Part shown: piece by piece, positions 1-64,000 of the stretch
Layout: each line of letters starts with the position of its first letter
Numbering within the stretch: the stretch's first letter is position 1
Source: Poseidonibacter antarcticus
Lineage (GTDB): Bacteria; Campylobacterota; Campylobacteria; Campylobacterales; Arcobacteraceae
DNA length: 64,000 bases
Assembly (NCBI RefSeq): GCF_003667345.1
Contig: NZ_RCWF01000003.1
Coordinates: 186,001 to 250,000, forward strand
Direction of reading: 5' to 3'
The notes under the pieces: generated by a model
The model's input: the letters and a program-made list of their open reading frames with translations, nothing else
What the model was told of the DNA's origin: nothing
Database searches by the model: none
Made by a program: the position numbers and the translations under genes

Positions 1-238
1 GATGATTGCGCAAGTTTGTGAGCTTGAAGTAGGGGATTTTGTACATACTTTTGGTGATGCACATATTTATTCAAATCATATGGATCAAGTAAAATTACAA
101 CTAACACGAACTCCACACAAAATACCAAATATGAAAATAAATACAGATATAAAAGATATAAATGATTTTAAGATGAGTGATTTTGAACTTATTGATTATG
201 TATGTGATGAATCTATTAAAGCAGTAATGGCTGTATAA
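1..238 (+). CDS. thyA: Thymidylate synthase, C-terminal part (cut by window start)
   Basis: This is the last 78 or so codons of a ThyA-type thymidylate synthase, which methylates dUMP to dTMP using methylene-tetrahydrofolate. The diagnostic stretch [12 protein letters not shown], containing the His and Tyr that bind the nucleotide, is intact, and the C-terminus is of normal type (KAVMAV). The start lies outside the window. The stop is 10 bases before folA, the usual partner that regenerates tetrahydrofolate from the dihydrofolate ThyA produces, so the two are probably cotranscribed. Confidence 0.93.
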
Positions 239-248
239 AGGAAATAAT

Positions 249-755
249 ATGAAAATTTCAATGATAGTGGCGTATGGAAAAAACTGGGAAATTGGTTTGA
301 ATAATCAAATGTTATGGCATATTAGTGAGGATTTTAAAAACTTTAAAACAATTACTTCAGGTCATCATATATTAATGGGTAGAAAAACTTTTGAATCAAT
401 TGGAAAACCACTTCCAAATAGAACTTCAATAGTATTAAGTAAAAAAGGATTTTCACAAGATGGAGTTCATTCTTTTAGTGATGTTCAAGATGCTTTTAAT
501 TTTGCGAGAAAAAATGCAGAGGAAGAACTATTTATAATAGGTGGTGCAAATATCTATGAAACACTTTTCCCTTATGTTGATAAAATGTATTTATCTGAAG
601 TAGATTTCAAAGGAAAAGCAGATGCTTTTTTAAAACCAATTGATTTTTCAACTTGGGATTTATGTGAACAAAAAGATTATGAAGAAATTTTAAGTGAAGA
701 TGGAAAAGTAAAATCACCTGCTTGGAAATTTAAAGTTTGGACAAAAAAAGACTAG
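249..755 (+). CDS. folA: Dihydrofolate reductase
   Basis: This 168-residue protein has the normal length of chromosomal DHFR and reduces dihydrofolate to tetrahydrofolate with NADPH. Visible family features are the N-terminal ISMIVAYGKNWEIGLNNQMLWH loop with its conserved Trp, the HHILMGRKTFESIGKPLPNR segment that binds NADPH and folate, and the IIGGANIYE motif near residue 95. The gene follows thyA by 10 bases, which matches their linked pathway roles. The TetR gene follows with its Shine-Dalgarno overlapping the folA stop. Confidence 0.96.
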   Translation: MKISMIVAYGKNWEIGLNNQMLWHISEDFKNFKTITSGHHILMGRKTFESIGKPLPNRTSIVLSKKGFSQDGVHSFSDVQDAFNFARKNAEEELFIIGGANIYETLFPYVDKMYLSEVDFKGKADAFLKPIDFSTWDLCEQKDYEEILSEDGKVKSPAWKFKVWTKKD

Positions 756-766
756 GATTAAAAAAG

Positions 767-1339
767 ATGGATACAAAGAGTAAATTGGTTAAAGTGGCAT
801 TTGATGAGATATATGAAAATGGTTATAAGGCTACTTCAATAGATAAAATTTTAAAAAAAGCCAATATGAATAAAGGCTCAATGTATCATTTCTTTAAATC
901 AAAAAAAGAACTAACACTTTGCGTTATTGAAATTCATATAAACAACTATATTGAAAACAAATATGCAAGTTTACTAACTATTGATGATAATATTATTGAT
1001 AGTTTGATAAAACTTATAAAGACAAAAAATCAATATAATTATACTTATGGTTGTAGATTAAATAATTTAGTGCAAGAGCTTTCATCAAAAGATGAAAATT
1101 TTAAAATCGCTTTAGAAAAAGTTTACTTCAAATTTGAAGAAATTATAGAAAAAGTATTACAAAATGCTTTAGATAATAATGAAATCTCACACCCAAATAT
1201 AAAAGATTTGGCAATTTATGTTGTAGCTTCAATAGAAGGATGTTTAGCAACTGCAAAAAAATCAAATTCATCTGATATTTATATCTCATGCATATCTCAA
1301 CTCGAATTTTATTTAAACTCTCTAAAAATCAAACAGTAA
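767..1339 (+). CDS. TetR/AcrR family transcriptional regulator
   Basis: The protein (190 residues from this start) has an N-terminal TetR helix-turn-helix: the segment around YENGYKATSIDKILKKANMNKGSMYHFFKSKKEL is the classic HTH followed by the Tyr-His-Phe-Phe-Lys signature. The C-terminal helical domain is the ligand/dimer part, with no recognisable specificity. An upstream in-frame TTG at 737 exists, but ATG 767 has an AGGA nine bases before it and is preferred. The likely target is the perfect palindrome at 1391-1414, in front of the DMT transporter gene; the regulator itself appears to be read from the folA side. Confidence 0.9.
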   Translation: MDTKSKLVKVAFDEIYENGYKATSIDKILKKANMNKGSMYHFFKSKKELTLCVIEIHINNYIENKYASLLTIDDNIIDSLIKLIKTKNQYNYTYGCRLNNLVQELSSKDENFKIALEKVYFKFEEIIEKVLQNALDNNEISHPNIKDLAIYVVASIEGCLATAKKSNSSDIYISCISQLEFYLNSLKIKQ

Positions 1340-1360
1340 TTTTATTTTAATACATTAGTC

Positions 1361-1389
1361 TTGACATACTAGTTATCTTTTGCTATTCT
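1361..1389 (+). promoter_or_regulatory. Strong sigma-70-type promoter of the DMT transporter operon
   Basis: TTGACA at 1361-1366, a 17-base spacer, and TATTCT at 1384-1389 preceded by TGC (extended -10). This is unusually close to consensus for an organism group in which -35 boxes are weak. The predicted start of transcription falls inside the palindrome at 1391-1414. Confidence 0.75.
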
Positions 1390-1390
1390 T

Positions 1391-1414
1391 TTACTTGACT
1401 AGTTAGTCAAGTAA
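1391..1414. promoter_or_regulatory. Perfect 24-bp palindromic operator, probably for the adjacent TetR
   Basis: The sequence is TTACTTGACTA, then GT, then the exact reverse complement TAGTCAAGTAA. It sits immediately downstream of the -10 box at 1384-1389 and 18 bases before the transporter start codon, so a bound repressor would block transcription initiation. The nearest regulator is the TetR gene ending 52 bases upstream, and TetR proteins bind palindromes of this kind. The pairing is an inference from position and symmetry. Confidence 0.72.
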
Positions 1415-1431
1415 ATTATTGGATGTGAAAA

Positions 1432-2322
1432 ATGTTAATCAAAAAATCTGCTTTGCCATTTTTATTTATACTTTTATATGGTAGTGGTTTTGTCTTTACT
1501 GAATATGGTTTGGCAAATGCCTCACCAATGGCTTTTTTAGCAATTAGATTTTTTATTGCATTTTGGATATTACTTTTGATTGCAGTTGCTTTTAAAGTTC
1601 CTTGGCCTAAAAATACAAAAGAGTTTATACATATAGCAATTGCAGGAATTTTAACAGTAGGTACGTTTTCAATCGGAGTGTATCTTTCTCTTTTCTATGG
1701 AGTTAGTGCATCATTAAGTGCTTTAGTAATTGCATTACAACCAATTATAGTAGCACTTTTAGCATGGAAATTTTTAAATGAAGAAAAAAATAATAAAATT
1801 ATTTTGGGTTTACTCTTAGGTTTTATTGGAGTATTTTTTGTAATATATCAAAAGATAGATAATCTAGAATTATCTATTGGTATTTTATATTCATTTATTG
1901 CTCTTTTAGGTTTAAGTATAGGAAATTTATATCAAAAAAAGTTTTGTTTACATATGAATCTCTTTTCAGGTGGTGCAATACAAACACTTAGTTCTACACT
2001 ACTTGTTATTCCTTTTTTATATTTTGAAGATATAAGAGTAGTTTGGAATGGTGACTTTATATTAGCTTTAATGTATATGAGCATTGGAGTTAGTATTGGG
2101 GCTTTGTCTTTATTATATATAATGATAAAAAAAGCAGATGTTTCAAAGGTTTCATCTATTTTTTATCTAGTACCACTTAGTGCAGTTTTTATCTCATATA
2201 TTTTATTTAATGTGAAAATAGATTTAGTTACGATGCTTGGAATAATAATAGTATTATTTGCAATAGTACTTATAAATAAAAAAACAAAAAAGGAAAACAA
2301 TGAAAATAGTAATTTTGGATAG
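1432..2322 (+). CDS. DMT/EamA-family transporter
   Basis: A 296-residue integral membrane protein with ten predicted hydrophobic helices in two repeated EamA halves, the layout of drug/metabolite exporters of the RhaT/YdcZ type. Features include the N-terminal LLYGSGFVFTEYGLANASPMAFLAIRF element, the mid-protein ALQPIIVALLAWKFLNEE segment, and the matching second-half FYLVPLSAVFISYILFN segment. The substrate cannot be read from the sequence. It is controlled by the promoter and palindrome just upstream, so it is probably inducible through the TetR. The gene overlaps the following dehydrogenase by 23 bases, so the two are translationally coupled. Confidence 0.9.
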   Translation: MLIKKSALPFLFILLYGSGFVFTEYGLANASPMAFLAIRFFIAFWILLLIAVAFKVPWPKNTKEFIHIAIAGILTVGTFSIGVYLSLFYGVSASLSALVIALQPIIVALLAWKFLNEEKNNKIILGLLLGFIGVFFVIYQKIDNLELSIGILYSFIALLGLSIGNLYQKKFCLHMNLFSGGAIQTLSSTLLVIPFLYFEDIRVVWNGDFILALMYMSIGVSIGALSLLYIMIKKADVSKVSSIFYLVPLSAVFISYILFNVKIDLVTMLGIIIVLFAIVLINKKTKKENNENSNFG

Positions 2323-3238
2323 AGCTACTTTAGGTTCTGATATGGATGTGTCTGTTTTTGATACTTTAGGAGATGTGATTTCTTATGATATTACACTGCC
2401 AAGTGAAACAAAACATAGAGTAAAAGATGCTGATATTGTAATTACAAACAAAGTAGTTATAGGAAAAGAAGAAATGAATAATTCTTCTATAAAACTTGTT
2501 GCTATTACTGCAACTGGTACAAATAATGTTGATTTAGTTTATGCAAAAGAAAATGGAATTGAAGTTAAAAATGTAGCAGGATATTCTAGTTCTTCTGTAT
2601 CTCAAGTTGCTTTTTCAATGATATTTCATTTTATTTCAAAACTAGATTATTACAAAAAATATGTTGATGAAGGCAATTGGCAGAAATCTGATTTCTTTAC
2701 ACATATTGATGCACCTTTCTTTGAACTTGATGGAAAAAGAGTTGGGGTTATTGGTTTAGGAGATATTGGAAGAAGTTTTGCTGCAAAAGCAAAAGCTTTT
2801 GATTGTGAAGTTGTTTATTATTCTACAAGTGGTAAAAACTCAAATAGTGAATATAAAAGAGTTGAATTAGATGAATTACTAAAAACATCGGATATTATCT
2901 CAATTCATTGTCCTTTAAATGAACAAACGCAAAACTTACTAAATTATGAAAATATGAAAGATATAAAAGACGGTGCAATTTTATTAAACCTTGGACGAGG
3001 TGGAATTATAAATGAAGCTGACTTAGCAAAAATTATTGATGAAAAAGAGATTTATTGTGGGATTGATGTAGTAAGCGTTGAGCCAATAGAAGAGTCAAAT
3101 CCTTTACTAAAAGTAAAAAATAAAAATAGATTACTTTTAACACCTCATATTGGGTGGGCGAGTGTTGAAGCTCGAAGAAGACTTATAGGTTTAGTTGTAA
3201 AAAATATTAAAGAGTTTATAAATAAAGTTAACTTTTGA
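2300..3238 (+). CDS. D-2-hydroxyacid dehydrogenase (hydroxypyruvate/glycerate type)
   Basis: This 312-residue protein is full length for NAD-dependent D-2-hydroxyacid dehydrogenases. It has the Rossmann GLGDIG motif at residues 152-157, the catalytic Arg in LGRGG, the Glu in SVEPIEESNP and the His in LTPHIGWAS. The closest named type by these motifs is glycerate/hydroxypyruvate reductase (HprA-like), but substrate choice within this family is not readable with certainty. It is cotranscribed with the DMT transporter under the TetR-type operator, which suggests that a 2-oxo or 2-hydroxy acid is linked to the inducer or the exported substrate. Confidence 0.9.
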   Translation: MKIVILDRATLGSDMDVSVFDTLGDVISYDITLPSETKHRVKDADIVITNKVVIGKEEMNNSSIKLVAITATGTNNVDLVYAKENGIEVKNVAGYSSSSVSQVAFSMIFHFISKLDYYKKYVDEGNWQKSDFFTHIDAPFFELDGKRVGVIGLGDIGRSFAAKAKAFDCEVVYYSTSGKNSNSEYKRVELDELLKTSDIISIHCPLNEQTQNLLNYENMKDIKDGAILLNLGRGGIINEADLAKIIDEKEIYCGIDVVSVEPIEESNPLLKVKNKNRLLLTPHIGWASVEARRRLIGLVVKNIKEFINKVNF

Positions 3239-3301
3239 TATTTAAGCTACTTAAGTGAATTTTTGATAGAATCTTTTTTATTTAAATTATAAGGTAATAT
3301 T

Positions 3302-3436
3302 ATGAATAATTGGAATCTTAGTAGTTGGCAAAATTTCCTAATAAAGCAACAATCCCAAAATGAAGATAATGTAATAAAAATATTCGTTATTCTCATTTTT
3401 CCATTTGTTTCATATATTAAGAGTATCAAATGTTAA
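3302..3436 (+). pseudogene. Probable remnant of class II DAHP synthase 5' end, now first ORF of the pigment operon
   Basis: A 44-codon ORF with a good Shine-Dalgarno (AAGG, 3291-3294). Its first ~20 residues (MNNWNLSSWQNFLIKQQ) closely resemble the conserved start of class II 3-deoxy-D-arabino-heptulosonate-7-phosphate synthases (W-x-P-x-S-W-R-N-F-P-I-K-Q-Q in Campylobacterota). After about residue 24 the match ends and a short hydrophobic tail follows. The stop overlaps the start of the next gene by seven bases, so translation could be coupled. It is either a scar left where the pigment cluster joined an aroG/aroF locus or a reused leader peptide. The family match is from memory of the motif, not from a search. 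Confidence 0.55.
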
Positions 3437-3723
3437 CGGATGATTTATATAAGATTGTCTTTAAAGATGATAATAAAGCTATTATCAAACTAAGTGATTG
3501 TAATCATCCTGTATTTAAAGCACACTTTCCTGGTAATCCAATTTTGCCAGGATTTATAAACTTTGATATTATTTCTGAATTGTTTAATTTTAATATTACA
3601 AAAATTAAAAAAGCAAAGTTCATAAAAACAATAAAACCAAATCAAATAATAACATATGAAAGAAATGGAAATAATTTTAAAGTTTTTTGTGAAAAAGAAA
3701 ATGTAATAAGTATTACATTATGA
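3430..3723 (+). CDS. Hot-dog 3-hydroxyacyl-ACP dehydratase (ApeI/FabZ-like)
   Basis: A 97-residue single hot-dog domain. The motif HPVFKAHFPGNPILPGF (residues ~27-43) is the FabZ/ApeI active-site loop, with the catalytic His in AHFPG. It would dehydrate the 3-hydroxyacyl-ACP intermediate after each ketoreduction to build the conjugated polyene. At under 100 residues it is shorter than FabZ (about 150) and similar to the small dehydratases of aryl polyene clusters. It overlaps the next gene by ATGA. A second dehydratase lies at the far end of the operon (21229-21588); aryl polyene systems normally use such a pair. Confidence 0.85.
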   Translation: MLTDDLYKIVFKDDNKAIIKLSDCNHPVFKAHFPGNPILPGFINFDIISELFNFNITKIKKAKFIKTIKPNQIITYERNGNNFKVFCEKENVISITL

Positions 3724-4406
3724 AGACTTGCATTGTAATACCTGTTTATAATTCTCCTTTTTTATTTGATGTTATTAATGACCTTTTAACGTTTGATTAT
3801 AAAATAATTGTTGTAGATGATGGTTCTGATTCTAAAATAGAAATAAATGATTTAGATATTACTTTAGTGACTCATAAAATTAATATGGGAAAAGGTGAAG
3901 CTATATTAACTGGAGCAAAGAAAGCAAAAGAATTAGGCTTTGAATATTTTGTTACAATGGATGCTGATAAACAACATTTATCTTCAGAGATTTCGAAATT
4001 AACAAATGCTTATGAAGAAGAATCTATTGTAATCGGAAATCGTAATTTTGATAATGAAAATGTACCAGATAGTTCAAAATTTGGACGAAAGTTTAGTAAT
4101 TTTTGGGTTAATTTGGAAACAGGACGGAAGTTTGGAGATACGCAAAGTGGTTTTAGAATTTATCCCGTATCAATTTTAGAATTAAAAACATCAAATAGAC
4201 GATTTGATTTTGAAATTGAAGTATTGGTTCTTCATTGTTATAAAAAAAGAAAAACAATTGATGTTGATGTAGAGTGCTACTATCCTCCAGAAAATGAAAG
4301 GATATCTCACTTTGATAAAGTCAAGGATAATATAAGATTATCTTTGGTTCATTCAAAACTTATGATTCAGAGATTCTTACTTCTAAGAGGTACATTTTGG
4401 TATTAA
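3720..4406 (+). CDS. Family 2 glycosyltransferase of the pigment cluster
   Basis: A 228-residue GT-A fold protein: the nucleotide-sugar binding start CIVIPVYN, the VVDDGS motif, the DAD metal-binding motif in VTMDADKQH, and a late DTQSGFRIYP segment similar to the acceptor loop of dolichol-phosphate-mannose-synthase-like enzymes. There is no membrane helix, so it should act at the cytosolic face. Aryl polyene clusters commonly carry a GT2, thought to attach a sugar or glycerolipid anchor; the actual acceptor is unknown. It starts on the ATGA overlap with the dehydratase. A TATAAT at 4430-4435 after this gene could be an internal promoter for the dar genes. Confidence 0.85.
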   Translation: MKTCIVIPVYNSPFLFDVINDLLTFDYKIIVVDDGSDSKIEINDLDITLVTHKINMGKGEAILTGAKKAKELGFEYFVTMDADKQHLSSEISKLTNAYEEESIVIGNRNFDNENVPDSSKFGRKFSNFWVNLETGRKFGDTQSGFRIYPVSILELKTSNRRFDFEIEVLVLHCYKKRKTIDVDVECYYPPENERISHFDKVKDNIRLSLVHSKLMIQRFLLLRGTFWY

Positions 4407-4473
4407 TAAGAGCTTAATATTATTTTTACTATAATTTATACTTATAAATATATGTAAAGAAGATATCGTACGA

Positions 4474-5385
4474 ATGAAAAAAGTCTTAGTTTTATATTAT
4501 TCTCAATCAGGACAACTAAAAGATGTTATAAATAGTTTTATCTCAAAGTTACCTGACTCTGAAATCCAAGTAGATTTGAAAGCAATAGAGCCTATTGAAA
4601 AGTACCCATTCCCTTGGAAATTTTATGAATTTTCGCAAGAGTTTCCTGAAGCTGTCTTACTTGAAGGGCATGAGGTTAAAGAAATAGAAAATTTAGAGGA
4701 TGATTATGATTTAATTATTCTAGGATACACTATTTGGTTTTTAGCTCCATCTTCACCTATTGTAGGTTTTTTAAAAAGTGAACAAGCAAAAAAGATATTT
4801 AATAATAAACCTGTAATTACAGTAATCGCATGTCGTGATATGTGGGTTATGGCACAAGAAAAAATGAAAACTTTATTAAATGATCTTAATGCAAATCTTA
4901 TAGATAATGTAGCTTTAACAGATCAAGGAAAAGGAATCTATTCTTTTATTACAACTCCAAAATGGCTTATGACTGGAAATAAAGATCCTTTTTGGTTTTT
5001 CCCTCCTGCTGGTATTTTACAAAGTGATATTGATAATGCTTCAAGATTTGGACAAAGACTTAATAAAGTTTTAAAAGAAGATAAAGAAAAAGAAGGTAAA
5101 GCACTTTTAACTGGATTAGAAGCTGTTAATGTGAATGGAAAATTAATTGCTTCAGAAATAATAGCAACAAGAAGTTCAAAAATTTGGGCAAAAATTATTA
5201 ATTTTTTTGGAAAGAAAAATACTTTTGGAAGAAAGTTTGCAGTTACTATTTATGCGATGTTTTTAGTGGTGTTAGTTTTTACCATTGTACCTCTTAATAT
5301 TTTAGTACGAAAGATTTTAAATAAATTTCAAAAAGAAAAACTTACAGAATTAGAAAAAAAATATGAACAACCAAGTGGTAGATAG
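4474..5385 (+). CDS. darA: DarA-like dialkylresorcinol-forming protein
   Basis: A 303-residue protein with an N-terminal flavodoxin-like fold (VLVLYYSQSGQLKDVI, the FMN/phosphate-type loop; LGYTIWFLAPSSPIVGFL, residues ~88-105) and a C-terminal region with a hydrophobic helix near residues 250-275. This matches the dialkylresorcinol condensing protein DarA, which acts with DarB to turn two beta-ketoacyl thioesters into a 2,5-dialkylresorcinol; a role in aromatisation has been proposed. It is directly followed by darB, the usual order. The preceding 67-base gap contains a TATAAT, so this gene may have its own promoter as well as operon read-through. Confidence 0.85.
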   Translation: MKKVLVLYYSQSGQLKDVINSFISKLPDSEIQVDLKAIEPIEKYPFPWKFYEFSQEFPEAVLLEGHEVKEIENLEDDYDLIILGYTIWFLAPSSPIVGFLKSEQAKKIFNNKPVITVIACRDMWVMAQEKMKTLLNDLNANLIDNVALTDQGKGIYSFITTPKWLMTGNKDPFWFFPPAGILQSDIDNASRFGQRLNKVLKEDKEKEGKALLTGLEAVNVNGKLIASEIIATRSSKIWAKIINFFGKKNTFGRKFAVTIYAMFLVVLVFTIVPLNILVRKILNKFQKEKLTELEKKYEQPSGR

Positions 5386-5392
5386 GATTGAT

Positions 5393-6538
5393 ATGATAGA
5401 TGTATATATAAATAAAATGGCAGTTTTTTTACCAAATGATCCCGTTAAAAATGATGATATGGAAAGTATTTTAGGAATGATTGATAATAAACCTTCTTTG
5501 GTAAAAAGAATTGTATTAAAATCAAATAAGATAAAAACAAGATATTATGCAATCGATCCTATTACAAATGAATCTACTCATTCAAATGCAAAATTAGCAG
5601 CTTTAGCAATTGAAGAGTTAGGAAAAAATGGATTTGATATTAATAGTGCAGAATTACTAGCTTGTGGTACAACTACTCCTGATCAACTTCTACCAAGTCA
5701 TGCTTTAATGGTTCATGGTGAAACAGACTTAAAACCAATTGAGGTTGTAAGTATTGCAGGAATTTGTTTGAGTGGTTTAACTGCATTAAAGTATGCCTAT
5801 GGAGCTATTAAATCAGGAGAAATTGATTCTGCTATTTCTACAGGAAGTGAAAATATTTCAGCTTCGATGCGTGGACGAAATTTTGAACCAGAGGTTCAAA
5901 CAAAAGTTGACATGATTAAAAGAAATAAAGAACTAACATTTGAAAAAGACTTTTTAAGATGGATGTTAAGTGATGGTTCAGGTGCAATTGGAGTAAGTAA
6001 TAAGCCAAATAGTGATTGTTTATCTTTAAGAATTGATAAAATATTTTCAAAATCTTATGCAAGTCAAGAAGAAACTTGTATGTATTCAGGTTGTGAGAAA
6101 CTTAAAGATGGGACAATAAAAGGTTATAGGGAATTCACACCTGATGAATGGTTGAAAAAATCTATTTTTTCAGTAAAACAAGATGTAAAATTATTAAATA
6201 AACATATTTTAGATTATACTGTGGCTAAACCTCTTACTGAGATGCTAGAAAAAAATCTATTTAAACCTGAAGAAATAGATTGGTTTTTACCACATTATTC
6301 TTCAGGTTATTTTAGAGAAAAATTATATGATGTTATGAAAGATGTTAATTGTGATATTCCACAAGAAAAATGGTTTACAAACTTATCTACAAAGGGTAAT
6401 ACAGGGTCTGCTTCAATATATATAATTTTAGAAGAACTTTTTAATTCAGATAAGTTAAAAAAAGGTCAAAAAATATTGTGTTATATTCCTGAAAGTGGAA
6501 GATTTTCTACAGCATTTATGTTGTTAGAGGTTGTATAG
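5393..6538 (+). CDS. darB: DarB-like ketosynthase III (dialkylresorcinol synthase)
   Basis: A FabH-type thiolase-fold enzyme of 381 residues. The nucleophile is Cys125 in SIAGICLSG, with His in WFLPHYSSG and Asn in LSTKGNTGSAS completing the Cys-His-Asn triad. DarB joins two beta-keto acyl chains by Claisen condensation and aldol closure to give the resorcinol ring. An earlier ATG at 5363 overlaps darA by 23 bases, but ATG 5393 has AGGA five bases before it and a normal KSIII N-terminus, so it is preferred. The DarA-DarB pair inside an aryl polyene cluster is the mark of flexirubin-type pigments. Confidence 0.88.
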   Translation: MIDVYINKMAVFLPNDPVKNDDMESILGMIDNKPSLVKRIVLKSNKIKTRYYAIDPITNESTHSNAKLAALAIEELGKNGFDINSAELLACGTTTPDQLLPSHALMVHGETDLKPIEVVSIAGICLSGLTALKYAYGAIKSGEIDSAISTGSENISASMRGRNFEPEVQTKVDMIKRNKELTFEKDFLRWMLSDGSGAIGVSNKPNSDCLSLRIDKIFSKSYASQEETCMYSGCEKLKDGTIKGYREFTPDEWLKKSIFSVKQDVKLLNKHILDYTVAKPLTEMLEKNLFKPEEIDWFLPHYSSGYFREKLYDVMKDVNCDIPQEKWFTNLSTKGNTGSASIYIILEELFNSDKLKKGQKILCYIPESGRFSTAFMLLEVV

Positions 6539-6547
6539 GAATTAATT

Positions 6548-6958
6548 ATGGATATAGAAAATGTTCCGCAAGATGATAGTTCAACTTATGCAAAAATGAA
6601 AAAAGCAATCTATGCTTCTAACAAAGATGGAACAATTCAAAGTATTGGCTCTTCTGGCTGGGAAGTAGAAGAAATAGTTACAAGACAAGCAATAGATGAT
6701 TTAGATGAAAGTAGAATAGAGGCATATAAGTTAGTAATAAGAGGAGAAAAATCACCACTTTATTATTATATGTATGAGGCTAGAATGGATTTAATTGTAT
6801 TAGCCCAATCAACTGGATTTTTTAAATGGACTATAAAAAGAGATTTTAATCCAGATACATTTAAAAAAATAAGTGAAAAAAGAGCTTTAGTATATTGCGA
6901 AGCTTTAGGTAAAAGTTTGGATGAATTGAAAAAATTACCAAAGGTAGATAATGAATAA
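6548..6958 (+). CDS. Conserved protein of unknown function in aryl polyene-DAR clusters
   Basis: A 136-residue, probably soluble, mixed-charge protein without signal peptide. It contains no enzymatic motif I recognise; the C-terminal third (FKWTIKRDFNPDTFKKISEKRALVYCEALGKSLDELKKL) looks like a small helix-turn-helix-like or helical bundle module, which is only an impression. Similar small proteins appear, from memory, between darB and the BtrH-like gene of Bacteroidota flexirubin clusters. It sits in the operon 10 bases after darB and overlaps the BtrH-like gene by eight bases, so it is probably dedicated to the dialkylresorcinol branch. Confidence 0.6.
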   Translation: MDIENVPQDDSSTYAKMKKAIYASNKDGTIQSIGSSGWEVEEIVTRQAIDDLDESRIEAYKLVIRGEKSPLYYYMYEARMDLIVLAQSTGFFKWTIKRDFNPDTFKKISEKRALVYCEALGKSLDELKKLPKVDNE

Positions 6959-7946
6959 GTTTGAACATAAACACCATGCTCATTGTGAAAGTGGTGTTAT
7001 GTCATCTATGCTAAGACATCATGGATTAAATATTAGTGAACCTATGATTTTTGGCTTATCAAATGCTTTAAATTTTGCATATATTCCTTTTGTAAAAATT
7101 GGAGGAATGCCACTTATTGCATATCGAAGCATTCCAAAATCAATTATAAAAAATATTAAAAAAAATCTAAAGATAGATATGAAACTAGAAACTTTTTCAT
7201 CAAAAGAAAAGGGTGAAAAAAGGTTAGATGAACTTTTATTAAAAGGTGAAATTGTTGGGGCGCAAAGTTCAGTTTATTGGTTAGAATATTTTCCAAAAGA
7301 GATTAGCTTCCATTTTAATGCTCATAATTTATTAATATATGGGAAAGAGGGGAATGATTATTTGATAAGTGACCCTGTATTTGACAAAAGTGTAAGATGT
7401 TCAAAAGAGTCTTTATCTAAAGCTAGATTTACAAAAGGTGTTATGGCTCCTAAGGGTCTTTTATATTATCCAACAAATGTTCCAAAAAATATAGATTTAA
7501 AGCCAATTATTACAAAGAATATTAAAAAACTATCAAAAACTATGTTAAGAAGATATGTTCCAATAGCTGGTTTAAAAGGTATTGAAAAATTAGCAAAAGC
7601 AATATTAGATTTGAAATCTAAAGATAGAAAATATACAAAACTATTTTTAGGAAATATAATAAGAATGCAAGAAGAAATAGGAACAGGTGGTGCTGGTTTT
7701 AGATTTATGTATGCATCTTTTTTAAAAGAAGCTAGTGAACTTTTTAATAATGATAAAACTTTAGAAGAAGCATCAAAACTTATGTTGGAAGTTGGTGACG
7801 AGTGGAGAGAATTTGCTCTTGTTATTGCAAAATCTATTAAATCTAAAAAAGATATAGATTTAGATTTGATTCATAATATGTTAATAAAAATTTCTAAAAA
7901 TGAAGCAAAGGTTTATCATAAACTTTTGGAGTTTAGGGCATTATAA
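6951..7946 (+). CDS. BtrH-like acyltransferase (BtrH_N + DUF4872)
   Basis: A 331-residue protein. The N-terminal half fits the BtrH_N family: Cys12 in HAHCESGVMSSML, His125 in FNAHNLLIYG and Asp141 in YLISDPVFD form a papain-like Cys-His-Asp set. The C-terminal half (from ~190, IKKLSKTMLRRYVP...) fits the helical DUF4872. BtrH from butirosin biosynthesis moves an acyl group from an acyl carrier protein to an acceptor. By analogy this enzyme could transfer the finished polyene from its ACP to the dialkylresorcinol hydroxyl, forming the ester of flexirubins; that role is inference. Gene order (darA, darB, unknown, btrH-like, ABC exporter) supports it. Confidence 0.75.
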   Translation: MNKFEHKHHAHCESGVMSSMLRHHGLNISEPMIFGLSNALNFAYIPFVKIGGMPLIAYRSIPKSIIKNIKKNLKIDMKLETFSSKEKGEKRLDELLLKGEIVGAQSSVYWLEYFPKEISFHFNAHNLLIYGKEGNDYLISDPVFDKSVRCSKESLSKARFTKGVMAPKGLLYYPTNVPKNIDLKPIITKNIKKLSKTMLRRYVPIAGLKGIEKLAKAILDLKSKDRKYTKLFLGNIIRMQEEIGTGGAGFRFMYASFLKEASELFNNDKTLEEASKLMLEVGDEWREFALVIAKSIKSKKDIDLDLIHNMLIKISKNEAKVYHKLLEFRAL

Positions 7947-7949
7947 TAA

Positions 7950-8672
7950 ATGATAAAAATTTCAAATGTTGTAAAAAAATATGATGACTTAATTGCATTA
8001 GATAATCTTTCACTAGAGATAAAAAAAGGTACAATATTTGGACTTTTAGGTGTTAATGGTGCAGGAAAGAGTACAATTTTATCAATACTAAATGGACTTA
8101 GTCAATTTGATAGCGGCAAGATTAATATTTTTGGTCTAGATATAAAAAATGATATAGAAGAGATAAAAAATATAAGTTCAATAATTCCCCAAAATCTAGC
8201 TTTTTACGAAAAACTTACAGTAAAAGAAAATCTAGATTTTTTTGCAAAAATACAAAATGCAAAAAAAGAAGATTATGAACATGCAATAGAGATAAATGCT
8301 TTAACTAACTTTCTTAATCAACGAGCTTCAACACTTTCAGGTGGACAAAAAAGAAGATTAAATATAGCTATTGGAATACTTAATAATCCACAAATAATAT
8401 ATTTTGATGAGCCTACTGTTGGTATTGATCCCAAAAGTAGAAATGATATTTTAGAGTTTATAAAATCTTATAAGAAGCAAGGTAAAACTATTGTATATAC
8501 AAGTCATTATATGAATGAAGTAGAAAAAATATGTGATGAGGTTGCAATTATCTCTTATGGAAAACTTATTAAACAAGATACTTTAGAAAATCTTTTATAT
8601 AAAGAAGATTCTTCCCATAATACTAATTTAGAAAAGTTTTTTTTAGAATTAACTCAGGACAATAATGTTTAG
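7950..8672 (+). CDS. ABC transporter ATP-binding protein (ABC-2 type exporter)
   Basis: A 240-residue nucleotide-binding subunit. Walker A is GVNGAGKST (~residues 34-42), the Q-loop is in IIPQNLAFYEKLT, the signature is LSGGQKRR, Walker B is IIYFDEPTVGID, and the switch His is in TSHYMNEVE. This is the CcmA/DrrA subtype that energises ABC-2 permeases. It overlaps the permease gene by eight bases. In this operon it most likely moves the pigment, its glycolipid form or the resorcinol moiety across the inner membrane. Confidence 0.93.
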   Translation: MIKISNVVKKYDDLIALDNLSLEIKKGTIFGLLGVNGAGKSTILSILNGLSQFDSGKINIFGLDIKNDIEEIKNISSIIPQNLAFYEKLTVKENLDFFAKIQNAKKEDYEHAIEINALTNFLNQRASTLSGGQKRRLNIAIGILNNPQIIYFDEPTVGIDPKSRNDILEFIKSYKKQGKTIVYTSHYMNEVEKICDEVAIISYGKLIKQDTLENLLYKEDSSHNTNLEKFFLELTQDNNV

Positions 8673-9807
8673 TGCAATGATAAAAAAAGAATTTCTCTTA
8701 GTTTTAAGAGATAAGCAAGCATTAATGGCACTTTTTATTATGCCTGCAATATTTATACTTATTATGTCTGTTGCTATGAGAGATATCTTTTCCCAAGAGA
8801 GTGTTAAATTTAATCTAAATGTAATTGATAATGATAATAGTGCTATAAGTAAAAAATTAGTGACTAAAATAGATGAAGATAAAACTTTTGACATTGTTAA
8901 AAAAAAAGATGCTGATTTTCTGGTAAATATACCAAAAGGTTATGGTAAAGAAGATTTATCAAATAAATTAAAATTAAATATATCTATTCAAAACTCTTTA
9001 AAAAGTGATGAGATTGAACTGTTTAAAGCAAAGTTTCTAAGACATATAGTAAATCTAAAACTAAATATTATAAACTTAAGATTAAGAGAATTTTCTGATG
9101 AAGCTGCAAATGCAATTGGAACAGTTAGTTTAGATGATAAAAACCTTTTTGAGATTAAATATAATAAGAGAAAAGATTTACCAAATGCTACACAACAAAG
9201 TGTTCCAACTTGGATTGTTTTTGGTATGTTTTTTATTATAATCCCAATGTCAACTATTTTTATAAATGAGAAAAAACAAAATACCTTAGCAAGACTAAGT
9301 TCTATGAATATCTCAGTTTTTTCTATAGTTTTATCTAAAATTATTCCTTATCTTTTTATTGCTCAATTACAAATGATATTGATGGTTTTAGTTGGAATGT
9401 ATCTAGTACCACTTTTAGATACTCCTGCATTAGTAATAAATGGCTCTCTTCCAGCTTTATTCTTTTTAACTTTTTCATTAAGTTTAGCTGCAATTGGCGT
9501 TGCAAATTTAATAGCAGTAAGTGCAAATTCAACTGAACAAGCAACAACAATAGGTGGAATATCAAATATTTTATTAGGAGCTATTGGTGGTGTTATGGTA
9601 CCAAAATTTATAATGCCTGAAACAATGCAACAATTAGCAAATATATCTCCAATGTCTTGGGGTTTGGATGGTTTTTTAGATATATTTCTAAAAGGTGGGG
9701 ATATTTTTATGGTATTAGGTGAATCATTTATGTTAATAACATTTGCTTTAATTACTTTAGGAATATCAATATTTATATTAAATAAAAAAATGCAAAAAGG
9801 ACTTTAA
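8665..9807 (+). CDS. ABC-2 type transporter permease
   Basis: A 380-residue permease with one N-terminal helix (~20-38), a large extracytoplasmic loop of about 150 residues, and five to six C-terminal helices from ~residue 180, the standard ABC2_membrane_3 layout. It pairs with the ATPase that overlaps it upstream and ends on the ACP start codon (TAATG). An ABC-2 exporter of this sort is present in Bacteroidota flexirubin clusters as well, in addition to the MMPL exporter, which suggests two successive transport steps. Confidence 0.9.
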   Translation: MFSAMIKKEFLLVLRDKQALMALFIMPAIFILIMSVAMRDIFSQESVKFNLNVIDNDNSAISKKLVTKIDEDKTFDIVKKKDADFLVNIPKGYGKEDLSNKLKLNISIQNSLKSDEIELFKAKFLRHIVNLKLNIINLRLREFSDEAANAIGTVSLDDKNLFEIKYNKRKDLPNATQQSVPTWIVFGMFFIIIPMSTIFINEKKQNTLARLSSMNISVFSIVLSKIIPYLFIAQLQMILMVLVGMYLVPLLDTPALVINGSLPALFFLTFSLSLAAIGVANLIAVSANSTEQATTIGGISNILLGAIGGVMVPKFIMPETMQQLANISPMSWGLDGFLDIFLKGGDIFMVLGESFMLITFALITLGISIFILNKKMQKGL

Positions 9808-10076
9808 TGGATTTTGAAAAATTAAAATATGATATAAAAAAATTAATTATTGAAGAGTGTGAAAAAGAAGATATTGAACCTGAAAGTATCAAGGATGATG
9901 TCGAACTTTTTTCAGATGATAGTGGCTTAGAATTAGATTCTGTTGATGCTTTACAATTATCTATGGGATTACAAAAAAAATATGGAATTAGATTAGGTGA
10001 TTCTAAAGATTTTAGAAGAACAGTGACTACTGTTGAAAAATTAGCACAATATATTATAGATGAGAATAATGGATAG
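9807..10076 (+). CDS. Acyl carrier protein (first of two)
   Basis: An 89-residue acidic ACP. The phosphopantetheine attachment site is Ser45 in GLELDSVDALQL. It would carry either the growing polyene or the beta-ketoacyl chain for DarB. The start shares a base with the upstream permease stop, and the following ketosynthase overlaps its end. The second carrier is at 20936-21214; aryl polyene systems also use two ACPs. Confidence 0.93.
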   Translation: MDFEKLKYDIKKLIIEECEKEDIEPESIKDDVELFSDDSGLELDSVDALQLSMGLQKKYGIRLGDSKDFRRTVTTVEKLAQYIIDENNG

Positions 10077-11196
10077 TATAAATATACTTGATTTTGAGAT
10101 TAACTCTTGTTTGGGTGATTTAGAAAATACACTTAATGAAATAGAAAAGGGTAGCGTATCAACATCTTTTAAAACTATAGAGATAGAAAATGAAGTTAAA
10201 CAAATCCCATTTTTTCCTTTAAAAGATGAGGTAAAACAAAATCAAGATGATATTTATAAGGTATTAAAAAGTCTTTTTTTGAAGATTGTAAAAAATATAG
10301 ATGAAAATAAAAGAGAGTCAACAGCAATTATAATAGGTACTTCCTTAATAGATTGGCATCTTGTTGATGCTATTAATAATTGTGCTTATGAGCATAAAAA
10401 AACACCTTATAGTTCAAATAAATATAGTATTGATTCTTATGCAAAAGAGCTTAGTTTAGAATTTGGATTAAATGAATTTACAATGACTATTAATACTGCA
10501 TGTACTTCAAGTGCAAATGCTTTACTTGAAGCTAAAAATCTCATAAATGCAGAAATAGTTGATTCTGTAATAGTAGTAGGTTTAGAAATATTTTCACCTG
10601 TTATGAGTAGTGGTTTTTATTCAATGGAACTTATTTCTAATACAAAAGTAAAACCCTTTGATGTAAATAGAGATGGCCTGATTTTAGGAGAGGCTGTATC
10701 TGCTATTGTTTTAGGAAAAGATGAATCTCCTTGGACCTTAGAAGGTGGTTTTAGTAATTGTAATTCTCAAACGATAACAGGAGTAAGCCAAAGTGGTGAA
10801 GAGTGTGTTGAAGTGATGAATGAAGCCTTAAAAAACTGTAATTTAGAAGCTAAAGATATTAGAGCTTTAAAAGCACATGGAACTGGTTCTTACAGCAATG
10901 ATTTATCTGAAATAAATGCAATAAGTAAAGTTTTTGATACTTCTATAACTTTTACTGCATTGAAACCATATATAGGACATACAATAGGAGCTTCTGGGGT
11001 TAGTGAATTAGTTCTTCTAATGGGTGCGATTAATAGAGGTTTTCTTCCTAAAACTCTTAATATTAGTGAGTCTATATTAAAAAATTACACTCCAATTAAA
11101 GAACCTGAAGAATGCAAAAGTGGAATTTTTATGTGTAATTATTTTGGTTTTGGTGGTAATAACACTTCTTTGATTATTAAAAAAGAGTTAAAATGA
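10069..11196 (+). CDS. Beta-ketoacyl-ACP synthase (complete active site)
   Basis: A FabF-type ketosynthase of about 375 residues with the full Cys-His-His triad: Cys145 in NTACTSSAN, His270 in KAHGTGSYSND and His304 in YIGHTIGASG. It would extend the polyene on ACP with malonyl units. An in-frame ATG at 10060 exists; ATG 10069 overlaps the ACP by eight bases and gives a more usual N-terminus. It is followed with a four-base overlap by a ketosynthase-like protein with no active-site Cys, so the two may form a heterodimer like other KS/chain-length-factor pairs. Confidence 0.92.
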   Translation: MDSINILDFEINSCLGDLENTLNEIEKGSVSTSFKTIEIENEVKQIPFFPLKDEVKQNQDDIYKVLKSLFLKIVKNIDENKRESTAIIIGTSLIDWHLVDAINNCAYEHKKTPYSSNKYSIDSYAKELSLEFGLNEFTMTINTACTSSANALLEAKNLINAEIVDSVIVVGLEIFSPVMSSGFYSMELISNTKVKPFDVNRDGLILGEAVSAIVLGKDESPWTLEGGFSNCNSQTITGVSQSGEECVEVMNEALKNCNLEAKDIRALKAHGTGSYSNDLSEINAISKVFDTSITFTALKPYIGHTIGASGVSELVLLMGAINRGFLPKTLNISESILKNYTPIKEPEECKSGIFMCNYFGFGGNNTSLIIKKELK

Positions 11197-11996
11197 CATT
11201 ATATATTCAAAACTATAGTTCTTACAGAGATGATATAGAAACTATTGATGTAAAAAATGAGTTAAAACAAAAATATAAAATTGATACAAGAAGACAAGAT
11301 AAATTTATTCATTTGGCAGTTTATGGTGGACAATTATTAAAAGAAAAAGTAGAAATAAATAAGGATAATGAACTATATGTAACATCTGGCGTTGGGAATA
11401 TAGATATTATTCAAAAAACAAATACTTATATGTATAAAGAGAATCAAACATTAAAGATTTTTGATTTTATTAATTTATTGGGAAATACTACAAGTTATTA
11501 TATCGCTTCAACATTAGGTATAAAAGGCAAAAGTATCTTCCAAATATCTGATAATTTTACTTATATTAATACCCTTGTTAGTTTATATTCTTCGATTAGG
11601 TCTTCTAAAAAAGATGCTATACTATGTAGTATAGATTTACTTAGTACTCCTGCTGAAATTATGAAAAGGGTGTTAGGTGTCAAAGAAGATTGTAATCTTG
11701 TGAGTAGTGTAAATTATCAAAAATTTTCATTAGAGAAGAGTAATGCTATTGCAAAAGTAGATTTTGATATAATAAGTTATTCTTATAATGAAATAAAAGA
11801 AATTTTATTAAAAAATGATAAAAAAGTTCTTATATCAAGTCGATGTAAAGAGCTTGAATTTGAAAAAGATTTGGCTTATTTTGAAACGATGGGAAGTTAT
11901 GTGGTTAATAATGCAATTAAAAATAAGGATGACTTAGTTTATATTGATTGTTTTAATAATAGATATAGAATGTTAAAAATAGAGAGTTTAAAATGA
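11193..11996 (+). CDS. Degenerate ketosynthase-like protein lacking the catalytic residues
   Basis: A 267-residue protein that aligns loosely with the N-terminal half of ketosynthases: the dimer segment FINLLGNTTSYYIASTLGI corresponds to the stretch before the nucleophile, but where neighbours have TACTSSAN it has QISDNFTYIN, with no Cys, and the two His motifs are missing. It is too short to contain a full condensing domain. It sits between two active ketosynthases with ATGA overlaps on both sides, so a structural or chain-length role next to one of them is likely. The family placement rests on position and faint similarity. Confidence 0.65.
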   Translation: MTLYIQNYSSYRDDIETIDVKNELKQKYKIDTRRQDKFIHLAVYGGQLLKEKVEINKDNELYVTSGVGNIDIIQKTNTYMYKENQTLKIFDFINLLGNTTSYYIASTLGIKGKSIFQISDNFTYINTLVSLYSSIRSSKKDAILCSIDLLSTPAEIMKRVLGVKEDCNLVSSVNYQKFSLEKSNAIAKVDFDIISYSYNEIKEILLKNDKKVLISSRCKELEFEKDLAYFETMGSYVVNNAIKNKDDLVYIDCFNNRYRMLKIESLK

Positions 11997-13087
11997 ATGT
12001 TTATATAAATAATTATGAGTTACTATGCAATGCAGGAGATACTAAAAGTTTGATGGAAGCTATTTATGCCAAAGAATCAGCTATTACTATTACTGAATCA
12101 TATCTTTCTAATGCAAAAGCAGGTTTAGGAATAATGAAATATGATAATATTTATAATGTATTAGATGATATTACTTCAAAGGTTTTAGAAAATTCAAATC
12201 TTGATAATTTTGAAAATACATTACTTATTTTAGGTTCTTCTGTTGGTGGAATGCAAGAGTGTGAAGAAATTTTTTATAGAGAAAAAAGTTATACAAATAT
12301 AAATCCAAATAGGTATTCAATGAATGCTTTAAGTGATTATCTTTCTAAAAAATTTAATTTTTATGATTCTAGGGCAATTTCTACTGCATGCACATCAAGT
12401 GCAAATGCAATGTTATTAGCAAAAAGACTTATCGAAGTTGAAGCTTATGATAATGTATTGGTTATAGGTGCTGATGGAATATGTAGTTCAACAGTTCTTG
12501 GTTTTCATGCATTAAGTGTTCTTTCTGATAAAAAGTGTACTCCTTTTGATAAAAATCGAAATGGAATGAATGTTGCAGAAGCTGTTGCAGTTTTACTTAT
12601 CCAAAATGTTAAAACTGATGATTCTATTGAATTTAAAGGTGCTGGGGCGAGTAGTGATGCATATCATATGACAAATCCAGATCCAAGTGCTTCAGGTGCT
12701 AAAAATTCTATGTCTAATGCTTTAAAAGATGCAGGAATTCAAATAGAAGATATTGATTATGTAAATGCTCATGGAACTGCAACAATTGCAAATGATAATG
12801 TTGAAGCAAAGGCAGTAGAAGAACTTTTTGGAAACAAAACTTATGTTAATTCAACAAAAGCAATTACTGGACATACTTTAGGTGCTGCAGGTGCAGTTGA
12901 AGCTATTGTTTCTTGTGAAGTGATAAAGCATAAAGTAATACCTGCTCAAACTGGATTAAAAGAACTTGATAATCAAAATATAAATGTTTCAAAACAAAGT
13001 GTTAAAATGGATGTCAAAAATATAATTAGTAATTCATTTGCTTTTGGTGGAAATAACACTTCTTTAATATTTGGAGTTTGCAAATGA
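11993..13087 (+). CDS. Beta-ketoacyl-ACP synthase II-type (complete active site)
   Basis: A 364-residue FabF-like ketosynthase, somewhat short (typical 400+) but with all catalytic residues: Cys133 in STACTSSAN, His260 in NAHGTATIAND and His294 in ITGHTLGAAG. It is the second complete condensing enzyme of the operon. Aryl polyene clusters use one ketosynthase paired with a chain length factor for elongation and another for the starter or an accessory step. The following gene encodes a Ketoacyl-synt_2 protein that overlaps it by four bases, so this one is the best candidate for the elongating subunit. Confidence 0.93.
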   Translation: MNVYINNYELLCNAGDTKSLMEAIYAKESAITITESYLSNAKAGLGIMKYDNIYNVLDDITSKVLENSNLDNFENTLLILGSSVGGMQECEEIFYREKSYTNINPNRYSMNALSDYLSKKFNFYDSRAISTACTSSANAMLLAKRLIEVEAYDNVLVIGADGICSSTVLGFHALSVLSDKKCTPFDKNRNGMNVAEAVAVLLIQNVKTDDSIEFKGAGASSDAYHMTNPDPSASGAKNSMSNALKDAGIQIEDIDYVNAHGTATIANDNVEAKAVEELFGNKTYVNSTKAITGHTLGAAGAVEAIVSCEVIKHKVIPAQTGLKELDNQNINVSKQSVKMDVKNIISNSFAFGGNNTSLIFGVCK

Positions 13088-13731
13088 AAAAAGTAGCAAT
13101 AAATATAATTTCTTCAGCAAAAATTTTTGCTGAGAGAAAAATAGAAAATTTAGATGAAAAAAGATTAGTTCCTCATATGATGACTAGAAGAAGATTAACA
13201 AGAAATTCAAAAGTAATGCTTTTTTTAAGTGATAAATGTAATTTTAAAAATGGAAAAATTGTTTATGGAAGTTGTTTTAGTGAGTTGGAAGAGACAGCAA
13301 AAATTGCAAATGCAGTTCTAGAAAAAGAGATGTTATCTCCAACATCTTTTCAAAATAGTGTTTATAATACTGCTCCATCATATTTTTCATTAGTAAATAA
13401 AGATATTGATGAAATTATTACAATATCTTCAGGAATGAAAACATCTCTTGATTCATTAAAAGTAGCAGCACTACAAGCATTAGTTTCAAAAGAGCCAGTC
13501 CTATGTATTTGTGCAGAGTGTATTAATATAAAAAATATTGAACAAATAAACAGATGTACAAAATATCTTGAAGCAGGAGCTGCTATCGTTCTTGAAATTG
13601 CAGAAGATGAAGAAGGTGCACAAGAGATAATGAATTTACCAATTGAAGGGTTAATTGGTTCTTTACAAGATTTAGTAAGTGTAGTTAATATGAATGAAAA
13701 GGGAATTAAAAAAATTCTAATTGAACTTTAA
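13084..13731 (+). CDS. Chain-length-factor-like protein (Ketoacyl-synt_2, ApeC-like)
   Basis: A 215-residue protein of the Ketoacyl-synt_2 type: MTRRRLTRNSKVMLF near residue 34, IVYGSCFSELEETAKI, and SPTSFQNSVYNTAPSYFSL, equivalent to the SPt-F-SVHN-A motif of the family. It has no nucleophilic Cys. In aryl polyene systems the corresponding ApeC partners a ketosynthase and sets polyene length. A TTG at 13078 is in frame, but ATG 13084, sharing ATGA with the preceding ketosynthase stop, is the better start and implies translational coupling of the pair. Confidence 0.85.
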   Translation: MKKVAINIISSAKIFAERKIENLDEKRLVPHMMTRRRLTRNSKVMLFLSDKCNFKNGKIVYGSCFSELEETAKIANAVLEKEMLSPTSFQNSVYNTAPSYFSLVNKDIDEIITISSGMKTSLDSLKVAALQALVSKEPVLCICAECINIKNIEQINRCTKYLEAGAAIVLEIAEDEEGAQEIMNLPIEGLIGSLQDLVSVVNMNEKGIKKILIEL

Positions 13732-13747
13732 AAAAAGGCGGAATAAA

Positions 13748-15262
13748 ATGGTTGTAGATAATAAAATAGTAAATTATGAAGGTTTTTCACATAATGAAGA
13801 AATAGTACTTAGTCAAGAAAAAGAGTTTATTGATTTCATTAATTCAGGACATAACTTTTTAGTTAAACAAATAAGTAGTGGAATACCTATTTATGGAATT
13901 ACAACTGGTTATGGAGAAGCTGGTAGTAATTATGCAGCTTTTGAAGAAGCAGAAGAACTACAAAAAAACCTTTATAGATTTTGTGGAACTGGTGTAGGTG
14001 AAAATTTAAGTGCTGAAGTTTCAAAAATAATGGTAACTGTTAGAATGATAAGTCTTTCAAAAGGGAAAAGTGGAGTTAGTTATGACTTATTAAAAAGATT
14101 TGAAATTTTATTAAGCAATGAAATATATCCAATTATCCCTTCTCAAGGTTCAGTAGGAGCAAGTGGTGATTTAGCTCCTTTATCATATATAGCAGCTGTT
14201 ATTGCAGGTGAAAGAGAAGTTTATTATAAGGGTGAAGAGAGAAAAACTATTGATGTTTATAATGAATTAGGAATTAAGCCTTATGTATTTAAAGCAAAAG
14301 AAGCACTAGCTGTTATAAATGGAACAGCAACAATGAGTTCAATTGCGATTAAATCTATTCAAAGATTTGAACTTTTATTAGAAAGTATGGAAAGTTTTGT
14401 TGCTGCTATATATGAAGTACTACTTTGTGATATTACTCCATTAGAACCATTTGTTCATGAAAGTAAACCATTTTCGGGACAAATAACAACAGCTTCAAAA
14501 ATCTTAGCAAAATGTGAAGATTCAAAATTAATGCATAAAGCTTTTAGTAGATATGAAAAATTCCATTCAGAAAAAGATCAAAATATCCAAGATAGATATT
14601 CTATTAGATGTGCTCCTCAAGTTTTAGGAGTGATAAGAGATAATTTAGAAATTTCTAAGAATTGGATTCAAACAGAAATAAATGGAGTAAATGATAATCC
14701 TTTAATTGATCCAATTGGTGAAAAAATATATACTTCAGGGAATTTTTATGGTGGTTATATTGCACATGCAATGGATACTCTAAGAATTTGTGCTGGTAAT
14801 TTAGCAGATCTTTTAGATAAAGAGTTTGCCTTATTAGTAGATCATAAATTTAATAAAGGTTTAGGGGAAAGTTTAAAACTAAACAAAAAATCTACTCATC
14901 ATGGTTTTAAACTTATGCAAGTTACTCTTAGTTCTTTAAGTGCTGATGTTCTTATGAATACAAATGCTGCTTCTTTATATTCAAGATCAACAGAGTCATT
15001 AAATCAAGATAAAGTAAGTATGGGAACAACAGCTGCTAGAAATTTTAGTAAACAACTTCCCGATTTAGAAAATATGTTAAGTATTGGTTTTTTAGGAATT
15101 GCACAGGCAATTGATATTAGAGGATATGATAAGTGTTCAAAACATCTACAAAAGTGTTACAACGAAATTAGAAAACATGTGACAAAACTAGAAGAAGATA
15201 GAAGACAAGATTTAGATATTAAAATAGTAAATGAACTTTTAAAAGAAGGTAAGTTTGTATGA
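13748..15262 (+). CDS. Aromatic amino acid ammonia-lyase (HAL/TAL/PAL family)
   Basis: A 504-residue MIO enzyme that deaminates an aromatic amino acid to an acrylate, the aryl starter unit. The MIO cofactor triad Ala138-Ser139-Gly140 is in GSVGASGDLAPL and the catalytic Tyr is Tyr49 in IYGITTGYG. The substrate-selectivity pair, aligned on NL-x-R-x-x, is Phe78-Cys79. HAL and the Flavobacterium TAL have Ser-His there and Rhodobacter TAL has His-Leu, so the Phe suggests phenylalanine rather than tyrosine or histidine. ATG 13748 follows AAGGCGG by 7 bases and is preferred over the upstream ATG at 13721, which overlaps the previous gene. Confidence 0.9.
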   Translation: MVVDNKIVNYEGFSHNEEIVLSQEKEFIDFINSGHNFLVKQISSGIPIYGITTGYGEAGSNYAAFEEAEELQKNLYRFCGTGVGENLSAEVSKIMVTVRMISLSKGKSGVSYDLLKRFEILLSNEIYPIIPSQGSVGASGDLAPLSYIAAVIAGEREVYYKGEERKTIDVYNELGIKPYVFKAKEALAVINGTATMSSIAIKSIQRFELLLESMESFVAAIYEVLLCDITPLEPFVHESKPFSGQITTASKILAKCEDSKLMHKAFSRYEKFHSEKDQNIQDRYSIRCAPQVLGVIRDNLEISKNWIQTEINGVNDNPLIDPIGEKIYTSGNFYGGYIAHAMDTLRICAGNLADLLDKEFALLVDHKFNKGLGESLKLNKKSTHHGFKLMQVTLSSLSADVLMNTNAASLYSRSTESLNQDKVSMGTTAARNFSKQLPDLENMLSIGFLGIAQAIDIRGYDKCSKHLQKCYNEIRKHVTKLEEDRRQDLDIKIVNELLKEGKFV

Positions 15263-15951
15263 AAACAGTATTAGTAACTGGTTCTACTGGTGCTATAGGT
15301 GAAGCAATAGCAAGATATTTTCATGAAAATGGATATTTTGTTTATTTACATTATAGAAGTCAAAAAGAAAAAGCACAAGAGTTAAGAAATGAATTAGAAA
15401 ATTCTGAACTTATTGCTTTTGATATCTTAGATAAAAATGATGTATATTCAAAATTAGAAAATCTAGAAATTGATGTTTTAGTAAATAATGCAGGAATTAC
15501 AAAAGATAAATTATTTTTTTGGATGGAAGATGACGATTGGAATGATGTTATTAATACTTCAGTAAATGGTACTTATAATGTAACTAAAGCAGTGATTAAA
15601 AAGATGATAACAAACAAAAAAGGTTCAATAATTAATATTGCTTCGATTTCAGGATTAGTTGGAAATGCCGGTCAAACAAATTATTCAGCTGCAAAAGGTG
15701 CAATAATTGCATTTACAAAAGCTTTAGCAATTGAAGTTGCAAGATATAAAATACGTGTAAATGCTGTAGCTCCTGGATTAATAGAATCAGAAATGACAAA
15801 AGATTTAGATTTAAAAACTATTAAAAAAGATATTCCCCTTAAAAGAATAGGGAAAGCAGATGAAGTGGCTGAATGTGTATTCTTTTTAGGAGATAAAGCC
15901 TCTTATATTACTGCTGAGACTTTAAATATAAGTGGAGGAATGGTTCGGTAG
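15259..15951 (+). CDS. 3-oxoacyl-ACP reductase (FabG/ApeQ-like)
   Basis: A 230-residue short-chain dehydrogenase. The NADPH-binding loop is TGSTGAIG (residues 8-15), the NNAG motif is at 76-79, and the catalytic residues are Ser129, Tyr142 and Lys146 (NYSAAKG). It reduces the beta-keto group after each condensation, before dehydration. It overlaps the ammonia-lyase stop by four bases and abuts the next gene with no gap. It is full length for FabG and is likely dedicated to this cluster, since it sits inside the operon. Confidence 0.95.
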   Translation: MKTVLVTGSTGAIGEAIARYFHENGYFVYLHYRSQKEKAQELRNELENSELIAFDILDKNDVYSKLENLEIDVLVNNAGITKDKLFFWMEDDDWNDVINTSVNGTYNVTKAVIKKMITNKKGSIINIASISGLVGNAGQTNYSAAKGAIIAFTKALAIEVARYKIRVNAVAPGLIESEMTKDLDLKTIKKDIPLKRIGKADEVAECVFFLGDKASYITAETLNISGGMVR

Positions 15952-16494
15952 ATGAAATTTTTAAACATTCTTTTAGCTCCATTATTTGTGGTATTATTAC
16001 ACTATTTTGAGCTTAGAATGGTTATTCTATTATATCTTTGTATGTCAATCATTTTTTTAATTTATAGATTTTTTAAAAGAAAAACTTATAAGGATATTTT
16101 GTTACCAAGTATGTATATAATAGCTTTTAGTATTGCTTATCATTTTTCATCATTACAAACTGTAAAATATATACCTGTAATTTTATCAACGATATTTTTA
16201 TTTTTATTTGTAGATTCTCATTTTAATAAAAAATATATGATACTAAATTTTACAAAAAAGTTTTATAGGAAAAAATTAAAAGAAGAGGAAATCAAGTTTT
16301 TAGAAAATGGTGATGATTATTGGATTGTTGTTATGTTAATTAATACTATAATTCATTTATATATTGTTAATTTTTCAAGTAATGAAATATGGGCTTTTTA
16401 TTCTTCTATTGGTTGGTATATTTTATTTTTTATATCATTAATTATTCAAATTATTTATGGGAAAACATATGCTGTTAAAATGTATACTAGGTAG
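15952..16494 (+). CDS. Small integral membrane protein (COG4648-like) of aryl polyene clusters
   Basis: A 180-residue protein with about six hydrophobic helices (roughly 3-20, 22-40, 50-66, 73-88, 124-142 and 148-170) and a basic cytosolic loop near residues 92-115. Aryl polyene clusters regularly encode a COG4648-type membrane protein in this position, next to the lysophospholipid-type acyltransferase; I place it there from context and topology. Its function is not known. It starts directly after the ketoreductase stop and its 3' end overlaps the acyltransferase gene. Confidence 0.7.
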   Translation: MKFLNILLAPLFVVLLHYFELRMVILLYLCMSIIFLIYRFFKRKTYKDILLPSMYIIAFSIAYHFSSLQTVKYIPVILSTIFLFLFVDSHFNKKYMILNFTKKFYRKKLKEEEIKFLENGDDYWIVVMLINTIIHLYIVNFSSNEIWAFYSSIGWYILFFISLIIQIIYGKTYAVKMYTR

Positions 16495-17209
16495 TATTGG
16501 TCACTTTATTTTTTTTGGTTTAATTACTGTTATGATTATTCCGGGTTATATTGTATATCTTATATCAAAACTTTTTGTTAAAGAACCGCAATATGTATTT
16601 CAATCAGGAGCTTCACTTTCTTATAAATTGTTTTTTATTTTTGCACCTAATATTGTATTAAAACCAGATTTATTGGATGAAATACCAGAAGGTGCAATTT
16701 TTATTTCTACTCATCAATCAATTTTAGATTTCCCTGCACTTGCAACTTTTATAAAAAAATATTTAATCTTTGCTAATGTAAATTTAGCTAAATATCCTAT
16801 GATTGCTAAAATATCACACTTAGCAGGAGTTAGATATATAAAAGGAAGACAGTTACCTGAGCTTAGTGAAATATTCAAAGAGATTGAAACACATCTTGAT
16901 GAAGGTAAAAACGTAATTTACTTTGCTGAAGGAACAAGACATGAAGGTGATACTTTATTACCTTTTAAAAGAGGTGCTTTTAAATTAGCAATGAAAAAGA
17001 ATAAACCTATAATTCCTATTGTAATTGAAGGAGCTTATAGATTACTTCCAAGAAAAAGTTTTTGTTTTAAAACAGATAAAAAAGTGAATATTCATATGAA
17101 AATGCTTAAGCCTTTATATCCAAAAGATTTTTCAAGTGATATAGAAATGAAAGATTATGCCCAAAAAATTATGCAAGAGGAAAAAACAAGATTATGCGAT
17201 TTATCTTAA
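16469..17209 (+). CDS. PlsC-type lysophospholipid acyltransferase
   Basis: An LPLAT-family acyltransferase of about 246 residues, with an N-terminal membrane helix (~8-34), the catalytic His82-x4-Asp87 in STHQSILDF, the VRYIKGR block, and FAEGTRHEG, the second acyltransferase signature. It would transfer an acyl, perhaps the aryl polyene, from ACP to a glycerol or sugar acceptor to anchor the pigment in the membrane. ATG 16457 is also possible, but ATG 16469 has GGGAAA at proper distance. It overlaps both neighbours. Confidence 0.88.
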   Translation: MLLKCILGSIGHFIFFGLITVMIIPGYIVYLISKLFVKEPQYVFQSGASLSYKLFFIFAPNIVLKPDLLDEIPEGAIFISTHQSILDFPALATFIKKYLIFANVNLAKYPMIAKISHLAGVRYIKGRQLPELSEIFKEIETHLDEGKNVIYFAEGTRHEGDTLLPFKRGAFKLAMKKNKPIIPIVIEGAYRLLPRKSFCFKTDKKVNIHMKMLKPLYPKDFSSDIEMKDYAQKIMQEEKTRLCDLS

Positions 17210-17670
17210 TATTATTTATTCAATTGACACTCTATGCACAAAACTATAATTTTGATGAGATAAAATATATTTCAGCAGTTTCTCATGAGTTCAAGAAAAG
17301 TGGTAATATTAATATAGAAGAAGAAAAAACTATAATCACTTATTCTAAGCCTTCTTTTAAAGAAATTATCAAGGATAATGAAAATGTTTCAATAAAAGAT
17401 TCTTCTGGAAAAATATATAAATTAAAAGGTAGAGCAAAAGTTTTTACACAACAGTTTATTGATATTATGACAAGACTTGGAAATATAGATGAGATGAAAA
17501 CTAATAAAGATTTTGATGTCAAAAAAGAAGATAATCTATATTATATTACTTTTTTAGAAGATATTTCAAATCAAATAAAAAATGCAGAAGTTAAAGTAAA
17601 AAATTCAAAAGTGATAAGTTTTAAAATGTTCTTACCAAATGAAGATACAATAGAAATAATTAAAAAATGA
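17194..17670 (+). CDS. LolA-like periplasmic carrier protein
   Basis: A 158-residue protein with an N-terminal signal peptide (MRFILILFIQLTLYAQ, cut near residue 16) and a LolA-like fold: the early YISAVSHEFKKSGNINIEEEKTIITY strand pair, KPSFKEIIKDNENVSI, and late K-x-F-LPNEDTIEI. In aryl polyene clusters a LolA-like protein probably accepts the lipidic pigment from the inner-membrane exporter and moves it across the periplasm. It overlaps the acyltransferase by 16 bases and the MMPL exporter by four. Confidence 0.8.
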   Translation: MRFILILFIQLTLYAQNYNFDEIKYISAVSHEFKKSGNINIEEEKTIITYSKPSFKEIIKDNENVSIKDSSGKIYKLKGRAKVFTQQFIDIMTRLGNIDEMKTNKDFDVKKEDNLYYITFLEDISNQIKNAEVKVKNSKVISFKMFLPNEDTIEIIKK

Positions 17671-19742
17671 AATATATAAATTTCTTTATTTTTGTAGTAT
17701 TATTAACATTATACATATTATTCTCTTCAAATATAAGATTTTCAACAAATTTTTTAGATATTTTTCTTTCACAAAATAGTATTAAACTATTTGATATTGC
17801 CAAAAAGTTTGGATACTCAAATGAAATACTTATTTCAAAGAAAGGTTTTAATAAAAAATCTTTGCAAGAATTAAATGAAATATCTAATAAATTAAAAGCA
17901 TTACCTGAAATATCAGAAGCTAGTATATCTATTGAAATTTCAAAAGATATGAGAGAGTATTTAATAAAAAATTATTTTTTATTAGCAGATTTTAATAATC
18001 AAAAAATTTCAAAAAATGATGTTTTAGAAAAATTAGAAGAGATACGTAAAAAAATAAATATTTCCGTAATCTATGAACCTATAAATTCTTATGATCCTTT
18101 AGGCTTATTTACTATGGATGAGACTGATAATGAAAGATATTTTAAATTAAAAGATTATGGCTATGTATTAAAAGCTAAAACTACTATTAACACATCAAAT
18201 GCAAACGAAAGTAAGATAGTATATAAGAAAATAAATCAAATCTTAAAAAATTATGATGAGATTATTGCCTTTGCTCCATTTTTCTATCTTGTGGAAAACT
18301 CATCATATATAAAAAATGATGCTCAAATTATAATGCTTTGTTCTAGTATATTATTATTAATACTATATTTCTTTGTATTAAAAAACAAAAAGCTTTTTTT
18401 TAATACAGTTTTTACAATAGCTAGTTCAATTTTAGGTGCAATTTTATTAAGCTTATTACTTTTTGATGAGATAAATATTTTAGCTTTAGTTTTTGGTATT
18501 AGTATTACTACTATCTCTATTGACTATATGTTTCATTATTATTTTCATAATGAATTTATAAAAAGAAAATTTATAACACAAAAGTCTGTTATATATGGAT
18601 TCTTAACAACTTTTGGTGTTTTTATTATTTTTAGTTTTATTGATATTGAACTATTTTCACAACTTGCAATATTTAGTGCAATATCTCTTTTCATTTCCTT
18701 TTTTCTTTTTTCTTGGCTTTATATATATTTGGAGATTCCTCCTGTAAATATTAAAGGAGAGAATAAAAAAATAAAGAGTTTAAACCCCTTATATATTTTT
18801 CTAATATCGAGTTTAATGTTAATTTATGTATACAATAATTTAAGTTTTGACAATAATCTAAAAAATCTTGATTATCAAAATGAGAAGCTAATTAAAATAT
18901 CAGAAAAATTTAAAGAAGGTTTTTATAATAATAAATATCAAAGTCTTTTAATAAGTGCAAAAGATAAAGAAACTCTTCTTCAAAGATATGAAGAATCGGC
19001 ACTTTTATATCCAGGTATTTTAGGTATAGGAAAGTATTTATATAGTTTAAAGAAATGTAACAAAAGGTTAGAAAAAATTAAAGAATATAATTTTGGAGAA
19101 GTAAAAAAATATTTAAATGAAGCATCAAAAGAACTAGGATTTAATAATATTTTTAAAAATGCTTACCCTAAGATAAATAATTTGAAATGTGATATGAGTT
19201 ACATTGATAATATAAACTTCAAGATAATTAAAAATGAAAATACATATTATACAATGGCTTTTGTAGATAAAAAATACAAAATAAAAGATAGTGGAAATAT
19301 TAAAGTAATAAATTTAGGAAAGAGTTTATCATCTGATACAGAAAAAATGAAAAATACTTTAATTAAATATATGTTGATTTCTACAGTATTTATTATTTTA
19401 GTTCTTTTTATACTTGCAAAATCAAAAATATTATATCCCTTGTCTTATATGATATTCCCAATTAGTTCTGTACTTTTTGTTATTTCTTTATTAGGAATGA
19501 TTAATATTATGCATATATTTGCTTTAGTTATATTGTTAGCTATTGGTATAGATTACGGTATTTATATGTATAAAACTACAAACAAAGTTAAAACTAGTAT
19601 GGCAATAAGATATGCTTTACTTAGTACTTTTTCTGGTTTTGGAGTACTTATTTTTAGTAGTACAGTAGCTTTATATTCAATTGGTTTAGTAATAACAATA
19701 GGAATTATTTCAGTTTTTTTCTTACTTTATTTTAGTTTGTAA
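17667..19742 (+). CDS. MMPL/RND-family exporter of the pigment cluster
   Basis: A 691-residue membrane protein with two repeats, each one N-terminal helix, a large periplasmic loop and then a bundle of helices (first bundle from ~residue 218, second from ~560): the MMPL layout. Charged residues inside the helices (IDYMFHYYF in the first, IDYGIYMY in the second) fit a proton relay. It is slightly shorter than the usual 750-800 of ApeM-like exporters. It likely passes the aryl polyene lipid to the LolA-like protein encoded just upstream. A 37-base gap with AGGAG precedes the next gene. Confidence 0.85.
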   Translation: MKYINFFIFVVLLTLYILFSSNIRFSTNFLDIFLSQNSIKLFDIAKKFGYSNEILISKKGFNKKSLQELNEISNKLKALPEISEASISIEISKDMREYLIKNYFLLADFNNQKISKNDVLEKLEEIRKKINISVIYEPINSYDPLGLFTMDETDNERYFKLKDYGYVLKAKTTINTSNANESKIVYKKINQILKNYDEIIAFAPFFYLVENSSYIKNDAQIIMLCSSILLLILYFFVLKNKKLFFNTVFTIASSILGAILLSLLLFDEINILALVFGISITTISIDYMFHYYFHNEFIKRKFITQKSVIYGFLTTFGVFIIFSFIDIELFSQLAIFSAISLFISFFLFSWLYIYLEIPPVNIKGENKKIKSLNPLYIFLISSLMLIYVYNNLSFDNNLKNLDYQNEKLIKISEKFKEGFYNNKYQSLLISAKDKETLLQRYEESALLYPGILGIGKYLYSLKKCNKRLEKIKEYNFGEVKKYLNEASKELGFNNIFKNAYPKINNLKCDMSYIDNINFKIIKNENTYYTMAFVDKKYKIKDSGNIKVINLGKSLSSDTEKMKNTLIKYMLISTVFIILVLFILAKSKILYPLSYMIFPISSVLFVISLLGMINIMHIFALVILLAIGIDYGIYMYKTTNKVKTSMAIRYALLSTFSGFGVLIFSSTVALYSIGLVITIGIISVFFLLYFSL

Positions 19743-19779
19743 AAAATATGATAAAATTAAATAATTATTAGGAGTAAGA

Positions 19780-20928
19780 ATGAAAATATACGATATGGAT
19801 AAAAAGTGTTATATTGAGGTACAAAAGATTGATAATGCAAGTTCCAAAATTGAGCAATTATCAGATGCACTTTATTGTTTTGAAAATGGGATATTTTCTA
19901 TAATTTATGATAAATCACAACCATTTTTAGTTGAGTATATTAAATCTTTAGATCAAAGTATTTTACATCAAGAAGATATGCAGTTCTTATATTTTACTTC
20001 AGGTACAACAGGAACACCAACTGGCGTTTATAAGAAAAGAGAAAACTCATTAAAACAATCCGATGCATTATTAAAAACTATAAAAGATGGGAAGTTTAAT
20101 AGAGTTGTTACTACTGTTCCTTTTGTTCATATTTATGGAGTTGATATTGGAGCAATTGTTCCTATGCAATTAGATATTGATATTTGGGTAAAGGAAAACT
20201 TTTTACCTGAAGAATTAGCGATTGAAGCTGAAAAGGAAGGTACTTTAATTGTTACTACTCCTGTTTTTATTAAAGCATTAAATAGAATAAAAAAAGATGT
20301 AAAATTTCCTAAAAGTTTGTTTTTAACATCTACATCACCTTTACCACTAGAAGATGCAATAGAATTTCATAAACATTATGATTGTTCTGTAATGCAACTT
20401 TTTGCTTCTACTGAAACAGGATTAATGGGATATAGAAAAGATAATGAAGAAATATTAACAGCATATGATGGTGTTAGTATTGGTGAAAAAGATGGTATGC
20501 TTAATATCTCTTCTGATTTAGTTACTTCTAGAATTTTAAGTAAGGGAGTAATAAAAGATGTTGAACAACCTTTTCAGACTGAAGATATAGTTGAAATTTA
20601 TAAAGAAGGAAAATTTAAATTATTAGGACGTAGTTCTAATTTAATAAAAATTGCAGGAAAACGAATATCAACACAACAAATTGAAACTATTATTGAATCT
20701 ATAGATGAAATTGATGCAGTTTTAATAAAAGTTAGAAGAGATGATAGAGCTCTTAAAGATGAGATTTTAGATATATATGTAGAATCTAAAGTTAATCTCG
20801 AATCAAAAAAACTTAGAAGCCTTTTTAAATCATATTTTGGTTCAATAAATATTGCTTATAAGATACATAATAATATTAAAGTAACTAGAAGCTCAGTTGG
20901 TAAGAAGATTGGTTTTAAAGAGATATAA
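19780..20928 (+). CDS. Acyl-ACP synthetase (AMP-forming ligase, ApeH-like), short form
   Basis: A 382-residue AMP-binding enzyme. The P-loop-like motif YFTSGTTGTPTGVYKK is at ~71-86, ATP-site STETGLMGYR follows at ~208, and the C-terminal catalytic Lys is in SSVGKKIGF. It would load the cinnamate-type acid from the ammonia-lyase onto ACP. Only about 70 residues come before the P-loop, where family members usually have 120-180, so the N-terminal subdomain is reduced; the same is seen in several aryl polyene ligases, from memory. Its last bases are followed within eight bases by the second ACP. Confidence 0.85.
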   Translation: MKIYDMDKKCYIEVQKIDNASSKIEQLSDALYCFENGIFSIIYDKSQPFLVEYIKSLDQSILHQEDMQFLYFTSGTTGTPTGVYKKRENSLKQSDALLKTIKDGKFNRVVTTVPFVHIYGVDIGAIVPMQLDIDIWVKENFLPEELAIEAEKEGTLIVTTPVFIKALNRIKKDVKFPKSLFLTSTSPLPLEDAIEFHKHYDCSVMQLFASTETGLMGYRKDNEEILTAYDGVSIGEKDGMLNISSDLVTSRILSKGVIKDVEQPFQTEDIVEIYKEGKFKLLGRSSNLIKIAGKRISTQQIETIIESIDEIDAVLIKVRRDDRALKDEILDIYVESKVNLESKKLRSLFKSYFGSINIAYKIHNNIKVTRSSVGKKIGFKEI

Positions 20929-20935
20929 TGTTACA

Positions 20936-21214
20936 ATGCAAGAAAAATTATTGGAGAGAATATTGGTAACAACTACTGAATTAAAAGAAAAAATTATATT
21001 AGGACTTGATTTAGAAGATTTAAGTGTAGATGAAATTGCTGATGATATGCCATTATTTGGTGATGATGGATTAGGACTTGATAGTGTTGATGCAATAGAA
21101 ATAACTCTTATTTTAGAAAAAGAATTTGGAGTAAAAGTAAAAAATGTTGAAGAATCAGCTAATATTTTTGCTACACCAGAAACTTTAGTTAAATATATTA
21201 ATGAGAATAAATAA
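20936..21214 (+). CDS. Acyl carrier protein (second of two)
   Basis: A 92-residue acidic ACP with the phosphopantetheine Ser50 in GLGLDSVDAIEI. Its neighbour on the 5' side is the acyl-ACP synthetase and on the 3' side the dehydratase, so this ACP is a good candidate for receiving the aryl starter. An upstream in-frame TTG (20897) lies within the ligase gene; ATG 20936, eight bases after the ligase stop, is chosen because the protein then begins at a normal ACP helix I. Confidence 0.92.
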   Translation: MQEKLLERILVTTTELKEKIILGLDLEDLSVDEIADDMPLFGDDGLGLDSVDAIEITLILEKEFGVKVKNVEESANIFATPETLVKYINENK

Positions 21215-21228
21215 AAATTAAAACTAAA

Positions 21229-21588
21229 ATGTCTGATTTTCCAATTCCTCATATTGCACCTATTCGTTTTGTTAAATCACTTAACGGTGCTGATTTTACT
21301 AGTGCATCTGTTAATATCGAATTTGAATATATACCAACTTTAGGTATGTTAATTGAAGCAGCTACACAAAGTTCATCAGGAGTTTTGGATAAACACAAGA
21401 GTGATTCAAATATGGGTTTTCTTGTAACTGTTAAAAATGTAAAACTTCTCCAAAAACTTAAATCAAAAGAGTTTATTGTAAATATTTTACTTGATAATAA
21501 ATTGGGAAATTTTAAATATTTTTCATTTAATGTAGTTGATAATGAAGAAATTGTTGCTACAGGAATATTTTCAATAGCAGTACAATAA
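21229..21588 (+). CDS. Hot-dog 3-hydroxyacyl-ACP dehydratase (ApeP-like)
   Basis: A 119-residue hot-dog protein. The N-terminal PIPHIAPIRFVKSL corresponds to the LPH-x-x-P-x-x-x-x-D element of ApeP dehydratases, with the catalytic His, and IPTLGMLIEAATQSSSG is the central helix that carries the acidic catalytic residue (Glu44). It is the last gene of the pigment operon and the second dehydratase; the first is at 3430-3723. ApeI and ApeP in Xenorhabdus work on the same pathway. A hairpin terminator begins at its stop codon. Confidence 0.85.
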   Translation: MSDFPIPHIAPIRFVKSLNGADFTSASVNIEFEYIPTLGMLIEAATQSSSGVLDKHKSDSNMGFLVTVKNVKLLQKLKSKEFIVNILLDNKLGNFKYFSFNVVDNEEIVATGIFSIAVQ

Positions 21589-21617
21589 GTAAGAAATAGG
21601 AATTATTTCTTACTTTT
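21587..21617. terminator. Bidirectional hairpin terminator ending the pigment operon
   Basis: Perfect 12-bp stem AAGTAAGAAATA / TATTTCTTACTT with a five-base loop (21599-21603) and a T run on the plus strand. It lies between the end of the pigment operon and the convergent lipoprotein gene, whose own stop is at 21626, so it can serve both. Confidence 0.85.
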
Positions 21618-21625
21618 GTAAAAAC

Positions 21626-22564
21626 TTATTTTCTAATAAGTTGAGTATCACCCATCATCGCTTGATCATATGGATTAGCTAACCAATTAGCAACGTCTTT
21701 ACCTAATGCAGATGCTATTCTGTTTAATACAGAACAAGATGTTCTATATACTCCAAAATATCCACCACCCGATAATCTTGCTGCATTAAAAGTATAATAT
21801 TTTTTATTTCCTTTTATAATAGCACCTGAAATAGTTACAAATTTATTATGTCCAACTGCTGCATTACCTGAACTTATAGCTTGTTCAATTTGAACATCAA
21901 GTTTTAGTTCATTAGATGTTATATTATTTTTGATAACAACATTTAGACCATTACTTTTGGCATATTTTACAATACTTTGACTAAGAGATTTTTGTAGAGT
22001 ACATTCACTTTTTATATTTTGTGCAACTCTAGAGTTTGGAGCAAAACGAACATAAGGTTTAATATAAATTATTTTACCTTCTAAATTTAAATCGCCACCT
22101 TTTTTATAAGATTTACTTGCTGTAGATACTGTTGTAGTTGTCGATTGGTTTGTTGCATTGCTCATTCCTAAACTTTCTAATTGAAAGTTTATATTATCTT
22201 GAAGAATTTTAACCCATTTATTATAACTTCCATGGATTTCATTTGTTTGTGGATTGTATTTTAAATTTCTACTTTTGTTATAACTTATAGTATAACCTTT
22301 TGAAGTATAATCTATATTCACAGATACAAAATATTTACTTCTAACAAGTATATTAGCTTGAATAAGTCCATTTCTTATTTTTCTTGTTTGCCAACCTTTA
22401 TTTGCTGCACCATTTTTAATAGCTCTTTCAATTTTTGCTTTTGCTTTATTTACCGAAAAAAAGTTTGAGTTATCAAATGTTTGTACTGTATTAATTCTTC
22501 CACAAGCCGTAAACAATCCAATAATAAGCAACATTAATAAACAATTTCTTTTTAAATTTTTCAT
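21626..22564 (-). CDS. Putative outer-membrane lipoprotein, unknown function
   Basis: A 312-residue protein with a lipoprotein signal: a basic start, a hydrophobic stretch, and LFTAC with lipid-accepting Cys21 (the Phe at -3 is unusual). Two soluble parts follow: residues ~40-125, with AIKNGAANKGW and IHGSYNKWVKILQDNI, resemble a small repeat domain of Gram-negative lipoproteins; residues ~150-312 form an unrecognised domain (YVRFAPNSRVAQNIKSEC). It has its own promoter and a hairpin leader upstream. A TTG at 22570 is in frame, but ATG 22564 has AAGGGA at the right distance. No functional call. Confidence 0.75.
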   Translation of the reverse strand: MKNLKRNCLLMLLIIGLFTACGRINTVQTFDNSNFFSVNKAKAKIERAIKNGAANKGWQTRKIRNGLIQANILVRSKYFVSVNIDYTSKGYTISYNKSRNLKYNPQTNEIHGSYNKWVKILQDNINFQLESLGMSNATNQSTTTTVSTASKSYKKGGDLNLEGKIIYIKPYVRFAPNSRVAQNIKSECTLQKSLSQSIVKYAKSNGLNVVIKNNITSNELKLDVQIEQAISSGNAAVGHNKFVTISGAIIKGNKKYYTFNAARLSGGGYFGVYRTSCSVLNRIASALGKDVANWLANPYDQAMMGDTQLIRK

Positions 22565-22591
22565 ATACAATTCCCTTTTTTATTTAAATAA

Positions 22592-22648
22592 GTAGATTAT
22601 GATTAGTTATTAATCTACATATAAATATTAATATAAGGAATAATTATA
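22592..22648 (-). promoter_or_regulatory. Promoter -10 and 5'UTR hairpin of the lipoprotein gene
   Basis: On the minus strand TATAAT occupies 22648-22643, about 80 bases before the lipoprotein ATG. The transcribed leader contains an 8-bp perfect stem, 22592-22599 with 22611-22618, around an 11-base loop. No regulator site is recognised; the hairpin may affect stability of the mRNA. Confidence 0.45.
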
Positions 22649-22704
22649 TCTAAAAAAAGTTTTTTTTGTTAATTATAGTTAATTAATATAATATTAATTT
22701 ATTT

Positions 22705-22830
22705 TTATTTCTTCAAAATAAATTTTTTGAACTTTTGAAAAAAAGAAGCATTTTTCTTTTTTTCAAGTTTTGTTCTAACTTCAAAAGCTAAAAATTTTAA
22801 TTTTTTAGGTTCGTGTAGATATTCTTTCAT
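22705..22830 (-). CDS. Small basic protein (41 aa) coupled to the MotB-like gene
   Basis: A 41-codon ORF whose ATG (22830-22828) overlaps the stop of the MotB-like gene in the ATGA arrangement, the mark of translational coupling. The product is very basic (more than ten Lys, few acidic residues), begins MKEYLHEPKKLKFLAFEV and ends FKKFILKK, and has no membrane helix or signal. I do not recognise a family. The coupling to the MotB-like gene is the main argument that it is expressed, and it may be part of the same complex or bind nucleic acid or the membrane. It is too short for most gene callers. Confidence 0.55.
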   Translation of the reverse strand: MKEYLHEPKKLKFLAFEVRTKLEKKKNASFFQKFKKFILKK

Positions 22831-24062
22831 TTATTATTTCCCTTCTTATCTCCTAAAAAGTTTTGAAGTTCCTTTATTGCATTTTCATTTTTGACTGTAA
22901 ATTTGATTTCAATTCTTCTTGAATTATCTTTATCTTCTACACCATTTTTATAAATAAGATTTGAAAAAGACCTTCCACTTGAATTAACATATTTACTAAT
23001 TAGATTTTTATCTACAATATTTGATTCATATAAAAACTGCATAACTTCTAAGGCTCTTTTTTGTGAAAGTTGTAAGTTACTTAGGTATGAACCATCACTA
23101 TTTGTATGTCCTTCTATTGTGATACTTTGAATATATTTTCTAATATTCTTATCTTTAAGTAGAGCATTTAGGTATTTTTCTAAAATTAAGCTAAGTTCTT
23201 TTTTTGATTCTTCTTTTATTTTATATTCACCTTGATCAAATAAAATATTTGAAGAAAATTTAATAGCTCCACTTTTTTCATCAATATTAATTAATTTTCC
23301 AAGTTTTTCTCTAAGTTGTGAGATTACATTTAATTTAATTCCTGTTAAATGTTTGATTTTTAATTTTGTAATATCAAACTCTTCTACAAGTTTTTGATGT
23401 TCATTACTTTGAGTTAAAAGTTTCTTTTGAAGCATTGCTAGTTCTTCATCTTTTAAAGTAATTGTATTTTTTCTATTTTTAAGTTGGGTATTTAGACTAG
23501 CATTTTGTTCTTCATACTCTTTTGTTTTAACTTCAAAGCCTAATAATAATGCTTTTAGTTTTTCCATTTCATCTGATTTTAGAGCTAAAACTTCTGTTTT
23601 TTCTTTAATAATAGTTTCTTTATTTTCTAAAATAGCAGTGATCTTTTCAATTTGTTCTAAAGATAGTGCTAAATCAGAACTTTTTTTATTTAAAATATCT
23701 GATAACTCTTTTGATTGTTCTTTTTGTTTTTCTAATTCATCTTTTGTTTTATCAAACATATTTTGAGATTTTGCTAGTTTAAATGCTAAATGAACTTTTT
23801 CATCTTGTAGTGTTTTTACTTTTTCATTTATTTCATCAATTTTTTTCTTTTTATTTGAAAGCTCTTCTTCACTTAAATTTAGTGCAAGTTTTTCTTTTTC
23901 TAAATCTGTTTTAATTACTTGTAAATCATTTTGTGTATATAAATATTTGATAATGATTGCACCAATTACAAGAATAAATACAAAAAGCAAACCAGCCATT
24001 AAATCTGCATAAGATATCCAAAAGTTTTCATCGCTATTATTGTTTTGTTCTTTATTATACAT
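22827..24062 (-). CDS. MotB/OmpA-like stator protein with long coiled coil
   Basis: A 411-residue protein: one membrane helix near residues 16-40 that starts with ISYADLMAGLLFVF, in which Asp20 is the position of the proton-carrying Asp of MotB/ZorB; a coiled coil over about 45-225 (heptad-rich K/E/L); and a C-terminal OmpA peptidoglycan-binding domain (EGHTNSDGSYLSNLQLSQKRA, then DNSRRIEIKF). It pairs with the MotA-like gene six bases upstream. MotB and ZorB are usually shorter between helix and OmpA domain, so the long coiled coil is unusual. It is not a flagellar motB by context. Confidence 0.85.
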   Translation of the reverse strand: MYNKEQNNNSDENFWISYADLMAGLLFVFILVIGAIIIKYLYTQNDLQVIKTDLEKEKLALNLSEEELSNKKKKIDEINEKVKTLQDEKVHLAFKLAKSQNMFDKTKDELEKQKEQSKELSDILNKKSSDLALSLEQIEKITAILENKETIIKEKTEVLALKSDEMEKLKALLLGFEVKTKEYEEQNASLNTQLKNRKNTITLKDEELAMLQKKLLTQSNEHQKLVEEFDITKLKIKHLTGIKLNVISQLREKLGKLINIDEKSGAIKFSSNILFDQGEYKIKEESKKELSLILEKYLNALLKDKNIRKYIQSITIEGHTNSDGSYLSNLQLSQKRALEVMQFLYESNIVDKNLISKYVNSSGRSFSNLIYKNGVEDKDNSRRIEIKFTVKNENAIKELQNFLGDKKGNNK

Positions 24063-24068
24063 CTAAGC

Positions 24069-25289
24069 CTACTTAGAAAGTTCTTTGAACTCTTGTAAAT
24101 CTTCTATTATTTTAACAGTTTGCTCATCAATTGATTCTAAAGAATTTGTTAGTCTTTGACTAAATTTTGAATCATATTCATCTAATTCTTTATGAAACTT
24201 CCATCCAATCTTATCTGTTTCGTTTTTCATAGTTTCAATACTTTGTATGATATTAAGATATATTTCTTGTAAATTTTTAGCACTTAAATTATCCAAAGTC
24301 TTACTTAGGTTTCCAATATTTTTATTTAAATCTTGTGTACTTGTTTGGTGTAGTTGTTTTTGAACTTCAAAGCTTGCAATAGATGAACTAATACTTAAAG
24401 TCATTGTTTTTATATTATCTGATAACTCTTCATTATTTCTGATATTTTGAGAAATACTTGAAGATAATTCAGTTTCTTTTTCCAAAATATCTTCAAGTAT
24501 AGAAACTCTTTTTTCTATTGATTCATTGATATTGTCCAAAATATCTTTTGATGTAATTTGCTCAAAAATATCAGTCATTCTTTTGAAATTTTCAAGATTA
24601 TTTTTGATATTTATTGATTCAATATCAATCTTTGTCCAAAAGAATGATTTTGTATTTTCTCTAATAATTAAACAATCATGCTCAAACCTACTCATTCCAA
24701 TTTTTTCAAAGAAAGTCCACCATAAAGATAAAAAAATACCATAAATAGAAACATAAAAAGCAGTACCAACTCCACCTAATAAAAGTGAAATCTCTTTTTC
24801 TAAAGCACTAGAAGTACCAGAAGAAAAGTCAGGCATACTATAAGCAATTGAGATAAAAGTACCCAAAATACCAAGTGTAGGAAATACACCAGATGCAATA
24901 GATGAAAAATTTGTATTCCTAATATTGCTAGTATAATCTTTCAAAAAGTCATCAGCACTACCATTTGCTTTTGTAGTATCACCAATTGCAAGAAGATTTG
25001 CATTGATATAGTTTTTTAAATTAAAAATCAATTCTTGATATTGAGTTTTAAACTTACAAGAAACATAATAAGCATTATGTTTTATAAAAAATAAGTAAAT
25101 AAAATAAATAAAGCCAATCAAAATAACACTATGAATCTCAACTTTTAAAGGAAAAAGTTCTAAATAACCTAAAATAATTAAAGCAAATAAAAATGTAGGA
25201 ATAGTAAGAAGATTAAATATCCGAGCTACTGGTCTACAAGTAGTATAAAATTTTGAGTTTAAATCTATAAAGTCTTCGTTTGTTAACAT
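24069..25289 (-). CDS. MotA/TolQ/ExbB-like proton channel protein with C-terminal tail
   Basis: A 406-residue protein. Membrane helices lie at about 25-45, 55-70, 135-155 (GVFPTLGILGTFISIAYSM) and 170-195 (LLLGGVGTAFYVSIYGIFLS); these last two match the MotA/TolQ channel helices. From ~225 to the end runs a cytoplasmic, coiled-coil-rich tail of 180 residues. Zorya ZorA proteins also have such a tail, unlike flagellar MotA. With the next gene it should form a proton-driven 5:2-type stator, by family knowledge. AAGGGA precedes the ATG by eight bases. Confidence 0.85.
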   Translation of the reverse strand: MLTNEDFIDLNSKFYTTCRPVARIFNLLTIPTFLFALIILGYLELFPLKVEIHSVILIGFIYFIYLFFIKHNAYYVSCKFKTQYQELIFNLKNYINANLLAIGDTTKANGSADDFLKDYTSNIRNTNFSSIASGVFPTLGILGTFISIAYSMPDFSSGTSSALEKEISLLLGGVGTAFYVSIYGIFLSLWWTFFEKIGMSRFEHDCLIIRENTKSFFWTKIDIESINIKNNLENFKRMTDIFEQITSKDILDNINESIEKRVSILEDILEKETELSSSISQNIRNNEELSDNIKTMTLSISSSIASFEVQKQLHQTSTQDLNKNIGNLSKTLDNLSAKNLQEIYLNIIQSIETMKNETDKIGWKFHKELDEYDSKFSQRLTNSLESIDEQTVKIIEDLQEFKELSK

Positions 25290-25470
25290 AAAAATGTCCC
25301 TTATGGTAGTTAGTTTTTTTTAGATAATATTCTAGCATAGTATTACAAATGATGAAAGAAATATAGTGATAAATGATGATATATTTTGTAAAATAAAGCA
25401 GTATAAAGAAATATAAAAAGTTTTTTAGATGATTTTATATTTTAACTTTCTAAAGATAAATTTGAATATT

Positions 25471-25493
25471 GGAAATCACAAATTGTGACTTCC
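25471..25493. repeat. Inverted repeat downstream of abiH-like gene
   Basis: Arms 25471-25481 and 25483-25493 around a single central base pair, with one mismatch near the outer end (GGAAATCACAA / TTGTGACTTCC). It begins five bases past the stop of the AbiH-like gene. There is no clear T run, so it may be a weak terminator, a binding site, or both; it precedes the MotA-like gene by about 180 bases. Confidence 0.5.
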
Positions 25494-25497
25494 CTAA

Positions 25498-26295
25498 TTA
25501 TATTGATGAATCAATATGTATAAAATTATTTGCTCTAAATTCAGTTAAGCTACCATACGTATATTTATCAACTATTTTCATCATTTCTTTCCATCCTGAT
25601 TCGCCATAATAATAGAATTTAAATTTTGATTGAATGTTATCAATTGATCTTTGATTAATATAGTCTTCAAAATATGAGCTGTCTGTTATTCCAATTGAGT
25701 GACCAAAAATTATAATCTCATTTTCTCGATTAAATTCTTTTTTTATATTATGTTTCCCATAATTTTTATTATAAGCTTTTTTTAAGAAAATATGTTCTTC
25801 ATCACCTATTCTTGCCTTATCCTCTACACCAAAAATAATATCTTTTCCTTCTATTGACCCATGAATATAGCAATGTTTATTTTCTATATTTTGAATATTT
25901 AAAATTTCTGAAACTTTAAATACTGAATTTGTATAGTTAAAGTTAAAAATAGTATCTACCTTATCAATCTCTTTTTTTAATATTTCAAATGCTTTTGAAT
26001 CTTGATTTATATCTTTTTCTTGTGCTTCTTTTAAATAATTCATTAAAGATAATCTTATTTCATTAAAATTATCTTCTATATCTAAGTTTTTATTTTTAAC
26101 TTTTATTGAATAGTTAGTTAATTCATTTTCAATATCAACCCAATTATTTAATTCATTTTTTTCATTAAAATATTCAGCCATATTATTTTTTTTTGCAACT
26201 AAATCTTTAAAATGTTCACTTTGAATAAAATCTTTGTAACTTGTCTTAAGACCTAAGTTCAAATCAAATCCATTACCTATAATTAATATTTTCAT
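25498..26295 (-). CDS. AbiH-family protein (abortive-infection family)
   Basis: A 265-residue protein that starts MKILIIGNGFDLNLGLKTSYKDF, the N-terminal signature of the AbiH family (PF14253): G-N-G-F-D-x-x-x-x-x-x-T-S-Y. Other conserved parts are FNFNYTN near the middle, HGSIEGKDIIFGVED, and IIIFGHSIGITDSSYF in the C-terminal half. AbiH of Lactococcus blocks phage by an unknown abortive mechanism; many chromosomal members have no shown role. It is transcribed towards the MotA/MotB-like genes with a 208-base gap and is divergent from recQ. ATG 26295 fits AGGA at five bases better than ATG 26301. Confidence 0.82.
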   Translation of the reverse strand: MKILIIGNGFDLNLGLKTSYKDFIQSEHFKDLVAKKNNMAEYFNEKNELNNWVDIENELTNYSIKVKNKNLDIEDNFNEIRLSLMNYLKEAQEKDINQDSKAFEILKKEIDKVDTIFNFNYTNSVFKVSEILNIQNIENKHCYIHGSIEGKDIIFGVEDKARIGDEEHIFLKKAYNKNYGKHNIKKEFNRENEIIIFGHSIGITDSSYFEDYINQRSIDNIQSKFKFYYYGESGWKEMMKIVDKYTYGSLTEFRANNFIHIDSSI

Positions 26296-26393
26296 TTTCA
26301 TCCTAATATTTAAGTGGTAGAATATTATATAGAAATTTAAAATAAAATAGTTAATAAAATACTAAATTAATAAATACACACCTAACCCAAGAT

Positions 26394-28511
26394 ATGCTAA
26401 AATCAAAAATGAATAAAAAACAACAAATCCTAAAAGAAACATTCGGACATGACAACTTTCGTTCTTTTCAAGAAGAAGTAGTTGATGACATATTAAAAAA
26501 GCAAGATGTACTTACAATCCTTCCAACAGGTGGTGGAAAATCACTTTGTTATCAATTACCTGCATTACTTATGGATGGTGTTACAGTTGTAATCTCTCCT
26601 CTTATTGCACTTATGCAAGATCAAGTAAAAGCTTTAAATGACCTTGAGATTAGTGCTTCAATGATAAGTTCTTCACAAACAAATGATGAAAACTCTTTTA
26701 CTATGCAAAAACTTCTAGCAGGTGAGTTAAAGTTTGTATATGTTGCACCTGAGCGATTTACTTCAAATGAGTTTGTAAGTGTATTACAACGTATAAATAT
26801 TAACTATTTTGTAATAGATGAAGCTCACTGTGTATCTGGATGGGGTCATGAGTTTAGAGCGGAATATAGAAACTTAAATAGACTAAAACAGTTTTTCCCT
26901 GATACTTGTATTGCTGCGTTTACTGCGACTGCTACAAAAAGAGTTGAAGCAGATATTGCCTCTTCACTTAATCTTGTAAATGCAAAACATTATAGAGCAA
27001 AAACACAAAGAGATAATCTTGAAATAAAAGTCGAACCTCGTATTTCAAATGGAAAATCACAAATATTAAACTTTCTAAAATCACATAAGGGCTTATGTGG
27101 AATTATATATACATTTACAAGAAAAGAAGCAGAATCAACAGCTAAGTTTTTATGTGACAATGGATATAAGTCAAAAGCATATCACGCAGGATTAAGTGCA
27201 AGTGTTAAAGATGAGGTATTTAATGACTTTGTATATGAAAACGTGGATATAGTAGTTGCTACTATTGCATTTGGTATGGGAATAGATAAATCAAATATTA
27301 GATTTGTTATACATACAAGCTTACCAAAAACCTTAGAAAACTATTATCAAGAAATAGGACGAGCAGGAAGAGATGGTGCTATGTCTTATGTATATTTACT
27401 TTACTCAAAAGGTGATGAGGTAAAAAGAAAACTTCAAATAGAAGATGCAATTGATAATTCATATAAACAAACAGGACTTGATAAGCTAGAAGCTATGTAT
27501 AGATACTGTGTTTCAAATAACTGTAGGCATAAAATCATAGCTGCTTATTTTGAAGATGAGATTGATGATTGTGCTACTTTATGTGATAACTGTACTAAAG
27601 GTGAAGTTGTACAAGTTGATGTAAGTGTAGATGCTCAAAAGTTCTTAAGTGCTGTATATAGAAGTGAACAACGCTTTGGTACAAATCATATTATAGATAT
27701 ATTAAGAGGTTCAAAAAATCAAAAGCTTTTAGAGTTTGGACATGATAAACTAAAAGTATATGGTTTAGGACATGATAAAAGTAAAAATGAATGGGTAGCA
27801 ATAGCAGATAAACTAATAGATATACAAGCTGTTAATTTAGGTGAATATAGAGTATTAAAACTAAACTCTCTTGGAATGGAAATATTAAAAGGAAATGAAA
27901 AGCTTTTAATTGATGAAGATAAATTAGGAATTGCTGTAAAACAAGAAGAATCACAAGAAGTACTATCTTTTGATGAAGAACTATATGAAAAGTTTAGAAA
28001 CTTACGAAGACAAATGGCACTTGAATATGAAGTTCCAGCTTATGTAATATTTGGAGATAAAACCTTAAAAGAGTTTAGCTCAAAGTTACCAATTACAAAA
28101 GAAGAGATGTTAGATATAAATGGAGTAGGGCTTGTTAAGTTTGATAAGTATGGAGAAAAGTTTTTAAATCTTTGTATTGAGATAAAAGAAGAGTTTAAAG
28201 AAAAGATTGAAACAAGAGTACCTTTAAAAAAATTGACAAAAACATATTTAGAAACGTATGAGTTAATACAAGAAGGAAATAGTTTAAATGATATTGCTAT
28301 GAAAAGAGATTTAGGACTTACAAGTATATTATCTCATCTTACAGTATTAAGCGAACACGAAAAAATATCACCTTTAAAAAAAGAAGAGTTACTTAAACCC
28401 TTAGAAATACCAAATGATATAAAACAATGGATAGAAAAAGGTTTGGAGTATGAAACTATGCAAGAGTTAAGACAGCATTTGTATTTATATGATTTTTTGA
28501 AAAAAATGTAA
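26394..28511 (+). CDS. recQ: ATP-dependent DNA helicase RecQ
   Basis: A 705-residue superfamily 2 helicase. Walker A TGGGKS is at 45-50, DEAH at 142-145, the aromatic-rich loop follows in HEFRAEYRNL, and motif VI is in YYQEIGRAGRDG. A zinc-binding domain (CRHKIIAAYFEDE and CATLCDNC), a winged helix region and an HRDC domain (~520-595) follow. Residues ~610-705 add an HTH_40-like C-terminal module (TYELIQEGNSLNDIAMKRDLG), so it is longer than E. coli RecQ (609). It unwinds DNA in recombination repair. A methyltransferase gene follows after 11 bases. Confidence 0.96.
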   Translation: MLKSKMNKKQQILKETFGHDNFRSFQEEVVDDILKKQDVLTILPTGGGKSLCYQLPALLMDGVTVVISPLIALMQDQVKALNDLEISASMISSSQTNDENSFTMQKLLAGELKFVYVAPERFTSNEFVSVLQRININYFVIDEAHCVSGWGHEFRAEYRNLNRLKQFFPDTCIAAFTATATKRVEADIASSLNLVNAKHYRAKTQRDNLEIKVEPRISNGKSQILNFLKSHKGLCGIIYTFTRKEAESTAKFLCDNGYKSKAYHAGLSASVKDEVFNDFVYENVDIVVATIAFGMGIDKSNIRFVIHTSLPKTLENYYQEIGRAGRDGAMSYVYLLYSKGDEVKRKLQIEDAIDNSYKQTGLDKLEAMYRYCVSNNCRHKIIAAYFEDEIDDCATLCDNCTKGEVVQVDVSVDAQKFLSAVYRSEQRFGTNHIIDILRGSKNQKLLEFGHDKLKVYGLGHDKSKNEWVAIADKLIDIQAVNLGEYRVLKLNSLGMEILKGNEKLLIDEDKLGIAVKQEESQEVLSFDEELYEKFRNLRRQMALEYEVPAYVIFGDKTLKEFSSKLPITKEEMLDINGVGLVKFDKYGEKFLNLCIEIKEEFKEKIETRVPLKKLTKTYLETYELIQEGNSLNDIAMKRDLGLTSILSHLTVLSEHEKISPLKKEELLKPLEIPNDIKQWIEKGLEYETMQELRQHLYLYDFLKKM

Positions 28512-28522
28512 AAGGTAATAAG

Positions 28523-29320
28523 ATGAATTATGAAGATATAGATTTTAATGACTTATATGTAAAACAAAAAGCACTTACTTCATTTAGAGCAAAAGGGAAA
28601 AATGCTTGGGATGAAAAAGCTGTTTCTATGAATAAAAGAGTTCATAAATCAATATATAATGAACAGTTTTTAGAACAAATTGATTTAATCAAAATAAATA
28701 GTGTTTTAGATATTGGATGTGGAGTAGGAAATTTATCTTTATTATTAGCAAAGAGGGTAAAAGATGTTTATAGTTTAGATTATTCTCCTGTAATGCTTGA
28801 AATATTAGAAGAGAATGCAAAAGAGCAAAACATAGAAAATATAAATATCATAAATAAATCTTGGTACGATTCTTGGGCTGATATTCCAAATGCTGATTTA
28901 GTAATTGCTTCACGATCTATGGAAGTAAAAGATATGAAAGAAGCTTTAATAAAGTTAAATGACAAAGCAAATAAAAAAGTAGTGCTTAGCTATAAAAAAG
29001 GTGGTTCATTTGTAAGTGAAGAGATTTTAGATGTAATGCAGCGAGATATTATAAGAAAGCCTGATTATATTTATGTGTTAAATATTTTATATCAAATGGG
29101 AATAAATGCGAGTGTTAATTTTATTCAAAGTGAAGGACGAAATACTATTTATACATCAAAAGAAAAATTTATCCAAAGTGTTTCTTGGAGTATTGATGGA
29201 TTAAGTTCTGATGAGGTTAAAAGATTAGAAAATTATTATGATAGTTTAGATTTAAATAAAAAACAAGAAAAAGATTATGCTTATTGGGCTGTTATTTCTT
29301 GGGATAAAAAGAGTTTATAA
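28523..29320 (+). CDS. Class I SAM-dependent methyltransferase
   Basis: A 265-residue protein with SAM-binding motif I LDIGCGVGNLSL (~residues 63-74) and the acidic end of beta-2 in YSLDYSPVMLE. A later segment (ADLVIASRSMEVKD) is the motif IV region. The target is not recognisable: there is no small-molecule or DNA methylase signature (no NPPY/DPPY). It follows recQ by 11 bases, so is probably cotranscribed with it. A strong hairpin ends the unit. Confidence 0.85.
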   Translation: MNYEDIDFNDLYVKQKALTSFRAKGKNAWDEKAVSMNKRVHKSIYNEQFLEQIDLIKINSVLDIGCGVGNLSLLLAKRVKDVYSLDYSPVMLEILEENAKEQNIENINIINKSWYDSWADIPNADLVIASRSMEVKDMKEALIKLNDKANKKVVLSYKKGGSFVSEEILDVMQRDIIRKPDYIYVLNILYQMGINASVNFIQSEGRNTIYTSKEKFIQSVSWSIDGLSSDEVKRLENYYDSLDLNKKQEKDYAYWAVISWDKKSL

Positions 29321-29337
29321 CACTCCTTTATACTACT

Positions 29338-29370
29338 TATATTATAAGAGGGGAAACCTCTTATAATATA
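29338..29370. terminator. Bidirectional terminator, 14-bp perfect stem
   Basis: Arms 29338-29351 and 29357-29370 with loop GGAAA, followed by T-rich sequence on both strands. It ends the recQ-methyltransferase unit and, on the other strand, the glycosyltransferase gene, whose stop codon (29361-29363) lies within the stem. Confidence 0.88.
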
Positions 29371-30473
29371 TTTAATTGATGAGCTAAATCAGCTGCAATT
29401 CTATCGTAGTTTCTAACATCTAATAATCTTTTTTGACCATTTTCACCTACTAGTGTAATTTCATCTTTTGAAAGATTTATTATATATTCTAGTTTTTCTC
29501 TTATAGCATCTTGCGTAAAGTCACATAACCAAGCATTTTCATCATCTGTAAAAATTGAATTATTATTTTCATTATTTGTCATTACACAAGGAATTGCACT
29601 TGAATAATAATCTAATATTTTCATTGGTGTTGAGCTATTAAAAAGTTCAATATTTGGTAAAGGTGCTAAACCAATATCTGCTTTTGCAATAAGTTTGATT
29701 AAATCTTGTCTTGTTTTAGCTTCATATATTTCAATACTATTTGTAAGTTCAGGATATTTATCAAACATTTCTTTTGCATATTGTGGATCTTTTGTTGATA
29801 CCATTAATTTAAATCTATCACTAGGTATTTGGCTAAAAGCTTTTAGTACTGTTTCAAATTCTCTTAATTTATCAAGTGTACCTGCATAGAAAAATCTTTT
29901 TTCTTCACCTTTATGATGAATATTCTGTTGTATTAAATCCGGGTCAATAGCAGAAGGGATTACAAATGTTCTTGTTTTTACATCTTTTAAATAATCATCT
30001 CTCATTTGTCTAGAAGTTGGAAGGAAAATATCACATTCGTTTATTAAAGATGTTTCTTTATATGTCTGTACTTTGTTGTTAATAATATCAAAGAAACTCT
30101 TTTTATTGTTTGCTTCATCTATTTGTAATTTTGCAATTCTTTTTGGGAAAGATAATCTAAAACCAACTTTATAATTATATTGATGTCTTTTTTTGATTAC
30201 ATCTTTTAAAATAGCTGCATCATTTCTAACTGTAATATAAGCATAGTCATTTAGATTTATATTATTTTTTTCTAATTGAGAAATTATATCATTTCTATAT
30301 TTATTTGGAATAATAAATTTATTACCATCCTTAATTTCAGAATCCTCTTTATGATGTGAAAAATATATTATATTAATATCAAAATGTTTATTTAAATATT
30401 TTTCAAATAAGGGACCTATAAAACTGTGTTCTGTATATTCATCTTGGTCTGTAATATATAAAAACTTTTGCAT
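29361..30473 (-). CDS. Family 4-type glycosyltransferase (GT-B)
   Basis: A 370-residue GT-B protein. The C-terminal donor domain begins near residue 190 with EKRFFYAGTLDKLREFETVLKAF, then IAKADIGLAPLPNIELFNSSTPMKILDYYSSAIPCVMTN, in which the Glu-x7-Glu-like donor site is partly replaced by STPMKILDYYS. It resembles sugar transferases of surface glycan pathways, but no other glycan gene is adjacent, so the acceptor is unknown. It is monocistronic by position, transcribed from the 72-base gap before the EamA gene stop and ended by a hairpin. Confidence 0.82.
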   Translation of the reverse strand: MQKFLYITDQDEYTEHSFIGPLFEKYLNKHFDINIIYFSHHKEDSEIKDGNKFIIPNKYRNDIISQLEKNNINLNDYAYITVRNDAAILKDVIKKRHQYNYKVGFRLSFPKRIAKLQIDEANNKKSFFDIINNKVQTYKETSLINECDIFLPTSRQMRDDYLKDVKTRTFVIPSAIDPDLIQQNIHHKGEEKRFFYAGTLDKLREFETVLKAFSQIPSDRFKLMVSTKDPQYAKEMFDKYPELTNSIEIYEAKTRQDLIKLIAKADIGLAPLPNIELFNSSTPMKILDYYSSAIPCVMTNNENNNSIFTDDENAWLCDFTQDAIREKLEYIINLSKDEITLVGENGQKRLLDVRNYDRIAADLAHQLNIL

Positions 30474-30545
30474 CTATTTATCTCCTGTAATTTATAGGAC
30501 AAATTTTAGCAGTAAATAGTTGCATGAATAAAGCATAATAATATT

Positions 30546-31433
30546 TTAGATTTTTTTTATTTTTTTATTTAATTTTACTTCTGCAACTAATGTAGCAGAT
30601 ATAATAAGAATTGCACCTATAATTTGTATATTAGTAAGTATTTCACCACCTGCAAAATATCCATAAACAGAAGCACTTACAGGTTCCATTGTAAAAATTA
30701 CTGCAGTTTTAGTTGCTGTTGTAAATTGTTGCATATATGTTTGTATTAAAAAAGCATATACAGTTGCAAAAACTGCTGTTACAATTACTGCTTTAAAAAA
30801 TGTATAGTCATATTCTAAATCAAAAGTAGTATCATCTAATACAAGTGAAAAGCTAAGAGATAGTATGGATACTGTTATTAATTGAAACAAAACTAATAAG
30901 TAAACATTTACCTCTTTTGAAAATTTTCCTGTAAATATAATATGTAATGCAAAAAGAAAAGCACATATAAGTGTTAAAAACTCGCCATAGCCTAAAGTTA
31001 ATTTTCCAGACATTGTAAGTAAATATAATCCAATTACTGCAATAATTGATGCAATAAATACATTTCTTCTTACATGATCTTTAAATATAAAATATGCTAG
31101 AAATGGCACACAAATTACATTTAGCCCTGTAATAAATGCAACAATAGAACTTTTTGTATAAGATAATCCAAATGTTTGCGTTGCAAATGCTGAGAATAAT
31201 ATAGAACCTAATATGATTCCAAAGAAAATTGTTTCTTTATTTATCTGATTTAAATATTTATAAGCAATAAAAAACATTAAAATTGAAGCAAGACCAAATC
31301 TAAAAAATAAAAAAGAATAAACAGGAGTTGAATCAATAGCTTCTTGAACCATTAAAAATGTAACACCCCATGCAATAGCAACACTTAAAAGCAATAAATC
31401 AGCTCTTAATTCATATAGTTTTGTTTTTATCAT
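30546..31433 (-). CDS. EamA/DMT-family transporter
   Basis: A 295-residue membrane protein with ten hydrophobic helices in two EamA repeats: AWGVTFLMVQEAIDSTPVYSFLFFRF in the first, YAFLIQTYMQQFTTATKTAVIFTMEPVSASVYGYFAGGE in the second, which is the PxxEPVSA-type signature of RhaT-like permeases. The substrate is not readable. It is divergent from the amino-acid ABC transporter; 149 bases between them hold both promoters. It differs in sequence from the other DMT gene of the window (1432-2322). Confidence 0.9.
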   Translation of the reverse strand: MIKTKLYELRADLLLLSVAIAWGVTFLMVQEAIDSTPVYSFLFFRFGLASILMFFIAYKYLNQINKETIFFGIILGSILFSAFATQTFGLSYTKSSIVAFITGLNVICVPFLAYFIFKDHVRRNVFIASIIAVIGLYLLTMSGKLTLGYGEFLTLICAFLFALHIIFTGKFSKEVNVYLLVLFQLITVSILSLSFSLVLDDTTFDLEYDYTFFKAVIVTAVFATVYAFLIQTYMQQFTTATKTAVIFTMEPVSASVYGYFAGGEILTNIQIIGAILIISATLVAEVKLNKKIKKI

Positions 31434-31582
31434 AAATACTCCAAAATAATTGGTGCGATTATATCAAAATTAGGTTAAACATAAATTATGACTAAATTGT
31501 ATAAAAAATGCACTATAGTCATATTAAAAATTAATCAATTCTTTAGTATGATGGAAGTTATGCAAATAAAAAAAGAGTTTTA

Positions 31583-32323
31583 ATGAGTGATAATATAATT
31601 TCAATGAGTAAGATTAATAAGTTTTATGATGATTTCCATGTTTTAAAAAATATTGATTTTTCTGTAAAAAAAGGTGAGATAGTTGTAGTATGTGGACCAT
31701 CAGGTTCAGGTAAATCTACATTAATTAGATGTATAAATGGACTTGAAGATATTGATGATGGAACTATTTTAGTTGACAATATTGATATTCATGCAAGTAA
31801 AAAGAATTTAAAAGAAATTAGAAGTGAAGTTGGAATGGTATTCCAACATTTTAATCTTTTCCCACATCTAACTATTTTAGAAAATATAACGCTTGCACAA
31901 AATCTTGTAAAGAAAAGATCTAAAAAAGAAGCTATACAAATCGCAAAAGATTTACTAGAAAAAGTAAAACTAAGTGATAAGGCAGATTCTTATCCAGGTG
32001 ATTTATCAGGTGGACAAAAACAAAGAGTTGCAATAGCAAGATCATTGGCTATGAAACCAAAAGTAATACTTTTTGATGAGCCAACTTCCGCACTTGACCC
32101 TGAAACAATTGGGGATGTTTTATCTGTTATGAAAGATTTAGCAGAAGAAAATTTTACTATTGTTTGTGTTACTCATGAAATGGGTTTTGCAAAAGAAGTA
32201 GGAGATAGAATAGTATTTATGGATCATGGAACAATTGTAGAGGAAAATACTCCAGAAGAGTTTTTTAATAATCCAAAAAGTGAAAGAGCACAAAAGTTTC
32301 TAAAAGAAATTTTAACGCACTAG
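31583..32323 (+). CDS. Polar amino-acid ABC transporter, ATP-binding subunit
   Basis: A 246-residue ATPase of the GlnQ/HisP type: Walker [10 protein letters not shown] (~residues 37-45), Q-loop [18 protein letters not shown], signature LSGGQKQR, Walker [15 protein letters not shown] and H-loop [11 protein letters not shown]. The GlnQ-type [11 protein letters not shown] is diagnostic of amino-acid importers. It is followed by the binding protein (32 bases) and the permease (3 bases), so one operon encodes the whole importer. Which amino acid it carries is not clear. Confidence 0.94.
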
Positions 32324-32355
32324 TCAATAAAATTCAACTTAAAAAAAGGAAAAAC

Positions 32356-33192
32356 ATGAGAAATTTAGTTAAAAAGTTTTTAGTAGCAGTATTTGCTATT
32401 AGCACATTGTTTGTTGCAAATTCATCTGCAGATGATATTGAGTTGTGGAAAAAGTCTACATTAAACCAAATCATACAAAAAGGTGAATTAAGAGTTGGTA
32501 TGGAACCTGGTTATATGCCATTTGAAATGAAAGATAAAAAAGGTCGAATCATAGGTTATGATGTTGATATGGCTAAAAAAATGGCAAAAGAAATGGGTGT
32601 TAAATTAAAACTTGTTCCTACTTCATGGGATGGTATTATTGCAGGTTTATTAACTGGTAAATATGATATTATTATGTCAGGGATGACTATTACTCAACAA
32701 AGAAACTTAAAAGTTAACTTTGCAAATCCTTATGTAGTTGTTGGTCAAACAATCATGATTAGAAAAGAATTAGCTGGAAAAATTAAAACTGCTGCAGATT
32801 TAGATAAACCAGAATATACAGTTGTTACTAAATTAGGTGTAACAGGTGAAATTGCTACTAAAAAATTCTTTAAAAAAGCAAAAATTATTACTTTTGAAAC
32901 AGAATCAGATGCTGCATCTGAAGTTTTAAATGGTAAAGCAGATGGTATGGTTTATGATCAACCATATAATATTTTATTTATGTCTAATAAAGGAAAAGAT
33001 AAATTAGTTCATTTAGATAATCCTTTAACTTATGAACCATTAGGTTGGGCAATAAGAAAAGGTGATCCTGATTTCTTAAATTGGTTAAATAATTTCTTAA
33101 CACAAATTAAAGGTGATAAAGTTGTTGATTTCCATGAAAAATTAAATAACAAATGGTTAAGAGATACTTCTTGGTTAAAAAGAGTTCAGTAA
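32356..33192 (+). CDS. Amino-acid ABC transporter, periplasmic binding protein
   Basis: A 278-residue protein with a signal peptide (basic start, hydrophobic 9-21, cut near Ala25) and the family 3 binding-protein fold: GELRVGMEPGYMPFEMKDKKGRIIGYDVDMAKKMAKEMG at ~42-80, then MSGMTITQQRNLKVNFANPY, which contains the Arg that holds the amino-acid carboxylate. The second lobe includes TKLGVTGEIATKKFF. The exact ligand is not predicted. It lies between its ATPase and permease genes. Confidence 0.92.
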   Translation: MRNLVKKFLVAVFAISTLFVANSSADDIELWKKSTLNQIIQKGELRVGMEPGYMPFEMKDKKGRIIGYDVDMAKKMAKEMGVKLKLVPTSWDGIIAGLLTGKYDIIMSGMTITQQRNLKVNFANPYVVVGQTIMIRKELAGKIKTAADLDKPEYTVVTKLGVTGEIATKKFFKKAKIITFETESDAASEVLNGKADGMVYDQPYNILFMSNKGKDKLVHLDNPLTYEPLGWAIRKGDPDFLNWLNNFLTQIKGDKVVDFHEKLNNKWLRDTSWLKRVQ

Positions 33193-33195
33193 CAA

Positions 33196-34161
33196 ATGGC
33201 TAAAAAACAAGCATTATCAGAAAATAAAACATTAGGGCATTTTCTTGCCTTGATGTTTTTTGTTGCAATAGGGTATTTCTTTTATATAGCTTCATCAAAT
33301 ATGAATTATGTTTGGAAATGGAATAGTGTTCCAAAATATTTTGTTTATGAAGAGACTCATTCAATTGAGGCTTTAACAGATGGAAAACTAGTATTCGAAT
33401 ATAATAAATACTTTATTCAAGGTGATGATAGAGTAGAATTAAAAGATTTAGATAGTAGTTTCTCATTTGATTATAAAGTTGGAGAAGATGTTTATGAAGG
33501 TGATGTAATTGCATCTAAATCTGAGATGATGCCAGGTCCTGTTTTATCTGGACTTTGGGTAACTTTAAAAATCTCATTTTTTGCAATGATTTTAACGTTA
33601 ATAATAGGTATTATAGTCGCACTTATGAAGTTGTCTTCTATGATTTTTTTACGTGATATTGCAACTGTTTATATTACTATTGTAAGAGGAACACCTCTGC
33701 TTGTTCAAATATTTTTATTCTACTTTATAGTTGCAAATATTTTTGAACTTGAAAGATTTGTTGCAGGTATTTTATCTCTTGGTATTTTCTTTGGTGCTTA
33801 TATGGCTGAGATTTTAAGAGGTGCAATTCAATCAATTGACAAAGGTCAACTTGAAGCTGCTAAATCTCTTGGTATTTCAAACTTTCAAGCTATGAGATAT
33901 ATTATCTTACCACAAGCTTTTAAACGTGCTTTACCAACACTTGTTGGTGAAACAATTGCACTTGTAAAAGATTCATCTTTGGTATCTGTTATTTCTATTA
34001 CAGATTTAACAAAAGTAGGTAAAGAAATTGTTGCAAATACTTTTTCTCCCTTTGAAACTTGGATTGTAATTGCACTTTTATATTTATGTATTACATCATC
34101 ATTAAGTTATATTGGACATAGAATCGAAAAAAATATGACCGCAAAAGGTGGAATGTCATAG
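33196..34161 (+). CDS. Amino-acid ABC transporter permease with extended N-terminus
   Basis: A 321-residue HisM/GlnP-type permease. The core helices begin near residue 115 (GPVLSGLWVTLKISFFAMI, the typical N-terminal amphipathic element), and the EAA loop is in AKSLGISNFQAMRYIILPQAFKRALPTL. Before this comes an extra part: one helix (~13-32) and an about 80-residue extracytoplasmic segment, which standard 220-240-residue permeases do not have. It probably works as a homodimer, since no second permease gene is present. It ends directly before marC. Confidence 0.9.
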   Translation: MAKKQALSENKTLGHFLALMFFVAIGYFFYIASSNMNYVWKWNSVPKYFVYEETHSIEALTDGKLVFEYNKYFIQGDDRVELKDLDSSFSFDYKVGEDVYEGDVIASKSEMMPGPVLSGLWVTLKISFFAMILTLIIGIIVALMKLSSMIFLRDIATVYITIVRGTPLLVQIFLFYFIVANIFELERFVAGILSLGIFFGAYMAEILRGAIQSIDKGQLEAAKSLGISNFQAMRYIILPQAFKRALPTLVGETIALVKDSSLVSVISITDLTKVGKEIVANTFSPFETWIVIALLYLCITSSLSYIGHRIEKNMTAKGGMS

Positions 34162-34800
34162 GTGGAAAATTTCTTTTCTGCCTTTTTACAACAAGGTATT
34201 ACTTTTTTTGCAATTATGGATCCAATTGGAGTTAGTGCAATCGCACTATCTCTACTCTCTCCAAATATCACAAAAGACCAAATAAATAAAGTTGCAAAAA
34301 AATCAGCTTTAACAGTAGTTATTGCATTTTTTGTTGTGATAATTTCAGGTGATTTTATCCTAAAACTTTTTGGAATAGGAGAACATTCTTTAAAAGCAAT
34401 GGGTGGATTGATTTTACTTTTAATGGCTATCTCAATGGTTAATGGAAGTACATCAGATAAAAAACCAACAGAAGAAGAAGATAAAGAACTTCAAAATCAT
34501 AATGATTTATCTGTAATACCAATTGGAATTCCAATTGCTTTTGGAACAGGTTTATTTACTACTATTATTATTTTCAAACATCAAGCTACTACATTTACAG
34601 ATTTATTATCTATTAGTTTAGCTTTCTTATTAAATGCTGGATTATTTTATCTTGTTTTAAAAAACTCAATTTATATAAAAAAATATTTAGGTCTTACAGG
34701 ACAAAATATTATTACAAAATTGATGGGATTAATTGTAGGTGCAATTTCAATACAATTTATAGTTTCAGGAATTATAAACTTAAGTAAGATGTATTTATAA
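34162..34800 (+). CDS. MarC family integral membrane protein
   Basis: A 212-residue membrane protein with about six helices; FFAIMDPIGVSAIALSLLSPNITKDQINKVAKKSA is the MarC/UPF0056 signature. The family was once linked to multiple antibiotic resistance, but its function is unknown. The start is GTG 34162 immediately after the permease stop; no nearer ATG gives a complete first helix. It overlaps the next gene by one base (TAATG), so is likely part of the same transcript. Confidence 0.9.
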   Translation: MENFFSAFLQQGITFFAIMDPIGVSAIALSLLSPNITKDQINKVAKKSALTVVIAFFVVIISGDFILKLFGIGEHSLKAMGGLILLLMAISMVNGSTSDKKPTEEEDKELQNHNDLSVIPIGIPIAFGTGLFTTIIIFKHQATTFTDLLSISLAFLLNAGLFYLVLKNSIYIKKYLGLTGQNIITKLMGLIVGAISIQFIVSGIINLSKMYL

Positions 34801-35417
34801 TGATAACAGAAATATTTTTAAAAGGTTTTATAGTAACCTTTTCACTGATTGTTGCAATTGGCGCTCAAAATGCTTATATTTTAAAACTTGGACTTCTTAA
34901 ACAATATGTATTAATATCAGTACTTTTATGTATATTTTTTGATTTTATTCTAATAAGTGCAGGTGTTTATGGTCTTGGTTTTTTTATTCAAGGAAATCAA
35001 TTATTAATAAATATTATTGCTATAATTGGTATTGTATTTTTATGTTTTTATTCTTTTTTATCTTTTAAATCTGCTTTTAAAAATGCAAGTTTACAAATAG
35101 ATGGTAAAAATAAAACTAATCCATTAAAACAAGTTATTATAATGCTTTTAGTTTTTACATTTTTAAATCCACATACTTATCTGGATACAGTTTTACTAAT
35201 TGGTGGAATTGGTGCAAATATTCAAAGTGATTTTAAAATCTATTTCCTTTTAGGTGCTGTTTGTGCATCTACTGTATGGTTTATTCTTTTAGGTTTTGGA
35301 GCAAGACTTTTAATTCCTCTATTTAAAAAACCAATTACATGGAAAATTCTTGATATTTCAATTGGTATTATTATGTTATTAATATCTTATAGTTTAGTAG
35401 ATTTAATTAAATATTAG
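34800..35417 (+). CDS. LysE/ArgO family amino-acid exporter
   Basis: A 205-residue, six-helix protein. The N-terminal FIVTFSLIVAIGAQNAYILKLGLLKQYVL is the LysE/ArgO signature, with GAQN in the first helix and the acidic-aliphatic third helix (LVFTFLNPHTYLDTVLLIGG) bearing the Pro-His-x-x-x-Asp motif of the family. It would export basic amino acids such as lysine or arginine. Its position directly after an amino-acid importer and marC suggests control of the cytosolic pool, but no regulator is next to it. Confidence 0.9.
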   Translation: MITEIFLKGFIVTFSLIVAIGAQNAYILKLGLLKQYVLISVLLCIFFDFILISAGVYGLGFFIQGNQLLINIIAIIGIVFLCFYSFLSFKSAFKNASLQIDGKNKTNPLKQVIIMLLVFTFLNPHTYLDTVLLIGGIGANIQSDFKIYFLLGAVCASTVWFILLGFGARLLIPLFKKPITWKILDISIGIIMLLISYSLVDLIKY

Positions 35418-35445
35418 TTAATATATTTAATCAAAGGTAGAAATT

Positions 35446-36210
35446 ATGAATAATACAAGTGTCGAAAAAATTGGATGTTTTAATACAATATTAGACCCAT
35501 TTAATGGAATTACAATTGAGCAAATATCTCTTCCAACTTCAAAAGATGAATTTGAAATTAATCTAGATTATTTAATAGAAAATACAAAAAATAGAAGAAA
35601 TCTTATTTGGATTTATATTGATATAAGTCGCTCTGATTTTATACCAATAGCTACTAAAAAAGGTTTCTTTTTTCACTCATGTGATGAAGATTATATCTTA
35701 GTTGTAAAAAGATTATTCCCAAATGCGATTATCCCAACAGCTGCAAATCATACCTTGGGAGTAGGTGCAGTTGTAATACATAATAATAAATTATTAGTAG
35801 TAAAAGAAAGAATCTCTAATCTTGGATTTAAAATGCCAGGTGGTCATATTGACAATAAAGAAATGATTTCAACAGCACTTGTAAGAGAAGTGAAAGAAGA
35901 AACAGGAATTGATGTAGAGTTTGATTCTATTATATCTTTAGGACATTTTTATCCACATCAATTTCATAAATCAAATTTATATATTTTATGTATTGCAAAT
36001 GCAAAATCGTATGAAATAAATATTGAAGATACAGATGAAATATTAGAAGCAAAATGGGTAGATATAAATGAATATTTAGAAGATGATAAGGTTATGGATT
36101 ATTCAAAAGCAATTGTAGTTGCCGCAATAAGACATAAAGGCTTAACTCTTACAAATCATGAAACCCTAACACATATCAAAAAAGACTTTGAATTATTTTT
36201 CCCAAAATAA
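35446..36210 (+). CDS. Nudix hydrolase with N-terminal extension (NUDT6-like)
   Basis: A 254-residue protein. The Nudix box GGHIDNKEMISTALVREVKEETGI (about residues 130-153) has all catalytic acidic residues. Before it comes a domain of some 95 residues (RRNLIWIYIDISRSDFIPIATKKGFFFHSCDEDYILVVKRLFP) similar to the N-terminal part of NUDT6-type Nudix proteins, which is a GNAT-like small module. The substrate is unknown; the family hydrolyses nucleoside diphosphates linked to another moiety. It stands alone between the transporter genes and ridA. Confidence 0.9.
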   Translation: MNNTSVEKIGCFNTILDPFNGITIEQISLPTSKDEFEINLDYLIENTKNRRNLIWIYIDISRSDFIPIATKKGFFFHSCDEDYILVVKRLFPNAIIPTAANHTLGVGAVVIHNNKLLVVKERISNLGFKMPGGHIDNKEMISTALVREVKEETGIDVEFDSIISLGHFYPHQFHKSNLYILCIANAKSYEINIEDTDEILEAKWVDINEYLEDDKVMDYSKAIVVAAIRHKGLTLTNHETLTHIKKDFELFFPK

Positions 36211-36274
36211 AATAAATAATAAGAATTTTATATAAATTAAATATAATACATTTTTAATTAATAAAGGAAGAAAA

Positions 36275-36658
36275 ATGAAAGAAATTATATCAACACCAAA
36301 AGCACCAGATGCAATTGGACCTTATAACCAAGCTACAGCATTAGCAAACTTAGTATTTACATCAGGTCAAATAGCTTTAGACCCTAAAACAATGGAAATT
36401 GTAGAAGGTGATGTTCAAGCTCAAACAAAAGTAGTAATGGACAACTTACAAGCAGTTTTAGAAGAAGCAGGAAGCTCTTATGAAAATGTTTTAAAAACTA
36501 CTTGTTACTTATCTGATATGGCTAATTTTGCAGCTTTTAATGAAATCTATGGAGAATACTTCAAAGCCGAAACTGCACCAGCTCGTGCAACAGTTGCTGT
36601 AAAAACTTTACCTAAAAATGTTTTAGTTGAAGTAGATGCAATTGCTTTTAAAAACTAG
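36275..36658 (+). CDS. ridA: RidA/YjgF family enamine-imine deaminase
   Basis: A 127-residue, full-length RidA. Conserved features are the start (IISTPKAPDAIGPYNQA), FTSGQIALDP, LEEAGSSYENVLKTTCYLSDM and the C-terminal PARATVAVKTLPKNVLVEVDAIAF, in which the Arg of APARATV is the active-site residue. RidA hydrolyses reactive 2-aminoacrylate made by PLP enzymes. AAGGAAG precedes the ATG. The following sequence carries the thiC promoter and TPP riboswitch. Confidence 0.95.
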   Translation: MKEIISTPKAPDAIGPYNQATALANLVFTSGQIALDPKTMEIVEGDVQAQTKVVMDNLQAVLEEAGSSYENVLKTTCYLSDMANFAAFNEIYGEYFKAETAPARATVAVKTLPKNVLVEVDAIAFKN

Positions 36659-36716
36659 AATTATTTTTTAATTAAGTATTATCTTATGCTTGTCTTTGTA
36701 TACTCACACTTTATTT

Positions 36717-36825
36717 TATAATTGTTGTGGGGGTGCCGTAGATTGGCTGAGATAATACCCTAAAGAAGTCCTTAATCTGGCTTCGTTGAACCTGAACCCG
36801 ATAATGCGGGCGTAGGAAAAGGAGA
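36717..36825 (+). promoter_or_regulatory. TPP riboswitch (and -10 box) upstream of thiC
   Basis: A consensus TATAAT (36717-36722) is followed at once by the conserved TPP aptamer: GGGGGTGC at 36729-36736, CTGAGA at 36747-36752, ACCC, GAACCTGA at 36788-36795, then the T-G-C-G and GTAGGAAA block up to about 36819. The Shine-Dalgarno AAGGAG lies right behind it, so thiamin pyrophosphate binding can hide the ribosome site. This is the classic arrangement before thiC. Confidence 0.96.
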
Positions 36826-36829
36826 TTAA

Positions 36830-38701
<1,872 letters not shown>

Positions 38702-38708
38702 AAATAAT

Positions 38709-38737
38709 AAAAACTAGAGAATTTCTCTCTAGTTTTT
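38709..38737. terminator. Bidirectional terminator between thiC and ribB
   Basis: Perfect 12-bp stem, AAAAACTAGAGA (38709-38720) with TCTCTAGTTTTT (38726-38737), five-base loop. Both strands end in a T run. The ribB stop codon (38729-38731) lies in the right arm. Confidence 0.9.
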
Positions 38738-39361
38738 ATCTCTTCGATAGCTAATAATATCTTGAACACTTAAAATTGGCATAGAATGTTTTTTAGCAAA
38801 AACTTCTATATCTTCACCTTTTGCCATTGTTCCATCTTCATTTGTTATTTCACATAAAACAGCATAAGGTTCTAAGTTTGATAATTTCATTAAATCAATA
38901 CTAGATTCAGTATGACCTGCTCGTCCTAATACGCCATTTTCATTTGCTCTTAATGGGAATATATGTCCAGGAGAAACAATCTTTGATACACCATCTTTTG
39001 AAATAGCTGATTTTATTGTAGTAACTCTATCTTGTGCTGATACACCTGTAGTAACATTGTCTTTTGATTCTATTGAAATAGTAAATGGTGTTTGAAACTT
39101 TGAGTTATTATTTTGTACCATCATTGGAAGTTTAAGTTCATCGACTTTTTGTTTAGTTAAACATAAACAAACTATACCGCTACCTTCTCTTATCAAAAGT
39201 GCCATTTGTTCTGTTGTTAAGTGTTGTGCAGAAAAAATCATATCTGCTTCATTTTCTCTATCGTAGTCATCTACAACAATTACACCTTTACCATCTTGTA
39301 AAGTTTTAATTGCACCTTCGATTTTCAATCGAAAATCGTAATTTTTCATTTTTTGATTCAT
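38729..39361 (-). CDS. ribB: 3,4-dihydroxy-2-butanone-4-phosphate synthase
   Basis: A 210-residue, monofunctional RibB (E. coli RibB has 217). The acidic metal-binding loop is in VVDDYDRENEADMIF, followed by CLCLTKQKVDELKLPMM, the TGVSAQDRVTTI motif and GHIFPLRANENGVLGRAGHTESSIDL. It makes the four-carbon precursor of riboflavin from ribulose-5-phosphate. It is controlled by the FMN riboswitch that starts about 230 bases upstream. ATG 39361 has AAAGG 8 bases before it; an internal ATG at 39349 is possible. Confidence 0.96.
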   Translation of the reverse strand: MNQKMKNYDFRLKIEGAIKTLQDGKGVIVVDDYDRENEADMIFSAQHLTTEQMALLIREGSGIVCLCLTKQKVDELKLPMMVQNNNSKFQTPFTISIESKDNVTTGVSAQDRVTTIKSAISKDGVSKIVSPGHIFPLRANENGVLGRAGHTESSIDLMKLSNLEPYAVLCEITNEDGTMAKGEDIEVFAKKHSMPILSVQDIISYRRDKN

Positions 39362-39457
39362 TTTAGTAATACCTTTATTTTTAAGTAAAACTTATTGGAA
39401 TCAGGGCTAATGCTTAAAGCAATATTATCCTAATGTTTAACATTTATAAGACATATT

Positions 39458-39594
39458 ATTTTCTCTTTCATCCAGACTTTAACTGTTGGTTTTGGATTTA
39501 CACCAAATCTGCTGACCTTTATAAAATAAAGCGCTCGTGGACTTCTATTAAGTATAGTTACCACCAGTAAGGAATTTCACCTTGCCCTGAGAAA
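39458..39594 (-). promoter_or_regulatory. FMN riboswitch (RFN element) upstream of ribB
   Basis: Read on the minus strand: AGGGCAAGGTGAAATTCCTTA, then CTGGTGGTAA, GTCCACGAGCGC, GGTCAGCAGATTTGGTGTAAATCCAAA, ACCAACAGTTAAAGTCTGGATGAAAGAGA: all conserved blocks of the RFN element in the right order. The aptamer is followed by about 95 bases before ribB, with a small GCTTTAAGC hairpin (39410-39418 region) that could be part of the expression platform. Confidence 0.96.
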
Positions 39595-39723
39595 TAAATT
39601 TGAGTGATTTTATCTAAATTATTATTAGGTGAAGATTAGAGAGGTGGCGATTGAAGTAAAGGATAATTTTGTTCCTTTGAAGCTTTTTTATTTTATGTTA
39701 ATACTCAAATCTTTTTATTTCAT
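39595..39723 (-). promoter_or_regulatory. Probable ribB promoter; spacer after mazE-like gene
   Basis: A GATAAAAT sequence on the minus strand at 39614-39607 is well placed (about 12-15 bases before the FMN aptamer) to be its -10 box. The rest holds an 8-bp inverted repeat, ATTTGAGT 39598-39605 with ACTCAAAT 39703-39710, and a smaller AAAGGA/TCCTTT hairpin (39657-39678). No toxin gene is found in this stretch. Confidence 0.45.
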
Positions 39724-39954
39724 TTACCACTGATAATCTTCTAAATCACTATCATTTAATAAATTATTAATAATTGCTTCATCCTCTATATCTTTATTTT
39801 GTAATAAAACTTTTTCAATATTGCTTTTCCAATTTTCTCTTCTTGAAGTTAAAATTGGTTTTATCAATAATCCATTTTCAAGGTGTGCTTGTTCAATTAA
39901 TGGTTTTGAAATTCTAATACCTTGAAAATTATCTATTTTTGTTAGAGTTGTCAT
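39724..39954 (-). CDS. Orphan MazE-like antitoxin, internally shortened
   Basis: A 76-residue AbrB/MazE-family protein: the start TTLTKIDNFQGIRISKPLIEQAHLENGLLIKPI matches the MazE swapped-hairpin DNA-binding domain, and the tail LLNDSDLEDYQW matches the acidic antitoxin end. Usual members have about ten more residues between IEQAHLE and NGLLIKPI (an E-L-E-L-x-V-x-D strand), so part of the DNA-binding domain is deleted in frame here. No MazF gene follows. It lies last in the row of cassette-like genes, right after an attC-like repeat, with GGAG before its ATG. Confidence 0.75.
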   Translation of the reverse strand: MTTLTKIDNFQGIRISKPLIEQAHLENGLLIKPILTSRRENWKSNIEKVLLQNKDIEDEAIINNLLNDSDLEDYQW

Positions 39955-39963
39955 TATTTTACT

Positions 39964-40018
39964 CCTAACTAATTGTTCTATTAGTAATTACAATATTCTG
40001 TCAACTAATTTGTTATAT
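39964..40018 (-). repeat. attC-like recombination site (A)
   Basis: An imperfect palindrome of about 55 bases that starts (minus strand) with ATAACAA and ends with GTTAGGA, the two core-type boxes. The arms TAACAAATTAGTT and its partner pair except for one mismatch and one unpaired A, as attC sites have extrahelical bases. It separates the ABM gene from the mazE-like gene. Confidence 0.5.
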
Positions 40019-40025
40019 ACATAAT

Positions 40026-40343
40026 TTAAAATTCGTAGTCTCTTTCAACTTTTGCAATTCTAACTTTATATTGTTTATACCAAAGTTCTTTTCCTATCTT
40101 TTGTGCTGATTGATGCTCTAAATTAGCTTTCCAATTTATGATTGATTTTTCATCTTTCCAATATGATACTGTAATACCTAAATCTTCTCTTGCTGATTCA
40201 ACTCCTAAAAACCCATCTTGTTGAGATGCTAATTCAACCATTCTATCCGCCATTTTACTATAACCTTTATCTTCATCAATTTTTTTTGATGTAAATATTA
40301 CTGCATAATACGGTGGTTTTGGTGTATCAATTATTTGCGACAT
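40026..40343 (-). CDS. Antibiotic-biosynthesis-monooxygenase (ABM) family protein in a cassette
   Basis: A 105-residue ABM-type dimeric alpha-beta barrel: YYAVIFTSKKIDEDKGYSKMADRMVELASQQDGFLGVESAREDLGITVSYWKDEKSIINWKAN, with the GFLGVES and W-x-N elements typical of these small enzymes of unknown substrate. The ORF is open further upstream (to 40394), but ATG 40343 has AAAGGAAA at eight bases and lies just outside the attC-like site, which is the expected cassette layout. ABM-like genes are common integron cassette cargo. Confidence 0.85.
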   Translation of the reverse strand: MSQIIDTPKPPYYAVIFTSKKIDEDKGYSKMADRMVELASQQDGFLGVESAREDLGITVSYWKDEKSIINWKANLEHQSAQKIGKELWYKQYKVRIAKVERDYEF

Positions 40344-40360
40344 CTTAGTTTCCTTTTGTA

Positions 40361-40429
40361 TATAACATTTGACTTGAAAAATAGTTTTACTCACAGGGTA
40401 AACTATTTCTCTTCAAGGTTTTGTTAGTA
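40361..40429 (-). repeat. attC-like recombination site (B), clearest hairpin
   Basis: About 69 bases between core-like ACTAACA and GTTATAT boxes (minus strand). The inside folds: CTTGAAAAATAGTTTTAC (40373-40390) pairs with GTAAACTATTT and TTCAAG (40398-40417), with CTC and one T left unpaired and a seven-base loop. Paired L boxes with extrahelical bases are the structural signature of attC sites. Confidence 0.65.
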
Positions 40430-40435
40430 TTTTAT

Positions 40436-41071
40436 TTAGTTTTTATCTATAATATCTTTTATAGATTGCCATTTTGTCATTAATAGTGTCTTATTCAATC
40501 GTCCTTTAGTATCATTAATCTTATATTTATGATGCTCATTTAAATTGTTTAATTCAAGTTGATGTATTTCTTTTGAAAAAAAGTTAAAAGCTTTTTTTTC
40601 TAGCTCTCCTGATAATTCAATAAAATCCTGTCTAATTATTTGACCAATAGATAAATATTTTTCACTTGGAACTTGTAATATATATTGATGTAAAGTAACC
40701 AAATAATCTTGAACAAAGTTTACTTCTCTTTTTGTTTCAGTTGTTAACCAGGTACTTCCATTTAAAGTTAATTGTGTAAATTTCCTAAACCAATTTTCAA
40801 ATTCTTCTTTAGATTGCAATAGTTTTGGTACTCTTAAAACTTCATTATTTTCATCAAAGCCACCTAGTGCAACCATAATTCTCATTTCAAGTGCCATAGT
40901 TATTACATCTTCATGTGCTTTGATTCTTTTATCAAGTAATTTATCCCAAAGGCGAAGAGTAAATTCACGTTTTTTTATCATCCACGATGCAAAAAAAGAA
41001 ATTAGTCCTCCACCAAAAGCACCTAATAGTGCAAAGATGGCATCTGAATATTCATTTATAAAGTTTATCAA
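40436..41071 (-). CDS. Cassette-encoded membrane-anchored protein of unknown function
   Basis: A 211-residue protein: one N-terminal helix (residues ~9-31, FALLGAFGGGLISFFASWMI) followed by KKREFTLRLWDKLLDKRIKAHEDVI and a helical cytosolic domain. No family is recognised; such small one-helix proteins are common in integron cassettes. The start is TTG 41071, with AAGGA nine bases before it. The stop lies six bases before attC-like site B. Confidence 0.65.
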   Translation of the reverse strand: MINFINEYSDAIFALLGAFGGGLISFFASWMIKKREFTLRLWDKLLDKRIKAHEDVITMALEMRIMVALGGFDENNEVLRVPKLLQSKEEFENWFRKFTQLTLNGSTWLTTETKREVNFVQDYLVTLHQYILQVPSEKYLSIGQIIRQDFIELSGELEKKAFNFFSKEIHQLELNNLNEHHKYKINDTKGRLNKTLLMTKWQSIKDIIDKN

Positions 41072-41086
41072 TTCTACTTTTCCTTA

Positions 41087-41208
41087 TGCTAACGACTGAC
41101 TTGGGGAACAAGTGGGCGAAACGCCTTGAAACTTTAGTCTTTTAACTTTATCTAATCGACAATTAAAAGCTTTGACTTTCCGACTTTAGACCTCTTCCTT
41201 TGTTAGGT
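41087..41208 (-). repeat. attC-like recombination site (C), VCR-length
   Basis: About 122 bases, from ACCTAAC to GTTAGCA on the minus strand. The 3' half (GGCGTTTCGCCCACTTGTTC, then AGTCGTTAGC) is clearly related to the same half of site D, though the genes next to them are unrelated. The length and TAACAAA...CGTTA ends recall Vibrio-type VCR attC sites. The stop codon of the upstream gene (TAA, 41205-41203) lies within the first box. Confidence 0.6.
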
Positions 41209-41655
41209 TTTATTTAGTATTCTATCCATTATTTTAGTAACTTTTTTAAAGAGAGTATCATCTTCAATATTTTTTATATTTATATTGTAATGATTATCAT
41301 ATCTTTTTAATTCTTTTTTTAACTTATTTATATCTGATAATTCAAAAGTTGAAAAAAATATCCAAAATATTACAATTAATAAAGCCATCATAAATGATGT
41401 TCCATAGAAAGTATATGAAAGTAACTCTGGAAGTTTAAGTGAATCAATTAATGGAATATGATTACTTAGTAAATCTTTTACCCATCCTATAATTTTTTCA
41501 AATAAATTTATATATAAGTTCCATAATTTTGTAAAATATATATTAACAATAACGATTGTAAATATTGTTAATTTAATCATTATTGATTTATGTAATGTAT
41601 CTATTCTTTTGAAAATATATTCTATTCTCTTTTCATCATATTCTTTTAATATCAA
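41203..41655 (-). CDS. Cassette-encoded two-helix membrane protein of unknown function
   Basis: A 150-residue protein with two membrane helices (about 27-48 and 82-106) and charged ends rich in Lys and Glu. No domain is recognised. The start is TTG 41655, eight bases after AAAAAGG; no ATG is available before the first helix. Its stop is formed by the attC-like box, as often seen for cassettes that were inserted tightly. Confidence 0.62.
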   Translation of the reverse strand: MILKEYDEKRIEYIFKRIDTLHKSIMIKLTIFTIVIVNIYFTKLWNLYINLFEKIIGWVKDLLSNHIPLIDSLKLPELLSYTFYGTSFMMALLIVIFWIFFSTFELSDINKLKKELKRYDNHYNINIKNIEDDTLFKKVTKIMDRILNKT

Positions 41656-41671
41656 TTTATTTACCTTTTTG

Positions 41672-41804
41672 ATATAACGACTAAACTGAAGGACAAGTGG
41701 CGAAACGACTTGACTGTTTGGTCTTTAAATTTTATTTATTCGAGATTTAAAAGCTTGAAAATTTCGCTCTATTAACTTGTTCTTCTTCCTGTGTTTTGTT
41801 AGCA
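41672..41804 (-). repeat. attC-like recombination site (D)
   Basis: About 132 bases from GCTAACA to CGTTAT (minus strand). The ends pair: GAAGAACAAGT near the 5' end with ACTTGTCCTTC near the 3' end (one mismatch), and GCGAAA with TTTCGCC further in. The 3' half shares CGTTTCGCC-ACTTGT and AGTCGTTA with site C. Confidence 0.6.
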
Positions 41805-41807
41805 AAT

Positions 41808-42350
41808 CTAAAACCCTGATAATTTTAGAAATACTCCTCCAATTACTGTTATAATTAATGGGGCAATATATAATTGGTGTACTTGGGAAAATATACTTGA
41901 ATCATTTATGTTTGCATTATTTCGCATTTCTTGTCTTGTTCTTGTTTCTCCATCTCTTATAGATTCGTGAATTAATTCATTTTCAATCATCGTATTGATT
42001 TCATTTAATCTAATAGCTAATTTTTTACCAGAACTATATACCGCTGAACCAATGAATATTAATATATATAATAATATAAAATATATATTATCTTGAGTAT
42101 ATAATTGATTTAAATTTGGTGTTGGACAATTTTCCCAAAATATATTTAAGAATTGAGTATTTTCATATATTAAAGATATTAAATTTTTAAATATTTTGGA
42201 TAATGTTCCAGAAATAGCTGTTCCATCATCAAAATTAAAATATAACATTCTTAATATTGAAATTGTTGATGAAATTATTCCTATTGAAAGAATAATAAAT
42301 CCGATAATTCTTTTTAATCTTGATTTATTTAATGCATGTTGATAATTCAA
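41808..42350 (-). CDS. Cassette-encoded membrane protein of unknown function
   Basis: A 180-residue protein with three hydrophobic helices (about 13-33, 88-108 and 159-178) and an acidic, Arg-containing cytosolic part (IRDGETRTRQEMRNN) before the last. No family is recognised. The start is TTG 42350 with AAAGGA at eight bases; no ATG occurs at this end. It is the first of four similarly arranged genes and follows a GTTAGC box (42377-42372). Confidence 0.62.
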   Translation of the reverse strand: MNYQHALNKSRLKRIIGFIILSIGIISSTISILRMLYFNFDDGTAISGTLSKIFKNLISLIYENTQFLNIFWENCPTPNLNQLYTQDNIYFILLYILIFIGSAVYSSGKKLAIRLNEINTMIENELIHESIRDGETRTRQEMRNNANINDSSIFSQVHQLYIAPLIITVIGGVFLKLSGF

Positions 42351-42371
42351 ATTTTTCCTTTATGTTATTTT

Positions 42372-42391
42372 GCTAACTACTTATTAGTAGC
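42372..42391 (-). repeat. Half attC-like or insertion boundary site
   Basis: On the minus strand a short stem (GCTACTAATAAGTAGTTAGC, with one unpaired base) ends in GTTAGC, the same end as site C. It precedes the first cassette-like gene at the distance seen at the other sites and probably marks the edge of the array; no matching distant box or integrase gene is seen beside it. Confidence 0.4.
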
Positions 42392-42461
42392 CATTTTATC
42401 CCAATATGACTTAAAAAAATTATTTAATAACTTTTCAATTTTATTCAATAAAAGAACATAG

Positions 42462-42485
42462 AAAAGCCTAGATTATAGGCTTTTT
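42462..42485. terminator. Hairpin terminator downstream of tex
   Basis: Stem AAAAGCCTA / TAGGCTTTT with five-base loop GATTA and T runs on both strands. It lies about 165 bases after the tex stop (minus strand) and separates tex from the cassette array. The bases between 42486 and 42650 contain no ORF or other structure that I can support. Confidence 0.78.
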
Positions 42486-42650
42486 AGAATATAAATATTA
42501 AAAATTAATACATTTATAAAGCTTCATAAACATCTTAAAAATTATTTAAAATATCATTTTCTACACGAAATAACAAGCTAATTAGTCTAATATGTCCTAC
42601 TATCATCAATTTTTAGGATGAACCAGTCATTTTACTATTTTTATCAAAAC

Positions 42651-44783
42651 TTACTTTAAACTCAATCCAACTCTTTGTTTTTCCAAATCAACGCTTACAA
42701 CTTTTATATTTTCTAGATTTTGATTTATACTTAGTATTTCACTTGGGTGAGATATTCTTTTTGCTGATATTTGTGATATATGAAGTAGGGCATCATTTTT
42801 TAGTCCTATATCTACAAAAGCTCCAAAATCTGTGATATTTCTTACAATTCCGCTTAAAATATATCCTTCTTTTAGGTCTTCTAATTTTGTAATATCTGAT
42901 GAGAATTTTACTTGATTAAACTCATTTCTTACATCATATCCTGGTTTTTTTAGCTCTTCTATAATATCTGTTAATTTTAGAGGTGTTGTATTTAACTCTT
43001 TTGCTATTTGTTCTATTTGGCTTATTTGAATGTTTTGTATTTCTTCTATAGTGTATTTTTTTTGTAAATTTTTTGTTGTCTCATAATCTTCTGGATGAAT
43101 TGCTGTATTATCTAAGATTGATTTTCCATCTTTTATTCTTAAAAATCCTACTGCTTGTTCGTATGCTTTTGCTCCTAAGCCTTTTACTTTTAGAAGTTCA
43201 TTTTTACTATTGAATTTTTTTATATTATCTCTGTGTTCTATTATATTTATTGCTAGTTTTTCTGAGATTCCTGAGATAAAAGACAATAGTTTATACGATG
43301 CTGAGTTTAAATCAACTCCTACTTTATTTACCAAATCCACAGTTGTATTTTCTAGTTTTGAAGCTAACTCTTTTTGATTTACATCGTGTTGATATTGTCC
43401 AATTCCTAATGCTTTTGGGTCAATTTTTACAAGTGTTGCCATTGGGTCTCGAAGTCTTCCTGCGATTGAAATAGCACCTCTTATTGTTACATCTAGGTTT
43501 GGATATTCCTGTGCTGCTATTTTTGATGCTGAGTAAACACTAGCTCCTATTTCACTTACAATTGCATAGTTTAAATCTAGATTGTTTTCACTTATTAGAT
43601 TTGTGATAAATTGGGCTGTTTCTCTTGATGCTGTTCCATTTCCTATTGCTATTGAAGTGATATTGTATTTTTTGATTAAGTTTAGTACTACTTTACTCGA
43701 AGTTTTTATATCTTCTCTTGGTTTTGTACAATAAATCACAGTTGAGTCTAAATAAATACCATTTTCATCAATAACTGCTAGTTTACATCCTGATACAAAT
43801 CCTGGATCCATTCCTAAAATCACTTGATTTACTAAAGGTGCTGTTTGAAGTAGCTCTTTTAAGTTTTTTCCAAAAAGTTCAATAGCATCTGCACTTGCTT
43901 TTTCTTTTAAAGTGTTTATAGCTTCACGTTTTAAACTAGGAAGAAGTAGTCTTTTTAATCCATCTTTATAACTTTCAAAAACGATATCTTTTGAAGAACT
44001 TGCCCACGATGGGATTTTGTACTTTTTAATATTTTCTAAAAGATGTTTCTCATCAATATCTATTTTGATTGATAATTCTTTTTCATTTACAGCTCTTAAA
44101 ATTGCAAGTGTTCGGTGTGATTTTATGTATTTTATTTTTTCTTTTTTTTCTGCAAAGTTTGAATAAACACCATTTTTATCAAACTCTTTTCCTTCTTTTA
44201 TTTGTATCTCTCCCCAATTCGCAATTAGGTTTCTTACAATTTCTTTTGATTTAAAATCATCGGCATATCTTTGAGCGATTATATCTTTTGCTCCTTGGAT
44301 TGCTTCATCAATTGATTTAATATTTTTATTTTGAAATTGTTTTGCCTTTTGGTTTATTTCTTCATTTGTATATTTTAATGATTGAATAATATTTGCTAAT
44401 GGTTCAAGTCCATTTTCAATTGCATTTGATGTTCTTGATGATTTTTTATCTTTAAAAGGTGCATAAATATCTTCTAGGGCTTGTAGTGTTTTTACTTCTT
44501 GGATACTTGTTTTTATTTTAGGATTTAAAAAGTTTTTTTCTTCAAGAAGATTTAAAATCTCATCTTTTCTTTTTAGAAGCTTTTGCGAATAATTAAAAAC
44601 TTCTTCAAAAGCTCTTAGGTCTTCATCTGTAGCATTTTCTGTTGCATCTTTTCTATATCGTGCAATAAATGGAATCGTACAACCCTCATCAAGTAAGGTG
44701 ATTATATTTTGTATTGACTTACTTGATAATTTTGTTCTTTCTTTTAAAAGGAGAATTAAGTCTTTAGGTAAATCACTAGTCAA
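42651..44783 (-). CDS. Tex-type RNA-binding transcription accessory protein
   Basis: A 710-residue Tex family protein. Segments in order: N-terminal helical (ERTKLSSKSIQNIITLLDEGCTIPFIARYRKDATENATDEDLR), YqgF-like RNase H fold (ILGMDPGFVSGCKLAVIDENG), helix-hairpin-helix region (LLKVKGLGAKAYEQAVGFLRI) and a C-terminal S1 domain (GIVRNITDFGAFVDIGLKNDALLHISQIS). It binds nucleic acid and affects transcription in other bacteria. Its start overlaps the PhyH-like gene by eight bases, so they share a transcript. Confidence 0.95.
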   Translation of the reverse strand: MTSDLPKDLILLLKERTKLSSKSIQNIITLLDEGCTIPFIARYRKDATENATDEDLRAFEEVFNYSQKLLKRKDEILNLLEEKNFLNPKIKTSIQEVKTLQALEDIYAPFKDKKSSRTSNAIENGLEPLANIIQSLKYTNEEINQKAKQFQNKNIKSIDEAIQGAKDIIAQRYADDFKSKEIVRNLIANWGEIQIKEGKEFDKNGVYSNFAEKKEKIKYIKSHRTLAILRAVNEKELSIKIDIDEKHLLENIKKYKIPSWASSSKDIVFESYKDGLKRLLLPSLKREAINTLKEKASADAIELFGKNLKELLQTAPLVNQVILGMDPGFVSGCKLAVIDENGIYLDSTVIYCTKPREDIKTSSKVVLNLIKKYNITSIAIGNGTASRETAQFITNLISENNLDLNYAIVSEIGASVYSASKIAAQEYPNLDVTIRGAISIAGRLRDPMATLVKIDPKALGIGQYQHDVNQKELASKLENTTVDLVNKVGVDLNSASYKLLSFISGISEKLAINIIEHRDNIKKFNSKNELLKVKGLGAKAYEQAVGFLRIKDGKSILDNTAIHPEDYETTKNLQKKYTIEEIQNIQISQIEQIAKELNTTPLKLTDIIEELKKPGYDVRNEFNQVKFSSDITKLEDLKEGYILSGIVRNITDFGAFVDIGLKNDALLHISQISAKRISHPSEILSINQNLENIKVVSVDLEKQRVGLSLK

Positions 44784-45510
44784 GAGTTATTTCCCGAAAA
44801 TCACTTCTTGTACTTCCTAGTGGAATATTTGATTTTGCACGAACTGTATAAACAAATGAAATTTTTGCTTTATCACTTATATTTTTACTTGCATGATGTA
44901 GCGTTTTACAGTGAAATAATACTACATCACCTTTTTGTAAATCTTGTGAAGTTTTTGTTTTTATTAATTCTTTGTTTTCTTTATTTTCATCTAAAAAGTT
45001 TGAATTTTCATCAAATCTATCTTTTGGAAAATTTATTTTATGAGATTTTGGAATAAACTCTAAAAGTCCATTATCCAAATATTCATCACCTAAAGCTAAC
45101 CAAACAGAAACTAAATCATCATTTTTAAAGTGCCAATATCTTCTATCTTGATGCCAAAAAGTTCTAGTACTTTCTCGTGGTAATTTTGTCATAATTGAGT
45201 TGTGATGAGCTAAAGAAAGTACAGGAGTGTCGTTTAATAGTTGTTTTAACATTGGTCTAATTTCTTTATTAGTCATCCAATCTTTAAAGACTTCTTCTCT
45301 ATCATAAACTTGTCTTAATCTTCGAACAGTGATATTATCATCACTAACTTGCATATATTCTTGTTCTGTTTCAATGGGGGCTTGTTTTCTCTCTAAATGC
45401 TTTTTAGCTTTTTCTAGAATTTCATCGCATAACTCTTTTGAAGCAAAATTCTTTAAAACAATAAAACCATTTTCATTGAATTCATCTATTTGTTCTTGTG
45501 ATAGTTCCAT
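44776..45510 (-). CDS. Phytanoyl-CoA dioxygenase (PhyH) family protein
   Basis: A 244-residue Fe(II)/2-oxoglutarate oxygenase. The metal ligands are His and Asp in FWHQDRRYW and the distal His in LFHCKTLHHAS, followed at a normal distance by an Arg (TVRAKS) that would hold 2-oxoglutarate. LDNGLLEFIPKSHK is also typical. The substrate is not known. An upstream start at 45549 is possible, but ATG 45510 (MELSQEQIDEFNENGF) gives the usual PhyH start. It is followed by tex with an eight-base overlap. Confidence 0.87.
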   Translation of the reverse strand: MELSQEQIDEFNENGFIVLKNFASKELCDEILEKAKKHLERKQAPIETEQEYMQVSDDNITVRRLRQVYDREEVFKDWMTNKEIRPMLKQLLNDTPVLSLAHHNSIMTKLPRESTRTFWHQDRRYWHFKNDDLVSVWLALGDEYLDNGLLEFIPKSHKINFPKDRFDENSNFLDENKENKELIKTKTSQDLQKGDVVLFHCKTLHHASKNISDKAKISFVYTVRAKSNIPLGSTRSDFREITLD

Positions 45511-45679
45511 ATTTTCTCTTACTATTTTAATTTCAGATATTATAGTCAAAATTCTATTTTTCTTTGTTTATTTTGATTATTATTATGCATAAATATTTTA
45601 ATTACTAACTAAGCTGTGAATCTTTATAATGATTAAGTTTTAGTTTTAAACTAGAAAATCTATTAAAAGGAAATATTTT

Positions 45680-46108
45680 ATGAAAAAAAGTTTATTTATA
45701 TTATCGTTAGTTGCTTCACTGTTTATTCCAAGTTTATTAAGTGCCGATTCGGCAAAAGGTTTAAATGTTATTGTAACTGCAAAAGATGCACAATCTCAAA
45801 TGATGGCAATGGTTTTATCTATGGCTACTTTAAATCAAAACAAACAAGTAAATATGACTCTTTGTTCAAGTGCGGGCGATTTAGCTGTTAAGGGTATGAA
45901 AAGTGAAGTTTTAAAACCAATGAATAAATCTCCTAAAATGCTTTTAAAAGCATTAATCAAAAAAGGTGCAAAAGTTACTATTTGTCCTATTTATTTACCA
46001 AATGTAAATAAAGATAAATCAGTATTATTAGATGGAATTACATTAGCAACGCCAGTTGGTGGAGCAAAAGAACTTTTGGATAAAGATTTTCAAAATTTAA
46101 CTTATTAA
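45680..46108 (+). CDS. Periplasmic DsrE-like protein, paralogue 1
   Basis: A 142-residue protein with a signal peptide (hydrophobic ~5-19, cleavage after LLSA, ~residue 21) and a small alpha-beta domain: GLNVIVTAKDAQSQMMAMVLSMATL, MTLCSSAGDLAVKG, LLKALIKKGAKVTICPIYLPN. The repeated pattern of beta strand, helix and Cys (Cys in LCSS, Cys in TICP) recalls the DsrE/DsrF fold, so thiol or sulfur chemistry in the periplasm is possible. It is about 65 percent identical by eye to the next gene. Confidence 0.68.
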   Translation: MKKSLFILSLVASLFIPSLLSADSAKGLNVIVTAKDAQSQMMAMVLSMATLNQNKQVNMTLCSSAGDLAVKGMKSEVLKPMNKSPKMLLKALIKKGAKVTICPIYLPNVNKDKSVLLDGITLATPVGGAKELLDKDFQNLTY

Positions 46109-46225
46109 AATAAATAAGTATATTTTATAATAGTATTATTTGTTTTAATTATAAAATAAGCATACTATTAATATAATTATTAACTTTAGTTATAAAACTA
46201 AAATATATTTTAAAAGGAATTATTT

Positions 46226-46651
46226 ATGAAAAGAATTTTTGCAATCACATTAGTAGCGATGCTATTTATCCCAAATTTATTAAGTGCAAACCAAACAAAG
46301 GGTTTAAATGTTATTTTGACTACAGCTGATGGACAAAGTCAAATGATGGCGATGGTTTTATCAATGATGACATTAAAACAAAAAAAAGAAGTTAATATGA
46401 CTCTTTGTTCAAGTGCAGGTGATTTAGCTGTTAAGGGTAAAAAAAGTATGCTTTTTAAACCAATGAATAAAAGTCCAAAAATGATGCTTCAAGCTATTAT
46501 TAAAAATGGTGGAAAAGTTCAAGTTTGTCCTTTATATTTACCAAATAGTGGACAAGATGCATCAGTTTTATTAGATGGAATTACAGTTGCAAAACCTATG
46601 GATGTTGCAAAAGGTTTATTAGATACTCAATTTCAAAATTTAAGCTATTAA
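46226..46651 (+). CDS. Periplasmic DsrE-like protein, paralogue 2
   Basis: A 141-residue protein that matches its upstream neighbour along the whole length (signal peptide; SQMMAMVLSM; MTLCSSAGDLAVKG; PMNKSPKM; VCPLYLPN; VLLDGIT), and keeps both Cys. This is a tandem duplication. The 117-base spacer has its own A/T-rich promoter-like region and both genes have AAAAGGAA before the ATG, so each may be expressed separately. A hairpin terminator follows. Confidence 0.68.
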   Translation: MKRIFAITLVAMLFIPNLLSANQTKGLNVILTTADGQSQMMAMVLSMMTLKQKKEVNMTLCSSAGDLAVKGKKSMLFKPMNKSPKMMLQAIIKNGGKVQVCPLYLPNSGQDASVLLDGITVAKPMDVAKGLLDTQFQNLSY

Positions 46652-46670
46652 TAAAAGATATAAAAAATAA

Positions 46671-46702
46671 AAAAGTAAGAAAATTTAAAATTTCTTACTT
46701 TT
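46671..46702 (+). terminator. Hairpin terminator after the DsrE-like pair
   Basis: Perfect 12-bp stem AAAAGTAAGAAA / TTTCTTACTTTT (46671-46682 with 46691-46702), eight-base loop, T run at the end. It closes the two-gene unit. Confidence 0.85.
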
Positions 46703-46832
46703 CTCCCATTTTCTACTTATTCTATACTAAACTAGTCAATAAAATACTAATCAACTAAGCCCCTATATACAAGTTCTTATAAAACTATAGTAAAATAATC
46801 AAGTTTATTTTTATAGTATATTCAAAAAAATA

Positions 46833-46841
46833 TGATATAAT
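46833..46841 (+). promoter_or_regulatory. Extended -10 promoter of the nitrite/sulfite reductase gene
   Basis: TGATATAAT: a consensus TATAAT (46836-46841) with TG one base upstream, about 50 bases before the ATG. No clear -35 box, as usual in Campylobacterota. The leader between holds no obvious structure. Confidence 0.55.
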
Positions 46842-46890
46842 TTTTAAAATTAAATATATTTAATCAAAATATAAATTACAGGAGTCCTTT

Positions 46891-48465
46891 ATGGCAGAAA
46901 AAGAACTATCAGCATTAGAGCAATTAAAAGCTTCAAGAAACCCATTAAAAGTTGTTGAAGATATGTATAAAGAAGCACAAGAAGGAATACCTTTAAGTGC
47001 TGATTATATTGGTTTATTAAAATGGTATGGTATGTATCCACATATTAATACAAATGAAACTGAAGATAAAAAATATTTTATGAAAAGAATCAAATTAGTT
47101 GATACTAAAATGAATTTAGCTCAATTAGAAGTTATGTCAAAAATTGGACTTGAATATGCTCAAGGTTTAGTTGATATTACAGATAGACAAAATATTCAAT
47201 TTCACTATATACAAATAAAAGATATACCTGCAATTTTTGAACTTTTAGAATCTGTTGGTTTAACTTCAAGAATGGCATCAGGAGATGGTCCAAGACCTAT
47301 TATGACTTCACCTGTTGGAGGAATTGATGCTGATGAAATTATTGATGCAAGTATATTAGCAAAAGAAGTTGATACTTATTTTGATCAAAATAGTGATAGA
47401 TTCTGTAATTTCCCTAGAAAATATAAAATTGGAATTTCTGGTTGTTCAAGACACGCAGCCGCTCATGAAATTCAAGATGTAGCTTTTACAGCTTTCAAAG
47501 ATGAAAATGGAAGAGTTTTATTTGATTTAACATTAGCAGGTGGGCTTTCTAAATCAAAACAAATTGCATTAAGAGCAAATAAATATGTAACACCTGAACA
47601 AGTTAAAGATGTTTCAATTGCATGTGCTGAAATCTTTAGAGATAATGGAAATAGATATAATAGAAATAAAGCTAGAGTTCGTCACTTAGTAAATGAGTGG
47701 GGATTAGAAAGATTTGTTGATGAAATTGAAAAAGTAATTGGTTATAAATTAGAAGATGGTTTAGTAGAACCAGAAATTACTCCTTTAGAAAATAGAAATC
47801 ATTTTGGAATTCACAAAGCAAAACAAGAAGGTGAATCATTTATTGGATTTGCAACAAACTCAGGAAGAGTTGATGGTCAAGATTTCAAAGTAATTAGTGA
47901 TATTTGTAATAAATATAATGCAGGTGGAATGGCTTTAACTTCTACTCAAAACTTTATTATCTATGGTGTAAAAACTGAAGATGCTTTAAACTTAGCAAAT
48001 GAAATTAGTGATTTAGGTTATCCTTATGAACCATCTGTTTTTAGAGCAAGATTACAATCATGTACAGGAATAGAATTTTGTAAATTTGGTATTACTGAAA
48101 CAAAAGAATATGCAAAAAAAGTAGTAGTAGAACTAGAAAAAAGAAATCCTGATTTTGATGAAACTGTAATGATTGCAATTTCTGGATGTGGAAATGCTTG
48201 TTCTCACCCTCAAATTTCTGATATTGGTTTTGTAGGAACTAAAGTAAGAGACGAAGAAGGAAAAAGAGTTGAAGGTTATGATGTATTATTAGGTGGACAA
48301 CTTCAAGGTGTTAAAGGAAGTAGAATTGCACATAAAAGTGGTGTAAAAGTTGAAGCTTCAAAACTTGTTGATTTTGTAGGAGATTTAATCTCTTCATATA
48401 AAGCTGATAATTTAGGTCAAGACTCTTTTAGAGATTATCTAAATGTTGTTGAATTAGAAAAATAG
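46891..48465 (+). CDS. Siroheme-dependent nitrite/sulfite reductase
   Basis: A 524-residue protein with two ferredoxin-like half domains (LEYAQGLVDITDRQNIQFHYIQIKD, the substrate lid) and two siroheme-[4Fe-4S] halves (GISGCSRHAAAHEIQDVAF, and the cluster Cys in SCTGIEFCKFGITE and SGCGNACSHPQISDIGF: Cys-x5-Cys and Cys-x3-Cys). It reduces nitrite or sulfite by six electrons from ferredoxin. Motifs do not decide between NirA and assimilatory sulfite reductase; no nitrate or sulfate genes are next to it. AGGAG precedes the ATG at 46891. Confidence 0.9.
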   Translation: MAEKELSALEQLKASRNPLKVVEDMYKEAQEGIPLSADYIGLLKWYGMYPHINTNETEDKKYFMKRIKLVDTKMNLAQLEVMSKIGLEYAQGLVDITDRQNIQFHYIQIKDIPAIFELLESVGLTSRMASGDGPRPIMTSPVGGIDADEIIDASILAKEVDTYFDQNSDRFCNFPRKYKIGISGCSRHAAAHEIQDVAFTAFKDENGRVLFDLTLAGGLSKSKQIALRANKYVTPEQVKDVSIACAEIFRDNGNRYNRNKARVRHLVNEWGLERFVDEIEKVIGYKLEDGLVEPEITPLENRNHFGIHKAKQEGESFIGFATNSGRVDGQDFKVISDICNKYNAGGMALTSTQNFIIYGVKTEDALNLANEISDLGYPYEPSVFRARLQSCTGIEFCKFGITETKEYAKKVVVELEKRNPDFDETVMIAISGCGNACSHPQISDIGFVGTKVRDEEGKRVEGYDVLLGGQLQGVKGSRIAHKSGVKVEASKLVDFVGDLISSYKADNLGQDSFRDYLNVVELEK

Positions 48466-48489
48466 AGTATAGAATAAAGAAAAAATATT

Positions 48490-48522
48490 TATATGGAAAA
48501 GCTTAGTAAAGCTTTCCATATA
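48490..48522. terminator. Bidirectional terminator between nitrite/sulfite reductase and YgjP-like gene
   Basis: A near-perfect stem, TATATGGAAAAGCTT (48490-48504) with AAGCTTTCCATATA (48509-48522), one unpaired A. The YgjP-like stop codon lies in the stem, so this serves both convergent genes. Confidence 0.75.
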
Positions 48523-48994
48523 AATCTAAATGCAATAAATAAACTCTCAAATCAAATTCAATTTGATGATAATCATCTTGAATAAAAGTACATAAATTGT
48601 AAAAAGCTTTATTATGTTCTTTTTCTTTTAAATGTGATAATTCATGAACTACAATCATTTCCAAAAACTTTTCTGGTGCATTTTTGAAAATAGATGCAAC
48701 TCGTATTTCATTTTTGGATTTTAGTTTATTTCCTTGAACTCTTGAAATAATTGTATGAAGTCCTAGGGCATTGTTTATTACATTTATTTTTCCATCATAA
48801 ATCACTTTTGATACTTGATATTTTTTAAAATACTCATTTTTATAGTCAATTACATAAGAGTACAAAGCTTTATCTGTTTTATAGTTGTTCTCTTTTGGGT
48901 ATTTATTTTTTAAATATTCAGTTAATTTACCTTTATCAATTAAATTTTGTATTTTGTCTTGTATATTTTGTGGATATTGATTTATATATTTCAT
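48503..48994 (-). CDS. YgjP-type (DUF45) metallopeptidase-like protein
   Basis: A 163-residue protein with the zinc-binding motif HELSHLKEKEHNKAFYNLC (His-Glu-x-x-His, third His eight residues on; ~residues 117-130), as in YgjP/DUF45 (WLM) proteins. No signal peptide. Substrate is unknown; the E. coli YgjP has been reported to act on UTP or to be a putative peptidase. It comes 13 bases after the histidine kinase gene and could be the last gene of that operon. Confidence 0.82.
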   Translation of the reverse strand: MKYINQYPQNIQDKIQNLIDKGKLTEYLKNKYPKENNYKTDKALYSYVIDYKNEYFKKYQVSKVIYDGKINVINNALGLHTIISRVQGNKLKSKNEIRVASIFKNAPEKFLEMIVVHELSHLKEKEHNKAFYNLCTFIQDDYHQIEFDLRVYLLHLDLYGKLY

Positions 48995-49007
48995 ATTTTA
49001 TTGATGA

Positions 49008-50501
49008 TCACTTTCTTTTAATTTCTTCAAAAGTATAGGTAAAAATATTTTGATTATCCTTATAACTTGCGATATAAAAAATATTATATTTATCACATAT
49101 ATTTTTTACAATGTTTAATCCTAATCCTAGACCTCTTTTTGATTCTTCTTCTCTATAATTCTTTTCAAAAATTTTGTTTTTATTTTTAATCTCTTTTGCA
49201 AAACTTTTAAATTCTAGCGTAATTTTATTTGTTTCTTTTGTTTTAAATAAATTGATTGAAATAGGTTTTTCTATATCAGCATATTTTATTGCATTTGAAA
49301 TATTATTATCTATAATTCTTTCACATTCAACAATATTGATATATAAATCAATATTTTCATGAATATTTGATTTAATCTCTTTTAAATTCATTTTACAAAT
49401 AGTCTTAAAGAAATCTATTCTTTTATATAGTAAATCACTTAGAGATATTATATTAGGATTATATTGTATTGAATCATAAGACGTTACATAGGATAAATCT
49501 TCATATGAATTTGATAACATATTAATTGAAGCATCAATTGAATCAATAAATTCACTTAATGAATCATCTGTTTGTAAATCTCTTATCATTTCAGCATTAA
49601 TTAATATACTTGAAAGAGGTGTTCTTATTTGATGTACAGTATCAGCAATAAAACGTTGTATGTCATCTCTAGCATCTTCTAGTTCATGATGGTTTTTTTC
49701 TAGTTTAGAAATAAAAATATTAATAGAATTAACAACGAGTCCTAGTTCATCAGAAGAAATAGTGGATAATCTTTTATGAAAATTTGCCTTTCCTGAGGCA
49801 ATGTTTTCTGATTGGCTTACTATTTGATTTATTCGTGAACTCATATCTTTGTAGATGTAAAATAAAGCCAATGAAGATAAAATAATCCATAAAATAAAAG
49901 CATAACTACTATCTAATAAAATCTTGCTAGAAGTAGAATATATAGAATTAATATCATTTTTAATATCATTTTTAACTTTTTCTCGTAATTCTTTAAAAAG
50001 ATGTAAAAGTTTATTATATTTATTAACTACTAAGACTGTTTTTCTATGAATATAATCATAATTATTTTGACTCATAATTAATTCTTTTGATAGGGTTGTT
50101 GCTTCTTTATAATAAATATTAAATGCATCTTCTATAGTCATTAATTCATTTTTTACAGTACTTTTTTTAATTCCTTCAAGATTTTTTCTAAAATTATATG
50201 CATAAACTTCTGTATCATTAATCCAATCTACTTCATTTGCTACAACAGCACTATGTAACTCATAAGAGATTTTTTGTAATAAAAATTCGTTGTCAAAAAT
50301 AGTTTTATAAACAGGTATTGATTTTGTATTTACATCTTGAATAGTTTTTTTCATATAAGTAGTATTTGATAAGATATAAATATAAAAAAATAAGAAAAAG
50401 ATAAATCCCACTATTGATGGAATAAGAAACTTTTTTAATATCGACAATGAATTATAATATTTAATAAGAATATTAACTGCATCAATACTTTTACTGTTCA
50501 T
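49008..50501 (-). CDS. Sensor histidine kinase, no partner regulator in view
   Basis: A 497-residue membrane kinase: helices at ~22-45 and ~193-215 enclose a 150-residue periplasmic helical sensor; HAMP follows (~215-270); H-box IADTVHQIRTPLSSIL with the phospho-accepting His at ~290; N-box DNNISNAIKYAD; and a C-terminal KRGLGLGLNIVKNICDKYNI. The G1 box, normally D-x-G-x-G-I, is poorly conserved (KSFAKEIKNKNKIFEK), so ATP binding may be unusual, though related Campylobacterota kinases also have loose G1 boxes. It overlaps the small periplasmic gene by 11 bases. No response-regulator gene is adjacent. Confidence 0.85.
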   Translation of the reverse strand: MNSKSIDAVNILIKYYNSLSILKKFLIPSIVGFIFFLFFYIYILSNTTYMKKTIQDVNTKSIPVYKTIFDNEFLLQKISYELHSAVVANEVDWINDTEVYAYNFRKNLEGIKKSTVKNELMTIEDAFNIYYKEATTLSKELIMSQNNYDYIHRKTVLVVNKYNKLLHLFKELREKVKNDIKNDINSIYSTSSKILLDSSYAFILWIILSSLALFYIYKDMSSRINQIVSQSENIASGKANFHKRLSTISSDELGLVVNSINIFISKLEKNHHELEDARDDIQRFIADTVHQIRTPLSSILINAEMIRDLQTDDSLSEFIDSIDASINMLSNSYEDLSYVTSYDSIQYNPNIISLSDLLYKRIDFFKTICKMNLKEIKSNIHENIDLYINIVECERIIDNNISNAIKYADIEKPISINLFKTKETNKITLEFKSFAKEIKNKNKIFEKNYREEESKRGLGLGLNIVKNICDKYNIFYIASYKDNQNIFTYTFEEIKRK

Positions 50502-50907
50502 AAACTATTTTCCAATTCTTTTTTACATTGATTCTATCCATATAAATTATAGTATTTATATGACTTAGTGCTTCATCTATTTCTTCATCATTTAGTCTTC
50601 TTGGGATTGCTTCTCTTCCTGTAAATACTAACCTTGCCCAATAACTAGTATATTGGTGAATATCTTTTCCAATAATATTATTAATGAACCTTATATGTAA
50701 ACCTCTATTTTCTGAAAGTAAAGCTTTAATTTTAATATTATTAATTTTATTTACTTTTGCTAAATATAAATATTTTACAGCATCTTTTGATAAATGATTT
50801 ATATCAGATTTTTTATTTGTAACAATAACAATATCTGCTCGAACAAAAGATATAAAAATGAATAATAAAAGGGTAAGTAATCTCATCTTAACACTCTTAA
50901 AATACAA
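50491..50907 (-). CDS. Small periplasmic binding-type protein (PstS-like fragment fold)
   Basis: A 138-residue protein with signal peptide (hydrophobic ~8-22, ending in RADIVIVTNK). The rest resembles half a phosphate-type binding protein: DINHLSKDAVKYLYLAKVNKI and FINNIIGKDIHQYTSYWARLVFTGREAIPRRLNDEEIDEAL, in which the FTGR and IPRRL parts recall PstS-like domains, but only one lobe is present. It lies between a porin-like gene and a histidine kinase gene and overlaps both, so it may give the kinase its ligand. Function is inferred from the location only. Confidence 0.65.
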   Translation of the reverse strand: MYFKSVKMRLLTLLLFIFISFVRADIVIVTNKKSDINHLSKDAVKYLYLAKVNKINNIKIKALLSENRGLHIRFINNIIGKDIHQYTSYWARLVFTGREAIPRRLNDEEIDEALSHINTIIYMDRINVKKNWKIVYEQ

Positions 50908-52051
50908 AGTCTAATACAAAAGAATAAACATTTAGAGTTGAATTTGGATATGAATCACTTATATAAAAGCCTCCATATTGTCCCTCTGGTTTAATTCTTT
51001 TATATTCAATTTTAAAATCTAAGTTTTCATTGATATGATATTTAAATCCAACTGTATTTGAACTTTGGCTAACATTTTGTATTTTGATTAGTTCATTTAA
51101 ATAAATAGAACCTGTATTTATAGAAGTGCTATCATCCATTTTAATTTTTGCATATGAGATGTATGGTGTAAAAGAAAGAATTCTATATCCTAACGTCGTA
51201 TAGAAGCCATGCAAGTTTGCATAGTAAGCATTAATTTTTCTTTTCCCATACTCAGTTGAGAAAATAATGTTTTTATAATCTACAAAAAAACCTAAACCAA
51301 AATATTGAGATTTCTTATTTTTTAGTGCATATTTATTTACTAAATCTACATTAAGCGTTGAAAATAGTTTATCTATTGATTTATTATTACTTGTTGATAA
51401 TCCTTCCATATATGTGGCTCTTGCTTCAATAATATCATTACCAAAAGTGAAGTTTAATCCTTTGATTTCTTTAATCTCATTTTTTAATACTTCATCTACA
51501 GAATACATAGGAATATCAAATTTAGCTTGACCATAATTTGCTTGAATTGTGTAAAAATATTTACTTAGTATATTAGAATAAATAAATTCGATTCCATCAT
51601 ATGCAGTAAATGGGAATTGACCATAAACTTCTATAGGTTCTCTTATCATTAGTTTTGAATAACCAATATTTTGGTTATTAGAATTTTTGTAGTAGGGAGC
51701 TCTAATCCTTCCTATTTTAATTATAAAATTTTCATTTGAATCATATTTTAAATATCCCCAATCAATTGAGGCTTTTTTATCTCCATAATAATCTTGTTTT
51801 ACAATACCTTGTGTAATTAAAGATAAATCATGAGTAAAATTATAACTTGCTTGAAGACCTAAAATACTATCTGTAAAAAAATCTAAATTATTTGAAGAAC
51901 CATTTTTCTCAAAAGGGTCTTTTCTAAATATATAAGCACTATTATCATTATATACAGCACCTAAAGTTCCAAAGAATTTTAAATCAAGTTTTGATTCTTC
52001 AGCATTCAAGTTTAATAATAAAAAAAGAGTTAAATACAAAAGAATTTTCAA
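50897..52051 (-). CDS. Outer-membrane porin-like beta-barrel protein
   Basis: A 384-residue protein with a signal peptide (KILLYLTLFLLLNLNAEES, cut near residue 17) and many alternating hydrophobic/aromatic strands, ending in Phe (VYSFVLDFVF), the outer-membrane insertion signal. It looks like a 16- to 18-strand phosphate- or DcaP-type porin, but specificity is not readable. The start is TTG 52051 with AGG nine bases before it; an ATG does not occur before the signal peptide. It overlaps the PstS-like gene by 11 bases. Confidence 0.78.
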   Translation of the reverse strand: MKILLYLTLFLLLNLNAEESKLDLKFFGTLGAVYNDNSAYIFRKDPFEKNGSSNNLDFFTDSILGLQASYNFTHDLSLITQGIVKQDYYGDKKASIDWGYLKYDSNENFIIKIGRIRAPYYKNSNNQNIGYSKLMIREPIEVYGQFPFTAYDGIEFIYSNILSKYFYTIQANYGQAKFDIPMYSVDEVLKNEIKEIKGLNFTFGNDIIEARATYMEGLSTSNNKSIDKLFSTLNVDLVNKYALKNKKSQYFGLGFFVDYKNIIFSTEYGKRKINAYYANLHGFYTTLGYRILSFTPYISYAKIKMDDSTSINTGSIYLNELIKIQNVSQSSNTVGFKYHINENLDFKIEYKRIKPEGQYGGFYISDSYPNSTLNVYSFVLDFVF

Positions 52052-52080
52052 TTTGATAACCTATGTTTATTTTTAAAGAA

Positions 52081-54114
52081 TTAAATTTCCTCTTTAATTC
52101 TTCGTATATCTTCTATTTTTTCAATATATTCAGATTTCTTAGAATTTACAAAATTAATTCTATCTTTATTTAATTCTAAATATTGTTCTTTTGAATATTT
52201 TGTAATTTTAAATAAATAATTTCTTTTAGAAGTTAAAAAATCTTCTATTTTTTCAAAACCAAAATTAGCTTTTAGCTTAGTTAAAATTTCATCTTCTCTT
52301 GGATGTTGTATTGCAAATCGTGTTGGTTCTTTTTTAAACAACTCTTCAGATTCAAATATTTGTTGTTCAAAATGTGAAATTGTTGCTTGAGTTGTTTGAA
52401 TATATGAATAAGATAATGCACCATTAAAATATGCAAACTTTTTTCTTAATGCAGAAATATTTTCCAAAATAGCTCGATAAAAAGTTCTTAATACATTTTC
52501 ATAAACTTTTGCTGCAAAGTGTCTTGTATTTGAAAATTCTGTATCTGAAGAAATTTCTCTGTGTTTTTTTATAAGTTCATAAGGCTCTTGCCATTTCTCA
52601 ACTTCAGTATGAATATCTCGATAAACAACTCTAAATGCTTCAACAGTATTTAACTCAATATTTTTAAGCATTTTTATTGATCTTTTAAACATTTTATCAA
52701 TTTTTTGGTCATCATAAAATAGATTTTTATAGACATTATCAGAATCAATCCAATATGTTTGATATTCAAATTTTTGGATTTTATCTCCTGAAAGAAATGA
52801 ACCTTTTGATTCTTCAAATCTATAAGCTTTTTTTCTTCTTATATTTTTATATGTTTCATTTGCAATTTTTTCCATAATTGCTTCAAGTGAGTTATATATA
52901 GTAAATAGTTCTTGAGAATATTTTTTATGAATAGAATTAAATGACTCAATTACATGTCCTTCACAATTTTTTAATACTTCATCAAGTGCATCATAAACAC
53001 CAATTATAGTTTGATACTCTTTTTCTAAAATATCACAAACACCTTTTAAATCTTTTTTAATTGCATACTCTTTTGATTCTTCAGCTTGTGGTCTAATTGT
53101 ATTTTCTATAAAATCTAAAACATCTTGAATATTTGATTCTTTTAATAGTTTCATATTTGAAGAAACATCTTTTTGTTTAATTTCTTTTATATTTTTTTGG
53201 AAATTATGGAATTTATCTTTAAAGAACTCAAGTGAATCATCATCAAGATTTTTACTCAAGTCTTGTTTAAACTCTTTTAAAATAGTATCAACAGAATTTT
53301 CAATAAGAACAGTTTTTTGTAATTGTCTTGAATCAAGAGCCATTTTTGCAGAAATAGGTGTAACTTGTGCAAAATATTTACTAAACTTATTAGATACATA
53401 TTTTGTTGTTGTTTCGATTTGTTCTGGTGTAAATTTATCTTTTTGATTTAACACACAAAGTGATTTCTCTTTGAAGTTTTCCATATACTCTTCTAGTACT
53501 TCTGCTTCAGATAATTTTCCTGCATTATCTATAAGTGTAAGCCAAATAATACCACCTACATTTCTTAAAACACTTCTTGTTGTATCTGTATCACCTTGAG
53601 ATTGTGAATTAAGCCCTGGAGTATCTACAAATGATATTTCTTTTAATATTTCCATTGGAGCATAAAGAGTAAGATATTTTATATCTTTCATTTCCTCATG
53701 TCTTTGATCAGTAAAATCAGAAATTGCTTCAATTGGTGCATATTCTTGTGCACCTGAATGATATGTTATTTTTAATTTATACTCTTCTCCATAATTAATA
53801 AAATTTACTTTTGAAGTAACAGGTGTAATTCCTGTTGGAAGAATATTTCTAGAAAGTAGTGCATTTAAGAATGTTGATTTTCCTGCTGAAAATTGACCTG
53901 TAATTGCAACTTCCATTGGATATCTTGCTCTTATTATTTGTTTTTTAAAAATATTTTTTAATTGAGTCGAAGGTGCAAATTTTTCATCAAGTAATTTATC
54001 TTGAATTTTTTTGATACTTCCAATTAGGGTATTTTCATAAACCACCTCTTTTGTTGCATATGTTTCATTATATTCTTTAATAAAACTTTCTAATATTTTA
54101 ATATTTGCACTCAT
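52081..54114 (-). CDS. Dynamin-like GTPase, second of a pair (DLP2-like)
   Basis: A 677-residue bacterial dynamin-like protein: G1 GQFSAGKST (residues 73-81), G2 Thr in PVTSKV, G3 DTPGL (FVDTPGLNSQSQGDTDTTRS) and G4 NQKD, then long helical trunk segments. By analogy with the Campylobacter jejuni pair (Cj0411/Cj0412) this is the subunit that makes a heterotetramer with its partner and tethers or remodels membranes. The upstream partner gene ends on its start codon (TAATG). The porin-like gene follows after 29 bases. Confidence 0.88.
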   Translation of the reverse strand: MSANIKILESFIKEYNETYATKEVVYENTLIGSIKKIQDKLLDEKFAPSTQLKNIFKKQIIRARYPMEVAITGQFSAGKSTFLNALLSRNILPTGITPVTSKVNFINYGEEYKLKITYHSGAQEYAPIEAISDFTDQRHEEMKDIKYLTLYAPMEILKEISFVDTPGLNSQSQGDTDTTRSVLRNVGGIIWLTLIDNAGKLSEAEVLEEYMENFKEKSLCVLNQKDKFTPEQIETTTKYVSNKFSKYFAQVTPISAKMALDSRQLQKTVLIENSVDTILKEFKQDLSKNLDDDSLEFFKDKFHNFQKNIKEIKQKDVSSNMKLLKESNIQDVLDFIENTIRPQAEESKEYAIKKDLKGVCDILEKEYQTIIGVYDALDEVLKNCEGHVIESFNSIHKKYSQELFTIYNSLEAIMEKIANETYKNIRRKKAYRFEESKGSFLSGDKIQKFEYQTYWIDSDNVYKNLFYDDQKIDKMFKRSIKMLKNIELNTVEAFRVVYRDIHTEVEKWQEPYELIKKHREISSDTEFSNTRHFAAKVYENVLRTFYRAILENISALRKKFAYFNGALSYSYIQTTQATISHFEQQIFESEELFKKEPTRFAIQHPREDEILTKLKANFGFEKIEDFLTSKRNYLFKITKYSKEQYLELNKDRINFVNSKKSEYIEKIEDIRRIKEEI

Positions 54115-56465
54115 TAGTTAAGTCCTTTAATATTATTATTTATCGAATCTAGTTTTTTTATTTTTTTGTGTATATCAATAGATAATTTAGCTCGATTTTT
54201 ATCATTATTTTCAAATGAAGCAATTTGATTTTGAATTATTTTTTCATCATTAATCATTTTTTGCTCAACCGTTTTTAAAGGAGCATTAAGTGTCTGAAAA
54301 AATGATTCAATTAGTAGTTTAGATACTTTTTTTGCTTTTGATTTTATATCTTGTTCAATACTTGTAAACTCATTTTTTATATAAGATTCAATTTCTATAT
54401 CTAATTGAGTTAACTTATTTACCTTTGAAATTGATACTGCATTTACTATCTGAGAGATAAGTACTTCATTACTAGATGTTAAGAAACCTGCTTTAAAATC
54501 ATCTTGGAAAAATCCTCTTGCATCAAAATTGTCATTTTTATGTCCAATTGAAAATCCAAAATCATGATATTTTTGCTCACATTGTTCACCAATAGTTTGT
54601 GATTTTTTTATGAATTTATATCTGTAATCTCTAATAACATCAATAATACCATCTTTTATTGCAGTTTCTACAATAACTTTAATTCTAGAATTTTCAGGTC
54701 TTTTTTTAGTTTTTTCAAATGAATATCTAACATCAGATATTACTCTTTGTTTTATAACAACTTGAAGGTCAATAAGTTCACTTTCTAAAAATGATTCTAG
54801 TGATTCTATATAATTATTAGCATCATTTTTATAATATGTTATATCTTCACTCATTGCTGTAAACATTCTACTATTTACAGCTTTTTTCTTATTAAATTCC
54901 TCAAGTTCATTATTAAGTTCTTCTTTTGATTTTGATAAAAGTTTTAATTCATAATTTAAAGAACGACTTTCTTTTTCAATTGTTTTAAGAAGTTGAGATT
55001 TCCCTGATTGAATAATTAATTCACCTTTTTGTGAAGAAGAACCAAATAGTGTTTCATTTAAATATTCTTCAATCTCTAATATTCCTGTATCTTCTATCGT
55101 AAATCCTGCATCAAGAGCTTCTTTTTCTCTTCCTGTTCTATGTAGAAGTGCCATTTTCCCTGAAATTGGAATAAACTTAATAGTTTTTAAAATATAATCA
55201 AGTTTTGAATCTTTATTTTGTGCTTTTAGTTGTCTTTTAATTGAAGTCTTTGTATATTCAATTACTTCTTCTAATTGTTCTTTTGAAACAGTATCAGCTC
55301 TTGTAATTACTATTAGTAGTTTTGAAATATTTTGATATAAAAGTGCATCAATTATAAACTCAATATCTTTAAGTGTTGCACTTTGAGATACATTCATCAA
55401 GTGTAACATCATATCACATGCAGATATATATTCTTTTGTAATTTCTTCTCTTTGAATAACTGGGTCATCTAATCCTGGTGTATCTACAATTTCTATTCCA
55501 TCATTTAAAAAATCAAGGTTTGAACCTAATTCAACATATTTAACTAGATTACATTTTTTACCTTCAGCTTCAGCTGATGTATATGAAGATAAATCTTTTA
55601 TATCTACTTCATCAAATCTTGATTCTTTTTTTATATATGAACTTAATTCATCACCAAAAATCTTTTTTGTTTCATTTACATAATCTCTCATTGATTCTAA
55701 TTGAAGTGCAGATTTTTCTATTCTATTCCATTCATCTTGATTCCAATAAAATACTTTTGCACTTTCTGTAGGATTATGTTTTACAATTGTGAGGTTTGCA
55801 GTTTCAGGGACAACAGCACTTCCTAAAATTTCTTTTCCCATTAAAGCATTTAGCATTGTAGATTTACCAGCATTCATAACACCAGTAATTCCAATAGAAA
55901 ACTTTTGAGTATTTAAATATTTATTTACTTCATCTAAATCATCTACAGTTTTTTCATTTGATGTTTGAATTTTTAATTCATTTATAATATTTTCTAAAAT
56001 AGATTTTAATTCTTTAAATGAAGATTTATTATTTTCTAAACTAGAGATATTTTCTTCTGAACTTGCTTCTTCAATAATATCTAATTCTTGGTATTCAAAT
56101 AAAGAAATTAATTTTGCGTAATTTTCATAATTTAAAATAGATTCTTTTTTTAAGTAGTTAAAAGATTCATGTAATATATCAATATTTTTTTTCGATTTAT
56201 TATTTATAATAGTTTCTACTATAGTATGTTGTAAATGATTTAATTCACTTATGTTAGTTGGTGCTTTAACACTAAGTTTCTCACATAAAATTATAAAAGA
56301 GTTTAATGGTAAATATTTCTCATAATCTTTTCTTGTTGCACTTATAATTAAAGCATAAATAGAAAAGAATTCTTCATCTATTTCAGTTTTAATTGTTTCA
56401 GCATCTAAAGTTTGTTCAAATGTTATACCATGGTAAAGTAAAAAATAATCATTAGCTAAGCTCAT
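54114..56465 (-). CDS. Dynamin-like GTPase, first of a pair (DLP1-like)
   Basis: A 783-residue dynamin-like protein with about 185 residues of helical N-terminal extension, then G1 GVMNAGKST (195-203), G2 Thr in ETANLTI, G3 DTPGLDDP and G4 TRAD. The C-terminal 300 residues are mostly helical with Lys/Glu-rich coiled-coil (KELNNELEEFNKKKA) and several charged repeats. In C. jejuni DLP1 and DLP2 act as a hetero-oligomer; the tight coupling of the two genes here fits that. Confidence 0.88.
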   Translation of the reverse strand: MSLANDYFLLYHGITFEQTLDAETIKTEIDEEFFSIYALIISATRKDYEKYLPLNSFIILCEKLSVKAPTNISELNHLQHTIVETIINNKSKKNIDILHESFNYLKKESILNYENYAKLISLFEYQELDIIEEASSEENISSLENNKSSFKELKSILENIINELKIQTSNEKTVDDLDEVNKYLNTQKFSIGITGVMNAGKSTMLNALMGKEILGSAVVPETANLTIVKHNPTESAKVFYWNQDEWNRIEKSALQLESMRDYVNETKKIFGDELSSYIKKESRFDEVDIKDLSSYTSAEAEGKKCNLVKYVELGSNLDFLNDGIEIVDTPGLDDPVIQREEITKEYISACDMMLHLMNVSQSATLKDIEFIIDALLYQNISKLLIVITRADTVSKEQLEEVIEYTKTSIKRQLKAQNKDSKLDYILKTIKFIPISGKMALLHRTGREKEALDAGFTIEDTGILEIEEYLNETLFGSSSQKGELIIQSGKSQLLKTIEKESRSLNYELKLLSKSKEELNNELEEFNKKKAVNSRMFTAMSEDITYYKNDANNYIESLESFLESELIDLQVVIKQRVISDVRYSFEKTKKRPENSRIKVIVETAIKDGIIDVIRDYRYKFIKKSQTIGEQCEQKYHDFGFSIGHKNDNFDARGFFQDDFKAGFLTSSNEVLISQIVNAVSISKVNKLTQLDIEIESYIKNEFTSIEQDIKSKAKKVSKLLIESFFQTLNAPLKTVEQKMINDEKIIQNQIASFENNDKNRAKLSIDIHKKIKKLDSINNNIKGLN

Positions 56466-56534
56466 TATATCTCCCTAAAATACAAAAAGTTAAATACCAT
56501 AATCTGATACTTAACTTTTTCTACTTGAATGATT

Positions 56535-56560
56535 TTACAAAAGGGAAAACCCTTTTGTAA
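56535..56560 (-). terminator. Terminator after frdB
   Basis: Perfect 11-bp stem TTACAAAAGGG / CCCTTTTGTAA (56535-56545 with 56550-56560), four-base loop, immediately after the frdB stop codon on the minus strand, with a T run beyond. It ends the frdCAB operon. Confidence 0.85.
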
Positions 56561-57295
56561 CTATCTTAATGCTACTAACTTTCTTCGTAAGTAAGCAATT
56601 TTATTTTGTAATGGTAAGTGTTTTGGACAATGATCTTCACACGCTAGTAAAGTCATACAACCAAAGATTCCATCATCATCACCAATTAATTCATAGAAGT
56701 CTTCAGCTGTTCTTTTATCATGAGGATCAACTTCAAATCTTGCAACTCTGTTAAGTCCAACAGCACCAACAAAATCTGGTCTCATAAGTTTTGTACCACA
56801 AGAAGCAACACAAATACCACATTCGATACATCTATCTAATTCAAAAGTTTGATCAGCTACATCTGGATCAATTCTTTCTTCAAGTTTAGTAATATCTTTT
56901 TCTTCACCATTATCAACAATCCAAGATTGAACTCTTTTAGACATTGCATCCATCCATTTACCTGTATTAACAGATAAATCTTTGATAAGTTCAAATGCTG
57001 GCATAGGCATTAATTGTAAAACCCCAGTAGGGTAGTTTGCAATTAGTGTTCTACAAGCAAGTGCAGGTTTACCATTTACTACCATTCCACAAGAACCACA
57101 AATTCCTGCACGACATACAAAGTCAAATGATAAATCTGGATCATATTCTTCTCTAATTTTCATTAAAGCAATGAATAAAGTCATCCCTGGAGTTTCTTCT
57201 AAATGGTAATCCACGAAATGAGGTTTTGAAACCTTAGATCTTGGATTGAATTTTAAAACTGATATTGTTATATCTCTACCTTTTTCAATAGCCAT
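56561..57295 (-). CDS. frdB: Fumarate reductase iron-sulfur subunit
   Basis: A 244-residue FrdB. The [2Fe-2S] ligands are in [21 protein letters not shown], a [4Fe-4S] in [11 protein letters not shown] and the third cluster in [13 protein letters not shown]. It passes electrons between the FrdC heme/quinone site and the FrdA flavin. It starts on the frdA stop (TAATG) and ends at the hairpin terminator. Gene order CAB and the dihaem type of FrdC are those of Wolinella/Campylobacter. Confidence 0.97.
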
Positions 57296-59280
57296 TATAA
57301 ATCTCCTGCTCTTTCATTTTTTTCTCTGTAGTTCATTGGTAAATCAAATGACATTAAAGCATCTTGAATTTCATGTCTATCTTTACCTTCTGCTTGCATT
57401 TTTTCAGTTGTTTCATCAACTTGTGCTTGTCTTTTTTCTGATAATTCATTTTCAATAATCATACCCTTAGCTCCATAACCTCTAAATGCTGGAGGCATTT
57501 CCATAGTCATAATATCTAAATCTTCATATGTAATTGTAGGTAAAGTAGCATTTGCATCTGGCCAAGATGTAATTGTTCTTTTTAACCAGTTTGCATCATC
57601 TCTTTTAAGGTAATCTTCTCTATAGTGAGCACCTCTTGATTCAGTTCTATCTCTAGCACCTTTTGCAACACATAATGCAACTTTAAGCATTCTTGGAACT
57701 CTGTATGCTTCTTCAAGCTCTGGATTTCCAACTCTTTCTTTTGACTTAACATTAATATGTTTAGTTTTTTTAAGTAGTTCTTCTAATTCATCAACAGCTT
57801 CAACTAAGTGAGGTCCATCTCTAAAAATACCAACTTTTTGATCCATTAAATTTTGCATTCTGTTTTTGATTCTGAAAATATCTTCAGTACCTTCATAAGC
57901 TAAAATTTCAGTAATGTAATCATTTTGTTTATCTAATTCTTTTTGAACAGTAGTAGTTTGAATTGCAATATCATTATCTATACAATAATCAGCAAAATAG
58001 TTACCAATAATCATACCTGCAACAACTGTTTCAGAAACAGAGTTTCCTCCAAGTCTATTAAATCCGTGCATATCCCAACAACAAGCTTCACCACAAGCAA
58101 ATAAACCATTTAAAGTTTGAGATTCACCAGTTGGTTTTGTTCTAATTCCACCCATTGAGTAATGTTGCATAGGTAATACAGGGGCCCATCCTTTTTTACC
58201 TTCATCAGCTGGATCAATACCATTAAAGATTTGACAAATTTCTTGAACATCTCTTAAGTTCTTTTCAATATGTTCTCGACCTAAAATAGAAATATCTAAC
58301 CAAATGTGATCACCGTATGGAGAAGGAACACCTTTACCATTTCTAATATGCTCAATCATTCTTCTTGAAACAACATCTCTTGATGCTAATTCTTTTTTCT
58401 CAGGTTCGTAATCTGGCATAAATCTATGACCATCAACATCTCTTAAGATTCCACCATCACCTCTACAACCTTCAGTTAATAAAATACCTGATGGTACAAT
58501 TGGAGTTGGATGGAATTGAACAGCTTCCATATTTCCTAAAGTAGCAATTCCAGTTTCTAAGGCAATTGCAGCACCAATACCTTCACAAATTACAGCATTT
58601 GTAGTTTGTTTAAATATTCTTCCATATCCACCAGTTGCAATACATGTACCTTTTGCAACATAAGCTTCTAATTCACCAGAAATTAAATCTCTTACAATTG
58701 CACCGTAACATCTACCATCTTCATGGATTAATGATAAAGCTTCTTTTCTATCTCTAATATCAACATCATGTTTTAACGCTTCATTAGCAACACCAAATAA
58801 CATAGTATGTCCAGTTGCATCAGCTGTATAACATGTTCTCCATTTTTTAGTACCACCAAAATCTCTTGACATAATTAAACCATGTCTGTCAGCATCTTCA
58901 GTAATTGTTGTTTTTTTAGCATTAATAACTGCTTCTCTTGAACCTTCTCTAACTCTAGTCCAAGGAACACCCCAACCAGCTAATTCTCTAATAGCTTTTG
59001 GCGCAGTATGTACGAACATTCTTGCAACGATTTGATCACATCCCCAATCTGAACCTTTTACAGTATCAGCAAAGTGTAGATCTTCATTATCTCCATCAGA
59101 CATTTTAGAGTTACCTAAAGATGCTTGCATACCACCTTGTGCAGCAGCACTATGAGATCTTTTAACAGGAACTAGTGATAATACGACAGTATTTAATCCC
59201 TTTTTTTGTGCAGCAACTGCAGCTCTTAAACCTGCAAGTCCTCCACCAATAACTAATGCATCACAGTAATTAATTTTCAT
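57295..59280 (-). CDS. frdA: Fumarate reductase flavoprotein subunit
   Basis: A 661-residue FrdA. The FAD-binding [13 protein letters not shown] is at 12-24, the covalent FAD His is in [10 protein letters not shown] (near 43), and the substrate-binding regions include [31 protein letters not shown] and [20 protein letters not shown]. It reduces fumarate or, running in reverse, oxidises succinate. It is coupled on both sides by one-base overlaps (TAATG) with frdC and frdB. Confidence 0.98.
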
Positions 59281-60074
59281 TATGCGATTCCTCCAAGAGT
59301 TTTATTTGTAATTTTGTATTCCATAATTTGTGCTGTAGGAACATATCTTTCACCAACATTATTAGCGTGATCCATACCTATTTTCATATAAGCTGCTAAT
59401 GATAAGAAACCTAAAGTTAAAAAGAATACAGTAAGTGCCCATTTGATTTTTTTAAGTGCTTTTCTAGTAGCTTTTGGATTTTCTCCATCAAACCATCCCC
59501 ATTTAACACATAGTCTATATAAACCAATTGTTCCATGTAATTCAACAGCAATTAATAAAAGAATATATAATGGCCACATCCATTCAGACCAAACTCTATC
59601 AGCACTTGCATATGGACCAATTGCATCTGAATGTGTCATTATGATATATAAGTGAACAGAACCTAAGAAGAACATAGTAAAACCTGTTCCTGCTTGTGTA
59701 AACCAAAGCTTTGTATCATCATGATCCATACTTTTAGAATGAGCTCTCATTACTTGGAACTGTTTGAAGTTACCAGGTAGTTTTCTCATCCCTAATCCTG
59801 CATGTGTAATAAAGATTACAAAGATAACAAAAGCTGTAATACTTACAAGTATTGGGCTTCCTCCATCAATAATAAAACTTGCTTCAAAAAGCTTAGTAAC
59901 TGCATACATGAAGTCGTTAGAAATTAATATTGAAGACACTAATAACATATGTGCCCACATAAACAGGGCTAAGAATCCACCTGTAACACTTTGTAGATAA
60001 TCAAGTTTAGCAGGTAATCTACTTTTTTTCCCCTCAACGGTTTTACCTAAATAGCCTTCTATTAGGTCACTCAT
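59280..60074 (-). CDS. frdC: Fumarate reductase cytochrome b subunit
   Basis: A 264-residue dihaem cytochrome b with five membrane helices. The four haem ligands are His42 (FMWAHMLL), His91 ([12 protein letters not shown]), His141 ([10 protein letters not shown]) and His180 ([13 protein letters not shown]), equal to the Wolinella FrdC set. It takes electrons from menaquinol. ATG 60074 has AAAGGA nine bases before; an upstream in-frame ATG at 60140 lacks one. First gene of the frdCAB operon. Confidence 0.97.
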
Positions 60075-60205
60075 ATTCAATCCTTTCCAGTGATTTAGTT
60101 TATTTTTTAATAGCATAATAATAGCGGAGATGTACTTCAATTTCCTTTATATGCATATACATTAATAACTTGTAATAGTATAATTGATTGATTGTATGCC
60201 TGTTT

Positions 60206-60230
60206 TTAAAGCCCATTTAATGGGCTTTAA
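60206..60230 (-). terminator. Terminator after the nuo operon
   Basis: Perfect 11-bp stem (TTAAAGCCCAT with ATGGGCTTTAA) and three-base loop, about 65 bases past the nuoN stop on the minus strand. The T run after it is short (TTTAAAAA), so it may be a moderate terminator. The rest of 60141-60296 shows no gene. Confidence 0.7.
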
Positions 60231-60296
60231 GAGTGTTAAAAAATTAATTGTTTAGAAGTGACATTTATAAAAGAGTATGTTACGTATTAACACACT

Positions 60297-61817
60297 CTAT
60301 TTTATAAATAAAGATTGAACTGCAGTTTGAGTTAAAGTAATTATTGCATCAATATTTAGAATAGGTATAAAAAATACAATAGCTGTCCCAACTCCACCTA
60401 AGATAGTTAGTATCGCAATGAATGCAATCGCATATGTTGAAACTCTTTTATCATTAAACCCTTCAATACTACAAGTAAGAGGAGCAGGGTAAAAATACAT
60501 CATTGCAATTAATTTAAAGTAGTAATAAACTGAAACGATAGTTGCAAATATTGCTACAACTGTAAGTGTTGTATATCCTGCATTAATTGCTTCTGTAAAT
60601 ACATAGAATTTACCAATAAATCCAATAGTTGAAGGAATTCCTGCTAGTGAAAATAAAAATATTGTCATCATTGCGGCTAAAAAAGGTCTTTCATGTGCTA
60701 AACCTTTAAAATCATTATATGTAACTCTAACATTTGTTTCTGAAATAATATGTGAAGCTAATCCAAATGCACCAAGTGCTGATAATAAATAAGCAATTAA
60801 ATAAAACATCATGGCATATGCTGATTCAATATTTAATATATGTCCATCTTTATATGAAAGTGCAATAAATGCTAATAATAAATACCCTGTGTGAACAATT
60901 GAAGAGGCTGCTAACATTCTTTTTATAATCGTTTGTGTAATTGCTAACCATGTACCAAAAACAAGTGTTAGGATAATAATTACATACATAATTCCATCCC
61001 AAAAATCAATAATAGGAGCTATATCAGTTAAAATTGCTCTTAAGAAAAATGAGAAAATAGCAATTTTAAATGTAGATGCCATATAAGAAGTAATAACCAT
61101 TGGCGCACCTCTATATACATCTAAAAGCCATGATTGGAATGGGAAAGCTGCAATTTTGAAAAGGAATATAAATAAAATTAATGTTAATCCTATATATACT
61201 AAAATCATATCATCACCAGAATGAGATGCAATATATGTACCTAATTCACTTAAATTTGTTGTAGCAGTTGCACCATAAATTAATACTGTTCCTAATAAAT
61301 AAAATGCTCCAATAAAAGCACCTAAAACTAAGTATTTAAATATAGCTTCAACTCTTTTTGAATCTTCTGTATTAACACCAACCATAATATAAACAGAAAA
61401 TGATGCAATTTCAAGTGCAATATATGCAGTTATTAATTCATTTGAGTGACCTAATAACATCATTCCAAATAATGCAAATAATAAAATTGAGAAAAACTCA
61501 CCTTTAAAGTATGATCTATGTTGGAAATAATGCTCACCAATTAAAAGAGTTAAAAGAGTTCCAAATATTAATAAAATATCAAAGAAATTTGAAAAAGTAT
61601 CATATATTAATACATTGTTTAATAAGTCACTAAAAGGTAAAACTGAATAAGATTCTGTAAATCTTAATAATGAGAAACCTAAGGCAACTATTAAAAATAA
61701 TGAAGAAACTGTAATAAATGTTTTAACAGTATATTTATCATACATACTCATAAACATAAGTGTTAAAGCACCTATCAAAACAGTTATTGCTGGAATTAAA
61801 TAGATAATTTCATTCAT
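60297..61817 (-). CDS. nuoN: NADH-quinone oxidoreductase subunit N
   Basis: A 506-residue membrane protein with about 14 helices of the Mrp antiporter-like type: [33 protein letters not shown] with the conserved Lys and Trp, and [22 protein letters not shown] with the core Lys/His region. It is one of three proton-pumping subunits of complex I. It overlaps nuoM by four bases and closes the operon. Confidence 0.97.
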
Positions 61818-63301
61818 TTAGAAGCTCCAATATGTAAGATATCACTTAAGTAGTGAGTAACTGTAGGTTCAAATTTATCAATAAAAATATCAGGATAAAT
61901 ACCCATTAAAAATACCAATATAACCCAAGGTGCTAAACCAATAATTTCTTTTATTTTTAAATCTCTCATTTTTAAAACAGGTGCACCTTCTGGTCTATCT
62001 TGAAGAATTGCTCTTTGAAACATCCATAACATATAAGATGCTCCAATAATTACTGTAACAGCTGAGATATAACCTAAAGTATGATTGAATTCATAAACAC
62101 CAAAGATAATTAAAAGTTCAGATACAAAACCATTTGTTCCTGGTAATCCAATATTTGCAAATAACATTATTGCAAATATAAAAGTTAAAATAGGTGCTTG
62201 TTTTGCAATTCCACCTAAATCTTTAATAGTTTTAAATCCTGTTTCTTCATGAATTAAACCAATTAGTAAAAATAATGCACCAGTTGCAATTGCATGTGCA
62301 ATAATTAAATATAAAGCTCCATTAATACCATATTCATTTAATGAAAATATACCAGCTGCAATAAAACTTAAATGCGATGCTGATGAATATGCTAACATTC
62401 TTTTAATATCATTTTGCATTAGTGCTGCAATGCCAAAGTAAACTAATCCAAATAATCCAATAGCTACAAAATACATTGAAAATTCAATATAAATTTCTGG
62501 AAAAATTGGAATCATAAATCTTACAATTGCATAAATTCCAAGTTTTGCCATTATAGAAGATAAAAGGAAAACAGCACCCGTTGGTGCATTTTTATATGTA
62601 TCCATAATCCAAGTATGAAGAGGGAATATTGGAATTTTAATAGCAAATGCAGCAAGGAAAGCTAAAAATAACCATACCTTTGTTGAATAATCAATTGTAG
62701 TAATTCTCATTAATTCATTATATGCAAACGACCATACACCAAATTCTGTATGATAAGCAACACCTAAATATAAAATAGCAATGAACATTAATAATGAACC
62801 TACCATTGTATAAACTGTTACTTTTATTGTTGTGAAGATTTTATCCCCGAATCCATATGAACCAATCATTAAGAATACAGGTAAAAGCATAACTTCCCAA
62901 AAGAAATAAAATAAAACAACATCTAAAGATAAAAGTGTTCCCGTAACTCCTGTTTGAACTAAAAGCATATTTATCCAATATCCTTTTGTTCTTCCTTCCC
63001 ATAATAGAAGGTACGAAGTAGGAATCAAAATCGCAATCATCATTAAAATAGTTAAAGAAAAACCATCTAATCCAACATAATAGTTTATTCCATAAGTTTC
63101 AATCCAAGTTACATTTGTAACAAATTGCATTCCAGAAGTTGGTTCAAACTCTATATAAATTTTAAGAACAAGAGCTAAAATAACAGTAGTAGTTAGAAAT
63201 GCAATATTTCTAATTGTATTAACATCCTTCGTTGTAAGCATTAATCCAAATGCCACAATTGCAGGTAAAAATATGATAAATGAAAGTATATCTGAGCTCA
63301 T
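61814..63301 (-). CDS. nuoM: NADH-quinone oxidoreductase subunit M
   Basis: A 495-residue antiporter-like subunit with about 14 helices: [20 protein letters not shown] (with the key Glu), [48 protein letters not shown], and [20 protein letters not shown]. It pumps protons as part of complex I. The start follows the nuoL stop by one base, and the end overlaps nuoN. Confidence 0.97.
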
Positions 63302-63302
63302 A

Positions 63303-64000
63303 TTATAATCCTAACTTAATATATAAATAAATAAATATGCATGTCATCCCAACAAGCATAGTAGCAGCATAAAATCTAATATTTGCATTTTGAATCATTG
63401 CAACTTTTTTACCAATTTTGATAAATCCAAGTGAAGAACTCATAATAAAGCCATCAATGATTTTATCATCAAGTACTTTATCAATAAACACAGATAATTT
63501 TTTACTTGATTGAACAAATAATCTGTCATAAAGTTCATCAATGTAGAATTTATTACCAATTAATCCTGTTTCTTCTTCTGGTTTATATACATCAAAGTTT
63601 GCATATTTACTATGGGCAACTTTAATACCAGCAGCAGCAACAATAATAGATAGTGCCATTAAAATATATTCAGTCATATGACTTAAATGAATCTCTTTTG
63701 AATTTAATTGTGCAAGCCAAGAATCGACTTGATGTTCACCACCAAAAATACTTGGGAAGTTTAAAAATCCTGCACCAATTGCACCAATTGCTAATAAAAC
63801 TAATGGAAAAGTAATTGTTTTTGATGTGTATTCATATTTTATATTATGCTTTGTAGGAGCTACAAAAACAATAAAATATAATCTAAACATATAAAATGCA
63901 GTTAAAAATGCAGTGAATAATGCAATAGCCCAAATTAGGTATTGACCTTCTTGGAAAGCTGATGCTAAAATTGCATCTTTTGAAAAGAAACCAGAAAATG
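63303..64000 (-). CDS. nuoL: NADH-quinone oxidoreductase subunit L, C-terminal part (cut by window end)
   Basis: The reading frame continues from 63890 to the window end without a stop; upstream of the Met at 63890 it reads FSGFFSKDAILASAFQEGQYLIWAI, the standard NuoL segment. So the visible ~232 residues are the C-terminal part with the long lateral helix (helix HL) region and last membrane helix, and the start lies outside the window. It is read before nuoM and nuoN in the order nuoL-M-N. Confidence 0.96.
   Translation of the reverse strand, partial: FSGFFSKDAILASAFQEGQYLIWAIALFTAFLTAFYMFRLYFIVFVAPTKHNIKYEYTSKTITFPLVLLAIGAIGAGFLNFPSIFGGEHQVDSWLAQLNSKEIHLSHMTEYILMALSIIVAAAGIKVAHSKYANFDVYKPEEETGLIGNKFYIDELYDRLFVQSSKKLSVFIDKVLDDKIIDGFIMSSSLGFIKIGKKVAMIQNANIRFYAATMLVGMTCIFIYLYIKLGL

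Follow-up and report, generated by a model that had tools for sequence, protein, structure and literature searches.

The window, a stretch of 64,000 nucleotides from a Poseidonibacter antarcticus contig, carries on its minus strand three tightly packed genes transcribed in the order A, B and small ORF. Gene A (24069–25289; 406 residues) encodes a MotA/ExbB/ZorA-like channel subunit, recognized by a PF01618 MotA_ExbB domain match (3.5e-6) that exceeds the Pfam curated cut-off and by its likeness to ZorA structures. Gene B (22827–24062; 411 residues) follows after a 6-nt gap and encodes a MotB/ZorB-like subunit with one transmembrane segment, a helical stalk and a C-terminal OmpA domain. The third gene (22705–22830) encodes a Lys-rich protein of 41 residues and its ATG overlaps the stop codon of B (ATGA).

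The AlphaFold model of A (mean pLDDT 79.6) comprises a MotA-type four-helix core followed by a C-terminal helical tail spanning residues 219–404, which bears out the long coiled-coil tail claimed in an earlier note on this DNA and is predicted to be cytoplasmic. A MotA-type torque domain is absent from the predicted fold. PDB searches, Foldseek and VIA-align each returned ZorA (8qyd, 8vvn and 8vvi) as the nearest solved structures. The VIA-align Z values of 11.2 against 8vvi (rmsd 2.5 over 98 residues), 10.5 against 8vvn (rmsd 3.8 over 181 residues) and about 9 for the core against TolQ and ExbB are informative through their ranking rather than their size, since middling Z values come easily with helical proteins.

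The channel Asp and OmpA domain that the same note had claimed for B are both present. The transmembrane segment FWISYADLMAGLLFVFI contains Asp20, which is invariant in 24 of 24 relatives, and a Pfam search placed the OmpA domain (PF00691, 9e-13) at residues 274–380. The core residues of A are as strictly kept as Asp20, the channel residues being invariant. In the AlphaFold model of B (mean pLDDT 80.1), two long helices (residues 10–152 and 163–254) lie between the membrane and the OmpA domain, so that the extra coiled coil proposed earlier is indeed there, but it measures about 200 residues rather than the suggested 180 or so. The stalk varies in length among relatives, in which B ranges from 313 to 494 residues. 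PDB and fold searches identified ZorB (8vvn, 8vvi and 8qyd) as the nearest solved structure, and the MotB_plug model scored 17.3 bits against a Pfam cut-off of 24. The pair has the features of the 5:2 motor superfamily (MotAB/TolQR/ExbBD/ZorAB), with a MotA_ExbB domain in A and a single transmembrane segment bearing a conserved Asp in B, and its closest relatives by sequence and structure are ZorA and ZorB.

The small third gene and its history

The tiny Lys-rich protein starting on the B stop codon, as the earlier note had described it, carries a net charge of +10 in the window, and a Shine–Dalgarno-like AAGGG lies about 10 nt upstream of its start, within the 3′ end of B. No Pfam, NCBIfam or PADLOC family matched the window protein, 19 relatives gave scattered weak Pfam matches only, and no transmembrane segment is evident. 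We searched other genomes for the same three-gene order and found it in many of them, with the small ORF conserved. The ORFs that follow B in these relatives have 38–68 codons, start anywhere from 52 nt ahead of the B stop codon to a few nt beyond it, and share a common build. A [YF]xPxxL motif close to the N-terminus is followed by a charged linker, which differs in length from one ORF to another, and by a C-terminal segment that is basic. The window protein has HEPKKL at the motif, with His replacing the Tyr/Phe as in its two nearest relatives, and a basic FFxK C-terminal segment; examples of the basic segment are SFFQKFKKFILKK, TFFQKFIDLLKRVF and GFLSKLLDMLK. The amphipathicity of these segments usually lies above that of shuffled versions, with modest values of which many are individually non-significant. 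In several distant relatives the net charge is merely +1 to +6, compared with +10 in the window.

The small ORF is a real gene under purifying selection. Its pN/pS ranged from 0.12 to 0.62 in 16 close pairs, mostly somewhat above the values for A and B, and conservation and selection act on all three genes. A hidden Markov model trained on Arcobacteraceae small proteins alone and run on 25,964 six-frame peptides returned, next best after the Arcobacteraceae loci, ORFs located directly after B in loci L084 (E-value 0.001), L104 (0.0024) and L088 (0.0079), which belong to other families; the L088 match was repeated in its second copy, L124. With all members included in the model, every match past the inclusion threshold sits after a B gene. 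Recurrence directly after B across the phylum and purifying selection take the small ORF beyond chance and, along with the held-out model, rule out a fortuitous reading frame.

We found the small gene after B in 27 of the 48 loci of the A-family tree, whereas 18 lack it and three are unclear (L152, L155 and L156). Where present, it always follows B directly, amid differing genomic surroundings; the loci without it showed neither a fusion to A or B nor a relocation elsewhere in the sequence searched. The tree divides into two deep clades that each hold positive and negative loci, implying a minimum of two changes. As the small proteins of both clades are alike, one ancestral gene followed by several losses is the simplest reading, two separate gains being a less simple alternative. 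The Campylobacter family and one Arcobacteraceae clade retain the pair but lack the small gene; the persistence of the motor in whole lineages devoid of the small protein points to a modulatory or lineage-specific role and speaks against a sole effector. In one further Aliarcobacter locus (L076; A. cryaerophilus gv. crypticus), ATA replaces the small-gene ATG and the rest of the frame is intact, which reflects either a non-standard start or a recent loss.

From gene coupling we infer that the small protein interacts with A and B as a subunit. The ORF could instead encode a peptide with membrane activity or a regulatory task that travels on the same transcript and is no subunit; it might act, for example, on translation, on membrane stress or on some target unrelated to the motor. 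Its small size, basic character and amphipathic C-terminal segment would suit such a peptide, as would its absence from many lineages that keep A and B. Against this, the start stays within 52 nt of the B stop across different surroundings and the gene was never found away from B in the loci searched, and we regard this alternative as unlikely.

Chromosomal setting and relation to Zorya

The A family occurs in 148 of the 298 genomes searched from the phylum, with one copy each, a count that includes one genome (G082) whose gene is a Zorya A and not a family member. It is near-universal in the Campylobacter family, which we identified by PEB4 synteny (132 of 150 genomes) and in which the gene order is PEB4–Fba–A–B–PLP enzyme; the PEB4-like protein of one such locus (L089) matched C. 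jejuni cell-binding factor 2 (PDB 3rfw) at 7e-99. Within Arcobacteraceae the family is distributed patchily, with matches in 37 of 100 relatives; the pair is absent from many genera and from a genome of the same genus as the window (G003). This patchiness is also compatible with an accessory role. A scan of genome contigs with strict peptide patterns returned Campylobacterota-like records only. Plasmids, phages and viral contigs yielded no copies of the pair and one weak, distant plasmid match, a pair of Spirosoma genes with an HNH endonuclease gene behind it, which looks like Zorya II.

The neighbors of the pair in relatives are core genes, namely RecQ, a 2-hydroxyacid dehydrogenase and prpB/prpC-like genes, or PEB4 and Fba in Campylobacter, and this core metabolic setting rules out a defense island. 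A close relative (L077) has the order RecQ–A–B–small gene–2-hydroxyacid dehydrogenase, and the window keeps this order except for two inserted segments, AbiH at one flank and, at the opposite flank, a polyene-like biosynthetic cluster of about 18 kb. The cluster (3430–21588) separates the motor operon from the gene that comes after the operon in relatives, in the manner of an insertion, and includes genes for a FabA-like protein, two ketosynthases, an aromatic amino acid lyase, FabG, an AMP-binding protein, an acyl carrier protein and a BtrH_N/DUF4872 protein; it resembles an aryl-polyene-type pathway in its predicted gene content. Downstream and on the same strand, a gene at 21626–22570 encodes a putative lipoprotein of 314 residues without a family match. 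It is preceded by a good sigma-70-like promoter (22672–22643), and relatives do not keep it next to the pair.

The AbiH gene noted earlier upstream on the same strand is confirmed at 25498–26301 (minus strand; PF14253, 6.3e-27), but its suggested link to the pair does not hold and we place it outside the system. The nearest relatives (L077 and L061) have no AbiH gene beside the pair. In Poseidonibacter lekithochrous (L108) it occupies the same place with 96.3% DNA identity to the window copy, compared with 77.1% for A, 79.3% for B and 85.4% for RecQ. This contrast and the absence from the nearest relatives indicate that AbiH moved or was exchanged separately, and they exclude it as a partner of the pair. 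A terminator scan between AbiH and A found none, which weighs neither way on co-transcription. AbiH appears here as a recent transfer or exchange of a single defense gene between core genes.

The earlier description of a Zorya-like MotA/MotB pair lacking ZorC/D or ZorE agrees with our searches. PADLOC matched ZorB1 (9e-55) and ZorA2 (6.5e-13), and both proteins fell below the NCBIfam curated cut-offs (39 bits against 100 for ZorA_2 and 74 bits against 400 for ZorB1). ZorC, ZorD and ZorE were found neither among the window neighbors scanned nor recurrently in relatives; this negative covers these three effectors rather than ZorF and ZorG (type III). Among 100 relatives, ZorC occurs only in G082, a Campylobacterota genome that has a complete Zorya type I locus (ZorA-B-C-D; L107) and lacks the family studied here, and ZorC was found in no searched genome holding the pair. 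In a tree of channel domains, the A family forms a compact, slowly evolving group at a large distance from the phylum's own Zorya A proteins, whose exact attachment is uncertain owing to long branches.

The defense reading put forward earlier is not borne out. It would make the locus a minimal anti-phage system in which phage entry is detected by a ZorAB-like motor and either the small basic protein or some effector from another locus acts on DNA or the membrane. The kinship with ZorA/ZorB by structure and PADLOC, the AbiH gene next door and the strongly basic small protein speak for it. Yet the pair is chromosomal, single-copy and flanked by housekeeping genes, and nearly all genomes of the Campylobacter family have it; our searches found it on no plasmid or phage and found no Zorya effectors, AbiH moved independently, and whole lineages retain the motor without the small gene. 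We consider a minimal anti-phage system quite improbable. Many Campylobacterota genomes match ZorB models through the envelope pair; homology to ZorA/ZorB alone does not, therefore, amount to phage defense, and ZorAB-only matches should not be counted as Zorya.

Other ZorAB-like pairs occur in the phylum. The genome of the window has a second, short ZorA2-like/ZorB-like pair (L167; contig C16, about 25547–26820; 212 and 207 residues) adjoining a UG17-type reverse transcriptase gene and other apparent accessory genes, which is possibly a real defense locus. Two Helicobacter-like genomes (L171 and L172) carry a different ZorAB-like pair beside ExbB/ExbD, with an A protein of 883–890 residues that has a very long tail and a B protein of 248–265 residues; in L171, PEB4 and Fba come directly after this pair, at the place that the studied family occupies in Campylobacter.

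Most host lineages are flagellated and the topology of B is MotB-like, so the pair could be conceived as an auxiliary stator or an accessory of the polar flagellar motor. However, the genome of the window holds its own separate MotA/MotB (L178), A has no predicted torque domain and its fold ranks ZorA, ExbB and TolQ over PomA, and no flagellar genes occur among the scanned neighbors, as had been claimed; we hold a flagellar role to be very improbable. TonB and Tol genes, likewise as claimed, are missing from these neighbors. A degenerate Zorya system that has lost its effectors, suggested by the sequence and structural kinship with ZorAB, is barely credible given the slow evolution of the A family, its distance from same-phylum Zorya A proteins, its invariant channel residues and the implausibility of effector loss in all lineages with the motor conserved.

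A proposed envelope motor and its relation to known systems

On balance, we consider it probable that the locus encodes an ion-driven, peptidoglycan-anchored envelope motor, an old chromosomal pair of Campylobacterota to which, in many lineages, a translationally coupled microprotein adds a third subunit, and that it does not serve defense. We take homologous motors as a mechanistic model (PMC11890865, PMC9389320). By analogy with them, five A subunits would ring a B dimer held in place by the grip of the B OmpA domains on peptidoglycan, ion flow past Asp20 would drive rotation of the A ring, and a cytoplasmic rod would be built from the A tails. The microprotein is predicted to be cytoplasmic; the part containing [YF]xPxxL may dock on the motor and the basic C-terminal segment may rest on the inner membrane, as expected of an assembly or regulatory subunit. 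This build appears to fit the stator-driven effector imagined earlier no better than it fits a membrane-peripheral subunit or regulator. The motor probably works in maintaining or sensing the envelope, and phage defense is the less likely output.

A more specific version of the envelope motor, in which a dedicated microprotein serves as third subunit and, from the cytoplasmic side of the inner membrane, carries or gates the output, is tentative and in our judgment doubtful. To our knowledge, no output coupling of the microprotein type is known for MotAB, TolQR, ExbBD or ZorAB. An envelope motor of this kind would add one more ion-driven machine to the few whose roles have been established, and would do so in a phylum to which a major food-borne pathogen belongs; our analysis also names a conserved microprotein that stands apart from the families in the three collections searched.

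The pair is likely orthologous to C. jejuni Cj0598–Cj0599, numbers that we derive from gene order rather than from a direct sequence look-up: in the order PEB4–Fba–A–B, cj0596 is PEB4 (PMC2782263) and cj0597 is named an aldolase (PMC3229698), which makes Cj0598 the most likely counterpart of A, and Cj0599 that of B. Cj0598 is entered as hypothetical in one listing (PMC5841378), and we found no report on the function of either protein among the open-licence literature. The Cj0598–Cj0599 pair belongs to the same A/B family in the same setting; unlike the window locus, it has no small third gene after B, and the PLP-enzyme gene comes next.

TolQR and ExbBD share the MotA_ExbB proton-channel superfamily with the pair, whereas the C-terminal domain of B is of the OmpA and not the ExbD/TolR type and no TolA/TonB partner lies nearby; the genome of the window has separate ExbB/TolQ genes. 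Flagellar MotAB has the same MotB-like order of transmembrane segment, linker and OmpA domain with a channel Asp, and differs from the pair in the sub-threshold MotB_plug match, the lack of a predicted torque domain and the non-flagellar neighbors described above. The Zorya ZorAB motors (E. coli type I, 8qyd; Shewanella type I, 8vvn; Sulfuricurvum type II, 8vvi), whose architecture has been described (PMC11890865), combine the same MotA-type channel subunit bearing a cytoplasmic helical tail with the same MotB-type subunit bearing a channel Asp and a peptidoglycan-binding OmpA domain. Unlike them, the pair described here is chromosomal and single-copy, scores under the NCBIfam Zorya cut-offs, comes without ZorC/D/E, and has a helical stalk of about 200 residues in B and a coupled small basic gene. 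By analogy, the pair would work like ZorAB at the level of the motor, yet it is not a Zorya system.
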